Of a stretch of DNA of 43,462 nucleotides, positions 1 through 43,462 are shown in pieces. Origin of the DNA: an uncultured Clostridia bacterium (lineage in GTDB: Bacteria > Bacillota > Clostridia > Christensenellales > UBA1242). Numbering within the stretch: the first letter of the stretch is position 1; each line of letters begins with the position of its first letter. Position numbers and translations under genes: made by a program. The stretch spans positions 143,069-186,530 of the forward strand of contig CANQDK010000002.1 in NCBI GenBank assembly GCA_947591785.1. The letters run 5' to 3'. The notes under the pieces are model-generated. The model searched no databases and was not told the DNA's origin. It saw nothing but the letters and a program-made list of their open reading frames with translations.

Positions 1-29
1 AAAGGCTTACAAGAAATGATAATATTAAT

Positions 30-57
30 TTGATAATTTTTTGTTTTATGTTATAAT
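30..57 (+). promoter_or_regulatory. Candidate promoter for the ABC exporter operon
   Basis: TTGATA at 30-35 and a perfect TATAAT at 52-57 are separated by 16 bases. The predicted start near 64 leaves an untranslated leader of about 130 bases before the first gene. I found no recognisable riboswitch or terminator hairpin in that leader. Confidence 0.5.
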
Positions 58-195
58 TTTTTATAGGGTTTAGAATTTGTCAAAAATACCAATTTCCCAC
101 AAATCTTGATAATAAAAGTCGGTAAAAATGAATTTTTTATAAAACACGATTATCATGGGATTTGCAAAAGAAATCTATAATTAAAGGAAAAACAT

Positions 196-1122
196 ATGAC
201 AAACAATAATGTTATTGAAATTCAACATCTAAAAAAATATTTTAAAGAAATCAAAGCTGTTGATGACATTTCTTTTACCGTAAAAAAAGGAGAACTTTTT
301 GCTTTTCTTGGATTAAATGGTGCAGGAAAATCCACAACAATCAACATTTTGTGTGGAGAATTGGCAAAAGATAGTGGCAAAATTTATGTTGATGGCATGG
401 ATGTTGACAAAGACATTTCCAGAATTAAACCACAACTTGGAGTCGTTTTCCAAAACTCAATGTTAGATTCAAAATTGTCTGTTTTTCAAAACTTGAAAAT
501 CAAAGCTCAACTTTATGATTTGAGTAAGGAAAAATTTAAAGAAAATTTGGACTTGCTTGCAAACAAACTGGAATTTCAAGACATTTTAAATCGCCCACTT
601 TATAAACTTAGTGGAGGGCAAAGAAGAAGAATAGACCTTGCCCGAGCCCTTATTCACAATCCTCAAATTTTGATTTTAGATGAACCAACAACTGGGCTTG
701 ACCCTAAAACAAGAATCTTGGTGTGGAAACTTTTAGCAGATTTGAGAAAGACAACTGACTTAACAATCATCTTGACAACACACTATATGGAAGAAGCCAA
801 CGAAGCAGACACAATTGTCATTATCGACAGTGGAAAGATTGTCGCAAATGACACGCCAAACAATCTCAAAAACAAATATGCAAACGATTTTTTGAAGATA
901 TATAAATTTGACAAAACTTTACCGTCTCTTTTAAAAAAAGACAAAATAGATTATACTCAAAACGACAAAATGATTGAAATTGAAGTTGCTGATATGAACA
1001 AAGCAAAAAATCTTATTGTCAAATATGAAAAATTGATTTATGATTTTGAAGTGCTTAAGGGAAAAATGGACAATGTATTCCTAAATATTACAGGCAAGGA
1101 TTTAAAAGAGGTAACATTATGA
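196..1122 (+). CDS. ABC transporter ATP-binding protein (ABC-2 exporter type)
   Basis: This is the nucleotide-binding subunit of an ABC exporter, using ATP to drive the membrane partner encoded next. Visible motifs are the Walker A GLNGAGKST (about residues 39-47), the signature LSGGQ (138-142), Walker B LILDEP (159-164) and the H-loop histidine in TTHYMEEA (about 196). The C-terminal ~80 residues resemble the accessory tail of drug- and antibiotic-exporting ABC ATPases of the DrrA/YadG/NodI type. AAAGGA lies just upstream of the ATG. The stop overlaps the permease start by 4 bases (ATGA), so the two are translationally coupled. The substrate cannot be read from the sequence; drug, lipid or polysaccharide export are all possible. 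Confidence 0.93.
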   Translation: MTNNNVIEIQHLKKYFKEIKAVDDISFTVKKGELFAFLGLNGAGKSTTINILCGELAKDSGKIYVDGMDVDKDISRIKPQLGVVFQNSMLDSKLSVFQNLKIKAQLYDLSKEKFKENLDLLANKLEFQDILNRPLYKLSGGQRRRIDLARALIHNPQILILDEPTTGLDPKTRILVWKLLADLRKTTDLTIILTTHYMEEANEADTIVIIDSGKIVANDTPNNLKNKYANDFLKIYKFDKTLPSLLKKDKIDYTQNDKMIEIEVADMNKAKNLIVKYEKLIYDFEVLKGKMDNVFLNITGKDLKEVTL

Positions 1123-2066
1123 AAAGCGAACTAAAAAAACTCTCTGCCCTTATAAATCGAAATGTGAAGTTGTATTTTAAAGACAAAATGACTTTCTTTG
1201 TTTCGTTGCTAACTCCACTAATTCTTGTTGTGCTGTTCCTAACATTTTTAAAAGGCGTGTATGCAAACACAATAACAAGCCTTTTGCCAAAAGGAATTGA
1301 AATAAGCAAAAGTTCTATCGAAGCGTTTTGCGGTGGTTGGCTATTTTCTTCAATTGTCGCCGTTTCCTGCGTGACTGTCGCCTTTTGTTCAAATATTATG
1401 GTTATTGATAAAATCAACAAATCTATACAAGACTTAAATATCACCCCTGTGAAAAAATCAACTCTGCTTATTTCATATTTTATTTCAAATTTCTTTACAA
1501 CGTTTCTCATCTGTGTAATTGTGCTTGTTATTAGTTTTGTTTATCTTGCTTGCGTTGGTTTCTTTTTGACATTTTCAGATGTTTTAATGCTTCTAATTTC
1601 AACTCTTTGTATGAGTTTGTTTGGAAGTTTGATGTCCTCGCTTGTTGGTTTGTTTATCTCTTCACAAGGTGCACAAACAGCGGTTTCAACCCTAGTTTCT
1701 TCAATGTATGGATTTATAAGCGGTGCGTATATGCCAATTTCACAGTTTGGTGTTGGAATAAAAGACTTTTTAAGTTTCTTGCCAAGCACTCATGGAACAA
1801 TATTGTTTCGACAATATTACATGAATGGCGTTATAAATCATCTGCAAACTGTGGACAAAGTGCCAAGTGATGTTGCAGAAAAGATTCGGCTTGCTTTTGA
1901 TGGGAAATTGATTTTGTTTAACACTGAAATTCCAACTTGGGCATTATTTACAGTTTTAATTGGAAGTTGTGTGTTGATTTTAGGACTTTATATTCTTTTT
2001 TCTCACTTATCAAAAAGGAAGCATATTAAAGAATCTATAAAATCAAAAAACTCAAACTCTTTCTAA
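1119..2066 (+). CDS. ABC-2 family transporter permease
   Basis: This is the membrane subunit partnering the upstream ATPase. About six hydrophobic segments are visible: one near residues 25-45, a block between about 75 and 200, and a last one near 275-300. There is a large extracytoplasmic loop with the FCGGWLFSS stretch between the first two. A charged, lysine- and serine-rich tail ends the protein. This architecture, and the gene pairing, fit the ABC-2 family (DrrB/YadH-like). The start overlaps the ATPase stop as ATGA, and GAGG sits 7 bases upstream inside the ATPase gene. Which compound it exports is unknown. Confidence 0.9.
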   Translation: MKSELKKLSALINRNVKLYFKDKMTFFVSLLTPLILVVLFLTFLKGVYANTITSLLPKGIEISKSSIEAFCGGWLFSSIVAVSCVTVAFCSNIMVIDKINKSIQDLNITPVKKSTLLISYFISNFFTTFLICVIVLVISFVYLACVGFFLTFSDVLMLLISTLCMSLFGSLMSSLVGLFISSQGAQTAVSTLVSSMYGFISGAYMPISQFGVGIKDFLSFLPSTHGTILFRQYYMNGVINHLQTVDKVPSDVAEKIRLAFDGKLILFNTEIPTWALFTVLIGSCVLILGLYILFSHLSKRKHIKESIKSKNSNSF

Positions 2067-2102
2067 AAAAACTGCTCAATCTTAAAAACCCGCTCAAAAA
2101 GT

Positions 2103-2138
2103 TTGATTAATCTTTAAAATTTCATTAAGATTCATCAA
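2103..2138. terminator. Possible convergent hairpin terminator
   Basis: An imperfect inverted repeat pairs 2103-2114 with 2127-2138 (TTGATtAATCTT against AAGATTcATCAA, one mismatch). It lies between the convergent exporter operon and the YolD-like gene, whose last codons it overlaps. It lacks a clear U tract, so it is a weak candidate. Confidence 0.3.
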
Positions 2139-2280
2139 CTTTGGGCTTCTGCTGAATTTTGAAGGTTTTATTGTTTTTCACATCACATTCATGCTCATAT
2201 TCTTTTTTCCTTAATGCCATTTGCAAACCTTTCAAAGCATCAAATGGAGCAAATTGCTTTGCTCTATCTTCTCGCGACAT
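2125..2280 (-). CDS. YolD-like small protein
   Basis: A 51-residue protein starting MSREDRAKQFAPFDALKGL, the hallmark N-terminus of the clostridial YolD-like family, which is typically found beside Y-family polymerases. I chose the ATG at 2280 because GGAGAGGAA lies directly upstream, formed by the last codons of the polymerase gene. A longer reading beginning at 2310 would overlap the polymerase and leave this ribosome site unused. Only one base separates the polymerase stop (2282-2284) from this ATG, so expression is coupled. The family is thought to assist or regulate the error-prone polymerase; the exact role is not established from this sequence. Confidence 0.82.
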   Translation of the reverse strand: MSREDRAKQFAPFDALKGLQMALRKKEYEHECDVKNNKTFKIQQKPKVDES

Positions 2281-2281
2281 T

Positions 2282-3547
2282 TTATTCCTCTCCACTCCTA
2301 TGCCCTCCAATAGTGTTGTTTCTTTCGATTATTGTTGCGTTTTTTGTGAAATCCACCGCTTTCAAGACGGTGTTTTTGCCATACTTATCTTGTAAATCCA
2401 AAATGCTCCACACAAGTTTCTTCTCTTTTTCAATTTCTTTCAAGTCAACAAACATATCATATTGTTCACACTCCTCGGGCAATAGATTAAACCCATATCC
2501 AATTCTTCTTATTGGACGTGACTTGTCAACAATTTTTTCAAACAACTCATCTGCAACCTTTCCAATTATTGAATATAAATTTGTCACCACATTCATTCTT
2601 TGCATTCCCTTTGCACCCGCCTTTCGATTGTCGCCATAGCCAACAAAAAGATGTAAATGGTTTGTCACATAACCTTGCCTGAACATCTCATAACAACCAC
2701 TTTGCACCATCTCTTGCATAACAAGTTTCGCATCTTGAAAGCCATAATTTTGAGGTAATATTTGAGAAGAAGAAATTGACTTCCCTTTGGTTTTATAATT
2801 TTTTATATCACTCATCAAACAACTTTCTTTGCCTTTTGCATGATCGATGAGAAGTTCTGCATTCACACCAAACTCTCTGTAAAGCAAATCTTCATCTGCT
2901 TTTGCGATGCCTTCCATGTCGTAAATTCCATATTTCGCCAGCCTATTGACTGTGCCTGTTGAAATTTGCCAAAAATCTGTCAATGGCTGATGATTCCAAA
3001 GTGTTTTTATAAATTTTTCTTCGTTTAACCATCCAATTCTGTCCTTTGAGTGTTTTGCAGTTATGTCAAGAGCAATTTTCGCCAAATACAAATTTGTTCC
3101 TATCCCAGCCGAAGATGGAATATGGAGTTTTTCATTTATTTCACTCATCAACTTTATCGCAAATTCTTTTGCTCGAAGATTATATAATTTCAAATAATCG
3201 GTGACATCTAAAAAACATTCATCAATAGAATAAACATGAATATCATTTTTATCAATATATTGCAAATAAATTCCATAAATCTCAGATGCATATTCAATAT
3301 ATTTTTTCATTCGTGGCGGAGCAATGATAAATTCAATATCCTTTGGAATTTCAAACAGACGACAACGATTTTTCACTCCTAGTGCCTTCAAGGCAGGAGA
3401 AACTGCAAGACAGATTGTGCTTTCTGTCCTTTTTTCATCTGCAACAACAAGTTTTGTTGTCATAGCATCAAGCCCACGTTCTGCACACTCAACAGATGCA
3501 AAAAATGACTTCATATCTATGACAAAATAAATTCTCTGTTTCTCCAT
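2282..3547 (-). CDS. Y-family (translesion) DNA polymerase, UvrX/DinB group
   Basis: An error-prone polymerase that copies damaged DNA. Diagnostic residues are the first catalytic aspartate in FVIDMKSFFASVEC (D11) and the YSIDECFLDV motif (D109/E110) that completes the palm active site. The remainder fits the little-finger domain. At 421 residues the length is normal. I place the start at the ATG at 3547 (MEKQRIYF) instead of 3592, because the 15 extra residues are hydrophobic and not family-like, and because a TATAAT sits seven bases upstream, within that extension. No Shine-Dalgarno is present, so the message may be leaderless. It is followed immediately by a YolD-like gene. I saw no Bacillus-type LexA box upstream. 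Confidence 0.92.
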   Translation of the reverse strand: MEKQRIYFVIDMKSFFASVECAERGLDAMTTKLVVADEKRTESTICLAVSPALKALGVKNRCRLFEIPKDIEFIIAPPRMKKYIEYASEIYGIYLQYIDKNDIHVYSIDECFLDVTDYLKLYNLRAKEFAIKLMSEINEKLHIPSSAGIGTNLYLAKIALDITAKHSKDRIGWLNEEKFIKTLWNHQPLTDFWQISTGTVNRLAKYGIYDMEGIAKADEDLLYREFGVNAELLIDHAKGKESCLMSDIKNYKTKGKSISSSQILPQNYGFQDAKLVMQEMVQSGCYEMFRQGYVTNHLHLFVGYGDNRKAGAKGMQRMNVVTNLYSIIGKVADELFEKIVDKSRPIRRIGYGFNLLPEECEQYDMFVDLKEIEKEKKLVWSILDLQDKYGKNTVLKAVDFTKNATIIERNNTIGGHRSGEE

Positions 3548-3554
3548 TTGTTTT

Positions 3555-3583
3555 ATTATATCACAATTGCAAGATAAAAACAA
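3555..3583 (-). promoter_or_regulatory. Promoter of the Y-family polymerase, at leaderless spacing
   Basis: Reading the minus strand: TTGTTT at 3583-3578, 17 bases, then TATAAT at 3560-3555, preceded by TG as in an extended -10. The predicted start falls at 3548-3547, at or one base before the ATG. Confidence 0.65.
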
Positions 3584-3657
3584 AATTAACAAATATTCAT
3601 AAAAAAATCGATTTTTAATAAAAAAAATAGAAATTTTGCGTTAAATCATACTTAAAA

Positions 3658-3687
3658 TTGCCGAATTTTGTATTTCTGTCATATAAA
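3658..3687 (+). promoter_or_regulatory. Candidate promoter of ddh
   Basis: TTGCCG at 3658-3663 and TATAAA at 3682-3687, with an 18-base spacer. Transcription would start near 3694, about 20 bases before the ddh ATG. Confidence 0.45.
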
Positions 3688-3713
3688 TTTATAAATAAGT
3701 TATGGAGGTTTTT

Positions 3714-4637
3714 ATGAAATTTGGAATATGTGGTTATGGAAATCTTGGAAAAGCTGTTGAAAGATTATTAAAGAAAAATAACGAACAAATCATTGGAATT
3801 TTTTCTCGCAGAAATAATCTTGAAAGTGTTTATGGAACAAAAATTTTCGATTATGAAAAAGCAAAAGATTTTTCGAATGACATAAATGTGCTCTTTATGT
3901 GTGGAGGTTCTCAAGAAGACTTGTTATGGCAAACTCCACAAATGTGCAAACATTTCAATGTGATAGACACATTTGACACCCACGCAAAAATTGAAACACA
4001 CAAACAAAATCTTGAAAAGGTTGCAAAAGAAAGTGGGCATGTTGCAATCTATTCATGTGGCTGGGATCCTGGAATTTTTAGTCTGATTCGCGGTTTATCA
4101 AAATCAATTTTCACTACAACACCTCAAACTTTTTGGGGAAAAGGTGTAAGTCAAGGGCACAGCGAGGCACTTCGCAACATAAAAGGGATTGCCGATGCAA
4201 TTCAATTTACTGTTCCTAATCAAAAAATTTTACAACAAATGAAAAGTAATCCAACATTTTGTCCACAAACAACACAAACACACGAAAGGCATTGTTTTAT
4301 AACTCTTGACAACACTCGAGATTTGAAAGAAATTGAAAACGAAATTAAACAAACAGAAAACTATTTCAAAGGCCAAAAAGTTTTTGTTAATGTTTGTTCT
4401 CAAGAAGAACTCAACAAATTAAAACAAAAAATGTCTCATCGTGGAATCATTTTCGCTGGCGACAAAGACTCTTCACTCGAATTTTCGGTTAAAATGGAAA
4501 ACAACCCAGACTTCACTGCAAAAATAATGTATGCATACTCAAACGCGATACCAAAACTTTCCAGTGGGGCTTATAATGTTCTAGATATTCCAGCAAAATA
4601 TCTTGAAAAAAACAATAATTTTGATAAAATTCTTTAA
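3714..4637 (+). CDS. ddh: meso-Diaminopimelate dehydrogenase
   Basis: Catalyses the one-step NADPH-dependent reductive amination of tetrahydrodipicolinate to meso-diaminopimelate, the lysine and peptidoglycan precursor, in the cytoplasm. The N-terminus GICGYGNLGKAVE is a Rossmann dinucleotide-binding loop. FDTHAKI, SCGWDPGIFSLIR and FWGKGVSQGHSEALRNIKG are typical of the Ddh family. Length is 307 residues, slightly shorter than the usual ~325. The ATG at 3714 is preferred over the one at 3702 because GGAGG at 3704-3708 fits it exactly and would otherwise lie inside the coding sequence. It converges on dapB, whose product supplies its substrate. Confidence 0.93.
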   Translation: MKFGICGYGNLGKAVERLLKKNNEQIIGIFSRRNNLESVYGTKIFDYEKAKDFSNDINVLFMCGGSQEDLLWQTPQMCKHFNVIDTFDTHAKIETHKQNLEKVAKESGHVAIYSCGWDPGIFSLIRGLSKSIFTTTPQTFWGKGVSQGHSEALRNIKGIADAIQFTVPNQKILQQMKSNPTFCPQTTQTHERHCFITLDNTRDLKEIENEIKQTENYFKGQKVFVNVCSQEELNKLKQKMSHRGIIFAGDKDSSLEFSVKMENNPDFTAKIMYAYSNAIPKLSSGAYNVLDIPAKYLEKNNNFDKIL

Positions 4638-4664
4638 AAAAATGGCAAAAAACGCCATTTTTTT
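4636..4664. terminator. Bidirectional terminator between ddh and dapB
   Basis: ATGGC (4642-4646) pairs with GCCAT (4654-4658), and flanking A and T runs extend the stem to 4636-4664. This gives a U tract on either strand, ending both ddh and dapB transcripts. Confidence 0.85.
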
Positions 4665-5310
4665 AAATTAAATCATTCATATTAAATAAACCAGATTTTT
4701 TTTCTATTATAAATTTACATGCCTTAACAACTCCTTGACAAAAAACATCTCTGTCAAAAACTCTATGCGAAATTTCAAGAATTTCATTTTTTCCATAAAT
4801 TGATACACTATGATTTCCAACAACATCACCCACCCTTAGCGAATTTATTATTGGATGTTGTCCACATTCTTCCAAAACTTTGATTATTTCCTTGCACGAA
4901 CCACTTGGGCTATCTTTTTTCTGCTTATGATGAATTTCCTCGACGACAATGTCGTTTTCCTGTAAATTTTTCAAATTTTTCAGCATTTTTAATAAAACAG
5001 AAAACAAAATACTAAAATTTGATGTCATAAATATAGCAATATTTTTTTTAGATTTTTCAATTTCAAATAAATTATCTGCACTATGATTTGTTGTCGCAAT
5101 AACAATTGGAATTTTTTTCTTTTCTGCCAACAATAAATTTTCTTTAAGACATTCTGCTGTTGAAAAGTCAACCACAACATCACACTTATAATTTTCCGCT
5201 TCAGGACGATTTTCTTTATCAATCCCAAAAAAATCCATATTTTCTTTTTTGAGTTGACTTTGCATCTTTTTCCCCATTTTCCCATCAGAACCAATAATTA
5301 AAACTCTCAT
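4663..5310 (-). CDS. dapB: 4-Hydroxy-tetrahydrodipicolinate reductase (short form)
   Basis: Reduces hydroxy-tetrahydrodipicolinate to tetrahydrodipicolinate in lysine/DAP synthesis. Motifs seen are the nucleotide-binding loop IIGSDGKMG (residues 5-13), VVDFSTAE (about 46-53), IATTNHS (71-77), and the active-site block EEIHHKQKKDSPSGS with H127, H128 and the PSG loop. At 215 residues it is shorter than common DapB (about 245-270). The shortening is spread through the Rossmann domain, and the key motifs are intact. AAGGTG lies close to the ATG. A TATAAT is present about 25 bases upstream without a clear -35. The convergent neighbour ddh uses its product. Confidence 0.9.
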   Translation of the reverse strand: MRVLIIGSDGKMGKKMQSQLKKENMDFFGIDKENRPEAENYKCDVVVDFSTAECLKENLLLAEKKKIPIVIATTNHSADNLFEIEKSKKNIAIFMTSNFSILFSVLLKMLKNLKNLQENDIVVEEIHHKQKKDSPSGSCKEIIKVLEECGQHPIINSLRVGDVVGNHSVSIYGKNEILEISHRVFDRDVFCQGVVKACKFIIEKKSGLFNMNDLI

Positions 5311-5466
5311 TTTTCACCTTTTTTATTTTTATTATATTTTTATTTATTTTATATTCATAATCCTAGCCATTTGATTATTAAAATTAATTTAGAGAATAAC
5401 AATAAAAATGCTCAAAAATTAAATTTTTATTTAAAACTTACTTTAAAGTTGTATTTTTTTTAAATA

Positions 5467-5496
5467 AATAAATCTGTTTGTAGAATAAATCTGTTT
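5467..5496. repeat. Pair of 13-base direct repeats
   Basis: AATAAATCTGTTT occurs at 5467-5479 and again at 5484-5496, 17 bases start to start, about 46 bases upstream of the sensor's -35. It could be a regulator site or chance similarity in A/T-rich DNA. Confidence 0.4.
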
Positions 5497-5541
5497 TTAA
5501 TAAAGAAATTAAAATTATTTTAGATTTTTTTTAATTTTTGC

Positions 5542-5571
5542 TTGACAGTTGAATATTTGTTCAACTATACT
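5542..5571 (+). promoter_or_regulatory. Promoter of the metal-resistance operon
   Basis: A consensus TTGACA (5542-5547) is followed after 18 bases by TATACT (5566-5571). The spacer contains the first operator palindrome, so bound repressor would block polymerase directly. Confidence 0.8.
5548..5565. promoter_or_regulatory. ArsR/CadC-type operator 1
   Basis: GTTGAA (5548-5553) and TTCAAC (5560-5565) form perfect 6-base arms around a 6-base centre, located between the -35 and -10 elements. It resembles the TTGAA..TTCAA operators of ArsR/SmtB repressors. Confidence 0.72.
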
Positions 5572-5578
5572 ATAAACA

Positions 5579-5596
5579 GTTGAATATCCATTCAAT
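5579..5596. promoter_or_regulatory. ArsR/CadC-type operator 2
   Basis: GTTGAA (5579-5584) and TTCAAT (5591-5596) repeat the operator half-sites. The centre lies 31 bases from operator 1, about three helical turns, so two repressor dimers would bind the same face of the DNA around the transcription start. Confidence 0.65.
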
Positions 5597-5616
5597 CAAA
5601 GAAAAAGGAAATATTT

Positions 5617-5985
5617 ATGGGAAAATGTAAATGCGTGAATTGTGATTGCAATATAATTCACAAAGAAAATGTTTCTTCTGTAAAAAACAAAATGCAAGAT
5701 GACGAAACTTTGCTTGGCATGGCAGATTTTTATAAAGCACTTTCTGACAGCACTCGTATTAAAATAATCAATGCCCTTGATTGTGGTGAACTATGCGTGT
5801 GTGATATTTCTTCGCTTTTAAACATGACAAAATCGGCAATTTCTCATCAGCTTCAAAATCTAAAAGAAATGGATTTAATTAAATGTCGAAAATGCGGAAA
5901 AGAAGTTTTTTACTCTCTTGCAGACAAGCATATTTGCGAAGTTTTTGAAATCAGTTTGCAACATATTTTGGAGAAGAAAAAATGA
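5617..5985 (+). CDS. cadC: ArsR/SmtB-family metal-sensing repressor, CadC-like
   Basis: A winged-helix repressor that releases DNA when it binds metal. Two separate metal sites can be read. The alpha-3N site has N-terminal cysteines at 4, 6, 9 and 11 plus ELCVCD (C60, C62), as in cadmium/lead/bismuth-sensing CadC. The alpha-5 site has D103, H105, H116 and E119, with the same spacing (2, 11, 3) as the zinc site of CadC. The recognition helix is around TKSAISHQLQNLK (71-83). AAAGGA precedes the ATG. The stop overlaps the ATPase start as ATGA. Autorepression through the two upstream operators is likely. Which metal is the natural inducer is inferred from the ligand set only. Confidence 0.9.
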   Translation: MGKCKCVNCDCNIIHKENVSSVKNKMQDDETLLGMADFYKALSDSTRIKIINALDCGELCVCDISSLLNMTKSAISHQLQNLKEMDLIKCRKCGKEVFYSLADKHICEVFEISLQHILEKKK

Positions 5986-8051
5986 AAAAAACAGTAAAAA
6001 TCGAAGGGCTTGATTGCCCTAATTGTGCAAGAACTTTAGAAGAAGAACTAAAAAAAATCAACGGAATAAATAATGTGCATATCGAATTTGTCAAAAGCAC
6101 CCTGACTTTTGATAGTGAAAATACGCAAACTATGCTTGAAAATATAAAAAAAGTGACAAAAGAAATTGAACCAAATGCAAAAATTGTTGATTTAGAAGAA
6201 AAAGAAAAGAAACAAATTGATAAAATGCTGATTTTGGACATCTCATTTTTAATCATTGGTATTGCTATTGGATTTGTGATATTTTTTGTCAAAATGCCAC
6301 TTTGGTGCTATTGGACACTTTATGTTTTAAGTGCATTGCTTCTTGGCTATAAAACTTACATCAAAGCTTTCCTTCTTCTTTTTAAAGGAATCATAAATGA
6401 GAATTTGTTGATTACCATTTCTGTTGTTGGAGCGTCAATTGTAAGTGAAAACATGGAAGGACTTATGGTTATTGCACTTTACTCAATAGGAAAAGTATTT
6501 GAAGGACTTGCGGTAAAAAAATCGCGTAAAAGTATTGAAAAACTCGCAAAATTGCAACCTGAATATGCAAATATCATTAATCAAGATGGTTCGACAGAAA
6601 AAGTTTCGCCAGAAAAAGTGCAAATTGGGGACAAGATTTTGGTGCGTTCAGGCGAAAAAGTTGCTCTCGATGGTGTTATTTTGGAGGGTTCAGCATTTAT
6701 AGATATGCAAAACTTGACAGGTGAAAGTGTTCCCGTTCAACTTAAAGAGGGTGACGAAATTCTGTCTGGCTCAATCGTTCTTGATTCTGCACTTGTGATT
6801 AAAACAACAAGTTTATATAGTAACAGTGCAATTTGCAAAATTATGAATCTTGTTGAAAAAGCAACCGAAAATAAAAGCAAAACGGAAACTTTCATTTCAA
6901 AAATAACAAAATGGTACACTCTTGGAATCGTTCTGCTTGCAATCGCTGTTTGGGGTATAGTTTGGGCTGTCACTAAAAATTTTGACACCGCAATTTATCG
7001 CGGGCTTATATTCTTAGTTATTTCCTGTCCGTGTGCATTTGCAATATCTGTTCCACTATCCTATTTTTCTGGACTTGGAAACGCATCAAAACAAGGAGTT
7101 TTGATTAAGGGTTCAAATTTCCTTGATGCTTGTGCAAATTTAAACATGATAGCTTTTGACAAAACTGGAACTTTGACAACTGGAAATTTTCAAGTGGAAA
7201 AAGTGAAATGTTTTGACAAATCTAAAACAGAAAAAGACTTGCTGTTTATAGCCTCAATTGGAGAACAATTTTCCATTCATCCACTTGCTCAAGCAATTGT
7301 ATCTGCAAATTCAAAAAAATTACCAAAAATTAAGGATTTTAAAGAAAAATCAGGTTCTGGCGTTGAATTTTCGTTTGAAAACAAAAAATATTTTGTAGGA
7401 AGAAGAAGCAAAAATTTGGAATCTACCACTGTTGAAGTTTTTGAAAACGAAAATAAAATAGGTGAAATTCATCTTTCAGACACACTTAAACACACCGCAA
7501 TTGAAACTTGCAAAGAATTGAAAACTCTTGGCATAAAAACAGTTATGCTTTCTGGCGACTCTCCGTCTATTGTTGAAAAAACAGCAAAAAATATCGGTAT
7601 TGATGACGCAATTGGCAAACTTCTTCCAGAAGATAAATATTCTTATATTCAAGATTGCAAGAAAAATAAATTAAAAATTGGATATGTCGGTGACGGAATC
7701 AATGATGCACCTTCTCTTACAGTTGCAGATGTGGGAATAAGCATGGGAATCAATGGTGCCCCTGCAAGCATAGAAACAAGTGATATTGTTTTGGTTGATG
7801 ACAACCCTCTTAAAATAATAAGTGCAATAAAAATTTCAAAATACACAAGAAAAATTGTATTTGAAAATATTGGTGTGTCAGCTTTAGTCAAATTGGTTTT
7901 TCTTACACTTGGCTCTCTTGGTATCACAAACATGCTTGTGGCTGTTTTTGCAGATGTTGGAGTCACCCTTCTTGCAATTTTAAACAGTATGCGTGTTTTA
8001 AGGTATAATCCAAACAGAAACTCAAAACTTAAAAGCCAAATTAAAAACTAA
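5982..8051 (+). CDS. cadA: Heavy-metal P1B-type ATPase (Cd/Zn/Pb efflux)
   Basis: Pumps divalent soft metals out of the cytoplasm using ATP. The order is an N-terminal heavy-metal-associated domain with GLDCPNCA (C12, C15), then membrane helices, an actuator domain with TGES, the ion-binding CPC motif (C349-P350-C351), the phosphorylated aspartate in DKTGTLT (D393), the GDGINDAP hinge and final helices. At 689 residues it matches CadA/ZntA-type pumps with a single HMA domain. SCPCAFAIS is characteristic of the Zn/Cd/Pb class; copper pumps usually have CPCALGLA. It is coupled to the sensor gene by a 4-base overlap, so pump and repressor share one metal-induced transcript. Confidence 0.94.
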   Translation: MKKTVKIEGLDCPNCARTLEEELKKINGINNVHIEFVKSTLTFDSENTQTMLENIKKVTKEIEPNAKIVDLEEKEKKQIDKMLILDISFLIIGIAIGFVIFFVKMPLWCYWTLYVLSALLLGYKTYIKAFLLLFKGIINENLLITISVVGASIVSENMEGLMVIALYSIGKVFEGLAVKKSRKSIEKLAKLQPEYANIINQDGSTEKVSPEKVQIGDKILVRSGEKVALDGVILEGSAFIDMQNLTGESVPVQLKEGDEILSGSIVLDSALVIKTTSLYSNSAICKIMNLVEKATENKSKTETFISKITKWYTLGIVLLAIAVWGIVWAVTKNFDTAIYRGLIFLVISCPCAFAISVPLSYFSGLGNASKQGVLIKGSNFLDACANLNMIAFDKTGTLTTGNFQVEKVKCFDKSKTEKDLLFIASIGEQFSIHPLAQAIVSANSKKLPKIKDFKEKSGSGVEFSFENKKYFVGRRSKNLESTTVEVFENENKIGEIHLSDTLKHTAIETCKELKTLGIKTVMLSGDSPSIVEKTAKNIGIDDAIGKLLPEDKYSYIQDCKKNKLKIGYVGDGINDAPSLTVADVGISMGINGAPASIETSDIVLVDDNPLKIISAIKISKYTRKIVFENIGVSALVKLVFLTLGSLGITNMLVAVFADVGVTLLAILNSMRVLRYNPNRNSKLKSQIKN

Positions 8052-8144
8052 AAACAAAAGAATATAAGAAAAAAATAAAAAAATAAACTAAATAAATTAA
8101 TTTTATTAAAATATAAATTAAAATAAAATGAATTAAAACAAAAT

Positions 8145-8175
8145 AAAAAAATAAGCATTTTTTGCTTATTTTTTA
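8145..8175. terminator. Bidirectional terminator between the ATPase and nucleotidyltransferase genes
   Basis: ATAAGCA (8151-8157) pairs with TGCTTAT (8163-8169) around a T loop, with A and T runs on the two sides. It can end both convergent transcripts. The ~90 bases before it are simple A/T sequence. Confidence 0.82.
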
Positions 8176-9063
8176 TTTCCAAAGTTTTTGTGGATATTTC
8201 CCTTCATTTTTCATATCTTGAATGGAATTTTTTATTATTTCAACATCTTCTCGATATGTCATTCCATACCATTTTGCAGGTGTTGGAATAACTTCCATTG
8301 TTGCACTTTTTCCAAGCATATTTCCAACAGATTCAGGAAGCAAAAGTTCTCCACTTTTCAATTTTTCTTCATCTTGTTTAAAAAATTCTTTTATTTCTTT
8401 TTCAATTTGTTCCAAAATCTTTTTACTAAATCCAAACATCGTCATAGATGCCATAGTATCAGACGGAATTTCATGCCAAGAATTTTCTCTTAGTGGAGTC
8501 GCAAACAATTTTTCTCCCCTTTTTTCTACTAAACTTTCTACAAGCCCTTGTGCCATGTTGTTTTTTATTGACAAAATTCCTCTTTTAACTGCCCCTTTCT
8601 CAGAAAGCGTGTTTTTAACCATAAAACCAACACAAAGGAACTGATTATCTTTGTTCCTTTTTAAGAAATCTGCAAGAATTTTAAAAGATTCAAAACCATA
8701 AAAATCATCAGCATTGATGACTGCAAACCTATCAGAAAGAATGTCCTTGCAACAGTATAGTGCATGTGCAGTCCCCCAAGGTTTTGTTCTCTCTTTTGGA
8801 ATTTTTGTGCCTTTTGGAACATCGTTTATATCCTGAAAAGCATATTCCACTTTTACAATCTTTTTTAATCTCTTCCCAATGGTTTTTTCAAAAATTTCTT
8901 TATGTTCTTTTCTTATGATTAATATAACTCTATTAAACCCAGCCCTCACAGCATCATATACAGAATAATCCAAAATAAAATTTCCATCTTTGTCAATATG
9001 TTCTATTTGTTTATCCCCTCCAAAACGGCTCCCTAGTCCAGCTGCTAAAATAACTAAATCCAT
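8173..9063 (-). CDS. Sugar-phosphate nucleotidyltransferase-like protein
   Basis: The N-terminus MDLVILAAGLGSRFGGDKQ is the NTP-binding signature LAAGxGxRxGxxK of nucleotidyltransferases that make NDP-sugars. VINADDFYGFESF supplies the metal-binding aspartates seen in that fold, and KPWGTAHALYCC is a GTAxA-type substrate loop. Length is 296 residues. AAAGGAGGGG upstream of the ATG is a very strong ribosome site, and a good promoter lies just before it. The gene stands alone; no glycan synthesis genes flank it, so the sugar cannot be deduced. Confidence 0.82.
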   Translation of the reverse strand: MDLVILAAGLGSRFGGDKQIEHIDKDGNFILDYSVYDAVRAGFNRVILIIRKEHKEIFEKTIGKRLKKIVKVEYAFQDINDVPKGTKIPKERTKPWGTAHALYCCKDILSDRFAVINADDFYGFESFKILADFLKRNKDNQFLCVGFMVKNTLSEKGAVKRGILSIKNNMAQGLVESLVEKRGEKLFATPLRENSWHEIPSDTMASMTMFGFSKKILEQIEKEIKEFFKQDEEKLKSGELLLPESVGNMLGKSATMEVIPTPAKWYGMTYREDVEIIKNSIQDMKNEGKYPQKLWK

Positions 9064-9082
9064 CTTAACCCCTCCTTTTTTG

Positions 9083-9111
9083 ATTATAGCATAAACTTCT
9101 GCTTTTGTTAA
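9083..9111 (-). promoter_or_regulatory. Promoter of the nucleotidyltransferase gene
   Basis: On the minus strand TTAACA (9111-9106), 17 bases, then TATAAT (9088-9083) preceded by TGC, an extended -10. The leader before the ATG is about 13 bases and contains the ribosome site. Confidence 0.75.
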
Positions 9112-9209
9112 AATTTCTGCAAAAATTTTATTTGTTTTCGTAAATTTTGTGAAAAAAAATTGTTTAATCTGGTTTTATCATTTTTATGCTTTTTCTCATA
9201 TTAAATTGT

Positions 9210-9683
9210 ATGGAAAGATATAATGACGAATTAATGCCAGAAAATTTTGAACAAATTGCAAAAGCCTATTCAAAAATGTTAAAAAACAAAGGATTCGTTT
9301 TTGTAAGACTTGAAGAAGAAGAATTTTCTTTGCTATTATCAGAAATTTTAATCATTTTAGAAAAAATGCTTGCTTGTTTAAAACGACTTGAAAGTTTTTT
9401 TGACTCTAAAAAACTTCAACAAAAAATTGATTTTTCAAAAAAACATCTTGAAGACAAATTCGGCAATAAAAATCCACACAAATTTGTCTGTGTGGAAAAT
9501 GAAGATTTATCTTTTTTAAGTTTAATCGCCCTTGAAAACACTTTAATTTTAAAACTTATGATTTTGTCTGTGAAAAGTGGAGAATTTGAACTTTGCAACA
9601 ATATTATAACTGCAATTTCTAGTGTTTTTGCTGAAAGCTTCTCCACTGAGGGCTTTAAAATTATGCCATCAGATAATCGATAA
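9210..9683 (+). CDS. Unrecognised 157-residue protein
   Basis: I do not recognise a family. The product is acidic and predicted mostly helical, with a leucine-rich stretch (LLLSEILIILEKMLACLKRL) and no clear signal peptide or membrane segment. I prefer the ATG at 9210 (MERYNDELMP) to that at 9186, because the eight upstream residues look hydrophobic and non-conserved. Neither start has a Shine-Dalgarno, so the start is uncertain. Its last 23 bases overlap the end of the convergent minus-strand gene. Confidence 0.6.
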   Translation: MERYNDELMPENFEQIAKAYSKMLKNKGFVFVRLEEEEFSLLLSEILIILEKMLACLKRLESFFDSKKLQQKIDFSKKHLEDKFGNKNPHKFVCVENEDLSFLSLIALENTLILKLMILSVKSGEFELCNNIITAISSVFAESFSTEGFKIMPSDNR

Positions 9684-10209
9684 CTTCTGGTAAACACTGA
9701 TTGAGAGCATCAATAAAAGGCCTGTTTTTTTCATTAGAGTATAATGATGGCGTTTCTTTAATCTTGACAAAGTCAACCGCATCATAATTAAGTTTGTCAA
9801 TAATTCCAACACACAACAAATGAGAAATCACAAAAAGTGCATTTTGTTCTGTAAATTTCTGCTTTCTCAAAGCAGTAGTCAAAATTCTTTCATCGTCAAC
9901 AATTTCATCAAGTGCGGATTTTAAGAAAAATTCAATTTTTTCAAGGGCAAACTCATTTCCATTTGCACCAGCAAGAATTTGCCAAAACATATAAAACTCA
10001 AAATTTGGCTGAATTATATCGGCTATCCCTTTGTTAAAGAAATATGCAAGGCAATCCTCTGCAACACAATTCCCATCAAGAGCATCTCCACAAAGTTTAG
10101 AAAAGACATCAGCAAAGGAATCATCATCAATGCTGTCAAGGACTTTTTTTCTCATTTTAACAAAATTTTTATAAGCAGTATCTCTGCTTGTAAAATCTTC
10201 GTATCTCAT
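9661..10209 (-). CDS. Unrecognised 182-residue protein
   Basis: I cannot assign a family. The sequence is soluble-looking, helical, acidic in its first half (DSIDDDSFADVF) and contains no catalytic motif that I know. The ATG at 10209 (MRYEDF) is chosen because GAGG ends five bases upstream; the in-frame GTG at 10215 would absorb that site. It has no operon partner. Its 3' end overlaps the unrecognised plus-strand gene by 23 bases, tail to tail, so the two coding ends share DNA in opposite frames. Confidence 0.65.
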   Translation of the reverse strand: MRYEDFTSRDTAYKNFVKMRKKVLDSIDDDSFADVFSKLCGDALDGNCVAEDCLAYFFNKGIADIIQPNFEFYMFWQILAGANGNEFALEKIEFFLKSALDEIVDDERILTTALRKQKFTEQNALFVISHLLCVGIIDKLNYDAVDFVKIKETPSLYSNEKNRPFIDALNQCLPEVIDYLMA

Positions 10210-10342
10210 TTGCACCTCATAATAAAATTATACAAAAATTTATAAAAAAAACCAAATAAAAACATACTTTTGCCCACTAAATAAAGTTCGATTAATAATC
10301 TTTTTAAATTTTTCTCTGATTTTATGCCTGTTATCTTTGGTT

Positions 10343-11302
10343 TTACGCCTGTTTTCTTTGAATTCTGTTCTTTTTTGCATCAATATAGCAATTCACAATC
10401 ACTGTTTCCACCAATGGAAGAGCAACTAAAATAAAATCCAACATCATTGCAACAATAAGGAATATTATATAGAATGTTGGGGATATCACAAAAAAGACAT
10501 CAAAAAGCATTAATATCAAGAACATAGCAGTGACTGCAACTGCTAAACTTGCCAAAGCAATCCCCATATAAAGAAATATCGTTGCACGATAGCCCTTCAC
10601 AAGTTCCTTACTTAAAATCAAAACCCCCTTTGCATCAAGATTGTCTGTTTCAAAAAGAATATTTGCGGTGAAGCAATAGTTCAAAAAACAAACAACTCCT
10701 GGAACTATAAAAATACACAGCCAGAACATAATCAAAATCATTTTTATCACAAAAACGCAAAAAACTCTTACATATTTTTTTAGCGAAACAAACAAATTTT
10801 CAAATTTGGTTTTAATATCAAGTTGCTTTTGCATGATAAAGCCATACAATCCAACTTCAATATAGATATAAAATAAAATCGGTAAAGCAAAACTCAAAAT
10901 TGGAATAAAGGCGGACAACATAATTCCTGCCAAAGCAATTAAATTTGCAAAAATAATGTCATATATTGAACTTTCTTGCTCCTTCTCATTTTTTTCTGAA
11001 AAAATAATATTACGAATCTGTGTAATGTCGCTTTCATCTTCACTTTTTTTATCAAAATCCAGATAACTGTTTTTATCAATAGATTTTTGACGATTTCTGT
11101 TTCTGTCTTTTTGTGTTTTTGTTGAAATTTTTGAATGTGGAACTTTTGTTTTTTCTGAAAATGCAACATTTTCTTCATTTTTCAGTGTAAATTGGTTGTC
11201 TTTTTGACTGTCGTTTTCTTTTTTTTGAGCATTAACTTTTGAAAGCATGCTTTGTTGAATTTTTTCTTCAAAATATTTTTGTTCTTTTTTGTTCTTTCTC
11301 AT
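10343..11302 (-). CDS. Polytopic membrane protein with long charged N-terminal region (DUF975-like)
   Basis: Residues 1-110 are highly charged (Lys/Gln/Asp/Glu-rich), low in complexity and probably disordered and cytoplasmic. Residues 112-305 hold about six hydrophobic helices. Between them, LSKELVKGYRATIFLYMG resembles the amphipathic segment of DUF975 and similar small integral membrane families; this match is tentative. No Shine-Dalgarno precedes the ATG. Only ~15 bases separate the start from a terminator hairpin downstream of cls, leaving little space for its own promoter. It may therefore depend on read-through from the cls operon, or on a promoter overlapping the hairpin. Function unknown. 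Confidence 0.7.
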   Translation of the reverse strand: MRKNKKEQKYFEEKIQQSMLSKVNAQKKENDSQKDNQFTLKNEENVAFSEKTKVPHSKISTKTQKDRNRNRQKSIDKNSYLDFDKKSEDESDITQIRNIIFSEKNEKEQESSIYDIIFANLIALAGIMLSAFIPILSFALPILFYIYIEVGLYGFIMQKQLDIKTKFENLFVSLKKYVRVFCVFVIKMILIMFWLCIFIVPGVVCFLNYCFTANILFETDNLDAKGVLILSKELVKGYRATIFLYMGIALASLAVAVTAMFLILMLFDVFFVISPTFYIIFLIVAMMLDFILVALPLVETVIVNCYIDAKKNRIQRKQA

Positions 11303-11316
11303 AGAGAGATTATTTC

Positions 11317-11357
11317 AAAAAAACTGCTTTTTAAAATAATTTAAAGCAGTTTTTATT
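11317..11357. terminator. Terminator downstream of cls
   Basis: AAAACTGCTTT (11320-11330) pairs with AAAGCAGTTTT (11343-11353) around an A/T loop of 12 bases. T runs follow on each strand; on the minus strand it lies about 45 bases past the cls stop. Confidence 0.75.
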
Positions 11358-11396
11358 TTTTTATATACAAAATTTTTGATTTTTCTATTATTTTGC

Positions 11397-12848
11397 TTAG
11401 AAAATCTGTGAAAATAATCTAAAAATAGCCTGTGCAAATCTTGTTAGCCATCGTTGGCGTTTAAAATAAAGAAGGTCAGCACACTTGCTGTTTGTCACAT
11501 CATTTTCAAATTGTTGACGATATTCTTCGTTCATTTTTTTAGAATACAAAACAACTGTATCTTCAAAATTTAACCCAAATGATCTATGGTCAATATTACA
11601 TGTTCCTATTGTCAGTTTATCGTCATCAACAACAATCACCTTACTGTGCATAAATCCGTTGTAAAGATATACATCTGCACCAAGTTCAACAAACTCTTTA
11701 ACATAAGAAAGAGAAACCCAAAAGATTGTTCGATGATCTGGCTTTGAAGGAATCATTATTTTCACATGAACTCCACTTGCGATTGCAATTCTTAAAGCAG
11801 AAATAAATGCTTCGTCTGGAACGAAATAAGGAGTTTGAATCAAAACTTGCTTTTTTGCATTTGTTAGGAGTTTTATAAAAACTTCCTTTGTGTATTGAAT
11901 TGCCTCATCTGGTCCTGAAGTGACAACCTGCAAAAATGTGTCGCCTTCAATTTGTGGCTTTGGATAATACCCTTCTTCAACATATTTTTTAAAGACAAAA
12001 TTTTCTTTTTTGACGTATCTCCAATCATTAAGGAATATGTTTTGAAGTTGATAAACGCCAGGTCCAATAATGCGGACATGACAATCACGCCAAGGTGAAA
12101 GTTTTTTATCCTTTCCAATATGGTCATCACGGATATTAACACCGCCTGTATAAGCAATTTTTCCATCAATAACAACGATTTTTCTATGATTACGATAGTT
12201 TAGCTTTAAATTTATTAAGCGGATATGGGCGAAAGGAGGGAAGAACTCTGCCACCTCCCCGCCTGCTTTTTCCAACTTTTTAAAGAATTTTCTTGGTGCG
12301 TGTAAGCAGCCAATACTATCATAAATAAATCGAACCTTCACACCATCTCTTGCTTTTTTAATCAACAAGTCCATAACTTTTTTGCCTGTTTCATCATCAG
12401 CAAAGATGTAATATTCCATATTAATGCTTTCTTTTGCGGCTTCGATGTCTAGAAGCAAAGAATTAAGTTTGTCTTGTCCGTTATAAAAAACTTTTACATC
12501 ATTTCCTGGGCAAATTATGTTACCATAGTTATAGCAACACTTAATCAACCCCATATCGCCACTTTTCAATTTTTGTTTTGTTTTGTCGTCATTAATAAGG
12601 AAGTCAGCGATTTTTTCATCAAATTCCACTTCATACAGTTTGTGATTTGAAATCATTCGTTTAACACGGAATGATAGCCCGCTTCCAAAAACGATATAAA
12701 GAAGATAGCCAATCACAGGAAGAAAAGTCAAAATAGTTATCCAACTTATAATGCTGGAAAGTTTTTTTCTTTCAAAGAAAACCATTGAAAGAAAGAGAAG
12801 AAAATTTGTTCCAATATATGCTATAAAAATCCAGAACCACGCATTCAT
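11397..12848 (-). CDS. cls: Cardiolipin synthase
   Basis: A membrane phospholipase-D-superfamily enzyme that condenses two phosphatidylglycerols into cardiolipin and glycerol. Two N-terminal hydrophobic helices (about residues 3-22 and 33-55) are followed by two HxKxxxxD catalytic motifs, at H221/K223/D228 and H401/K403/D408. Each has the trailing G(G/T)xN residues (GGVNIRD, GTCNIDHRS). The length of 483 residues is that of standard Firmicute Cls. It starts on the last codon of the giant surface-protein gene (ATGA overlap) with GGAG seven bases upstream, so it is translated from that operon. This suggests a link between cardiolipin supply and the giant membrane-anchored protein, though the sequence does not show what the link is. 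Confidence 0.93.
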   Translation of the reverse strand: MNAWFWIFIAYIGTNFLLFLSMVFFERKKLSSIISWITILTFLPVIGYLLYIVFGSGLSFRVKRMISNHKLYEVEFDEKIADFLINDDKTKQKLKSGDMGLIKCCYNYGNIICPGNDVKVFYNGQDKLNSLLLDIEAAKESINMEYYIFADDETGKKVMDLLIKKARDGVKVRFIYDSIGCLHAPRKFFKKLEKAGGEVAEFFPPFAHIRLINLKLNYRNHRKIVVIDGKIAYTGGVNIRDDHIGKDKKLSPWRDCHVRIIGPGVYQLQNIFLNDWRYVKKENFVFKKYVEEGYYPKPQIEGDTFLQVVTSGPDEAIQYTKEVFIKLLTNAKKQVLIQTPYFVPDEAFISALRIAIASGVHVKIMIPSKPDHRTIFWVSLSYVKEFVELGADVYLYNGFMHSKVIVVDDDKLTIGTCNIDHRSFGLNFEDTVVLYSKKMNEEYRQQFENDVTNSKCADLLYFKRQRWLTRFAQAIFRLFSQIF

Positions 12849-15800
12849 ACGCCTTCTCCAGAGAAATTAAACACTATTCTAATTGTTTTTATTGTGACAT
12901 TTTGCTCACTGGCACTTGTTCTGTATGTGACAATATATGTCCTTGGCACGCTGTTCATATTTGCTGGAATAACCACATCTGTCAAATATTGCAAAGCACC
13001 AGAATTTTCTTGCACTTGTATGCTAAGGAAGGTTGTGGAATTTTTGATAGCTTCAAATTCGCTTTCATAATCACTGATAAGTTCAAGGCTTGAACTCAGT
13101 TCTAAGCATTTAAGAACCGTGTCCTTAACCGTTTCTGCAAACAGCGTTCTGTCCTCACCCAGAGTGACATTTTCAGTATATTCACCTGAAAAACTTTTTG
13201 AAACAAACTTAAATGATATTTCAAACTTTTGAACATCTTTAACTTCTTGTCGGCTGTCACGGACAATCATAACAAAGTTTCTTGTTTCCACATCTCCAAC
13301 TGATTTTCCAGAGAAAGTGACACTTCTCACTCTCTTGGAAAGTTTATTTCCAGAAAGTTCCCAGAACTCATAAGAAAGTCCAGACTCCTTACTTACCAAT
13401 GATTCAACTGCAAACACGCCATCTGTTTGAACTGCAATAAATCTCTTGTTTACAGTTGAATAGATGTAAAGTGAAACATTATAAGTTTTAATTTTTTGAC
13501 TCAAAGAATTGATATAAATGACATTTGCAAACTTATTATCTCCAGAAATTGTATCTTGCCCACTGGAAAGTGTGGTTAAGGAGTTTTGAGTTCCTTTCTT
13601 ATACCAAGTAAGTCCTTCGGTTGAATCGATTTGACTTAAATCAAATGCTGAGCCCTTTTCCAAAGCGAAATCCAAACTTTCTTGTTCAGTGTCGCAAACC
13701 AAAACTTTTACTGTGAAATAGCCAACAACTTGTCCTGACGATTTTGCAGAGATACCAATTGTGATTGTTCTTTCTCCAACACTATCAAATCTCCAAGTAC
13801 CTTCACTGAACAGTGCATTTGAACTGTTAAACACAACTGCATTGTTTCCGTCTTTTAGCAATTTATATTTTTTGTTGTTATATGATTTCAAAGTTGAATC
13901 AAACAACTTACTGAAATTCAATTCTTCGCCAATATTACATGTGAATGCCTTTCCTTCCAATCCTGATGTGCTTATAGGATTTGCAGAAGTTGGATTGTAG
14001 GAAGAGTTGGTGTAAGCATAAGCATATCCAGTTGGCACAGCAAACACAGAATCATCAATCTTATAGATTCCTGTTGAATTTGAAGTTCCAATTGTTGTGC
14101 TGCTTGTTCTAAAGTGAAGAACAAATGTTCCAATTGGAGTTGAAGAAGTTTCATCACTTTCAAACAAGCCGTTATCACCAGAAACTTTCATATAAACATG
14201 TATAGTGATTGTTTGTGTGTCAAGCGAGAACCCTTCCACAGTGGTGATAAGCCCACGAGCATCAATATTTGCCTGTCCGTATCCTTGAGAACTGATTTTG
14301 CTTACCTCAAATTTAAACTTATACAAGTCGTTTGTTGAGAAGTTTCCGTTACGAGAAGTGAACACAGAATTGCATTTAAGTGTCACATCTTTCCCCCAAC
14401 TACTGATTGGAATAATGTAATATTTTCTGCTTGCATCTCTTGAAACTTCGATATAGTCTGCAACATCAATAGAGTTATCTGAAAGACTTGTTGTTGCTGA
14501 CGCGTAAAGTGGATAGATATCAAATGGTTGCTCATATCTATAAAGCTTTCCACTATCTTGATACAAGAAATAGAGTTTTGTTGTCTTATGATCGCGTCCA
14601 CCAAGTTCTTCGACATGATTTATATGCAAATCAATACTGTTTGTATAGTCAACAATTGTAGAATTTGCAGTGTAAGCAATCTTTCCGTTTGACATTACTC
14701 TGGCAAGACTAATTGCACCACCATTATATTCAATAAGATTTTCAATTGTTCCACTAGCACTTTCGACATCATTTACTATGTGGTTTAGAGCCAGAATATA
14801 GAATTGTCCTTTTGTGATATGCTCAGCACCGTTTTCCATCATATTTTTCGTTATTCCAACATACTCGCGTGTCACATAACTTCTCTTGTTTGACAGAGAA
14901 ATTATGCTTGGTGTGAATCGCTCATAAATGTTGTCAGCAGATGTCCAATCAGCAACCACTGTAAAGGTATTTCCACTCTTTCTATAATAAACTTTTGTTG
15001 CTTCTTTACTTGCTGCGGAAGCCACTTTTCTTACATAAATCATTTCAGATTTATCTTCATTTTCAAAAGCATAAAGTTCTTTATCATAAAGCACAAGGTC
15101 AACACTTTCTCCCTTTTCAAGTCTAACTTCAAGCGTGTCGTTATAGATTGTTCCATGATTTTTTGTTGCATACTCTCCATCAATCAAATTTGTGGAAGCA
15201 AAGATATTTTCATCAAAATCCTTTCGTTTCAATGTGTAGAACAAAGGAAGTGTTGTCGAATTGCCACTCTTTGATAATGTAATGTTGAATGTGACATTCA
15301 TTTCATTTTCAACACCCCAAACATCACCGCTAAGTTCAGGTATTGTAAATTCAGTTCCTGTTCGACTATCAAGACCATAGCCATAAGATATACTTGTTGA
15401 AGTACTGCCTCTTTGATGATATGCAAAATTAGAACTAGTCACAAATTTCAAAGACAAACTATCACTTGCATAAATCTGTTTTCCGTTTGCAACGATTGTA
15501 ATTTTTGTAATCGTCAAATCGTTTATATCTGTTGAACTGTTTGCTATATTTGAACTTTGTGCTAAATTCTGTTCATTTATTGCATAAGTTTCAACACTCT
15601 TATCATCTTGATTTTTTAAATGGAAACCAACAATATCCATTCCACTAAGATAAACATAAGACAGTTTTTCTCCATTAATTTTTTCTGGTTCTGAAACAGT
15701 GTTTTTGTAGTAATTTGATAAAACCGGTTTTACTCTTGTATATTCTTTACTTTTACCTTGAGCACCTTCACTTGGAACCAAAGAATTACCATGATTTTGA

Positions 15801-18800
15801 ATTGTTTCATCATATAAATAGAATTCTGGTGAACTTTCTGCATCACCTATTGTAAAGTAATCTTCATATTCATAAGGAGAACCTTGCTGATTATATTTTG
15901 TTGGTCGACTCTTCTTTGTTAAACCTGTCAAAAATCCTTTTTCTTTAAAACTTGAATTTTCTATTTTTCCTTCTTCATATCTTACAGATGTGCCTTCCTT
16001 AAGAGCGTTTCCATATTCGACAGTGTAAGTTCCCAATCTGTCTGTCCCTTCATCACATTTCAAATAGACTTCAACTGTTTTAATTGATTCTCTCTCTGGA
16101 TTTGCGACATTATCTCCAAACCAATTTCCGTTACTTTCACTAGGAAAGACTTTATAAATTCCATTGCCTCCATTAGACAATTTTGCTTCTTCTCCAAAAG
16201 TTTTAGTAAAACTTTCTCCCTTTTCAGTTATTACAACAATTCTTACGGTTAGACCAGTTCCTGTATTGTTTTCAACAGAAATATAGTTATTATTCTTTGC
16301 AGTTATAGTGTCTTTGTATATAAATGAATCTGAAACATTACTGTCCATTTTAACTTCATAATCAAATGAGCCAACTTTCATATAACCCTCTGCATCATAG
16401 TCTTGACGCAAGGTTGTGTATCTTGCTCCAAATTCTAAAGATTCGCCCTCTTTAATTTCGGACACTTGAGCACTCAAAATTGGGTTTACTCTTGAAACTA
16501 CGATGAAATAGAATCTCATCTTAAATTCAAATTCGTCTTCAAATTCAAGATAGAAATTGGCATTTCCAAACTCAAACTGTTTTATTTGTATTACCGCATT
16601 CGATGTGGAATTTGATGTAAATCCGTCATCATTTGCAGACCAACTTGATGATTCAAAAACCAATGTGTTATTTCTTCCATCAGTGACATCTGCACTTCCA
16701 GCAGGTTTGTCATTGTATGTCTTTCCAGCAAGTTCAACACTTGTGTTTCTATATTTATAAGTCAAATTTCTCATTGAGTTTTCTGTTGAACCATGCAACA
16801 ACACATTCATAACAGCAATATAGTTGTTTCTTCCAAACAAGTTCATTTCATATTTTTCAACATTTACCATATTGAAATCAACAGTGTATGGATTTGCTCT
16901 GTTGCTTGAAATGAGTTGTCCTGCTCCATCATCTTCATATTCTTGTGCAGTTATCGCCGAATTTGTTTCACTTTCTGTGTCTGTCGCAAAAGTCAAAGTT
17001 GTGTTTGGTTGAACAAGGAACAACAAATTGTGACTTTCTCTCACAACATTTCCATCGCCCAATTCAACAACATAGTCAATTCTAAGCATAACATGGTTTC
17101 CGTTGTTGTTTGAACCTTGTGCTGAAATTGTCCAGTCACTTCCATCACTAACAGCAGTCAAGGTGATGTAGTTCAATCTGTTTGTGTATGTGTCATCACT
17201 TCCTTCAATGAATCCATCTTCATTTAGTGTGCATTTTGCACGAGGAATCAATCCTGTTGTGTAACGATATTTTGCACCAAGTGCAGTTGTGTTTTCTGAT
17301 GTTCTTAATCTGTTGTGAACTGAAAGAGCACTGTTTGTCAACGCTTTTTCTGTTGCTGTTGAACCTGCATTTTGAGCCAAAGCAATTGATGCTCCATAAA
17401 TTTGTATATCAAATTTTGCACCAATCTCTTGCATACGCGATTGTGTCATAACATCGCCATTTTCATCAAGAATGCCAAGTTCTTCAGCATAAGTGTCAAG
17501 GAATGAATAGAATTTATTCTTTTGAGCTTTAAGTTCAATCTTCTTCATATCCCCATTTGGCCCAAGTGCATCACTATTATATTTCATGCTGAATTTCAAC
17601 AGAATTTCAATACCATAATTGTAATTTGAGATTGAAATCTCTTCCTCTTCTTCTCCAACTTTATATAATGTTGGAACATATTGCACTTCTTGAGTTCTGT
17701 CTTCGGCTTTAATTTCGACATTATCTGCAAGAGCAATTGCTCCTGAATTTTCCCAACCATCAGAACCCCTCACTTGCTTTTGCAATTTGATAACAAAGTT
17801 CGCTTTTTCAAGATTGATTTCAATGTCATTCGTTAGGGTTTTATAAACAGCAACAATTCGAGATGTGAGTTGCGGTATCATTGAGAACAACATTGTGTCA
17901 AGTCGCTCTCCACCTGTCTTTGCCAAAGCTTCTGTTCCATAAGTTCCATCGTAAATATAGTCTGCATAGGATTTTTGCAAATCCTGTATCTTTGTTTCTA
18001 TACTGTCTGCAACAATTGAAACTGTCTGCACATCAACAACACTTTCCCCAGATTTCTTTATCAATCGAACATAATACTTTCCGCCTGTTGCACCTGTTTG
18101 ACTGAACGCATATTTCAATATTCTATTCTTTGAGAAAATCTTGACATCGTCTTGTTTTTTCAAATCTTCTGCATAGAATTGTTCTTTTGATGCGACATAA
18201 TTTGGCGAGTTGAGTTTCAAATCAACAACCTTTCCAATCAGCACAACAACTTGATATATCTTTTCAACTCCATTGACTCTAACAATGAAATCAATTGAAC
18301 CATTTTTCGATTTATCAACAAGAGTGAAAGTCAAGTTGAGCATTGGTGCGTTTTCACCCGTATTCTCTGCAAGCACAACTTCCCCTGAGCCTGAATTTGT
18401 CAAAATCAATCCGTCACCATAACCCAATTCCAGATTGTTTATGTTGTTTGCATTGACTCTAATTTCCCAAGAGCATTCGCTTTCTTCAACAACAAAATTT
18501 CCTTCTTCATCACTAATCGCTGTCATAACAACACGATTCTCTGTGTTAAAGTCGGCAGGAGTTCCAAAGAAGTTCTCTATTTCGACTCCGTCTGACAAAT
18601 ATTCTTTTTTGTCCTCAAGTTCAACATCGTTTGGCTTTGGATAGTTTATCTTAACATCAACATTTGGAAGAACGGTGTAGTTGTAAATTAAGGTAAATCT
18701 GAAAAGTTCCTCTTCTGTGCTTGCACTGAAATAGCCAATTGTCATTGTTAAAGAAACAACTTGCTCTTCTCCGACATTATTTGGCCTTATTCTCCATGTC

Positions 18801-21800
18801 TTAACAAAACTTCCTTCAACAAATGCCCTATATTCAAATGGAGAATCTTCTTTAATGGAAGGCAACTCTTCCTCAACATTTTCTATATTGAATTCATATT
18901 CATTTCCGCCATACATCATACGCGAGTCTTTATATGTGTATATCGTGTCTGTTTCAAAACTCTGCTTAACAACAAAACTTCTTTCAAATGTATAGCCTGC
19001 AATGGTGATTTCAAACTCAAACACTGTGTCTTGTGTCAAATGTGCGAATTTTAGGCTTGTTCCGTCAATAACAACATATTTTGCTTCTTCTCCCAGACAT
19101 GTTATTGTCACAGCATCACGAATTGGTTCGCCATGAATATCTTTGATTGTCAAAAGAGCACTCAAAGAATAAATTTCTCCACCAACAAGTTCATTTCCTG
19201 TTTCAGTTATTTCATAAGGCCCCGTCACTGTGATTATCAATTTGAAGGCAACCTTCTTTATTGTGTAGAAACAGAATTCAAAGCTCATATCTCTTTGAAC
19301 AAAATCTTGTGGTGTTAAAGACAAAACACCAGAACCATTGACACCTTCAAAAACTAAATCATTCTTAAAGGCATCTCCATATTGTCCTTCTCCTAATGGC
19401 TTTGCATAAACCCAGAACGCTTGCTCAAAGTTTTCGCTTGTGCCACTGAGTTCGCTTAATGTGACATTAAAGACATTTTCACTGCTTCCTGCTTTGACAC
19501 TGTATTTGAACACATTGTTGTTTGCCACCAAAGATGCTTCATTCACAGTCACTGTTGCTTTATAGTTTGGTGATTGGTTAAATTTGAATGTATATGAAAT
19601 GTCAGTGTTGAGAGCACGATTTCCATCAACATAATAGAATTTTGTTATTTCAAGAGTCAGCCTTGTTGAATCGTTTTTAAGTTTTATTTCAAAATCAAAA
19701 TCTTCGTCACTTCCAATCAAAGAACTTTCACTTCCATCAAGTCTAAGTGAGCAGGATTCAACAATGGTTTGAAGTTCAACGATTGAAAGAGGTTCGCTGT
19801 TATCAGCAATTCTAGCACTAAGAATCTTGAATCCAACCTTAACTTCTGCATCTTCGCCAAAGTCTGGATTAACAAATCTAACTGTTTCTTCATCTTTAAA
19901 TCTACTGTTTGTTACACCCAGTTTTTCTTGGAGATTGATTTTATAAGCACCATCTATATAGTAAACAGAATCCTTGTCGAGATATTCCACATCACTTGCA
20001 TAAGGATAGTTTACACTTCCACCTTCAAGATTGCTTACAACTTTGATTCTGTAATTCCAGTAGAAAGTGTTCATTCCAACGCCAGAAATTGTCGCTCTTA
20101 CAACAATATAGGCATTCATATCGTCTGATTGTTTAATATTGTTTATTACTAAGAATCTATCTTCATCTATGCTTGCAAGCCCATCAATATAACCAACACA
20201 GTCTTTGACAATAGACAATGTGATATTGAAATCTCCGCCATAATAGTATATCCCAGGCAAGTAATTCCCAGTTTCATCTTTGTCATCAGCCGACTCACTT
20301 GCCATATTGTGCAAAATTTTATGTCTTTTGCCTGCTTGAAGTTCTTGATAAACTTCATTTTCTTCTAGATTTGTCACACTGATTCCAACAAGGTTTGCAA
20401 AATCAACATTGTTGAATTTGTTGAATGGCGAATCTGTATCAAGTTCTGTATTGTAATTATATTTAACAAATTTGTCACCAATTTGACTGACAATTGCGTT
20501 GATGTTTATAAGAACAGTGAGTTTCTCAGATATTATCGTTCTAACTCTAACAATATTTCTTTCAGAACCAGTTTGTGGACTAAAGAAATCTTTAGATGAA
20601 TATGTTTTTAAAGTTTTTCCATCAGCCAGTCTTAAATTGCCTTTTGGTTCTTCAAAAGTGAATGAGTCATTGGCAGTCTTATATTCTTGTCCAAACACAA
20701 GAACAAGAGTTTCAGTTCTATTGAAAGTAACCGTTTCAACAGCTCCTTCTCCACTGCTCTTTTTGATTATGTTTTGAGCCATTTCGTAAGCATTTTCGCC
20801 AAAACCAATATCAAAGACAAATCTTGCTTCTCCACAAACATTGATAATGTTCTGTTCTTCACCATATTGTTTCAAAATGACAGCATCAATATTCACATAA
20901 TCTTCATAGGCGGATACATTCTTCACAACAACAAAATCTTGCTCAATTCTGTCACCCAGATTCATGTTTAGGCTGTTTTCATTGACTCCAAACAAAACAT
21001 TAGTTCCGCTTGTTTTCAATGTTATATAATCAAGTCCTGTCCCTGTGACATTTTTATATTCAAATTCTGTTTTTCTTGATGTCGCATTTGTGCCTTTTTG
21101 GTGATAACCATTTTCACCTGTCACTTTATATATGTCAAATTTTGGAGCAACACTTAATTCTTGCAAATTCACAAAACTATTTTCGCTTGCACTTGGAACT
21201 TGTTGCACCAAAACTATGTTTGGATTAACATATAAAATTATGTCTGTATGAAGTGTGTATTTTGTGTTTGGGCCACAATAAATTGTAAATGAAACTGTCT
21301 GCAAATTGTAGAATTCGCCAACCTGAATATAAAATTTGAAGTTTCCAGACATTTCTGACGAGCCAATTTGAAGCCCATCGTTGCAAACAAAATAGTCACT
21401 TTCTTTTCCAACCATTCCATTCAAAATTGTGGACCATGAATATGTCGTGTCACCCTTTTGAGAAGAAATTGGAATGTAATCGTCCAAAAGATACTGTTCT
21501 TCCGCAAAAATTGCTGGCGGACGATTGTCTTCACTGTTTGTTTTCAAATATTCTGAATATTCACCCTGAGCGTAAACATTGAATCTTGAAGATAGTGTTG
21601 CACATTGCAAGCAAACAAGCCTAAATTGTATATTGAAAAGTCTTTCGCTCATATCGGTTACATTAAATTCAATAGTTGTTGCCGATTGCAAAAAGCCATA
21701 GAAAACAATTCCATAAACTTCACCTTGAATTGCAGTCCTTAGTGATGGTGCAGAAGAATCTTCTGTGTTTGTTTTATTGACAAATTTTCCATCTTCACCA

Positions 21801-24800
21801 ACATTTCCAGAAGTTGCAAATCCAATAAGTTTCAAAATATCTGTGCTCATTCCGTTGTAGAAAGAATCTGAAAGAGTAAATCTCAAATTTTCAACTCTTT
21901 GCCCATCATCTCCACCCAAGAAAACATCAATCAAATTGGATAATCTGATTTCATTTCCAACAGTTGCATATTTTCTGACGGTAACATTTCCATTATTTGG
22001 AACTCCGTTAATTTCATTTCTTTTGAAACTTGATTTATCATTTCTTATTTCTGCACCAACTTCCTCTAAGGTGTCATCGTAGGTGATGTAATCTATTCCT
22101 GTGCAAGTGACTTCAAAAGTCAATTCTTTGGAAAGTTCTTTGTTGTTAAAGTAAACAACTTCTCCGTTTTTATCAACAATATGAATCTTCAAAGTTGTTG
22201 TAACATTTTCGCCACTATTAAATCCTTGAATTCTCTTATTGGCTTTATCAAAATTGAGAACTGGCGAATTTGATTCATGCGGTATTTCCACGAATTGAAC
22301 ATCATACAATCCCGCTTTATCTTGAATTGTCCTGCCATGTTGATCCTTTAAAGTGAAAATAAGTAAGGAATTCAACCCAGTTTCATCATTTAGAATATCT
22401 GACAGAGTTTCACCAACGAAATTTCTTCTTCCCCATTCTATTCTTGCTTCATTTACATCGTCAATGATTTTTATAGTATCAGGAACCAAATCTTCATCAA
22501 TGTCCACATCTATGTCTGATTCATAAACACCACTCATTGAAACAACTTCTGGATAGTAAATTGTCAAAGTTGTGACATCAGGTTCATCGCTCTTAACAAC
22601 ATCTTTAAAGAATTCTTCTCCAAATTCATTAACATATTGAAGTTCAAATCTAACCTTTCTTTCTGCACCACCACGAGAGAATTGTTCCTCATCAATATAG
22701 AAACTTGCATTGACAAGAATTTCATTTCCGTTAAGTTCGTTTATCTTCACATCTGGCGTTTGAAGAACGACAATATCTGTTTCGACATTGTTTATATCCT
22801 TACATACAACCTTAAGACGCTCTGTGCCTTCTTGATTTGAATTAAATGCACTGCGAATCTTCACAACATCAACTGCAGGATTGTCTGTTTGCAATGCCAT
22901 ACTGAATTTTATAACCTGAATTTTGTTTCCTTCTTCATCAACACAAACAGAAGGAATATAATTTTCACGAGTTTCTTCATTTGTGACTATATCTGCATTT
23001 GCGTCAAACTCAAAAGTTGGTTCAAATTTAAAGAATGGCAAAGCATTGTCAATTTCAATTTGCAAAGGCCTGCTTACAACAATAATATTATAATCTCCTT
23101 GTTCCGTCAAAACAGCCTTTTTATTAACATCAGTGCGGATAATGGCTGCAACAACAAAAACATTTCCAGACAAACTTTTTGATGCTGTCAAAACATTACC
23201 TTCAACCTCATAGAGATTGTAAGAATAGGTTTCATCAGGGCCAAGAACAGGTTTTGGAAGCCCATAAATTTCATTTTTTAAAGCGTAAACTTTTGGATTT
23301 TTACAATCGAATATTGTCGTCAAATCCATTTCCAAACTTGTAAACAAGAAGAATTTTACAGCACGATAAACATTGTCTTTGCTGACTTCATTAAGCAGTG
23401 TTGCATCATGCAAGTCCACAGATGCAGGCTTGATTTGTCCATCTTTTGAATAATTTATCGTCATCTTTATTGCAGAGTTTGTTGCCCAAGACGGAGCAAT
23501 CTCAAAAGCCGAAATTGTTGATTCAAATTCCAAAACAGGTTCGAGATTTTCTTCTCCACTCAAATTGTAGTAAACATTCCACTTGCTCCCCTCTTGAGAG
23601 TCTTGATAGAACAAATTCAACGACAATTCAAATGTTCTTCCTTCAAGGTTGCCGTCAGCAATTTGCCAGTAATAGTTGTTGTAGATTGAAGGTTCTGTGT
23701 TTGGAAGTAAATAATAATCTGCGTTTGAGTCTTCCCAATAATTTTTACTACTGTCAAACGCTTCACGAGTGATAGATGTTCTTCCATTTGCTGAAACAAC
23801 TTTCATCACACTTCCGCCATATATCAACAAGTTTTTATATTGAGAACCTTTTGGAAGTTTAATTCCAACATTTGCGAACAAAGAACTTAAATCTCTTCCT
23901 GTTTCTGCAGTTATTGACATATTCAAACTTCCGTCACCTCTCGTTGAATTGAGAGTTAGGTTGTAATATTTGTCAATAGTTGGACTGAAACTTAATTTTT
24001 TAAGTTCAGGATTATTGTTAAACACAATATTTGCTTTTTCAATTTCTTCAGAAATGACTTTTATGTCAACATAACTTTTAATACATTGTTCACGGTTTTG
24101 TTCCAAATATTGCGTTATTTGTGTTACAAGTTCTTTTCCTTCATACTCCTTAAATCTTTCCAAAACAACATGTTGATAATAAGAGTTTGAAAATGTGTAA
24201 GCAGTAATTCTGTCAACGCGGGATTCGTCTATAATGTCCTTCGTTTTAAAACGCCCAGTCATTTCATCTAAGCATTCAATATTTGTCTCTTCACTTGAGA
24301 AAAAAACTCTCTTTTGTTGTTCAACATCGGCAAAATTGTTTCTGCTGTTTTCTGGACTAAACAGTGTTTCAATCGAAAATTCACCTCTTAAAATCTCTTG
24401 CACTCCACCATACTCAGCATCTTCTTTCCCTGCGACACGTAATTGCAATTCTGAAACTCCTACATCAGAAGAAACAGACACCTTGATTGGTAAGAGCATT
24501 AAATTTGAAGATTTGATTGAGAATGTTGAATATCCTCCAACAATATTCCCTAAACTGTCCGTTTTCAATTTTATTTCAATAGGCTTTCCAATTTCTGCTT
24601 TTTGAGGAATGATTATGTAATTATTTTCTAAAGTCCCATTGTTTTTCAAAACGCCATTATTCAACTCTAAAGTCAAATCTTTTTCAGTTATATCCTCAGT
24701 GGTTGTCGTGACAACAATACTGAAATTTGAGGAAGTGTTGAAATGATATTTCATGTTTGAATCCGAGATAGAAGATTTGCTTTCATCAAAAAAGGCAAGT

Positions 24801-24979
24801 CCATCAACAAACTCGTCACCTGTTTCAACAACAATTGACTCTGGTTGAACAACTTTCTGTTTAAAATCTCCAAGCAAAAACATAATAAGCACAGTCGTTC
24901 CTGCAATAGCAACAAGTCCAAGCACCGCAAGCAATACAGCAAGCCAAAGTTTTAAAACTCCTCTTTTTTTCTTTCTCAT
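12845..24979 (-). CDS. Giant (4044-residue) signal-anchored extracellular protein
   Basis: An uninterrupted 12.1 kb reading frame. The N-terminus MRKKKRGVLK followed by a hydrophobic stretch to about residue 36 is a signal anchor (type II orientation) without an obvious cleavage site. Everything after it looks extracytoplasmic: alternating hydrophobic/polar beta-type sequence rich in Thr, Ser, Asn, Val and Tyr, as in stacked Ig-like or cadherin-like modules. I found no enzyme motif, LPxTG anchor, SLH domain or C-terminal membrane helix. Weak internal repeats are present: NYP..DVE..DK near residues ~1650 and ~2105, and a hhxVxPN-type strand near ~1250, ~2100 and ~2655. GGAGA precedes the ATG. 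It is coupled to cls. An adhesin or wall-spanning scaffold is plausible, but the function is unknown. Confidence 0.85.
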   Translation of the reverse strand: MRKKKRGVLKLWLAVLLAVLGLVAIAGTTVLIMFLLGDFKQKVVQPESIVVETGDEFVDGLAFFDESKSSISDSNMKYHFNTSSNFSIVVTTTTEDITEKDLTLELNNGVLKNNGTLENNYIIIPQKAEIGKPIEIKLKTDSLGNIVGGYSTFSIKSSNLMLLPIKVSVSSDVGVSELQLRVAGKEDAEYGGVQEILRGEFSIETLFSPENSRNNFADVEQQKRVFFSSEETNIECLDEMTGRFKTKDIIDESRVDRITAYTFSNSYYQHVVLERFKEYEGKELVTQITQYLEQNREQCIKSYVDIKVISEEIEKANIVFNNNPELKKLSFSPTIDKYYNLTLNSTRGDGSLNMSITAETGRDLSSLFANVGIKLPKGSQYKNLLIYGGSVMKVVSANGRTSITREAFDSSKNYWEDSNADYYLLPNTEPSIYNNYYWQIADGNLEGRTFELSLNLFYQDSQEGSKWNVYYNLSGEENLEPVLEFESTISAFEIAPSWATNSAIKMTINYSKDGQIKPASVDLHDATLLNEVSKDNVYRAVKFFLFTSLEMDLTTIFDCKNPKVYALKNEIYGLPKPVLGPDETYSYNLYEVEGNVLTASKSLSGNVFVVAAIIRTDVNKKAVLTEQGDYNIIVVSRPLQIEIDNALPFFKFEPTFEFDANADIVTNEETRENYIPSVCVDEEGNKIQVIKFSMALQTDNPAVDVVKIRSAFNSNQEGTERLKVVCKDINNVETDIVVLQTPDVKINELNGNEILVNASFYIDEEQFSRGGAERKVRFELQYVNEFGEEFFKDVVKSDEPDVTTLTIYYPEVVSMSGVYESDIDVDIDEDLVPDTIKIIDDVNEARIEWGRRNFVGETLSDILNDETGLNSLLIFTLKDQHGRTIQDKAGLYDVQFVEIPHESNSPVLNFDKANKRIQGFNSGENVTTTLKIHIVDKNGEVVYFNNKELSKELTFEVTCTGIDYITYDDTLEEVGAEIRNDKSSFKRNEINGVPNNGNVTVRKYATVGNEIRLSNLIDVFLGGDDGQRVENLRFTLSDSFYNGMSTDILKLIGFATSGNVGEDGKFVNKTNTEDSSAPSLRTAIQGEVYGIVFYGFLQSATTIEFNVTDMSERLFNIQFRLVCLQCATLSSRFNVYAQGEYSEYLKTNSEDNRPPAIFAEEQYLLDDYIPISSQKGDTTYSWSTILNGMVGKESDYFVCNDGLQIGSSEMSGNFKFYIQVGEFYNLQTVSFTIYCGPNTKYTLHTDIILYVNPNIVLVQQVPSASENSFVNLQELSVAPKFDIYKVTGENGYHQKGTNATSRKTEFEYKNVTGTGLDYITLKTSGTNVLFGVNENSLNMNLGDRIEQDFVVVKNVSAYEDYVNIDAVILKQYGEEQNIINVCGEARFVFDIGFGENAYEMAQNIIKKSSGEGAVETVTFNRTETLVLVFGQEYKTANDSFTFEEPKGNLRLADGKTLKTYSSKDFFSPQTGSERNIVRVRTIISEKLTVLININAIVSQIGDKFVKYNYNTELDTDSPFNKFNNVDFANLVGISVTNLEENEVYQELQAGKRHKILHNMASESADDKDETGNYLPGIYYYGGDFNITLSIVKDCVGYIDGLASIDEDRFLVINNIKQSDDMNAYIVVRATISGVGMNTFYWNYRIKVVSNLEGGSVNYPYASDVEYLDKDSVYYIDGAYKINLQEKLGVTNSRFKDEETVRFVNPDFGEDAEVKVGFKILSARIADNSEPLSIVELQTIVESCSLRLDGSESSLIGSDEDFDFEIKLKNDSTRLTLEITKFYYVDGNRALNTDISYTFKFNQSPNYKATVTVNEASLVANNNVFKYSVKAGSSENVFNVTLSELSGTSENFEQAFWVYAKPLGEGQYGDAFKNDLVFEGVNGSGVLSLTPQDFVQRDMSFEFCFYTIKKVAFKLIITVTGPYEITETGNELVGGEIYSLSALLTIKDIHGEPIRDAVTITCLGEEAKYVVIDGTSLKFAHLTQDTVFEFEITIAGYTFERSFVVKQSFETDTIYTYKDSRMMYGGNEYEFNIENVEEELPSIKEDSPFEYRAFVEGSFVKTWRIRPNNVGEEQVVSLTMTIGYFSASTEEELFRFTLIYNYTVLPNVDVKINYPKPNDVELEDKKEYLSDGVEIENFFGTPADFNTENRVVMTAISDEEGNFVVEESECSWEIRVNANNINNLELGYGDGLILTNSGSGEVVLAENTGENAPMLNLTFTLVDKSKNGSIDFIVRVNGVEKIYQVVVLIGKVVDLKLNSPNYVASKEQFYAEDLKKQDDVKIFSKNRILKYAFSQTGATGGKYYVRLIKKSGESVVDVQTVSIVADSIETKIQDLQKSYADYIYDGTYGTEALAKTGGERLDTMLFSMIPQLTSRIVAVYKTLTNDIEINLEKANFVIKLQKQVRGSDGWENSGAIALADNVEIKAEDRTQEVQYVPTLYKVGEEEEEISISNYNYGIEILLKFSMKYNSDALGPNGDMKKIELKAQKNKFYSFLDTYAEELGILDENGDVMTQSRMQEIGAKFDIQIYGASIALAQNAGSTATEKALTNSALSVHNRLRTSENTTALGAKYRYTTGLIPRAKCTLNEDGFIEGSDDTYTNRLNYITLTAVSDGSDWTISAQGSNNNGNHVMLRIDYVVELGDGNVVRESHNLLFLVQPNTTLTFATDTESETNSAITAQEYEDDGAGQLISSNRANPYTVDFNMVNVEKYEMNLFGRNNYIAVMNVLLHGSTENSMRNLTYKYRNTSVELAGKTYNDKPAGSADVTDGRNNTLVFESSSWSANDDGFTSNSTSNAVIQIKQFEFGNANFYLEFEDEFEFKMRFYFIVVSRVNPILSAQVSEIKEGESLEFGARYTTLRQDYDAEGYMKVGSFDYEVKMDSNVSDSFIYKDTITAKNNNYISVENNTGTGLTVRIVVITEKGESFTKTFGEEAKLSNGGNGIYKVFPSESNGNWFGDNVANPERESIKTVEVYLKCDEGTDRLGTYTVEYGNALKEGTSVRYEEGKIENSSFKEKGFLTGLTKKSRPTKYNQQGSPYEYEDYFTIGDAESSPEFYLYDETIQNHGNSLVPSEGAQGKSKEYTRVKPVLSNYYKNTVSEPEKINGEKLSYVYLSGMDIVGFHLKNQDDKSVETYAINEQNLAQSSNIANSSTDINDLTITKITIVANGKQIYASDSLSLKFVTSSNFAYHQRGSTSTSISYGYGLDSRTGTEFTIPELSGDVWGVENEMNVTFNITLSKSGNSTTLPLFYTLKRKDFDENIFASTNLIDGEYATKNHGTIYNDTLEVRLEKGESVDLVLYDKELYAFENEDKSEMIYVRKVASAASKEATKVYYRKSGNTFTVVADWTSADNIYERFTPSIISLSNKRSYVTREYVGITKNMMENGAEHITKGQFYILALNHIVNDVESASGTIENLIEYNGGAISLARVMSNGKIAYTANSTIVDYTNSIDLHINHVEELGGRDHKTTKLYFLYQDSGKLYRYEQPFDIYPLYASATTSLSDNSIDVADYIEVSRDASRKYYIIPISSWGKDVTLKCNSVFTSRNGNFSTNDLYKFKFEVSKISSQGYGQANIDARGLITTVEGFSLDTQTITIHVYMKVSGDNGLFESDETSSTPIGTFVLHFRTSSTTIGTSNSTGIYKIDDSVFAVPTGYAYAYTNSSYNPTSANPISTSGLEGKAFTCNIGEELNFSKLFDSTLKSYNNKKYKLLKDGNNAVVFNSSNALFSEGTWRFDSVGERTITIGISAKSSGQVVGYFTVKVLVCDTEQESLDFALEKGSAFDLSQIDSTEGLTWYKKGTQNSLTTLSSGQDTISGDNKFANVIYINSLSQKIKTYNVSLYIYSTVNKRFIAVQTDGVFAVESLVSKESGLSYEFWELSGNKLSKRVRSVTFSGKSVGDVETRNFVMIVRDSRQEVKDVQKFEISFKFVSKSFSGEYTENVTLGEDRTLFAETVKDTVLKCLELSSSLELISDYESEFEAIKNSTTFLSIQVQENSGALQYLTDVVIPANMNSVPRTYIVTYRTSASEQNVTIKTIRIVFNFSGEGV
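18600..20060 (-). repeat. Diverged internal module repeat in the giant protein
   Basis: Two segments, encoded near 19960-20050 and near 18600-18690, align as SVNYPYASDVEYLDKDSVYY and KINYPKPNDVELEDKKEYLS. Each follows a hydrophobic strand (NYRIKVVSNL; NYTVLPNVDV). They are about 455 residues apart, suggesting a duplicated module of that order that has diverged strongly. Confidence 0.45.
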
Positions 24980-25063
24980 AACAAAATCTCCAAAATTTAT
25001 GGTTTCAGTTTTTCAAAATTGTCTTTAAATGATAAAAATATTGTCTGCTTTTTCGACAAGTTT

Positions 25064-25091
25064 ATTATAACATTAATTAAAATTTTTTCAA
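25064..25091 (-). promoter_or_regulatory. Promoter of the giant-protein/cls operon
   Basis: On the minus strand TTGAAA (25091-25086), 16 bases, then a perfect TATAAT (25069-25064). Start near 25057 gives a leader of about 78 bases ending in GGAGA before the ATG. Confidence 0.65.
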
Positions 25092-25252
25092 ACAAAAAGA
25101 CAAATAAAACAAAAATTATTAAATATAATTTATATGCCCATAAAATCAGTTGAAAAAATATCTAAAAAATTGGTTAAAAAATAATAAAAACAGTCAAAAA
25201 TTAATTAATTTTTAAATAAAAAATCAAAATAAAAACGAATTTTACAGTTTTC

Positions 25253-25281
25253 TTGACATAAAATCTCTTTTGTTTTATAAT
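25253..25281 (+). promoter_or_regulatory. Perfect consensus promoter at leaderless spacing
   Basis: TTGACA (25253-25258), exactly 17 bases, TATAAT (25276-25281). Predicted transcription start is 25288-25289, and the ATG is at 25289. An in-frame ATG at 25280 overlaps the -10 hexamer and cannot be the start on this transcript. Confidence 0.85.
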
Positions 25282-25288
25282 GAATCTT

Positions 25289-26035
25289 ATGAAAAAAGAA
25301 AAATTAAACACAAATTGGGAAGTTTACAACTATCTCAACATAACAAACAGAAAATTAGGCAAGCAATACAAATATCTTGGCAGAGATTTTATGCCAGATG
25401 AATTTGATGTCAATGAAGAAACAATAAAAGAGAGGCTCTTTCTCAACGAGTTGGCAGACAATTCTGTTATGCCTGATTTTGTTTATGAAGAAAAAAGAAA
25501 AATTAAAAAACACTTCAAAAATTCAATAAAAAATTGCAAAAATTTGCTTAAAAACAACATTTTATCAAGTTTTTCACCTGAATTTTTGCAAAAAATAAAC
25601 ATTTATATGGATATGAGAACATTCCTTACAAAGCAAATTCTCAAAGATTTTCGCTCCCAAGATTTTGATGAAGTTGAGGCATATCGTGAAATATTCAATC
25701 TAAATCCTATTCTTGGAGAAATGTTTGATGAATTATACAAAGACAAAATCGAGCCTCAAGCATTATTACTAAATCTTGAAAATAGATACAAAAAAATATA
25801 TCTTGAGAAAGTGAAAGAAATTGAAGAAAAGAAGAAAAAACATAAAAACACAACTGTTTTGGAAACAATAAATCAAAAACAAAAGAAAAACGAAAAAGCA
25901 AAAATCAACAAAAAAGACGTTAAAAATCTTGAAAAATCGGTTGAAAAACATGAAAAAATGAAAAAAATGAAGGATATTCAAGATTTCAAAACAAAAGAAA
26001 AATTGGCAAAAACAAAAAACAAGGAGAAATTATGA
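25289..26035 (+). CDS. Unrecognised lysine-rich protein, coupled to ABC-F
   Basis: No family recognised. Residues 1-160 (counted from the ATG at 25289) look folded and soluble, with aromatic-rich helices (YNYLNITNRKLGKQYKYLG). From about 165 the chain is extremely rich in Lys and Glu and looks like a coiled coil or a basic tail, suited to RNA or ribosome contact. The start at 25289 is chosen because the consensus promoter places +1 there; no Shine-Dalgarno is present. The stop overlaps the ABC-F start (ATGA), with GGAG upstream of that start inside this gene. A role together with the ribosome-binding ATPase is an inference from the coupling only. Confidence 0.75.
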   Translation: MKKEKLNTNWEVYNYLNITNRKLGKQYKYLGRDFMPDEFDVNEETIKERLFLNELADNSVMPDFVYEEKRKIKKHFKNSIKNCKNLLKNNILSSFSPEFLQKINIYMDMRTFLTKQILKDFRSQDFDEVEAYREIFNLNPILGEMFDELYKDKIEPQALLLNLENRYKKIYLEKVKEIEEKKKKHKNTTVLETINQKQKKNEKAKINKKDVKNLEKSVEKHEKMKKMKDIQDFKTKEKLAKTKNKEKL

Positions 26036-27612
26036 TTCAGGCTATTAATGTTTCTTTAGCATTTGGAGGACGAAAACTTTATAAAGACGTTAATTTAAAA
26101 TTCACAAAAGGAAACTGTTACGGAATTATTGGTGCAAATGGTGCAGGAAAGTCCACTTTTTTGAAAATATTAACTGGGGAAATCGAACCAAACACAGGCG
26201 AAATTGTTTCAACACCTGGGGAAAGAATGTCTGTTTTAGAACAAAATCAAAACAAGTATGATAATGAAACTGTGCTTGACACGGTTTTGCTTGGACATAA
26301 GCGTTTGATGGAAATTCAAAAAGAAAAAGATGAACTTTATGCAAAACCTGATTTTTCCGATCAAGATGGTATTCGTGCAGGTGAACTCGAAACAGAATTT
26401 GCAGAACTTGGCGGTTGGGAAGCCGATGGAGAAGCAAAATCTCTTTTGCAAAATTTGGGAGTTTCGGAAGATTGTTTCTATGAACTTATGTCAACTCTAG
26501 ATGCAAAAATCAAGGTGAAAGTCCTTCTTGCACAAGCACTTTTTGGAAACCCTGACATTCTTATTCTTGATGAACCTACAAACAATCTGGATTTTAAGAC
26601 AATTCGTTGGCTTGAAAACTTTTTACTTGATTTTGAAAATATTGTTATCATAGTTTCACACAATCGACATTTCTTAAATAAGGTTTGCACACATATTTGT
26701 GATGTAGATTTCGGCGAAATTAATATGTATCTTGGAAATTATGATTTCTGGTATGAAACCAGTCAACTTCTTGCAAGACAAAGGAAAGACCAAAACAAAA
26801 AAGCAGAAGAACGTGCAAAAGAATTGAAAGAATTTATTGCAAGATTCTCAGCAAATGCATCAAAATCAAAACAAGCAACCAGCAGAAAAAAAGAACTTGA
26901 AAAATTGACTATTGATGATTTCAAGCCTTCTTCGAGAAAATACCCTTATGTTGATTTTAAACCAGAACAAGAAATTGGAAAAGAAATATTAAAAGTTGAA
27001 AATTTGACTAAAAAAGGTATGTTTAAGAATCTTTCTTTTACGGTTGAACATGGGCAAAAAATTGTTTTTCTATCCTCAAATTCACTTGTTTTAACAACAT
27101 TGTTTAATATTTTGACAGGAAAAGAGACGGCTGACAGTGGAACAATACGTTTTGGAAAAACAATAAAATTTTCTTATCTTCCGCAAGATAACAGAGAATT
27201 TTTTGATAATTGCCAACTTTCAATCGTTGATTGGCTTAGGCAATACTCAAAAGACAAAACAGAAAGTTTTGTAAGAGGTTGGCTTGGAAGGATGCTTTTC
27301 TCTGGTGAAGAAAGCTTAAAATCAGTCAATGTCCTTTCTGGTGGAGAAAGAGTCCGCTGTATGCTTGCAAAAATGATGCTTGAAAGTGGCAACTTTTTGA
27401 TTTTTGACGAACCAACAAACCACCTTGACCTTGAAAGCATAACATCATTAAACAAAGGCATGACAAATTTCAAAGGCCCTATGCTTTTTGCAACAGGCGA
27501 CCAAGAAATCATTGAAACCGTTGCAAATCGAATTATTGACATTGTAAACGAAAACACAATAATAGACAAACAAATGAGTTATGAAGAATATATGGAAAAA
27601 TTTAAAAATTAA
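26032..27612 (+). CDS. ABC-F family ATPase (YkpA/YbiT-like) with degenerate sites
   Basis: A soluble protein with two fused ABC ATPase domains and no membrane segment, as in ABC-F translation factors that act at the ribosomal E site. Domain 1 has an intact Walker A (GANGAGKST, about 35-43) and LILDEPTNNLD, but its signature region reads LDAKIKVKVLLAQAL in place of LSGGE. A charged linker follows at about 245-300. Domain 2 has VLSGGERVR and FDEPTNHLDLES, but its Walker A region reads FLSSNSLVLTT, lacking the GxGKS/T lysine. Thus only one composite site (Walker A of domain 1 with the signature of domain 2) looks complete. I recall such asymmetry in some Firmicute members of this group. Length is 526 residues. 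Confidence 0.9.
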   Translation: MIQAINVSLAFGGRKLYKDVNLKFTKGNCYGIIGANGAGKSTFLKILTGEIEPNTGEIVSTPGERMSVLEQNQNKYDNETVLDTVLLGHKRLMEIQKEKDELYAKPDFSDQDGIRAGELETEFAELGGWEADGEAKSLLQNLGVSEDCFYELMSTLDAKIKVKVLLAQALFGNPDILILDEPTNNLDFKTIRWLENFLLDFENIVIIVSHNRHFLNKVCTHICDVDFGEINMYLGNYDFWYETSQLLARQRKDQNKKAEERAKELKEFIARFSANASKSKQATSRKKELEKLTIDDFKPSSRKYPYVDFKPEQEIGKEILKVENLTKKGMFKNLSFTVEHGQKIVFLSSNSLVLTTLFNILTGKETADSGTIRFGKTIKFSYLPQDNREFFDNCQLSIVDWLRQYSKDKTESFVRGWLGRMLFSGEESLKSVNVLSGGERVRCMLAKMMLESGNFLIFDEPTNHLDLESITSLNKGMTNFKGPMLFATGDQEIIETVANRIIDIVNENTIIDKQMSYEEYMEKFKN

Positions 27613-27654
27613 TTTCATAAAACTCTTTTTTATCAAAAAAAAGAATAAAAAAAT

Positions 27655-27686
27655 AAAAAAACAACAAATTTTTGCTGTTTTTTTAT
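27655..27686. terminator. Terminator between ABC-F and the 144-residue gene
   Basis: A-rich 27655-27667 pairs with 27672-27684 (AACAACAA against TTGCTGTT, one mismatch) around a short loop, with A and T runs at the ends. It can serve both convergent genes. Confidence 0.6.
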
Positions 27687-28117
27687 TTTGATTTTTGTTT
27701 TTTGTCAATTTCAACAGGTTTAAAGTTTTTAATAATTCCATTTTCTGTTATTTTAAATTTAAAAACTTTTTCTGGATTTTGTTCAAAGTCATGATATGCA
27801 CCATTAACCACTTTTCCGTCTTTCTTTGTTAAAACAAGAACTTTTCTTGGCAAAACCTTATTATCGAATTTTGAAAATAATCTTATTTTCATTTCTTGTT
27901 CATTTTCAAGAAATTCTATCGTTTTTTTGCAAGGAACCCAATCCATTCCAACCATATCAAATGTGTTTTTGCTGATATATCTATGTCCGCCCTCTTTTTT
28001 AAAAGTTCTTGAAACATCAAAATTTGCTATGTCAAAAGCAAGTATTTGAAGCTGTATAAAAAGGCTATTATCCATACTTTTATAAATTCTCATCCAATTT
28101 TCAGGTAATTTTATCAT
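27683..28117 (-). CDS. Unrecognised 144-residue protein
   Basis: A basic, soluble protein that I cannot place in a family. It is rich in aromatic and charged residues (MIKLPENWMRIYKSMDNSLF at the N-terminus, VFKFKITENGIIKNF near the C-terminus) and ends in a lysine-rich tail. No signal peptide or membrane helix. GGGAG lies 6-7 bases upstream of the ATG, supporting this start. It is transcribed alone, away from the glyS leader. Its 3' end overlaps the terminator shared with the ABC-F gene. Confidence 0.7.
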   Translation of the reverse strand: MIKLPENWMRIYKSMDNSLFIQLQILAFDIANFDVSRTFKKEGGHRYISKNTFDMVGMDWVPCKKTIEFLENEQEMKIRLFSKFDNKVLPRKVLVLTKKDGKVVNGAYHDFEQNPEKVFKFKITENGIIKNFKPVEIDKKQKSK

Positions 28118-28254
28118 GTTTTTCTCCCTCGTTATTATATGTCTTATTTAGACTTAATTTTACTCTTTTCTGCTTTTTGCAAATCTAATTATAACCTATA
28201 TGGAATAAAAAAGCAAGAGCTATCTGAAAAATTTTATTTTTTTTCTTTCATATC

Positions 28255-28284
28255 TTGACATTTTTTTGAATTTTGTTGTATTCT
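28255..28284 (+). promoter_or_regulatory. Promoter of the glyS T-box transcript
   Basis: TTGACA (28255-28260), 18 bases, TATTCT (28279-28284). The predicted start near 28291 coincides with the first base of the AGGT helix of the leader. Confidence 0.65.
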
Positions 28285-28290
28285 AAATTA

Positions 28291-28426
28291 AGGTGATGAC
28301 GGAATTGGCAACTCCTGAACCTATCGCTTGTCGGCGTAAAGACATTAATGAGGTGAATTTTTCACGAAATAGGGTGGAACAGCGACTTATAATCGCCCCT
28401 ATGCCAAACTGCATAGGGATTTTTTA
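28291..28426 (+). promoter_or_regulatory. Compact glycine T-box riboswitch with terminator
   Basis: A leader that senses uncharged tRNA-Gly. The T-box AGGGTGGAACAGCG spans 28371-28384. The antiterminator pairs AGGG (28371-28374) with CCCT (28397-28400) and GCG (28382-28384) with CGC (28394-28396), leaving the 7-base bulge TGGAACA. Its TGGA would pair with a tRNA 3' end carrying discriminator U, as in bacterial tRNA-Gly. The competing terminator is CCCTATGC (28397-28404) with GCATAGGG (28411-28418) followed by T's. Stem I is short: AGGT/ACCT (28291-28294, 28319-28322), a kink-turn-like GTGATGA/CTGA, and a small hairpin with GGC at 28307-28309 in its loop. A further hairpin GTGAA/TTCAC lies at about 28353-28365. 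The downstream gene is glyS. Confidence 0.88.
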
Positions 28427-28457
28427 TTTCCCTTTTGCATAATGAAAGGAGAATTGT

Positions 28458-29840
28458 ATGGAAGAAAAGAAATCTAATGTCACAATGGACAAAATCGTCA
28501 ATCTTTGCAAAAACAGAGGTTTTGTCTATCCAGGAAGCGAAATTTACAATGGTTTTGCAAACACATGGGACTTTGGACCTGTCGGAGTTGAACTGAAAAA
28601 CAATATTAAACGTGCTTGGTGGAAAAGGTTTATACAGGAAGAACCAAATTCTTTTGGAACTGATGCAGACATTTTAATGAATCCAAATGTTTGGCAAGCT
28701 TCTGGCCATGTGCAAGCATTTTCTGACCCAAAAATGGATTGTAAATCTTGTAAACAGCGTTTTCGTGCTGACAATTTAGTGGAAGAACATTCCAAAGGAA
28801 CTGTCAGTGCTGAAGCAATGAGCAACGAAAATCTTGAGGCATACATTAATGAACATAAAGTAAAATGTCCTCATTGCGGAAATTTTAATTGGACTCCTAT
28901 TCGACAATTTAAACTTATGTTTGAAACTTCTCGCGGAACTATTGACGGCGAAAAAGATGTTGTTTATCTTCGTCCAGAAACTGCACAAGGCGTTTATGTC
29001 AACTTTTTAAATGTTCAACGAACAACTCGTGCAAAACTTCCTTTTTCAGTTTCACAAATTGGCAAATCTTTTCGCAATGAAGTTACTCCTGGAAATTTCC
29101 TTTTAAGAACTATTGAATTTGAACAAATGGAACATCAAACTTTCTGTCGCGAAGAAGAAAGCATGCAAATCTATGAGCAAACAAAAGAAAAAGCCTTACA
29201 ATTTGCTAAAGATGTTGGTTTAAAGGCAGAGAATCTTCGTTACCACGACCATGAAAAACTTGCTTTCTATGCAAAAGCTGCTTGCGATATTCAATACAAA
29301 TATCCAATAGGTTGGGAAGAATTAAATGGTATTCACCATCGTTCTTCTTATGATTTGACACAACATCAAAATTTGAGCGGAAAAAGTATGGCTTATCTTG
29401 ACCCTGTGACAAACGAAAAATTTATTCCAACTGTTGTGGAATACGCTATTGGTGCAGACAGACTCACTTTGGCTGTTCTTTGTGAAGCTTATGATGAAGA
29501 AACTTTGGAAAATGGAGAAACGCGTGTTGTTATGCACTTTGTTCCATTTATTGCCCCATACAAAGTTGCGGTTTTACCATTACAAAAAAACTTGTCAGAA
29601 AAGGCAAAAGAAGTTTTATCAACTCTTTCAAAACACTTTATGTGCGACTATGATGAAGCGGGTTCAATTGGAAAACGTTATCGCAGAGAAGACGAAATAG
29701 GAACTCCTTATTGCGTTACAATTGATTTTCAAACTTTGGAAGACAACACTGTGACTATTCGTGACCGTGACACTATGGAACAAATAAGACTTAAAATAGA
29801 CGAACTTGTTGGCTATGTGACTGAAAAAATCTTTTGGTAA
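28458..29840 (+). CDS. glyS: Glycyl-tRNA synthetase (dimeric, single-chain type)
   Basis: Charges tRNA-Gly with glycine in the cytoplasm; class II synthetase. The class II motifs are seen in SVSQIGKSFRNEVTPGN with the following RTIEFEQMEHQTF (motif 2), and in the C-terminal block with GADRLTLAVL (motif 3 type). RPETAQGVYVNF is a hallmark of the eukaryote-like alpha-2 GlyRS. A cysteine pair set (CKSCKQRF and CPHCGNF) could bind zinc. The C-terminal ~100 residues form the anticodon-binding domain. 460 residues is normal for this type. AAAGGAG precedes the ATG by about seven bases. Expression is governed by the T-box leader directly upstream. Confidence 0.96.
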   Translation: MEEKKSNVTMDKIVNLCKNRGFVYPGSEIYNGFANTWDFGPVGVELKNNIKRAWWKRFIQEEPNSFGTDADILMNPNVWQASGHVQAFSDPKMDCKSCKQRFRADNLVEEHSKGTVSAEAMSNENLEAYINEHKVKCPHCGNFNWTPIRQFKLMFETSRGTIDGEKDVVYLRPETAQGVYVNFLNVQRTTRAKLPFSVSQIGKSFRNEVTPGNFLLRTIEFEQMEHQTFCREEESMQIYEQTKEKALQFAKDVGLKAENLRYHDHEKLAFYAKAACDIQYKYPIGWEELNGIHHRSSYDLTQHQNLSGKSMAYLDPVTNEKFIPTVVEYAIGADRLTLAVLCEAYDEETLENGETRVVMHFVPFIAPYKVAVLPLQKNLSEKAKEVLSTLSKHFMCDYDEAGSIGKRYRREDEIGTPYCVTIDFQTLEDNTVTIRDRDTMEQIRLKIDELVGYVTEKIFW

Positions 29841-29941
29841 TTTGTCAAAGATGCTTTAATAAACAACAATTTAAGCTAAAACTTTTTTAAACAAAAACTC
29901 TTTTAAGTTAAAAATTTCTTAAAATTAGAAATTTAGGCAAT

Positions 29942-29971
29942 AAAAAAGCTTCCCTTTCGGGAAGTTTTTTT
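29942..29971. terminator. Bidirectional terminator after glyS
   Basis: CTTCCC (29949-29954) pairs with GGGAAG (29959-29964) around TTTC, with seven T's after it and A's before it. It serves glyS and the convergent 77-residue gene. The ~100 bases before it contain nothing I recognise. Confidence 0.92.
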
Positions 29972-29977
29972 AGACAA

Positions 29978-30211
29978 TTAGTCAATCCAGATAACCTTGC
30001 CAATTACGAGAAGAGTGATAATGTCGATGAGCCAGAAGATTGCTGGGCAGAAGAAAAGCATAAGAATGCCAAGAACGATGCCAACAACATTTCCCTTATT
30101 GATTGATCTGCAAAGACGATAAACAGCCCAGCAAATATCAAGAACTGGCAATGCAAGAACAATTTTTGCCCAAAGAGGCAATTTTTCAAAGAAACTAATG
30201 ATATCCTTCAT
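29978..30211 (-). CDS. Small two-helix membrane protein (77 residues)
   Basis: A small integral membrane protein of unknown function. A short amphipathic start (MKDIISFFEKLPLWAK) leads into one hydrophobic helix (about 16-33), a basic loop (RLCRSINKGN) and a second long hydrophobic segment (about 43-75). GGAG lies 8 bases upstream of the ATG and a good promoter lies at 30261-30289. It resembles small YqaE/Pmp3-like or bacteriocin-immunity-sized proteins only in size; I make no family call. Confidence 0.72.
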   Translation of the reverse strand: MKDIISFFEKLPLWAKIVLALPVLDICWAVYRLCRSINKGNVVGIVLGILMLFFCPAIFWLIDIITLLVIGKVIWID

Positions 30212-30260
30212 CTCTAATTCTCCTTTTAAATAAGATTTGTAATCTTTTTGTTACACTCTA

Positions 30261-30289
30261 ATTTTAAACCCTAAAATTAGAAAAGTCAA
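30261..30289 (-). promoter_or_regulatory. Promoter of the 77-residue membrane protein
   Basis: On the minus strand TTGACT (30289-30284), 17 bases, TAAAAT (30266-30261). Leader of about 40 bases with GGAG near its end. Confidence 0.7.
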
Positions 30290-30436
30290 CAATTTTAACA
30301 ACATTATATATGATTTTTTTAAAAAATATATTCCAAAATAGAAAATTTTTGAAAAATTACGCTGTAAAGATGTCTTTATTGTGAAAAAATGAATTAATTT
30401 TTCGATTTTTGCAGAAAATAATCTCATGGAGGTGTT

Positions 30437-30607
30437 ATGAAAGAAGAACTAAACTCTGGCGTACGTTGCAATGTAAAAACTTGCGTTTACAATGAAAAAG
30501 GCTGTAATTGTAATAAACTTGTTATTGATGTTTCGCAAGGCACTGGCGAACCTATGCCAAATGGAGAAAAAGCTCATTTTTGTAAAAGTTTTATAAGTAA
30601 AGATTGA
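30437..30607 (+). CDS. DUF1540-type cysteine-rich mini-protein
   Basis: A 56-residue protein with a GGAGGTG ribosome site (30428-30434) six bases before the ATG. The pattern VRCNVKTCVYNEKGCNCN, ending HFCKSF, is the cysteine arrangement of DUF1540 (C11, C16, C23, C25 and C49), a small family common in Clostridia and presumed to bind metal. The function of the family is unknown. It is monocistronic: a terminator follows at once. I found no convincing promoter in the A/T-rich stretch before it. Confidence 0.85.
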   Translation: MKEELNSGVRCNVKTCVYNEKGCNCNKLVIDVSQGTGEPMPNGEKAHFCKSFISKD

Positions 30608-30631
30608 AGGGATTTGTTCCCTTCTTTTTTA
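30606..30631 (+). terminator. Terminator of the DUF1540 gene
   Basis: GAAGGGA (30606-30612) pairs with TCCCTTC (30618-30624) around TTTGT, followed by a run of T's. It overlaps the stop codon. Confidence 0.9.
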
Positions 30632-30668
30632 TTTTAAATTTTTTAAAATCTTTAAATTTTTACATCGA

Positions 30669-30701
30669 CACAAGAATTTTATTGTAAATTCCTTTCTTGT
30701 G
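30669..30701. repeat. Inverted repeat in the spacer after DUF1540
   Basis: CACAAGAA (30669-30676) and TTCTTGTG (30694-30701) form perfect 8-base arms around 17 bases. It lies in the ~190-base spacer before the convergent metallopeptidase gene. It has no T tract, so it could be a protein site or a weak hairpin. Confidence 0.4.
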
Positions 30702-30817
30702 ACACAAATTTTTATTATGCTAATTTCCAACAACAAACATATCCTTTATGTCACTTATAACTTTAAATCTAAAAATTTAAACAACTAAAACTTAAAGCAG
30801 ATTTCAAACCTATTTTC

Positions 30818-31549
30818 TTACCTAAACATTGGTGTCTTGCTTGTGAGCATTGTCCAAGAAAGAAGAGTGCGAATAAGTCCTGCCCAATATGTTAATCTTG
30901 CACTTTTTAAGAGTTCTTGACAATATTTGATTTCAATATCAAGCAAATACTCTTTCAAAAATTCAATTGCAAAATCAGATGCCTCTTTTTCAATTTTGAT
31001 TTCTTCGTATTTCAAAATAACAGCAAAAAGGAAGATAATAAAGCTTGCACCTGCACACGCCAAGCCTATAATTAGATAAATCATGCTTGGTAATACAGAA
31101 AATGCCCAAAGTGATGTCAACACCAATCCAACAATCAATAAAGGAAGAAAAAACAATCCGCAGATTTTTCCTGTTTTTCGCATTCTCCAATGTTTTTTTA
31201 GTTTATCGCCAGTAAAATCTTGTCTTGCATGCCCAAGTTCGTGTGAAACAATTGCAAAAGATGCAAGGCTGTTTGAACCCATTGTCTGTGCAGAAAGTCC
31301 AATTGTTCCTGTGCTGTAATGGTCTTCAAATTCTGCACATCGCTTAATTTTAATCCTTCCATCAAAAAACTTTTCGTTTATATCTTCAACATAGTCTAAT
31401 GTTGTTAAGCCATAAGAGTTTCTTTTTTGATTTAAGGCCTTCCATTTTTCATAATAGTTATCAAAAGAAAAACTTGCAACTGCCAGTGCAAAACAAAGAA
31501 GCAATACAAGTCCAATCACGACACCAATAATTAGATATGTCCACCACAT
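30818..31549 (-). CDS. YugP-like membrane zinc metallopeptidase
   Basis: A membrane-bound protease of the YugP type. An N-terminal helix (about residues 4-26) precedes the catalytic domain with VSHELGHARQD (H103, E104, H107), the HExxH zinc-binding motif. Two more hydrophobic helices follow (about 130-150 and 152-175). The C-terminal SARLTYWAGLIRTLLSW resembles the end of YugP proteins. Length (243) is close to the family's ~225. No Shine-Dalgarno is evident before the ATG at 31549; a TATAGT lies 11 bases upstream of it, so the leader may be very short. The substrate is unknown. Confidence 0.85.
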   Translation of the reverse strand: MWWTYLIIGVVIGLVLLLCFALAVASFSFDNYYEKWKALNQKRNSYGLTTLDYVEDINEKFFDGRIKIKRCAEFEDHYSTGTIGLSAQTMGSNSLASFAIVSHELGHARQDFTGDKLKKHWRMRKTGKICGLFFLPLLIVGLVLTSLWAFSVLPSMIYLIIGLACAGASFIIFLFAVILKYEEIKIEKEASDFAIEFLKEYLLDIEIKYCQELLKSARLTYWAGLIRTLLSWTMLTSKTPMFR

Positions 31550-31620
31550 ATTTTTATTTTACTATATTCTTCTGCTTTTTAGCAAATTTTTTCTTTGTTT
31601 ACAGCAAAAACTTTTTTATC

Positions 31621-31643
31621 AAAAAAACTCCGCTTTTGCAGAG
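31621..31643 (-). terminator. Terminator of the 121-residue membrane-protein gene
   Basis: On the minus strand CTCTGC (31643-31638), loop AAAA, GCGGAG (31633-31628), followed by seven T's. All six pairs form if one G-U wobble is allowed. The spacer 31550-31718 shows nothing else that I recognise. Confidence 0.75.
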
Positions 31644-31718
31644 ATTGTTTTTTTGTTTTCACAAGGACAGAAATAAAATACAAAATATAGTTTTTTTATT
31701 TTTCGTATGCAATTATTT

Positions 31719-32084
31719 TTATAATTCCATTCCTTTTGCATTGTCTTTCTTTTCGGAATTGCTAACTTCTTTTTTATTCACTTGCAACTCTGTTTGACTT
31801 GTTTGAGTTTTGCTTGCATCACTATCCGAATTTTTATCAACAGCAGTTTCAAAAATTCCTTCCGCTGCCATAAGGACAGTTCCCGCAACAAAACCACCAA
31901 CCGCAACAAAGTTTGCGATCGTGATATCATCGATAGTCTCCTGAACCTTCTCATTTGTCTTGTCACCATATAATTTAAGAGTCATTCCTGTGATTCCACA
32001 AGCCGCACCAAAAATAAGGGAAGAAATCCCAAGAATAACTCCAAGTTTTAAAATACTTTTTTGCTTTTGCTCGATTGTTTTCAT
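31719..32084 (-). CDS. Small two-helix membrane protein (121 residues)
   Basis: Two hydrophobic segments, about residues 12-36 (LKLGVILGISSLIFGAACGI) and 57-77 (NFVAVGGFVAGTVLMAAEGI), are joined by a charged loop. A hydrophilic, probably disordered tail rich in Ser, Lys and Gln follows. AAGGAA lies seven bases upstream of the ATG and a strong promoter lies before it. I recognise no family; function unknown. Confidence 0.7.
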   Translation of the reverse strand: MKTIEQKQKSILKLGVILGISSLIFGAACGITGMTLKLYGDKTNEKVQETIDDITIANFVAVGGFVAGTVLMAAEGIFETAVDKNSDSDASKTQTSQTELQVNKKEVSNSEKKDNAKGMEL

Positions 32085-32103
32085 CTCAAATTCCTTTGCT
32101 TTT

Positions 32104-32131
32104 ATTATATCATATAAAATCTAATTGTCAA
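32104..32131 (-). promoter_or_regulatory. Promoter of the 121-residue membrane protein
   Basis: On the minus strand TTGACA (32131-32126), 16 bases, TATAAT (32109-32104) with TGA just before, an extended -10. Confidence 0.8.
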
Positions 32132-32153
32132 GCCTAAATTTTTTGCCTTGATT

Positions 32154-34049
32154 CTATGTTATCAAAAGAACTGTGTCGCTTTTGTGTAATTTTGTTCCCG
32201 CAGGTGGAAGTTGATCAACAACAACCTCTCCGCTTCCGTCAATTTCAAACTCCAATCCTGCCTGATGAATTTGAACAATCGCCTTGGCTAAACTATATCC
32301 AGTCACTTCTGGCATGATAACTTCTTCAAGGACAACAGTGTCATCATCTTTCGGCATATCATAAAACTCAAAAATTTGCTGAAAGAAACTTTTTCCATAA
32401 GGTGCTGCAACCAACGAACCATAATAAGCCCCTGCACTCGGTTCATCAACCAAAATCATGAAAAGATAATCGGGATTATCTGTTGGATAGGTTCCAATGA
32501 AACTTGAAATATATTTTCCTTGTGCAATCTGCCCGTTTTCGCCATATTTTTGTGCAGTCCCTGTTTTTCCGCCAACATTATAACCTTCCACAAATGAAAA
32601 ATCTTTTTGTTTGTTCTCTGCTTTTTGCAAAAGTTGGTTGACTGTTTTGCTGATTTGTTCACTTACAATTCTTTTCATCAAAATTTGCGGTTTAAAGGTT
32701 GTTTTTCCATAAATATCTTTAATTTCTTTAATAACTGTTGGCGTTTTCAATATTCCGCCACCTGTTATGCCTGCAACAATTGACAGAAGTTGGATTGGCG
32801 TCACTGCAATTGCATGTCCAAAGCCCATTCTTGCAAGGTCAACTGTTTTAACATTCTTTTTTGGCATCAAAATGCCTGAACTTTCGCCTTTGATTGTGAT
32901 GCCTGTTTTTTGCCCAAGCCCAAACTTTTCCATATAGGCATAAAACTTGTCAACTCCAAGCCGCAGTGCAAGGTCCATAAAACAGCAGTTGCAGGAATTT
33001 GCAAATGCCTCCGTCAAAGTTTGACTGCCATGTCCAATGCTTTTCCAACACTTGATTCTTTGTCCATCAATAACACGAAATCCTGGGCAATAAAAACGGT
33101 CATCAAGGGAAACAACCCCTTCTTCAAGTGCCGCAGCAAGAGTTAGAATTTTAAAAGTTGAACCTGGTTCATAAGTATCTGTGACTGCTTTCATTTTTGA
33201 CTGTTCAAACAATGCTTGCAGGTCTGTTCGTGGCGGCTCATTTAGGTCAAAACTTGGCTTTGAAGAAATGGCAAGGATTTCACTTGTTTTGGCATTCATC
33301 ACAATTCCTGTCACACCCTTTGCTTTTTGCTGAACATAGGCATTTTCAAGCACCCTTTCAAGTATGATTTGAATTTTGCTGTTGGCAGTCAAAGTCACAT
33401 CGTTGCCTGCTGTTCCGCTGACATAATATCTAAGTTTTCCGCCAATCTCTTTGCCTTGAAGGTCACTTTGAACATAAGAATAGCCGTCAACACCTTTTAA
33501 GTAGGAGTTAACATACGCTTCAAGTCCAGCTTGCCCAACATTGTCAAGAGATGTAAAACCCAAAAGTTGTGTCATAAGATTTCCATAGACATAATATCTT
33601 CCCACATTCTCGGCAAGATAGACTCCATCAAGATTCTCTGCGTAAATCTTTTCCGCTATCTCCCCTTCAACCTGCATTTTTAAAAGAACTTCGCTTATGT
33701 TTTTTCGAGATACTTTTTTTAATGTTTTATCAAAATTAAGATTTAAAAGACTAGAAAGCTTCTGTGCAACGGTTTGTGGGTCTTTAACCTCTCTCCCGCG
33801 GACATAAACATCATAAGTTGTGTATGACACCGCCAAACTGTCACCTGTGCTATCAAAAAAACCACCTCTTGGTGCAACAAGGGAAAGGTCTCTCGTCCAT
33901 TGGTCTGTCGCCCTGATTTGAAGTTTTCTTCCATCTATGACTTGAACAACAAACAATCGAACAACCAACGAAAATGTCAAAACAAGCAGCACCAAAAAAA
34001 TGGCTTTAATCCGTTTTTGCAAGGAATGTAAGGTGTAGGGTTTTTCCAA
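32154..34049 (-). CDS. Class B penicillin-binding protein with PASTA domain (FtsI/SpoVD-like)
   Basis: A transpeptidase that cross-links peptidoglycan outside the membrane. An N-terminal anchor helix (about 14-36) is followed by the dimerisation domain with RGGFFDSTGD. The catalytic residues are S297-TFK-K300, S352-C-N354 and K495-T-G. A single PASTA domain ends the protein (about 577-631). One PASTA domain and the place after rsmH and an FtsL-position gene fit the septal enzyme group (PBP2B, SpoVD). The sequence does not separate a vegetative from a sporulation role. It begins three bases after the previous stop in the same operon. Confidence 0.94.
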   Translation of the reverse strand: MEKPYTLHSLQKRIKAIFLVLLVLTFSLVVRLFVVQVIDGRKLQIRATDQWTRDLSLVAPRGGFFDSTGDSLAVSYTTYDVYVRGREVKDPQTVAQKLSSLLNLNFDKTLKKVSRKNISEVLLKMQVEGEIAEKIYAENLDGVYLAENVGRYYVYGNLMTQLLGFTSLDNVGQAGLEAYVNSYLKGVDGYSYVQSDLQGKEIGGKLRYYVSGTAGNDVTLTANSKIQIILERVLENAYVQQKAKGVTGIVMNAKTSEILAISSKPSFDLNEPPRTDLQALFEQSKMKAVTDTYEPGSTFKILTLAAALEEGVVSLDDRFYCPGFRVIDGQRIKCWKSIGHGSQTLTEAFANSCNCCFMDLALRLGVDKFYAYMEKFGLGQKTGITIKGESSGILMPKKNVKTVDLARMGFGHAIAVTPIQLLSIVAGITGGGILKTPTVIKEIKDIYGKTTFKPQILMKRIVSEQISKTVNQLLQKAENKQKDFSFVEGYNVGGKTGTAQKYGENGQIAQGKYISSFIGTYPTDNPDYLFMILVDEPSAGAYYGSLVAAPYGKSFFQQIFEFYDMPKDDDTVVLEEVIMPEVTGYSLAKAIVQIHQAGLEFEIDGSGEVVVDQLPPAGTKLHKSDTVLLIT

Positions 34050-34052
34050 AAA

Positions 34053-34913
34053 TCAACCTCCAAACAACCCCGCTATGAAATTGCATAATCTGTCAAACCA
34101 ATTTGAAAACTTGCCCACATCACCTGCGTCCAAAATGTCCTCAGGATAGGTTTCCAAAAATTCCATACTCTTTTTTGTGGCATCAAGATTGCTGATTTTT
34201 CTGAGATATTTCGCCAAATTCACTTTGTAAGTTTCGCCAATTTCAAAATAATTTGCACTCATTTGGTCAATAAGTGCCACATTCGCAATGCACACAACCG
34301 AACTTGCCCCAAGAGCACACGCAAGCATAATCCCTGCCGCTTTGCTTGAAAGTTTTTTTGAAGATTTTTTCTTCTCATTTGACTTTCTTGTCAGTTTGAC
34401 AAATTTTTTGTTCTCTTCCAATAAATCATAGTTGGGTTTTTCAATGACGCCCACGCTTTGTCTTTCTGTTTCCGACTGCGAAGGTTGACTTTCTGCTTGT
34501 GCAACAATGTTTGTTTTTTGATTTTGCTGTGGTGTTGGTTGATAGAGATTTTCAATCAAAACATTTTTTTCTTTTTCAAATTCTTGTGCATCTTTTTCTT
34601 GCTCACGCTTCAAAAACTCCGCAACCGTGATGTTTTCAAGCGAATTTAGATAAGCACTCTGTGAAGCCGTTTCCTCTGCCTTATGTTTCTCCTGCAATTC
34701 TTTTATGGTTGGAGAATCTTCCACAGGTTTTTGCTCGGTTTCAACGCCCTTCTCGTTTGCGGAAAAAGTTTCGCTCTCAAAAGAAAAATCACCGTCATTT
34801 TTCTCATCTACTTGCTTTCTTTTTGGAACAATGGCAGTGTTTGATGAGATTTGATTGACTTCTTTTTTTTCAACCTCTTTTTCAGTTTGTGTTTCAGCAA
34901 AAAGTCTGTCCAT
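34053..34913 (-). CDS. Bitopic membrane protein in the ftsL position
   Basis: Lies between rsmH and the PBP, where Firmicutes encode FtsL. Residues 1-185 are hydrophilic, Glu/Lys/Gln-rich and probably disordered in the cytoplasm, ending in a basic cluster (RKSNEKKKSSKKLSSK). One membrane helix follows at about 191-215, then a ~70-residue outside segment (MSANYFEIGETYKVNLAKYLRK). FtsL usually has a short inside tail and an outside coiled coil; here the inside tail is long and the heptad pattern weak. GGAG lies eight bases before the ATG. I infer an FtsL-like role mainly from position. Confidence 0.7.
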   Translation of the reverse strand: MDRLFAETQTEKEVEKKEVNQISSNTAIVPKRKQVDEKNDGDFSFESETFSANEKGVETEQKPVEDSPTIKELQEKHKAEETASQSAYLNSLENITVAEFLKREQEKDAQEFEKEKNVLIENLYQPTPQQNQKTNIVAQAESQPSQSETERQSVGVIEKPNYDLLEENKKFVKLTRKSNEKKKSSKKLSSKAAGIMLACALGASSVVCIANVALIDQMSANYFEIGETYKVNLAKYLRKISNLDATKKSMEFLETYPEDILDAGDVGKFSNWFDRLCNFIAGLFGG

Positions 34914-34939
34914 ATATCATATTCTCCTTCCTTTGCTTT

Positions 34940-35878
34940 TTATGATTTTCTCTCAACAATTCTCAGTTTTGCCGAGGTGCTTCTGCTGTTTTGCTGTTGC
35001 TCTTTTTCTGATGCCACAATCGGTTTTCTGTTTACCAAGAAAACTCTTGCTTTGTGTCCACATATGCAAACTGGTGTCTTTGGCGGACACAAACAATCTG
35101 TGCTTTCTGTTTTGAAAACCTGTTTCACAATTCTGTCCTCCAAACTGTGAAATGAAAGAACAACTCCCCGTCCATGTGGCGAAAGCATTGAAATCATATC
35201 TGTCAAAAATTTGTCGAGTCCATCAAGTTCTCTGTTTATGTAAATTCTAAGTGCCTGAAACACCTTTTTTGATGCTCCACCTCGCGAAAAAACAATTTTC
35301 TTTGGTATGCTTTTTTCAATAATGTCGCGAAGTTCAAAAGTGGTGCAAATTTCTTTTGTCTGCCTTGCATCAACAATGTTTCGTGCAATCTGTTTTGCAA
35401 ATTCTTCTTCACCAAACTCTGAAAATATCTTTGCAAGTTGTTGATGTGAAAAGGTGTTGACAATTTCTTTTGCTGTCGGCAGATTTTCGTCTTGCCCCAT
35501 TCTCATATCCAAAATGCCGTCATTCACAAACGAGAATCCACGCTCACCAGCATCAATTTGATGCGAACTCACCCCCAAATCCACCAAAAATCCGTCAATT
35601 TTTTCAACTCCCAAACTTTCCAAAACTTGAGGTGCGTTTTTGAAATTGTCTTTAATAAAAGTCACATTGTTTTCAAATTTTGCAAGCACTTTTTTGCTTT
35701 TATCAATGGCCTCTTGGTCACGGTCAAATGCATACAAATGCCCTGTTTTCAGTTTTTTTGCAATCTCAAAGGAATGTCCAGCACCCCCAACCGTGCAGTC
35801 CACATAAATTCCATCACTTTTGATGTTAAGCCCATCAATAACTTCTTTCAACATAACGGGTGTGTGCCTAAATTCCAT
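34940..35878 (-). CDS. rsmH: 16S rRNA (cytosine-1402-N4) methyltransferase
   Basis: Methylates N4 of C1402 in the 16S rRNA P site using S-adenosylmethionine (old name MraW). Seen are HTPVMLKEVI at the N-terminus, the SAM-binding VDCTVGGAGHS (about 26-36), DGFLVDLGVSSHQID, and the C-terminal VVLSFHSLEDRIVK with the cysteine-containing CLCPPKTPVCICG. The ATG at 35878 gives 312 residues, the usual size. The upstream in-frame TTG at 35902 would add MKKAKRKG without a ribosome site. It is the second gene of the division operon; mraZ, which often precedes it, is absent. Confidence 0.95.
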   Translation of the reverse strand: MEFRHTPVMLKEVIDGLNIKSDGIYVDCTVGGAGHSFEIAKKLKTGHLYAFDRDQEAIDKSKKVLAKFENNVTFIKDNFKNAPQVLESLGVEKIDGFLVDLGVSSHQIDAGERGFSFVNDGILDMRMGQDENLPTAKEIVNTFSHQQLAKIFSEFGEEEFAKQIARNIVDARQTKEICTTFELRDIIEKSIPKKIVFSRGGASKKVFQALRIYINRELDGLDKFLTDMISMLSPHGRGVVLSFHSLEDRIVKQVFKTESTDCLCPPKTPVCICGHKARVFLVNRKPIVASEKEQQQNSRSTSAKLRIVERKS

Positions 35879-35933
35879 TCCTTTTCTTTTTGCCTTCTTC
35901 AAATTTTTTTATCTTCAAACCAAAATTTGTTTT

Positions 35934-38900
35934 CTATGCTTCTTCTGTGATTCCCAAAAGGTCAAGAAGTGCTTGTGCAGTTTTTGGTTGAGGATTTTCC
36001 TGCTTTTCTGCTATTTGATTTTTCACAGTTCCCTTGATTAATTCTTTTTGTGTTTCAATCTGACTTGAGTCCCAAAGTTTCTCTCCAGATGCTGTAAGAA
36101 GTTTTTTTGTGTTTTCAAGAACTTTCGCTTTTGCTCCGTCTTTATCTTCAACACTTTCTTCAATCTGCATCTCGTCAATCGCATTTGCAAATCCTGTCAC
36201 AAATTTTCCAATTCCTTCTGCACCAGACAAATCAACACTGCTACCAAGTTTTTCTTTCAACAAAGTTAAAAATGCCATTGTTTCGTCAAGTTCTTTGAAT
36301 GTTTCTTCAAAACTTTGATATTCATAATATCCCGTCTTTGCATTGCCAACTGCCAAATAATTTTTGATTGTTTTTGCATCTTTGAATGCTTTTTCTTCCA
36401 AGGAAGTGTCTGAAGAATATTTGTTGTCCGCCGTGATGTCATCACCTGTCATATACCAAACAAGATGAGCAAACACAGAATCAAACACACCTTTCTGTCC
36501 TTCAACACCTTTTGCGTTTTCTTTCAAAAGGTCAAGAATATGTCCAATTTGGGCAAGTTTGACGCTTTCAAAATCACTTGTGTTTTTCGCAAAGGACAAA
36601 AGTTCTTCCAAGATGTCAAGTGCATTTTCAATCTTTGCAGTGTCACCACGCAAAACAGAGAAATCTGTTGTTGGTTTTGCTTTTTCAATATTATTTGTTC
36701 CTGTCAAAGTTGCAACTGCAGTGTCAAGTTCTGTTGCCAACTTTTGTGTGAGTGGTGCAAAAATTTTGCTGTCAAACACAGGAGTAAAGAGTGTTTTCAA
36801 AGTTCCTTTCTCTTCCAAAATTGTGTTAATAAGTGTTTCAATATCTTTGCCATTGATGACATATTTAAGATATGTCATTGTTGTTGGAGAATCGCCATCT
36901 TCAACTTCAATCTCTCCACTGTCAAGGGCAACAAGCACATTGCCAAGTTTGACAAATTCACTTTGCCACTCTTCAATGTTTGCCTTGTCTGCTGTTTCGT
37001 CATACACTCTGTCTGTTGCAAGTCCATCAAATGAAACCATATCTTTGATGTTTGTTTTCAGTTGAGAAATCACTTCGTCAAAAACCATTGTCTTCAAAGA
37101 TTTCCCTGCAAAACTTGCCTTTTCAAGTTGATAGAATGGAAGCAACAAGTCGGCAACATAGGACTCATTTGCATCAATACTTTGAGCATCATCACCTTTC
37201 AGCCCAAGCAAAATTTTGTCAAGCAAAGTGTTGAAATCCAAACTCTCAGCATTTAAAATGTCCAAAGTTTTAACCATTTCAAAAGGTTTTGAAACAAATG
37301 TAAAGAAATCTGTGTAAGTCGAAATCTCCTCGCGTGACAATTCTTTTTCTTGTCCATCTCCACCTTGAACTTCTTTCTCAACCCAAACTTTGTCACCAAG
37401 AAGTGAAATGTCATAAAATGCCAAAATGTTGTCAACAACCTTGACTTCAACAACCTTTTCTTTGCCAGTGTCTTGCCCTTGTTTGTCAGCACCTCCATCT
37501 TCTTTCTCTTCTTCTTCAGGACTCTCATCTTTCACTGTTTTTTCATAGTTCAAAATTGGAAGTTCTCTCAACCAATCCAAAGTTTCGCCAAGTTTGACAA
37601 GTTTTGCACTGTCAAGATTGAGAAGTGTTTTTGTTATGTCCGCATCCTCTTTTGTCAAATCGGAAATTTTAATGATATTGTCGTTCAAGTCAATCAATTT
37701 TTCAAAAGCCTGTGTTATTGTTTCGGAAAGTGTGCTGGTGTCAATGTCTGAATTATTTCCAAAGTCAAGATTTTTGTCGTTTGCAAAATAATCTGCAATT
37801 TTCTGTGAAGCATAATCTCCCAAAATTTTGAATTCATCTTTGACAAGTTGAACATCAAGTATGTTAGACAAAATTTCTGAAACATCAGTTTTATGCTCTT
37901 TTGCCAAGTTTAAAATTGTGTCAATATCAAAACTTTCAATCGCCTTCACATCTTCCGCCAATCCACTTGCAAAAGCCTTGTCTGCAACATCAACAATCTT
38001 CAAGATGTCGTCTGAAATATACTCAAACATATCAAATTTTTTGTCACCTTCATCGGCGGTTTTGATTTTTTCTTGCAAATTTATCAGTGCTTTGTCCAAA
38101 ATTTCTGGCAATTTTTCGTTTGTTTCATAGTCCAAAACATATTGTTTTGCTGTGTCGCAAACCACGGTTTTGAAAATTCCATTATTCAAAAATTTTTCCA
38201 AACTTTTTTTCAATTCTTTCAAGTCAATATTGAAATTGTCATCAACCATAACATCATTATAAACAACAACAAATTCGTTATAGGTGTCTGCCATATTTAA
38301 AAGTTCTTTTCTTATATGAATGCTCTGTCCATCAATTTTGAAACTTGAAAGTCCGTCAAAAAGTGCATCATTAAGTCCACCTGCTCCTGCAACTTTTCCA
38401 AAAACACTGTTGTTGTATGCCTTCACAATCTCGTCAACAACAGAAGGAACATATCCTTCCAAAAGTTCTGGCACTGTTTGCAGTTTTTCGCCTGTTCCTT
38501 CCTCAGCAAGAAGAGTGCTTTCAATTTCAACATTTTGTGCAGAAACTGAAAGTGTGGAAAGTTGTGTGTAGGTGTTTGTCAAGGATGAAAGTGGTGCAAA
38601 AAGAATAAACATAAACAAAAACCCTTCAACAAGTCCAATTCCAGCACCATACCAACGATAAGGTTTTGAATTTGCAAAATCCTTTTTCTTTGATTTAAAC
38701 CAAATTCGTGCAACAATCAAATATGCAATATCAAAAATAGCAAATGTCAAAACAGCCACAATGATAAACACAAGCGGTGCAACAACAGCCATTGGCAAAT
38801 TTTTCAAAAAAGTGCTTGCACTTCCATATTGTGACAAATCAAAAGACTGATTTATGAATGTAAGAAGAATGTTTGACAAAGTTGTGTTTTGCCCATCTAC

Positions 38901-39089
38901 AGGAATTTGTATTCCAAGAATGGCATTTGTGATTGGTTTTGTTATAAAATACGCAATAACCATACTTACAACAAAAAACAAAATATGCAAGGCAGAACGT
39001 TTAAGTCCCCTATAAAGTCCAATTAAGAAACCTACTATCAAGAATAAGAAAAAAACTCCAAGTCCAACCCAAAAAACTATTGTGCTCAT
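35934..39089 (-). CDS. CvpA-domain membrane protein with ~880-residue extension
   Basis: Residues 1-170 hold four hydrophobic helices (about 4-26, 32-50, 98-127, 146-168) with GLYRGLKRS after the first, as in the CvpA (colicin V production protein) family, normally ~160-200 residues. The remaining ~880 residues are soluble, helical and Asp/Glu/Lys-rich. They repeat a loose pattern of DILNL, LVKLGETL, FVKLG and VKLAQIG segments, and include an acidic linker near 515-545. There is no enzyme motif that I recognise. GGAG lies 11 bases before the ATG, after a plausible promoter. It is the first gene of the rsmH-PBP operon, so a division or wall-related scaffold role is possible. Confidence 0.78.
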   Translation of the reverse strand: MSTIVFWVGLGVFFLFLIVGFLIGLYRGLKRSALHILFFVVSMVIAYFITKPITNAILGIQIPVDGQNTTLSNILLTFINQSFDLSQYGSASTFLKNLPMAVVAPLVFIIVAVLTFAIFDIAYLIVARIWFKSKKKDFANSKPYRWYGAGIGLVEGFLFMFILFAPLSSLTNTYTQLSTLSVSAQNVEIESTLLAEEGTGEKLQTVPELLEGYVPSVVDEIVKAYNNSVFGKVAGAGGLNDALFDGLSSFKIDGQSIHIRKELLNMADTYNEFVVVYNDVMVDDNFNIDLKELKKSLEKFLNNGIFKTVVCDTAKQYVLDYETNEKLPEILDKALINLQEKIKTADEGDKKFDMFEYISDDILKIVDVADKAFASGLAEDVKAIESFDIDTILNLAKEHKTDVSEILSNILDVQLVKDEFKILGDYASQKIADYFANDKNLDFGNNSDIDTSTLSETITQAFEKLIDLNDNIIKISDLTKEDADITKTLLNLDSAKLVKLGETLDWLRELPILNYEKTVKDESPEEEEKEDGGADKQGQDTGKEKVVEVKVVDNILAFYDISLLGDKVWVEKEVQGGDGQEKELSREEISTYTDFFTFVSKPFEMVKTLDILNAESLDFNTLLDKILLGLKGDDAQSIDANESYVADLLLPFYQLEKASFAGKSLKTMVFDEVISQLKTNIKDMVSFDGLATDRVYDETADKANIEEWQSEFVKLGNVLVALDSGEIEVEDGDSPTTMTYLKYVINGKDIETLINTILEEKGTLKTLFTPVFDSKIFAPLTQKLATELDTAVATLTGTNNIEKAKPTTDFSVLRGDTAKIENALDILEELLSFAKNTSDFESVKLAQIGHILDLLKENAKGVEGQKGVFDSVFAHLVWYMTGDDITADNKYSSDTSLEEKAFKDAKTIKNYLAVGNAKTGYYEYQSFEETFKELDETMAFLTLLKEKLGSSVDLSGAEGIGKFVTGFANAIDEMQIEESVEDKDGAKAKVLENTKKLLTASGEKLWDSSQIETQKELIKGTVKNQIAEKQENPQPKTAQALLDLLGITEEA

Positions 39090-39136
39090 AAAAATTCTTT
39101 CTCCTTTAAAATATTTTGCTCGATATGTTTTCTTTT

Positions 39137-39164
39137 ATTTTATACGAAACAATCTAAAATTCAA
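39137..39164 (-). promoter_or_regulatory. Candidate promoter of the division operon
   Basis: On the minus strand TTGAAT (39164-39159), 16 bases, TAAAAT (39142-39137). Leader of about 40 bases before the CvpA-domain gene. Confidence 0.5.
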
Positions 39165-39211
39165 AACAATTATGCTCTAATCAAAGTCAAAAGTTTTAGA
39201 ATTTTTGTCAT

Positions 39212-40291
39212 TTATACAATTTTTCCATCACTTATATGGAAAAGTTTTCCATTTATTTTCCTTTCATCTGTGCAAGTGATAAAGGTTTGAGTTCTTCCAA
39301 CAAATTTCAGTAACCGTGCTTGTCTTTCTGTGTCAAGTTCGGAAAAAACATCGTCAAGCATAAGAATTGGATATTCTCCGCACTTTTCTTTCATATTTTC
39401 AAGTTCGGCAAGTTTGAGTGTTAGAGCAACCGTTCTTTGTTGCCCTTGTGAACCAAAATTTTTCACTTCTATTCCATTTAGAAAAATATCAATATCATCT
39501 CTGTGTGTTCCTACTGTGGTGTAACCAACTCTAAAATCTTTTTCAAGATTCTTTTTTAATAGTTTAGAAAAATTTTCTTCAAACTTTTCGTCTAACTCCA
39601 CCCCACAACCACTCTTATATTCAAGTTTTAATTCTTCTTTTCCTCCACTTATAAAAAGGTGTGATGCTTTTGCATAAGGCAAAATTTCTTCAATAAATTT
39701 CTTTCTTTCAAACGCTATTATCTTCGCTGAGGTGACAAGGGCTCTATCCCAAATGTCAATTGTTTCTTTTAGTGCTTCCATTGAATTTGAAATTTTAAAA
39801 AGTTTATTTCGATTTGCTAAAATTTTCTCATATCTTGAAAGCTGATAAAAATACCTTTTATTGTGCTGAGAAATGTCGATATCCATAAATTTTCGTCTTT
39901 CTTCAGGACTATCTTTGACAAGTTTGAGTTCGTTTGGTGAAAAAAACACAACATTCACTTCACCAATAAGTTCTCCAATTTTTTTTATTGGAATACTGTT
40001 TATTTTGATAATTTTCTTCGTCTTTTTATTTAAAAAAACTTCCACTTTCACATCACGATATTTTTTTTGTGTGGTTATTTTTATTGATGCTTGTTCTTCA
40101 TTCCAATTTACAAGCTCTTTATCTTTACAATTTTTAAAACTTTTTCCAATACAGCAATAAAAAATACTCTCCAAGAGATTTGTTTTTCCTTGTGCATTTT
40201 TTCCAATAAAAACATTAACCTTGTCATCAAACATAACTCTTAAATTTTTGTAGTTTCTAAAATTTTTGATTTCAAGTTGCTGTATTTTCAT
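39212..40291 (-). CDS. recF: DNA replication and repair protein RecF
   Basis: An SMC-like ATPase that helps load RecA at gaps. Walker A is FIGKNAQGKTNLLES (about 28-42), the signature region is GSQGQQRTVALTLKLAEL, and Walker B is LMLDDVFSELD. Length 359 is standard. The gene points away from dnaA, whereas in most Firmicutes recF is downstream of dnaN in the same direction. No Shine-Dalgarno is present; its TAAAAT ends six bases before the ATG, so the message is probably leaderless. No terminator is evident between it and the CvpA gene. Confidence 0.95.
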   Translation of the reverse strand: MKIQQLEIKNFRNYKNLRVMFDDKVNVFIGKNAQGKTNLLESIFYCCIGKSFKNCKDKELVNWNEEQASIKITTQKKYRDVKVEVFLNKKTKKIIKINSIPIKKIGELIGEVNVVFFSPNELKLVKDSPEERRKFMDIDISQHNKRYFYQLSRYEKILANRNKLFKISNSMEALKETIDIWDRALVTSAKIIAFERKKFIEEILPYAKASHLFISGGKEELKLEYKSGCGVELDEKFEENFSKLLKKNLEKDFRVGYTTVGTHRDDIDIFLNGIEVKNFGSQGQQRTVALTLKLAELENMKEKCGEYPILMLDDVFSELDTERQARLLKFVGRTQTFITCTDERKINGKLFHISDGKIV

Positions 40292-40297
40292 AAAAAC

Positions 40298-40325
40298 ATT
40301 TTACCACATTTTTTAAAGATTACAA
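40298..40325 (-). promoter_or_regulatory. Promoter of recF at leaderless spacing
   Basis: On the minus strand TTGTAA (40325-40320), 16 bases, TAAAAT (40303-40298). Six bases lie between the hexamer and the ATG, so +1 falls on the A of the start codon. Confidence 0.55.
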
Positions 40326-40331
40326 ACTTGC

Positions 40332-40360
40332 TTGACAAATTATTTTCAGTATTTTAAAAT
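40332..40360 (+). promoter_or_regulatory. Promoter of dnaA
   Basis: TTGACA (40332-40337), exactly 17 bases, TAAAAT (40355-40360). Leader of about 44 bases with GGAG eight bases before the ATG. It is divergent from, and back to back with, the recF promoter. No clear DnaA box (TTATCCACA) is seen between the two genes. Confidence 0.8.
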
Positions 40361-40410
40361 ATTTCTGCGTTATACGTTTTAATAAATTTAGTTAAATTGG
40401 AGAAAAAATT

Positions 40411-41763
40411 ATGCAAGATGTTTCTTATATTTGGCAACAAATTCTTGAAAAATTGGAACTACGTGTTTCGTCAGTATCTTTTATGCTTTGGCTTAAAACA
40501 ATAAAACCTCTTGAAATTGATGACAAAGACAATTTTGTTATTGCAACACAATCTGTTTCTGCAAAAAATCAAATTTTAAGAAATTTTATCGACACGATTG
40601 GAGATTGTGCTTTTGAAGTGACTGGAAAACCTTTAAAAATTGTTGTTCTTGACCAAAATGAAGAGATTGAATATTTGAAAAACAACAAAACTCAAGAAAA
40701 TCCAGTTGTAAAAAAAGATGAAAAAAATCCTTTTGTTGAAAAATTCACTTTTGATAATTTTGTTGTTGGAAAAAGTAACCAATTTGTCTATGCTGCTGCA
40801 AGAACGGTTGCAGAAAATCCTGGAAAAAGATATAACCCTCTTTTTATTTATGGTGGCGTTGGACTTGGAAAGACTCACCTTCTTCATGCGATTGGAAATT
40901 TTATAAGAGAAAACAATCCTGAACTAAAAATTGAATATGTTCCTTTTGGAAAATTTACGAGTGACTATATCAACTCTCTTTCTTCTCCAACAAAAAATCA
41001 AGCAGTAATGGAATTTCGTGGAAAATATCGCAACTTAGATGTTTTGATGGTTGATGATATTCAACTTATCTCCAACAAAAAAGAAACACAAGAAGAATTT
41101 TTCTTAACTTTTAATGATTTGGTTATGAGCAATAAACAAGTTATCATTTGTTCTGATAGACCACCAAAAGAAATTTCAACTTTGGAAGACCGTTTACGTT
41201 CTCGTTTTTCAAGTGGACTTATTCATGACATACAAAAACCAGAAATTGAAACACGTATTGCAATTCTTCACAAAAAAAGTCAGCTTGAAAAATATAATGT
41301 TGATGACAGTGCAATTGAATATATTGCCGAACATGTTGATAGCAGTGTGAGAGATTTGGAAGGAAAACTTTCTGAAGTATATTTTCTTGCAACTCTGTCT
41401 GGAAAAAAGATTGCGACACTTGAAGATGCAGAAGAAATTTTTAAAAATCAAAAAGAAGAACTTAAAAATGACCTTACTCCTGACAGAATAATTTCTGTTG
41501 TTTGCGACTATTTTAACATTTCTTATAATGATATTATTGGAAAGAAAAAAAATAAAGAAGTTGTTGAGCCACGAATGATTGCAATTTATCTTATCAGTGA
41601 GATATTAAATCTTCCTCTTGTAAACATTGGAAAACTGTTTGGAGGACGTGACCATACGACTATTATGCACAGCAGAGATAAAATAAGTGAAGACTTAAAA
41701 ATAAACAAGAAAACACAGACTCTTGTGGACAACATTCAAAATTTGTTGACAAGTGGACAATAA
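40411..41763 (+). CDS. dnaA: Chromosomal replication initiator DnaA
   Basis: Binds DnaA boxes and melts the origin. Domain I (about 1-80) starts WQQILEKLELRVSSVSF. The AAA+ core has Walker A GGVGLGKTH (148-156), Walker B VDDIQ (214-218) and a sensor segment SDRPPKEI. The DNA-binding domain ends with the DnaA signature GGRDHTTIMHS (411-421). The 450-residue length is normal and the linker (domain II) is short. It is followed by an A/T-rich spacer with DnaA boxes and then dnaN. Confidence 0.98.
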   Translation: MQDVSYIWQQILEKLELRVSSVSFMLWLKTIKPLEIDDKDNFVIATQSVSAKNQILRNFIDTIGDCAFEVTGKPLKIVVLDQNEEIEYLKNNKTQENPVVKKDEKNPFVEKFTFDNFVVGKSNQFVYAAARTVAENPGKRYNPLFIYGGVGLGKTHLLHAIGNFIRENNPELKIEYVPFGKFTSDYINSLSSPTKNQAVMEFRGKYRNLDVLMVDDIQLISNKKETQEEFFLTFNDLVMSNKQVIICSDRPPKEISTLEDRLRSRFSSGLIHDIQKPEIETRIAILHKKSQLEKYNVDDSAIEYIAEHVDSSVRDLEGKLSEVYFLATLSGKKIATLEDAEEIFKNQKEELKNDLTPDRIISVVCDYFNISYNDIIGKKKNKEVVEPRMIAIYLISEILNLPLVNIGKLFGGRDHTTIMHSRDKISEDLKINKKTQTLVDNIQNLLTSGQ

Positions 41764-42109
41764 AAGCCTTTTTATCCACATTTCAAATTTTTAAAAATTA
41801 ACCCATCAACCTACAACATATATTGCTTTTCAAATTAAAAATTTTCTATATTTTGTATTTTAAAATTTTGAAAAATACTTATCCACTTTTCCACAGACAT
41901 AATAAATATAATAATAAATTAAAAAATAATAAAAAAATAAAACATTATAGATGGTGGGCTTCCTGCTTTTGAAAGTTGAAAATTTTTGGTTTAGATAAAT
42001 TTCTTATCTTTCTTAAGCAGTCAAAAAAATTGTTGATTTTATGTTGTTTTGTTTTGAATTAGATTGTTTTTGTGATATACTATAAAAGTAATGAAAAAGG
42101 AGATTTAAC
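41764..42109. other. dnaA-dnaN spacer, candidate origin of replication (oriC)
   Basis: This 346-base gene-free stretch holds a perfect DnaA box TTATCCACA (41772-41780) and a pair of near boxes, TTATCCACT (41879-41887) and TTTTCCACA (41887-41895), sharing one base. Directly after them comes about 55 bases of nearly pure A/T with TAATAA-type triplets (41900-41955), resembling the DnaA-trio plus unwinding element in the B. subtilis arrangement. A G-containing stretch (GATGGTGGGC, 41951-41960) closes it. The dnaN promoter occupies the right end. Three boxes is fewer than usual, so other sites may lie elsewhere. Confidence 0.72.
42054..42081 (+). promoter_or_regulatory. Promoter of dnaN
   Basis: TTGAAT (42054-42059), 16 bases, TATACT (42076-42081), with TGA before the -10. 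The leader of about 22 bases carries AAAGGAG before the ATG, so dnaN can be expressed apart from dnaA. Confidence 0.6.
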
Positions 42110-43210
42110 ATGATTGTTAGTTGTCACGGAATTGAACTTTCAGATGCATTTTTAAGTGTTAGTAAGGCAATATCAAACAAACCAACAAATCCTATTTTAG
42201 AAGGAATTAAAATTGTTGCAGAAGACGATACGTTGACATTAAGTGCCACGGATACTGACCTTTCAATTGAAAGAAAAATAAAAGCAAATATCAAAGAAGA
42301 AGGCGAAGCTGTTGTTCCAGGAAAGTTTATCACAGAATTTGTAAAAAAACTTACAAATGAAATGATTGAACTTGAACTCAATGAAAAAAATCAAATGATA
42401 ATCAAATATGACGACAGTCAATCAATTATTCAATGCTATAATTTTGCAGAATATCCTGCATTAAAGAAAATTAACAGTGAAAATTATTTCGGCATAACAA
42501 AAAAGGATTTAAAAACATTAATTGCAAAAACAATTTTTTCTGTTGCAGTTGATGACAGTCGCCCTATCTTGAAAGGTGTGCTTTTTGATATTGATAAGAA
42601 TGTTATCAATGCAATAGCTCTTGATGGATATCGTCTTGCAAAAGTTAAGAAAAATATAACTTCAAATTTAACAATGAGCATTGTTGTTCCATCAAAAAGT
42701 TTAAATGAAATTTCAAGAATATTAGATGACAGTGATGAAATTGTAAACATCTATGTTGAAAAATCAACACTTATGATTGATTTAGGAGAAACAAAACTTA
42801 CAACCTGTCTTTTGGAAGGAGATTTTGTCAATTATAAACAAATTATTTCAGCAAATTATGAAACTGTTTGTGTTGTAAACAAAGAACAATTTGAAGATGC
42901 TTTGGACAGAGCTTCACTTCTTTCAAAAATTGGCCAAGGAAATTGTGTTAAGTTTGATGTTAAAGAAAAAAATCTTTGCATAACTTCAAACAGTGAACTT
43001 GGAAATGTTAAAGAAAATGTTCCTGTAAACACAAGTGGAAAAGAACTTTTGATTGCTTTCAATGCAAGATATTTTATTGAAAATTTAAGAGCAAACAGTG
43101 ACGAATTTGTAAAAATTTGTTTCAACTCTCCTGCAAGTCCATGTGTTATCGTTCCTGTTGAAGGAGATGAATTTTTGTATTTAATTTTGCCTGTAAGAAT
43201 GATAGGATAA
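42110..43210 (+). CDS. dnaN: DNA polymerase III beta subunit (sliding clamp)
   Basis: The ring-shaped clamp that tethers replicative polymerase to DNA. Recognisable features are VSKAISNKPTNPILEGI near the N-terminus, ATDTDLSIE, GKFITEFVKKL, DDSRPILKGVLFDI, and the typical ending YLILPVRM. The length of 366 residues is standard and there are no gaps. AAAGGAG lies seven bases upstream of the ATG. A small protein follows after 18 bases, probably on the same transcript. Confidence 0.97.
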   Translation: MIVSCHGIELSDAFLSVSKAISNKPTNPILEGIKIVAEDDTLTLSATDTDLSIERKIKANIKEEGEAVVPGKFITEFVKKLTNEMIELELNEKNQMIIKYDDSQSIIQCYNFAEYPALKKINSENYFGITKKDLKTLIAKTIFSVAVDDSRPILKGVLFDIDKNVINAIALDGYRLAKVKKNITSNLTMSIVVPSKSLNEISRILDDSDEIVNIYVEKSTLMIDLGETKLTTCLLEGDFVNYKQIISANYETVCVVNKEQFEDALDRASLLSKIGQGNCVKFDVKEKNLCITSNSELGNVKENVPVNTSGKELLIAFNARYFIENLRANSDEFVKICFNSPASPCVIVPVEGDEFLYLILPVRMIG

Positions 43211-43228
43211 AATTATAGAGGTGAAAAA

Positions 43229-43387
43229 ATGAAAACAAACATAATAAATTTTGAATATAAAAACTTTGAAGAAAAATATTTTCAACCAAAACAGGAAACT
43301 GTTGCTGTTCAAAGACTCACAGCAAAAGAAGAAAGACAACTTCTTTCTCGTATAATTTACGAAAGAGAAAAACAATTCAATGTTTAA
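43229..43387 (+). CDS. Unrecognised 52-residue protein downstream of dnaN
   Basis: Begins MKTNIINFEYKNFEEKYFQP and ends with a charged helix (TAKEERQLLSRIIYEREK). GAGGTG five bases before the ATG is a clear ribosome site, and a terminator follows the stop, so it looks like a real gene. In many Firmicutes this slot holds yaaA, a small S4-domain RNA-binding gene, but I see no S4 motif here. Function unknown. Confidence 0.65.
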   Translation: MKTNIINFEYKNFEEKYFQPKQETVAVQRLTAKEERQLLSRIIYEREKQFNV

Positions 43388-43410
43388 AATTTGAAAATTA
43401 AAAATTTATA

Positions 43411-43446
43411 AAAATCTAAATTAAAAAATTTAGATTTTTTATTTTT
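43411..43446 (+). terminator. Terminator of the dnaN transcript
   Basis: AAAATCTAAATT (43411-43422) pairs with AATTTAGATTTT (43427-43438) around AAAA, followed by more T's. Almost all A-T pairs, but long. Confidence 0.7.
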
Positions 43447-43462
43447 ATAACATGGGTTGATT

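What the first reader, a model, noticed from the sequence alone, without database searches (positions are those of the whole stretch)
12845..24979. 4044-residue surface protein of unknown type
An intact 12.1 kb frame encodes a chain with an N-terminal signal anchor, then about 4000 residues of beta-type extracellular sequence. It lacks LPxTG, SLH or a C-terminal membrane helix. Known giant adhesins usually show clear tandem repeats or wall anchors; here the modules are strongly diverged. Being held only by its N-terminus, it would project a long fibre or span the wall. No family is recognised.
Basis: partly seen in the sequence, partly recalled or inferred. Interest (0 to 1): 0.75.

Follow-up and report, generated by a model that had tools for sequence, protein, structure and literature searches.

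The report
Giant anchored fibre of tiny-genome bacteria
A gut bacterium with a very small genome carries one huge, membrane-anchored protein predicted to be a long chain of antibody-like beads; nearly all members of its genus keep the same gene at the same place, which makes it a good candidate for the arm such partner-dependent cells use to hold on to other cells.

Summary
The frame is real: minus strand, 12845-24979, 4044 aa, no Pfam, NCBIfam or PHROGs match. It is a core gene of its lineage, the reduced-genome gut family UBA1242 (Christensenellales): a profile of residues 1-1100 hits 101 of 112 genus genomes, a first-domain profile 238 of 309 family genomes; in 391 class genomes only 8 outside the family hit, all weakly. 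An ABC-F gene is beside it at 61 of 61 testable genus loci, cls at 46 of 50. Orthologues are collinear, nearly repeat-free, mostly 20-30% identical, under purifying selection (dN/dS 0.13-0.26). Predicted structure: transmembrane helix (11-35), then beta modules resembling cadherin, Ig and S-layer domains (residues 1-1130, pLDDT 87; 2446-3645, pLDDT 77; the rest not modelled). The core ends near residue 3645; one of two clades, this one included, adds a tail. No sortase was found in the genome, which fits N-terminal anchoring. Best reading: a stalk of roughly 100 nm for contact with partner cells, in bacteria predicted to depend on partners. Architecture is well supported; the adhesive role is inferred and a structural envelope role is not excluded. 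A second conserved giant, anchored by its C-terminus, lies elsewhere on the contig.

The parts
12845..24979 (-). giant gene, 4044 aa
   Evidence: 101 of 112 genus genomes match a profile of its first 1100 residues
24988..24991 (-). GGAG ribosome-binding site 8 bases before the ATG
   Evidence: sequence
24875..24949 (-). transmembrane helix (residues 11-35) after a lysine/arginine-rich end; W12, G27 and P46 conserved in at least 90% of 62 rows
24050..24844 (-). membrane-proximal beta modules (residues 46-310), among the best conserved parts; G148 and D172 invariant in 38 rows from several genera of the family
14045..24979 (-). collinear core, residues 1-3645, shared by both clades of the genus
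15737..15997 (-). poorly conserved, low-confidence stretch inside the core (residues 2995-3081)
12848..14044 (-). C-terminal tail, residues 3646-4044 (399 residues); 35 of 61 mapped sequences have such an addition of 320-1783 residues
11397..12848 (-). cls, cardiolipin-synthase type (PLDc_N, PLDc_2); its ATG overlaps the giant's TGA
10343..11302 (-). 319-aa membrane protein, no Pfam family; recognised after cls in part of the relatives
9661..10215 (-). 184-aa conserved protein of unknown family; also near three short family-level forms of the giant
25280..26035 (+). 251-aa lysine-rich protein, divergently transcribed
26032..27612 (+). ABC-F type ATPase, divergent; found in the fetched stretch at 61 of 61 testable genus loci

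Best explanation
The gene encodes a cell-surface stalk held in the membrane by its N-terminal helix. Beyond the membrane follow some 25-30 non-identical beta-sandwich modules in a row (my estimate, from about seven in the first 1130 residues), long enough (roughly 100 nm) to pass through the wall and reach out. The membrane-proximal part is constrained by something in its own cell; the distal part and the added tail vary between species and meet the outside. In a lineage reported to be partner-dependent and to lack standard nutrient transporters, its most likely job is to tether the cell to a partner cell or gut surface. Shown by computation: gene, conservation, synteny, selection, hydrophobic anchor, core and tail. 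Predicted: fold. Inferred: fibre shape, outward projection, adhesion.
For: Found in nearly all genus genomes, as a rule in one copy, and in most of the family. Collinear and nearly repeat-free. Purifying selection, dN/dS 0.13-0.26 in six computable pairs, weaker than on cls (0.04-0.05) and ABC-F (0.01-0.03), three pairs each. Conservation falls from anchor to tip: bin correlation rho -0.39 in the core and -0.51 overall, mean scores 1.28 (residues 1-700), 0.86 (701-2900), 0.61 (2901-3640), 0.45 (tail); pN rises distally in the pairs L038/L039 and L054/L206. Models: helix 11-35 then beta modules; structural neighbours are mostly cadherin, Ig and S-layer chains, with the adhesins FdeC and LigA. 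No sortase in 12 of 13 genus genomes, the own one included, so a membrane anchor is the expected attachment. [quoted passage not shown]
Against: No ligand-binding domain, lectin or known adhesin motif was found. Fold matches have middling Z (best 8.9 with 12.6 A rmsd; 5.3 for the second model), which may mean only a common arrangement. Only 2330 of 4044 residues were modelled, and pTM of 0.54 and 0.56 leaves the relative placement of modules open. The low dN/dS and fixed module order are unusual for an adhesin facing variable partners and fit a structural part as well. Short family forms (1342-1474 aa) could not reach so far. Six other-genus forms (L234-L239) gave no match at all to the full-length profile; they are linked by the first-domain profile and, in part, by neighbours. 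The conservation slope is uneven: the pair L204/L205 shows no clear gradient. Two good-quality genus genomes (G028, G136) show neither giant nor cls, which could be real loss.
Confidence: 0.5

Rival explanations
1. It is an envelope-building part, such as an S-layer-like coat or a wall scaffold, anchored in the membrane and keeping its module order because it packs against itself or the wall.
For: Nearly universal in the genus, as a rule single copy, collinear, under purifying selection; S-layer proteins SbsB, SbsC and Sap appear among the fold neighbours; acidic, net charge -193.
Against: S-layer fold matches are no stronger than those to cadherins; no SLH or other known wall-binding domain; 20-30% identity between species is low for a self-packing lattice (judgement); length ranges from about 1342 to 5689 aa within the family.
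Confidence: 0.27
2. It works with cls and the membrane neighbours in lipid or polymer handling, as a groove- or bridge-type carrier.
For: cls follows directly in 46 of 50 testable genus loci, often with a 4-base overlap; it is also adjacent in the four loci of two other genera that were read (L230-L233), in L233 facing the other way.
Against: No cls was found in the 2.1-4.5 kb read downstream of an intact giant in L034, L040, L052 and L194; the listed fold neighbours are beta-sandwich domains, and no AsmA- or VPS13-type chain is among them, which does not exclude one.
Confidence: 0.06
3. It belongs to the spore surface or to sporulation, since the family keeps sporulation genes.
For: Sporulation genes reported for UBA1242 (PMC12306168).
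Against: None of the ten window proteins scanned matched a sporulation family; no direct test was possible.
Confidence: 0.06

Closest known systems
Apilactobacillus kunkeei Giant1-5 (PMC12863079, abstract start and passages seen)
   Same: Huge (3000-8000 aa) extracellular proteins in a small Gram-positive symbiont genome; a short beta part resembling Ig domains in three of them.
   Different: Those have a signal peptide, imperfect internal repeats, beta-solenoids, SH3b-like C-terminal ends, no predicted transmembrane domain, and lie in a row of five genes; here a membrane helix at the N-terminus, few and weak repeats, one gene.
Gli349 leg protein of Mycoplasma mobile (PMC6935860, passages seen)
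   Same: May work like it: a single very long surface molecule (97 nm as isolated) with a distal foot, in a parasitic bacterium of small genome. Its N-terminal membrane segment and diverged beta repeats are recalled, from no call.
   Different: No sequence relation was tested; no gliding partner genes (Gli123, Gli521) were looked for; the window holds a penicillin-binding protein gene, so unlike Mycoplasma these cells should make wall.
Giant ORFs of Omnitrophota (PMC10066038, passages seen)
   Same: Giant genes in genomes of suspected symbionts, few annotated domains, adhesion proposed.
   Different: Those counted are over 20 kb, many with several transmembrane helices, and described for Velamenicoccia as poorly conserved; this one is a collinear core gene.
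Ig-like/cadherin-like bacterial adhesins (FdeC 4e9l, LigA 8gyr)
   Different: No sequence similarity found; no LPxTG end. Their own anchors (outer-membrane barrel, lipid) are recalled, from no call.

Membership tests
Sortase-anchored (LPxTG) adhesin | C-terminal LPxTG, helix and positive tail; sortase in genome | tested here: not met
   C-terminus ends ...FNFSGEGV without helix; no sortase PF04203 in own genome, while three control genomes ring
SLH S-layer protein | SLH domains | tested here: not met
   no Pfam or NCBIfam model at E<=1
Repeat-rich giant adhesin (Ebh and SiiE type; names partly recalled) | many alike tandem repeats | tested here: not met
   one weak internal match in the window protein (E 7e-4); 17 of 71 sequences have any at E<=1e-3 (with a control that worked)
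A. kunkeei Giant family | DUF5776 domains at the C-terminus | tested here: not met
   no Pfam match in the window protein at E<=1; none in 23 C-terminal parts
A. kunkeei Giant family | beta-solenoid domain; SH3b-like C-terminal fold | tested here: inconclusive
   residues 1-1130 and 2446-3645 modelled only; the tail was not modelled
Ig-like/cadherin-like beta-sandwich tandem proteins | tandem beta-sandwich modules | tested here: inconclusive
   mostly beta models, the first confident; middling Z to cadherin and Ig chains
Gli349-type leg protein | sequence relation to Gli349 and gliding genes nearby | not tested
   no Gli349 sequence was fetched
AsmA/VPS13-type lipid bridge | open beta-groove fold | tested here: inconclusive
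   not among the 50 fold neighbours listed for either model

The most novel reading that the evidence does not exclude
UBA1242 bacteria live attached to other gut microbes, and this giant, with the second C-terminally anchored giant found in 23 of 25 genus genomes tested, is their core, vertically inherited contact apparatus: a nearly repeat-free molecular arm with a conserved base, fixed module order and a species-specific tip, doing what type IV pili are proposed to do for Saccharibacteria (PMC12206443, search listing only).
Probability: 0.25. Interest if true: 0.85.

Novelty: new variant of a known kind. Interest (0 to 1): 0.58.

Why it matters
UBA1242 is an uncultured, genome-reduced gut family; in one chicken study it rose with age and supplied 11 of the 18 reduced-genome bacteria negatively associated with body weight (PMC13155120, passages seen). 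Its partners are unknown. A surface gene that takes about 1% of a 1.2-Mb genome and is kept in most of the family gives a handle to label, fish out and image these cells with whatever they touch. It also contrasts with the giant genes of Omnitrophota, described as poorly conserved (PMC10066038), so here module-by-module evolution can be read.

Tried and rejected
Pfam, NCBIfam, PHROGs and PDB sequence searches of the whole protein gave nothing useful (one PDB hit at E 1.2). Scanning 23 orthologues in three pieces gave two lone weak hits: YfjL_C in 1 of 23 (0.0055) and PKD_4 in 1 of 23 (3.3e-4). A PDB profile search of residues 1-1130 gave nothing up to E 1. The viral collection gave no relative of residues 1-1100.

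The self-BLAST repeat test (also the BLAST part) was invalid: its planted control was missed. It was redone with tiles and a control that worked. A first residue-mapping script was wrong and was redone.

The transmembrane-helix profile finds weak look-alikes in all 13 genomes searched; I do not claim relatedness. Four order-level hits, all covering the helix, and eight class-level hits, six of them covering it at least in part, lie outside the family and are weak; not counted as relatives. The full-length profile missed six other-genus forms, L234-L239. AsmA-, VPS13- and gliding-type proteins were not among the listed fold neighbours, which excludes nothing.

Foldseek against the PDB could not be run: the machine was busy at every attempt. 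The VIA look is limited to the chains that Foldseek ranks highest.

Literature: four searches aimed at the lineage listed no paper whose title or abstract start describes large surface proteins in UBA1242; four others looked for analogues. Only open-licence PMC papers are covered. I opened six papers: one read whole (PMC12306168), five by passages (PMC11573180, PMC6935860, PMC10066038, PMC13155120, PMC12863079). Of the five papers holding both 'UBA1242' and 'surface' I opened one.

Full report
WHAT IS THERE. The frame is on the minus strand, 12845-24979, 4044 aa. It starts with ATG behind GGAG, and its stop overlaps the ATG of cls by four bases. The chance that so long a frame is open at this composition is about 10^-128. 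Codon-position GC (0.44, 0.34, 0.26) resembles that of four other window genes, so nothing suggests a foreign gene. The window also holds dnaA- and dnaN-like genes near its right end (names by recall from the sequences) and a penicillin-binding protein gene, so the cell should make wall.

WHOSE IT IS. Contigs of two relatives can be named by equal contig length (an inference): G121:C2 (176601 bases) and CALVZQ010000002.1, G140:C8 (36206 bases) and CANQNH010000008.1, both 'uncultured Clostridia bacterium'. Further down that list, by ABC-F identity, come Christensenella sp. UBA1242 (79%) and Candidatus Onthoplasma faecigallinarum (67%); NCBI places Onthoplasma in Christensenellales and PMC12306168 lists it under f_UBA1242. 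I take the family to be GTDB UBA1242; the genus name is not settled. This family is described as genome-reduced and partner-dependent (PMC12306168, whole text read).

HOW WIDESPREAD. With the first 2977 residues alone, 29 of 101 genomes match: 28 of the genus, plus one weak order-level match. With a profile of 23 orthologues (residues 1-1100), 101 of 112 genus genomes match, 70 of the 72 of good quality; the 23 source genomes match by construction. Of the 11 misses, 8 show no cls either (among them the good-quality G028 and G136, where loss may be real); the other 3 have cls within 1.3 kb of a contig end, so the giant would be cut off. In a later search with the first-domain profile, one of the 11 (G012) gave a weak hit. 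In an order-wide sample 35 of 396 match: 21 of the genus, 10 other family members, and 4 weak ones elsewhere; two listed family members missed (G299, G340) and both matched later. The first-domain profile (38 rows, whose genomes match by construction) hits 238 of 309 family genomes, 160 of 190 good ones, 29 of 42 genera. In a class-wide sample it hits 17 of 391, of which 9 are in the family and 8 are weak (E 7.5e-6 to 7.3e-4).

LOCUS. Of the 27 same-genus loci fetched first, 21 hold a complete frame, 5 are cut by contig ends (L035, L043, L051, L053, L055) and one is split by a stop (L031/G041). The 23-row full-length set is the window, those 21 and the cut L035. An ABC-F gene (over 60% identical) is in the fetched stretch at 61 of 61 testable genus loci, the window, L031 and other genera not counted; the listings place it upstream. 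cls follows on the same strand at 45 of 50 by the script, plus L201, whose cls frame is extended at its 5' end so that the script missed it; none was found in the 2.1-4.5 kb read downstream in L034, L040, L052 and L194. So the giant does not seem to need cls beside it.

SEQUENCE EVOLUTION. The 22 other rows of the full-length set align to the window protein over 2840-3636 residues at 20-30% identity. The closest relative fetched, L203, is 55% identical over 3898 aligned residues. A full-length profile was run on 18 further or repeated sequences: the 8 of the genus match in order along the chain, with extra copies of one stretch in L200, a long insert before the tail in L202 and a repeated end in L042; L230-L233 of two other genera match in part, in order; L234-L239 do not match. 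Weak internal repeats exist in 17 of 71 sequences; the window protein has one match at E 7e-4. In 61 sequences mapped with that profile, 35 run on 320-1783 residues beyond the equivalent of residue 3645 and 25 do not (22 of these by 21 residues or fewer; L218, L221 and L227 by 152-301); one (L035) is cut. On a midpoint-rooted tree of cls plus ABC-F for 52 of them, long and short fall into two clades (no support values shown). dN/dS is 0.130, 0.145 and 0.260 in the three pairs with dS below 1, and 0.14-0.19 in three saturated pairs; a seventh could not be computed. cls gives 0.043-0.049 in three pairs (a fourth not computable), ABC-F 0.009-0.027 in three. Conservation is highest near the membrane and lowest in the tail. 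The rise of pN towards the tip is clear in L038/L039 and L054/L206, modest in the window's own pair, and not clear in L204/L205.

ANCHOR. The N-terminal helix carries a conserved pattern (W12, G27, P46 in at least 90% of 62 rows). The basic side lies before it, so the chain should lie outside (positive-inside rule, general knowledge). No sortase is found in 12 of 13 genus genomes, the own genome included.

MECHANISM. Module size of about 155 residues is read from model 1 (about seven modules in 1130 residues, my reading of strand blocks and alignment ranges), giving some 25-30 modules and, at about 4 nm each (general knowledge), roughly 100 nm. For comparison, isolated Gli349 is 97 nm long (PMC6935860, passages seen). 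From this, from the outside-variable pattern and from the reported lifestyle, I infer a tether for cell contact. A structural envelope role is the main rival and is not excluded.

WHAT IS NEW. Giant surface proteins in small or reduced genomes are known (PMC12863079, PMC10066038; passages seen). What stands out here is a single, nearly repeat-free, collinear one with an N-terminal membrane anchor and no sequence family, kept in nearly all of a genus and most of a family. A second conserved giant with a C-terminal helix sits elsewhere on the same contig.

Noticed in passing
L279 4820-13405 (G000:C2, outside the window): Second giant, 2861 aa, N-terminal signal-like segment and C-terminal membrane helix; relatives of its C-terminal part in 23 of 25 genus genomes tested; no Pfam family up to E 0.01.
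   Followed up: partly
L279 13734-18209: Convergent 1491-aa protein with signal-like start, weak Ig-like matches (Big_13, Big_3_2, PKD, CopC) and a C-terminal helix.
   Followed up: no
window 35934-39089: 1051-aa protein with an N-terminal CvpA-like (Colicin_V) membrane part, residues 12-175, and a long remainder without Pfam match.
   Followed up: no
L235-L238: Short forms of the giant in other family genera (1474, 2425, 1465, 1342 aa), three of them still near a relative of the 184-aa gene.
   Followed up: partly
L240, L242 (order-level relatives): A 461-aa protein with a similar N-terminal helix lies directly after a large, to my eye beta-rich frame of at least 1263 aa (L240); L242 gave a similar weak hit.
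   Followed up: no
L201 2058-3632: The ABC-F gene appears as two separate frames (233 and 239 aa) in this relative.
   Followed up: no
G004: The only one of 13 genus genomes tested with sortase matches (three).
   Followed up: no
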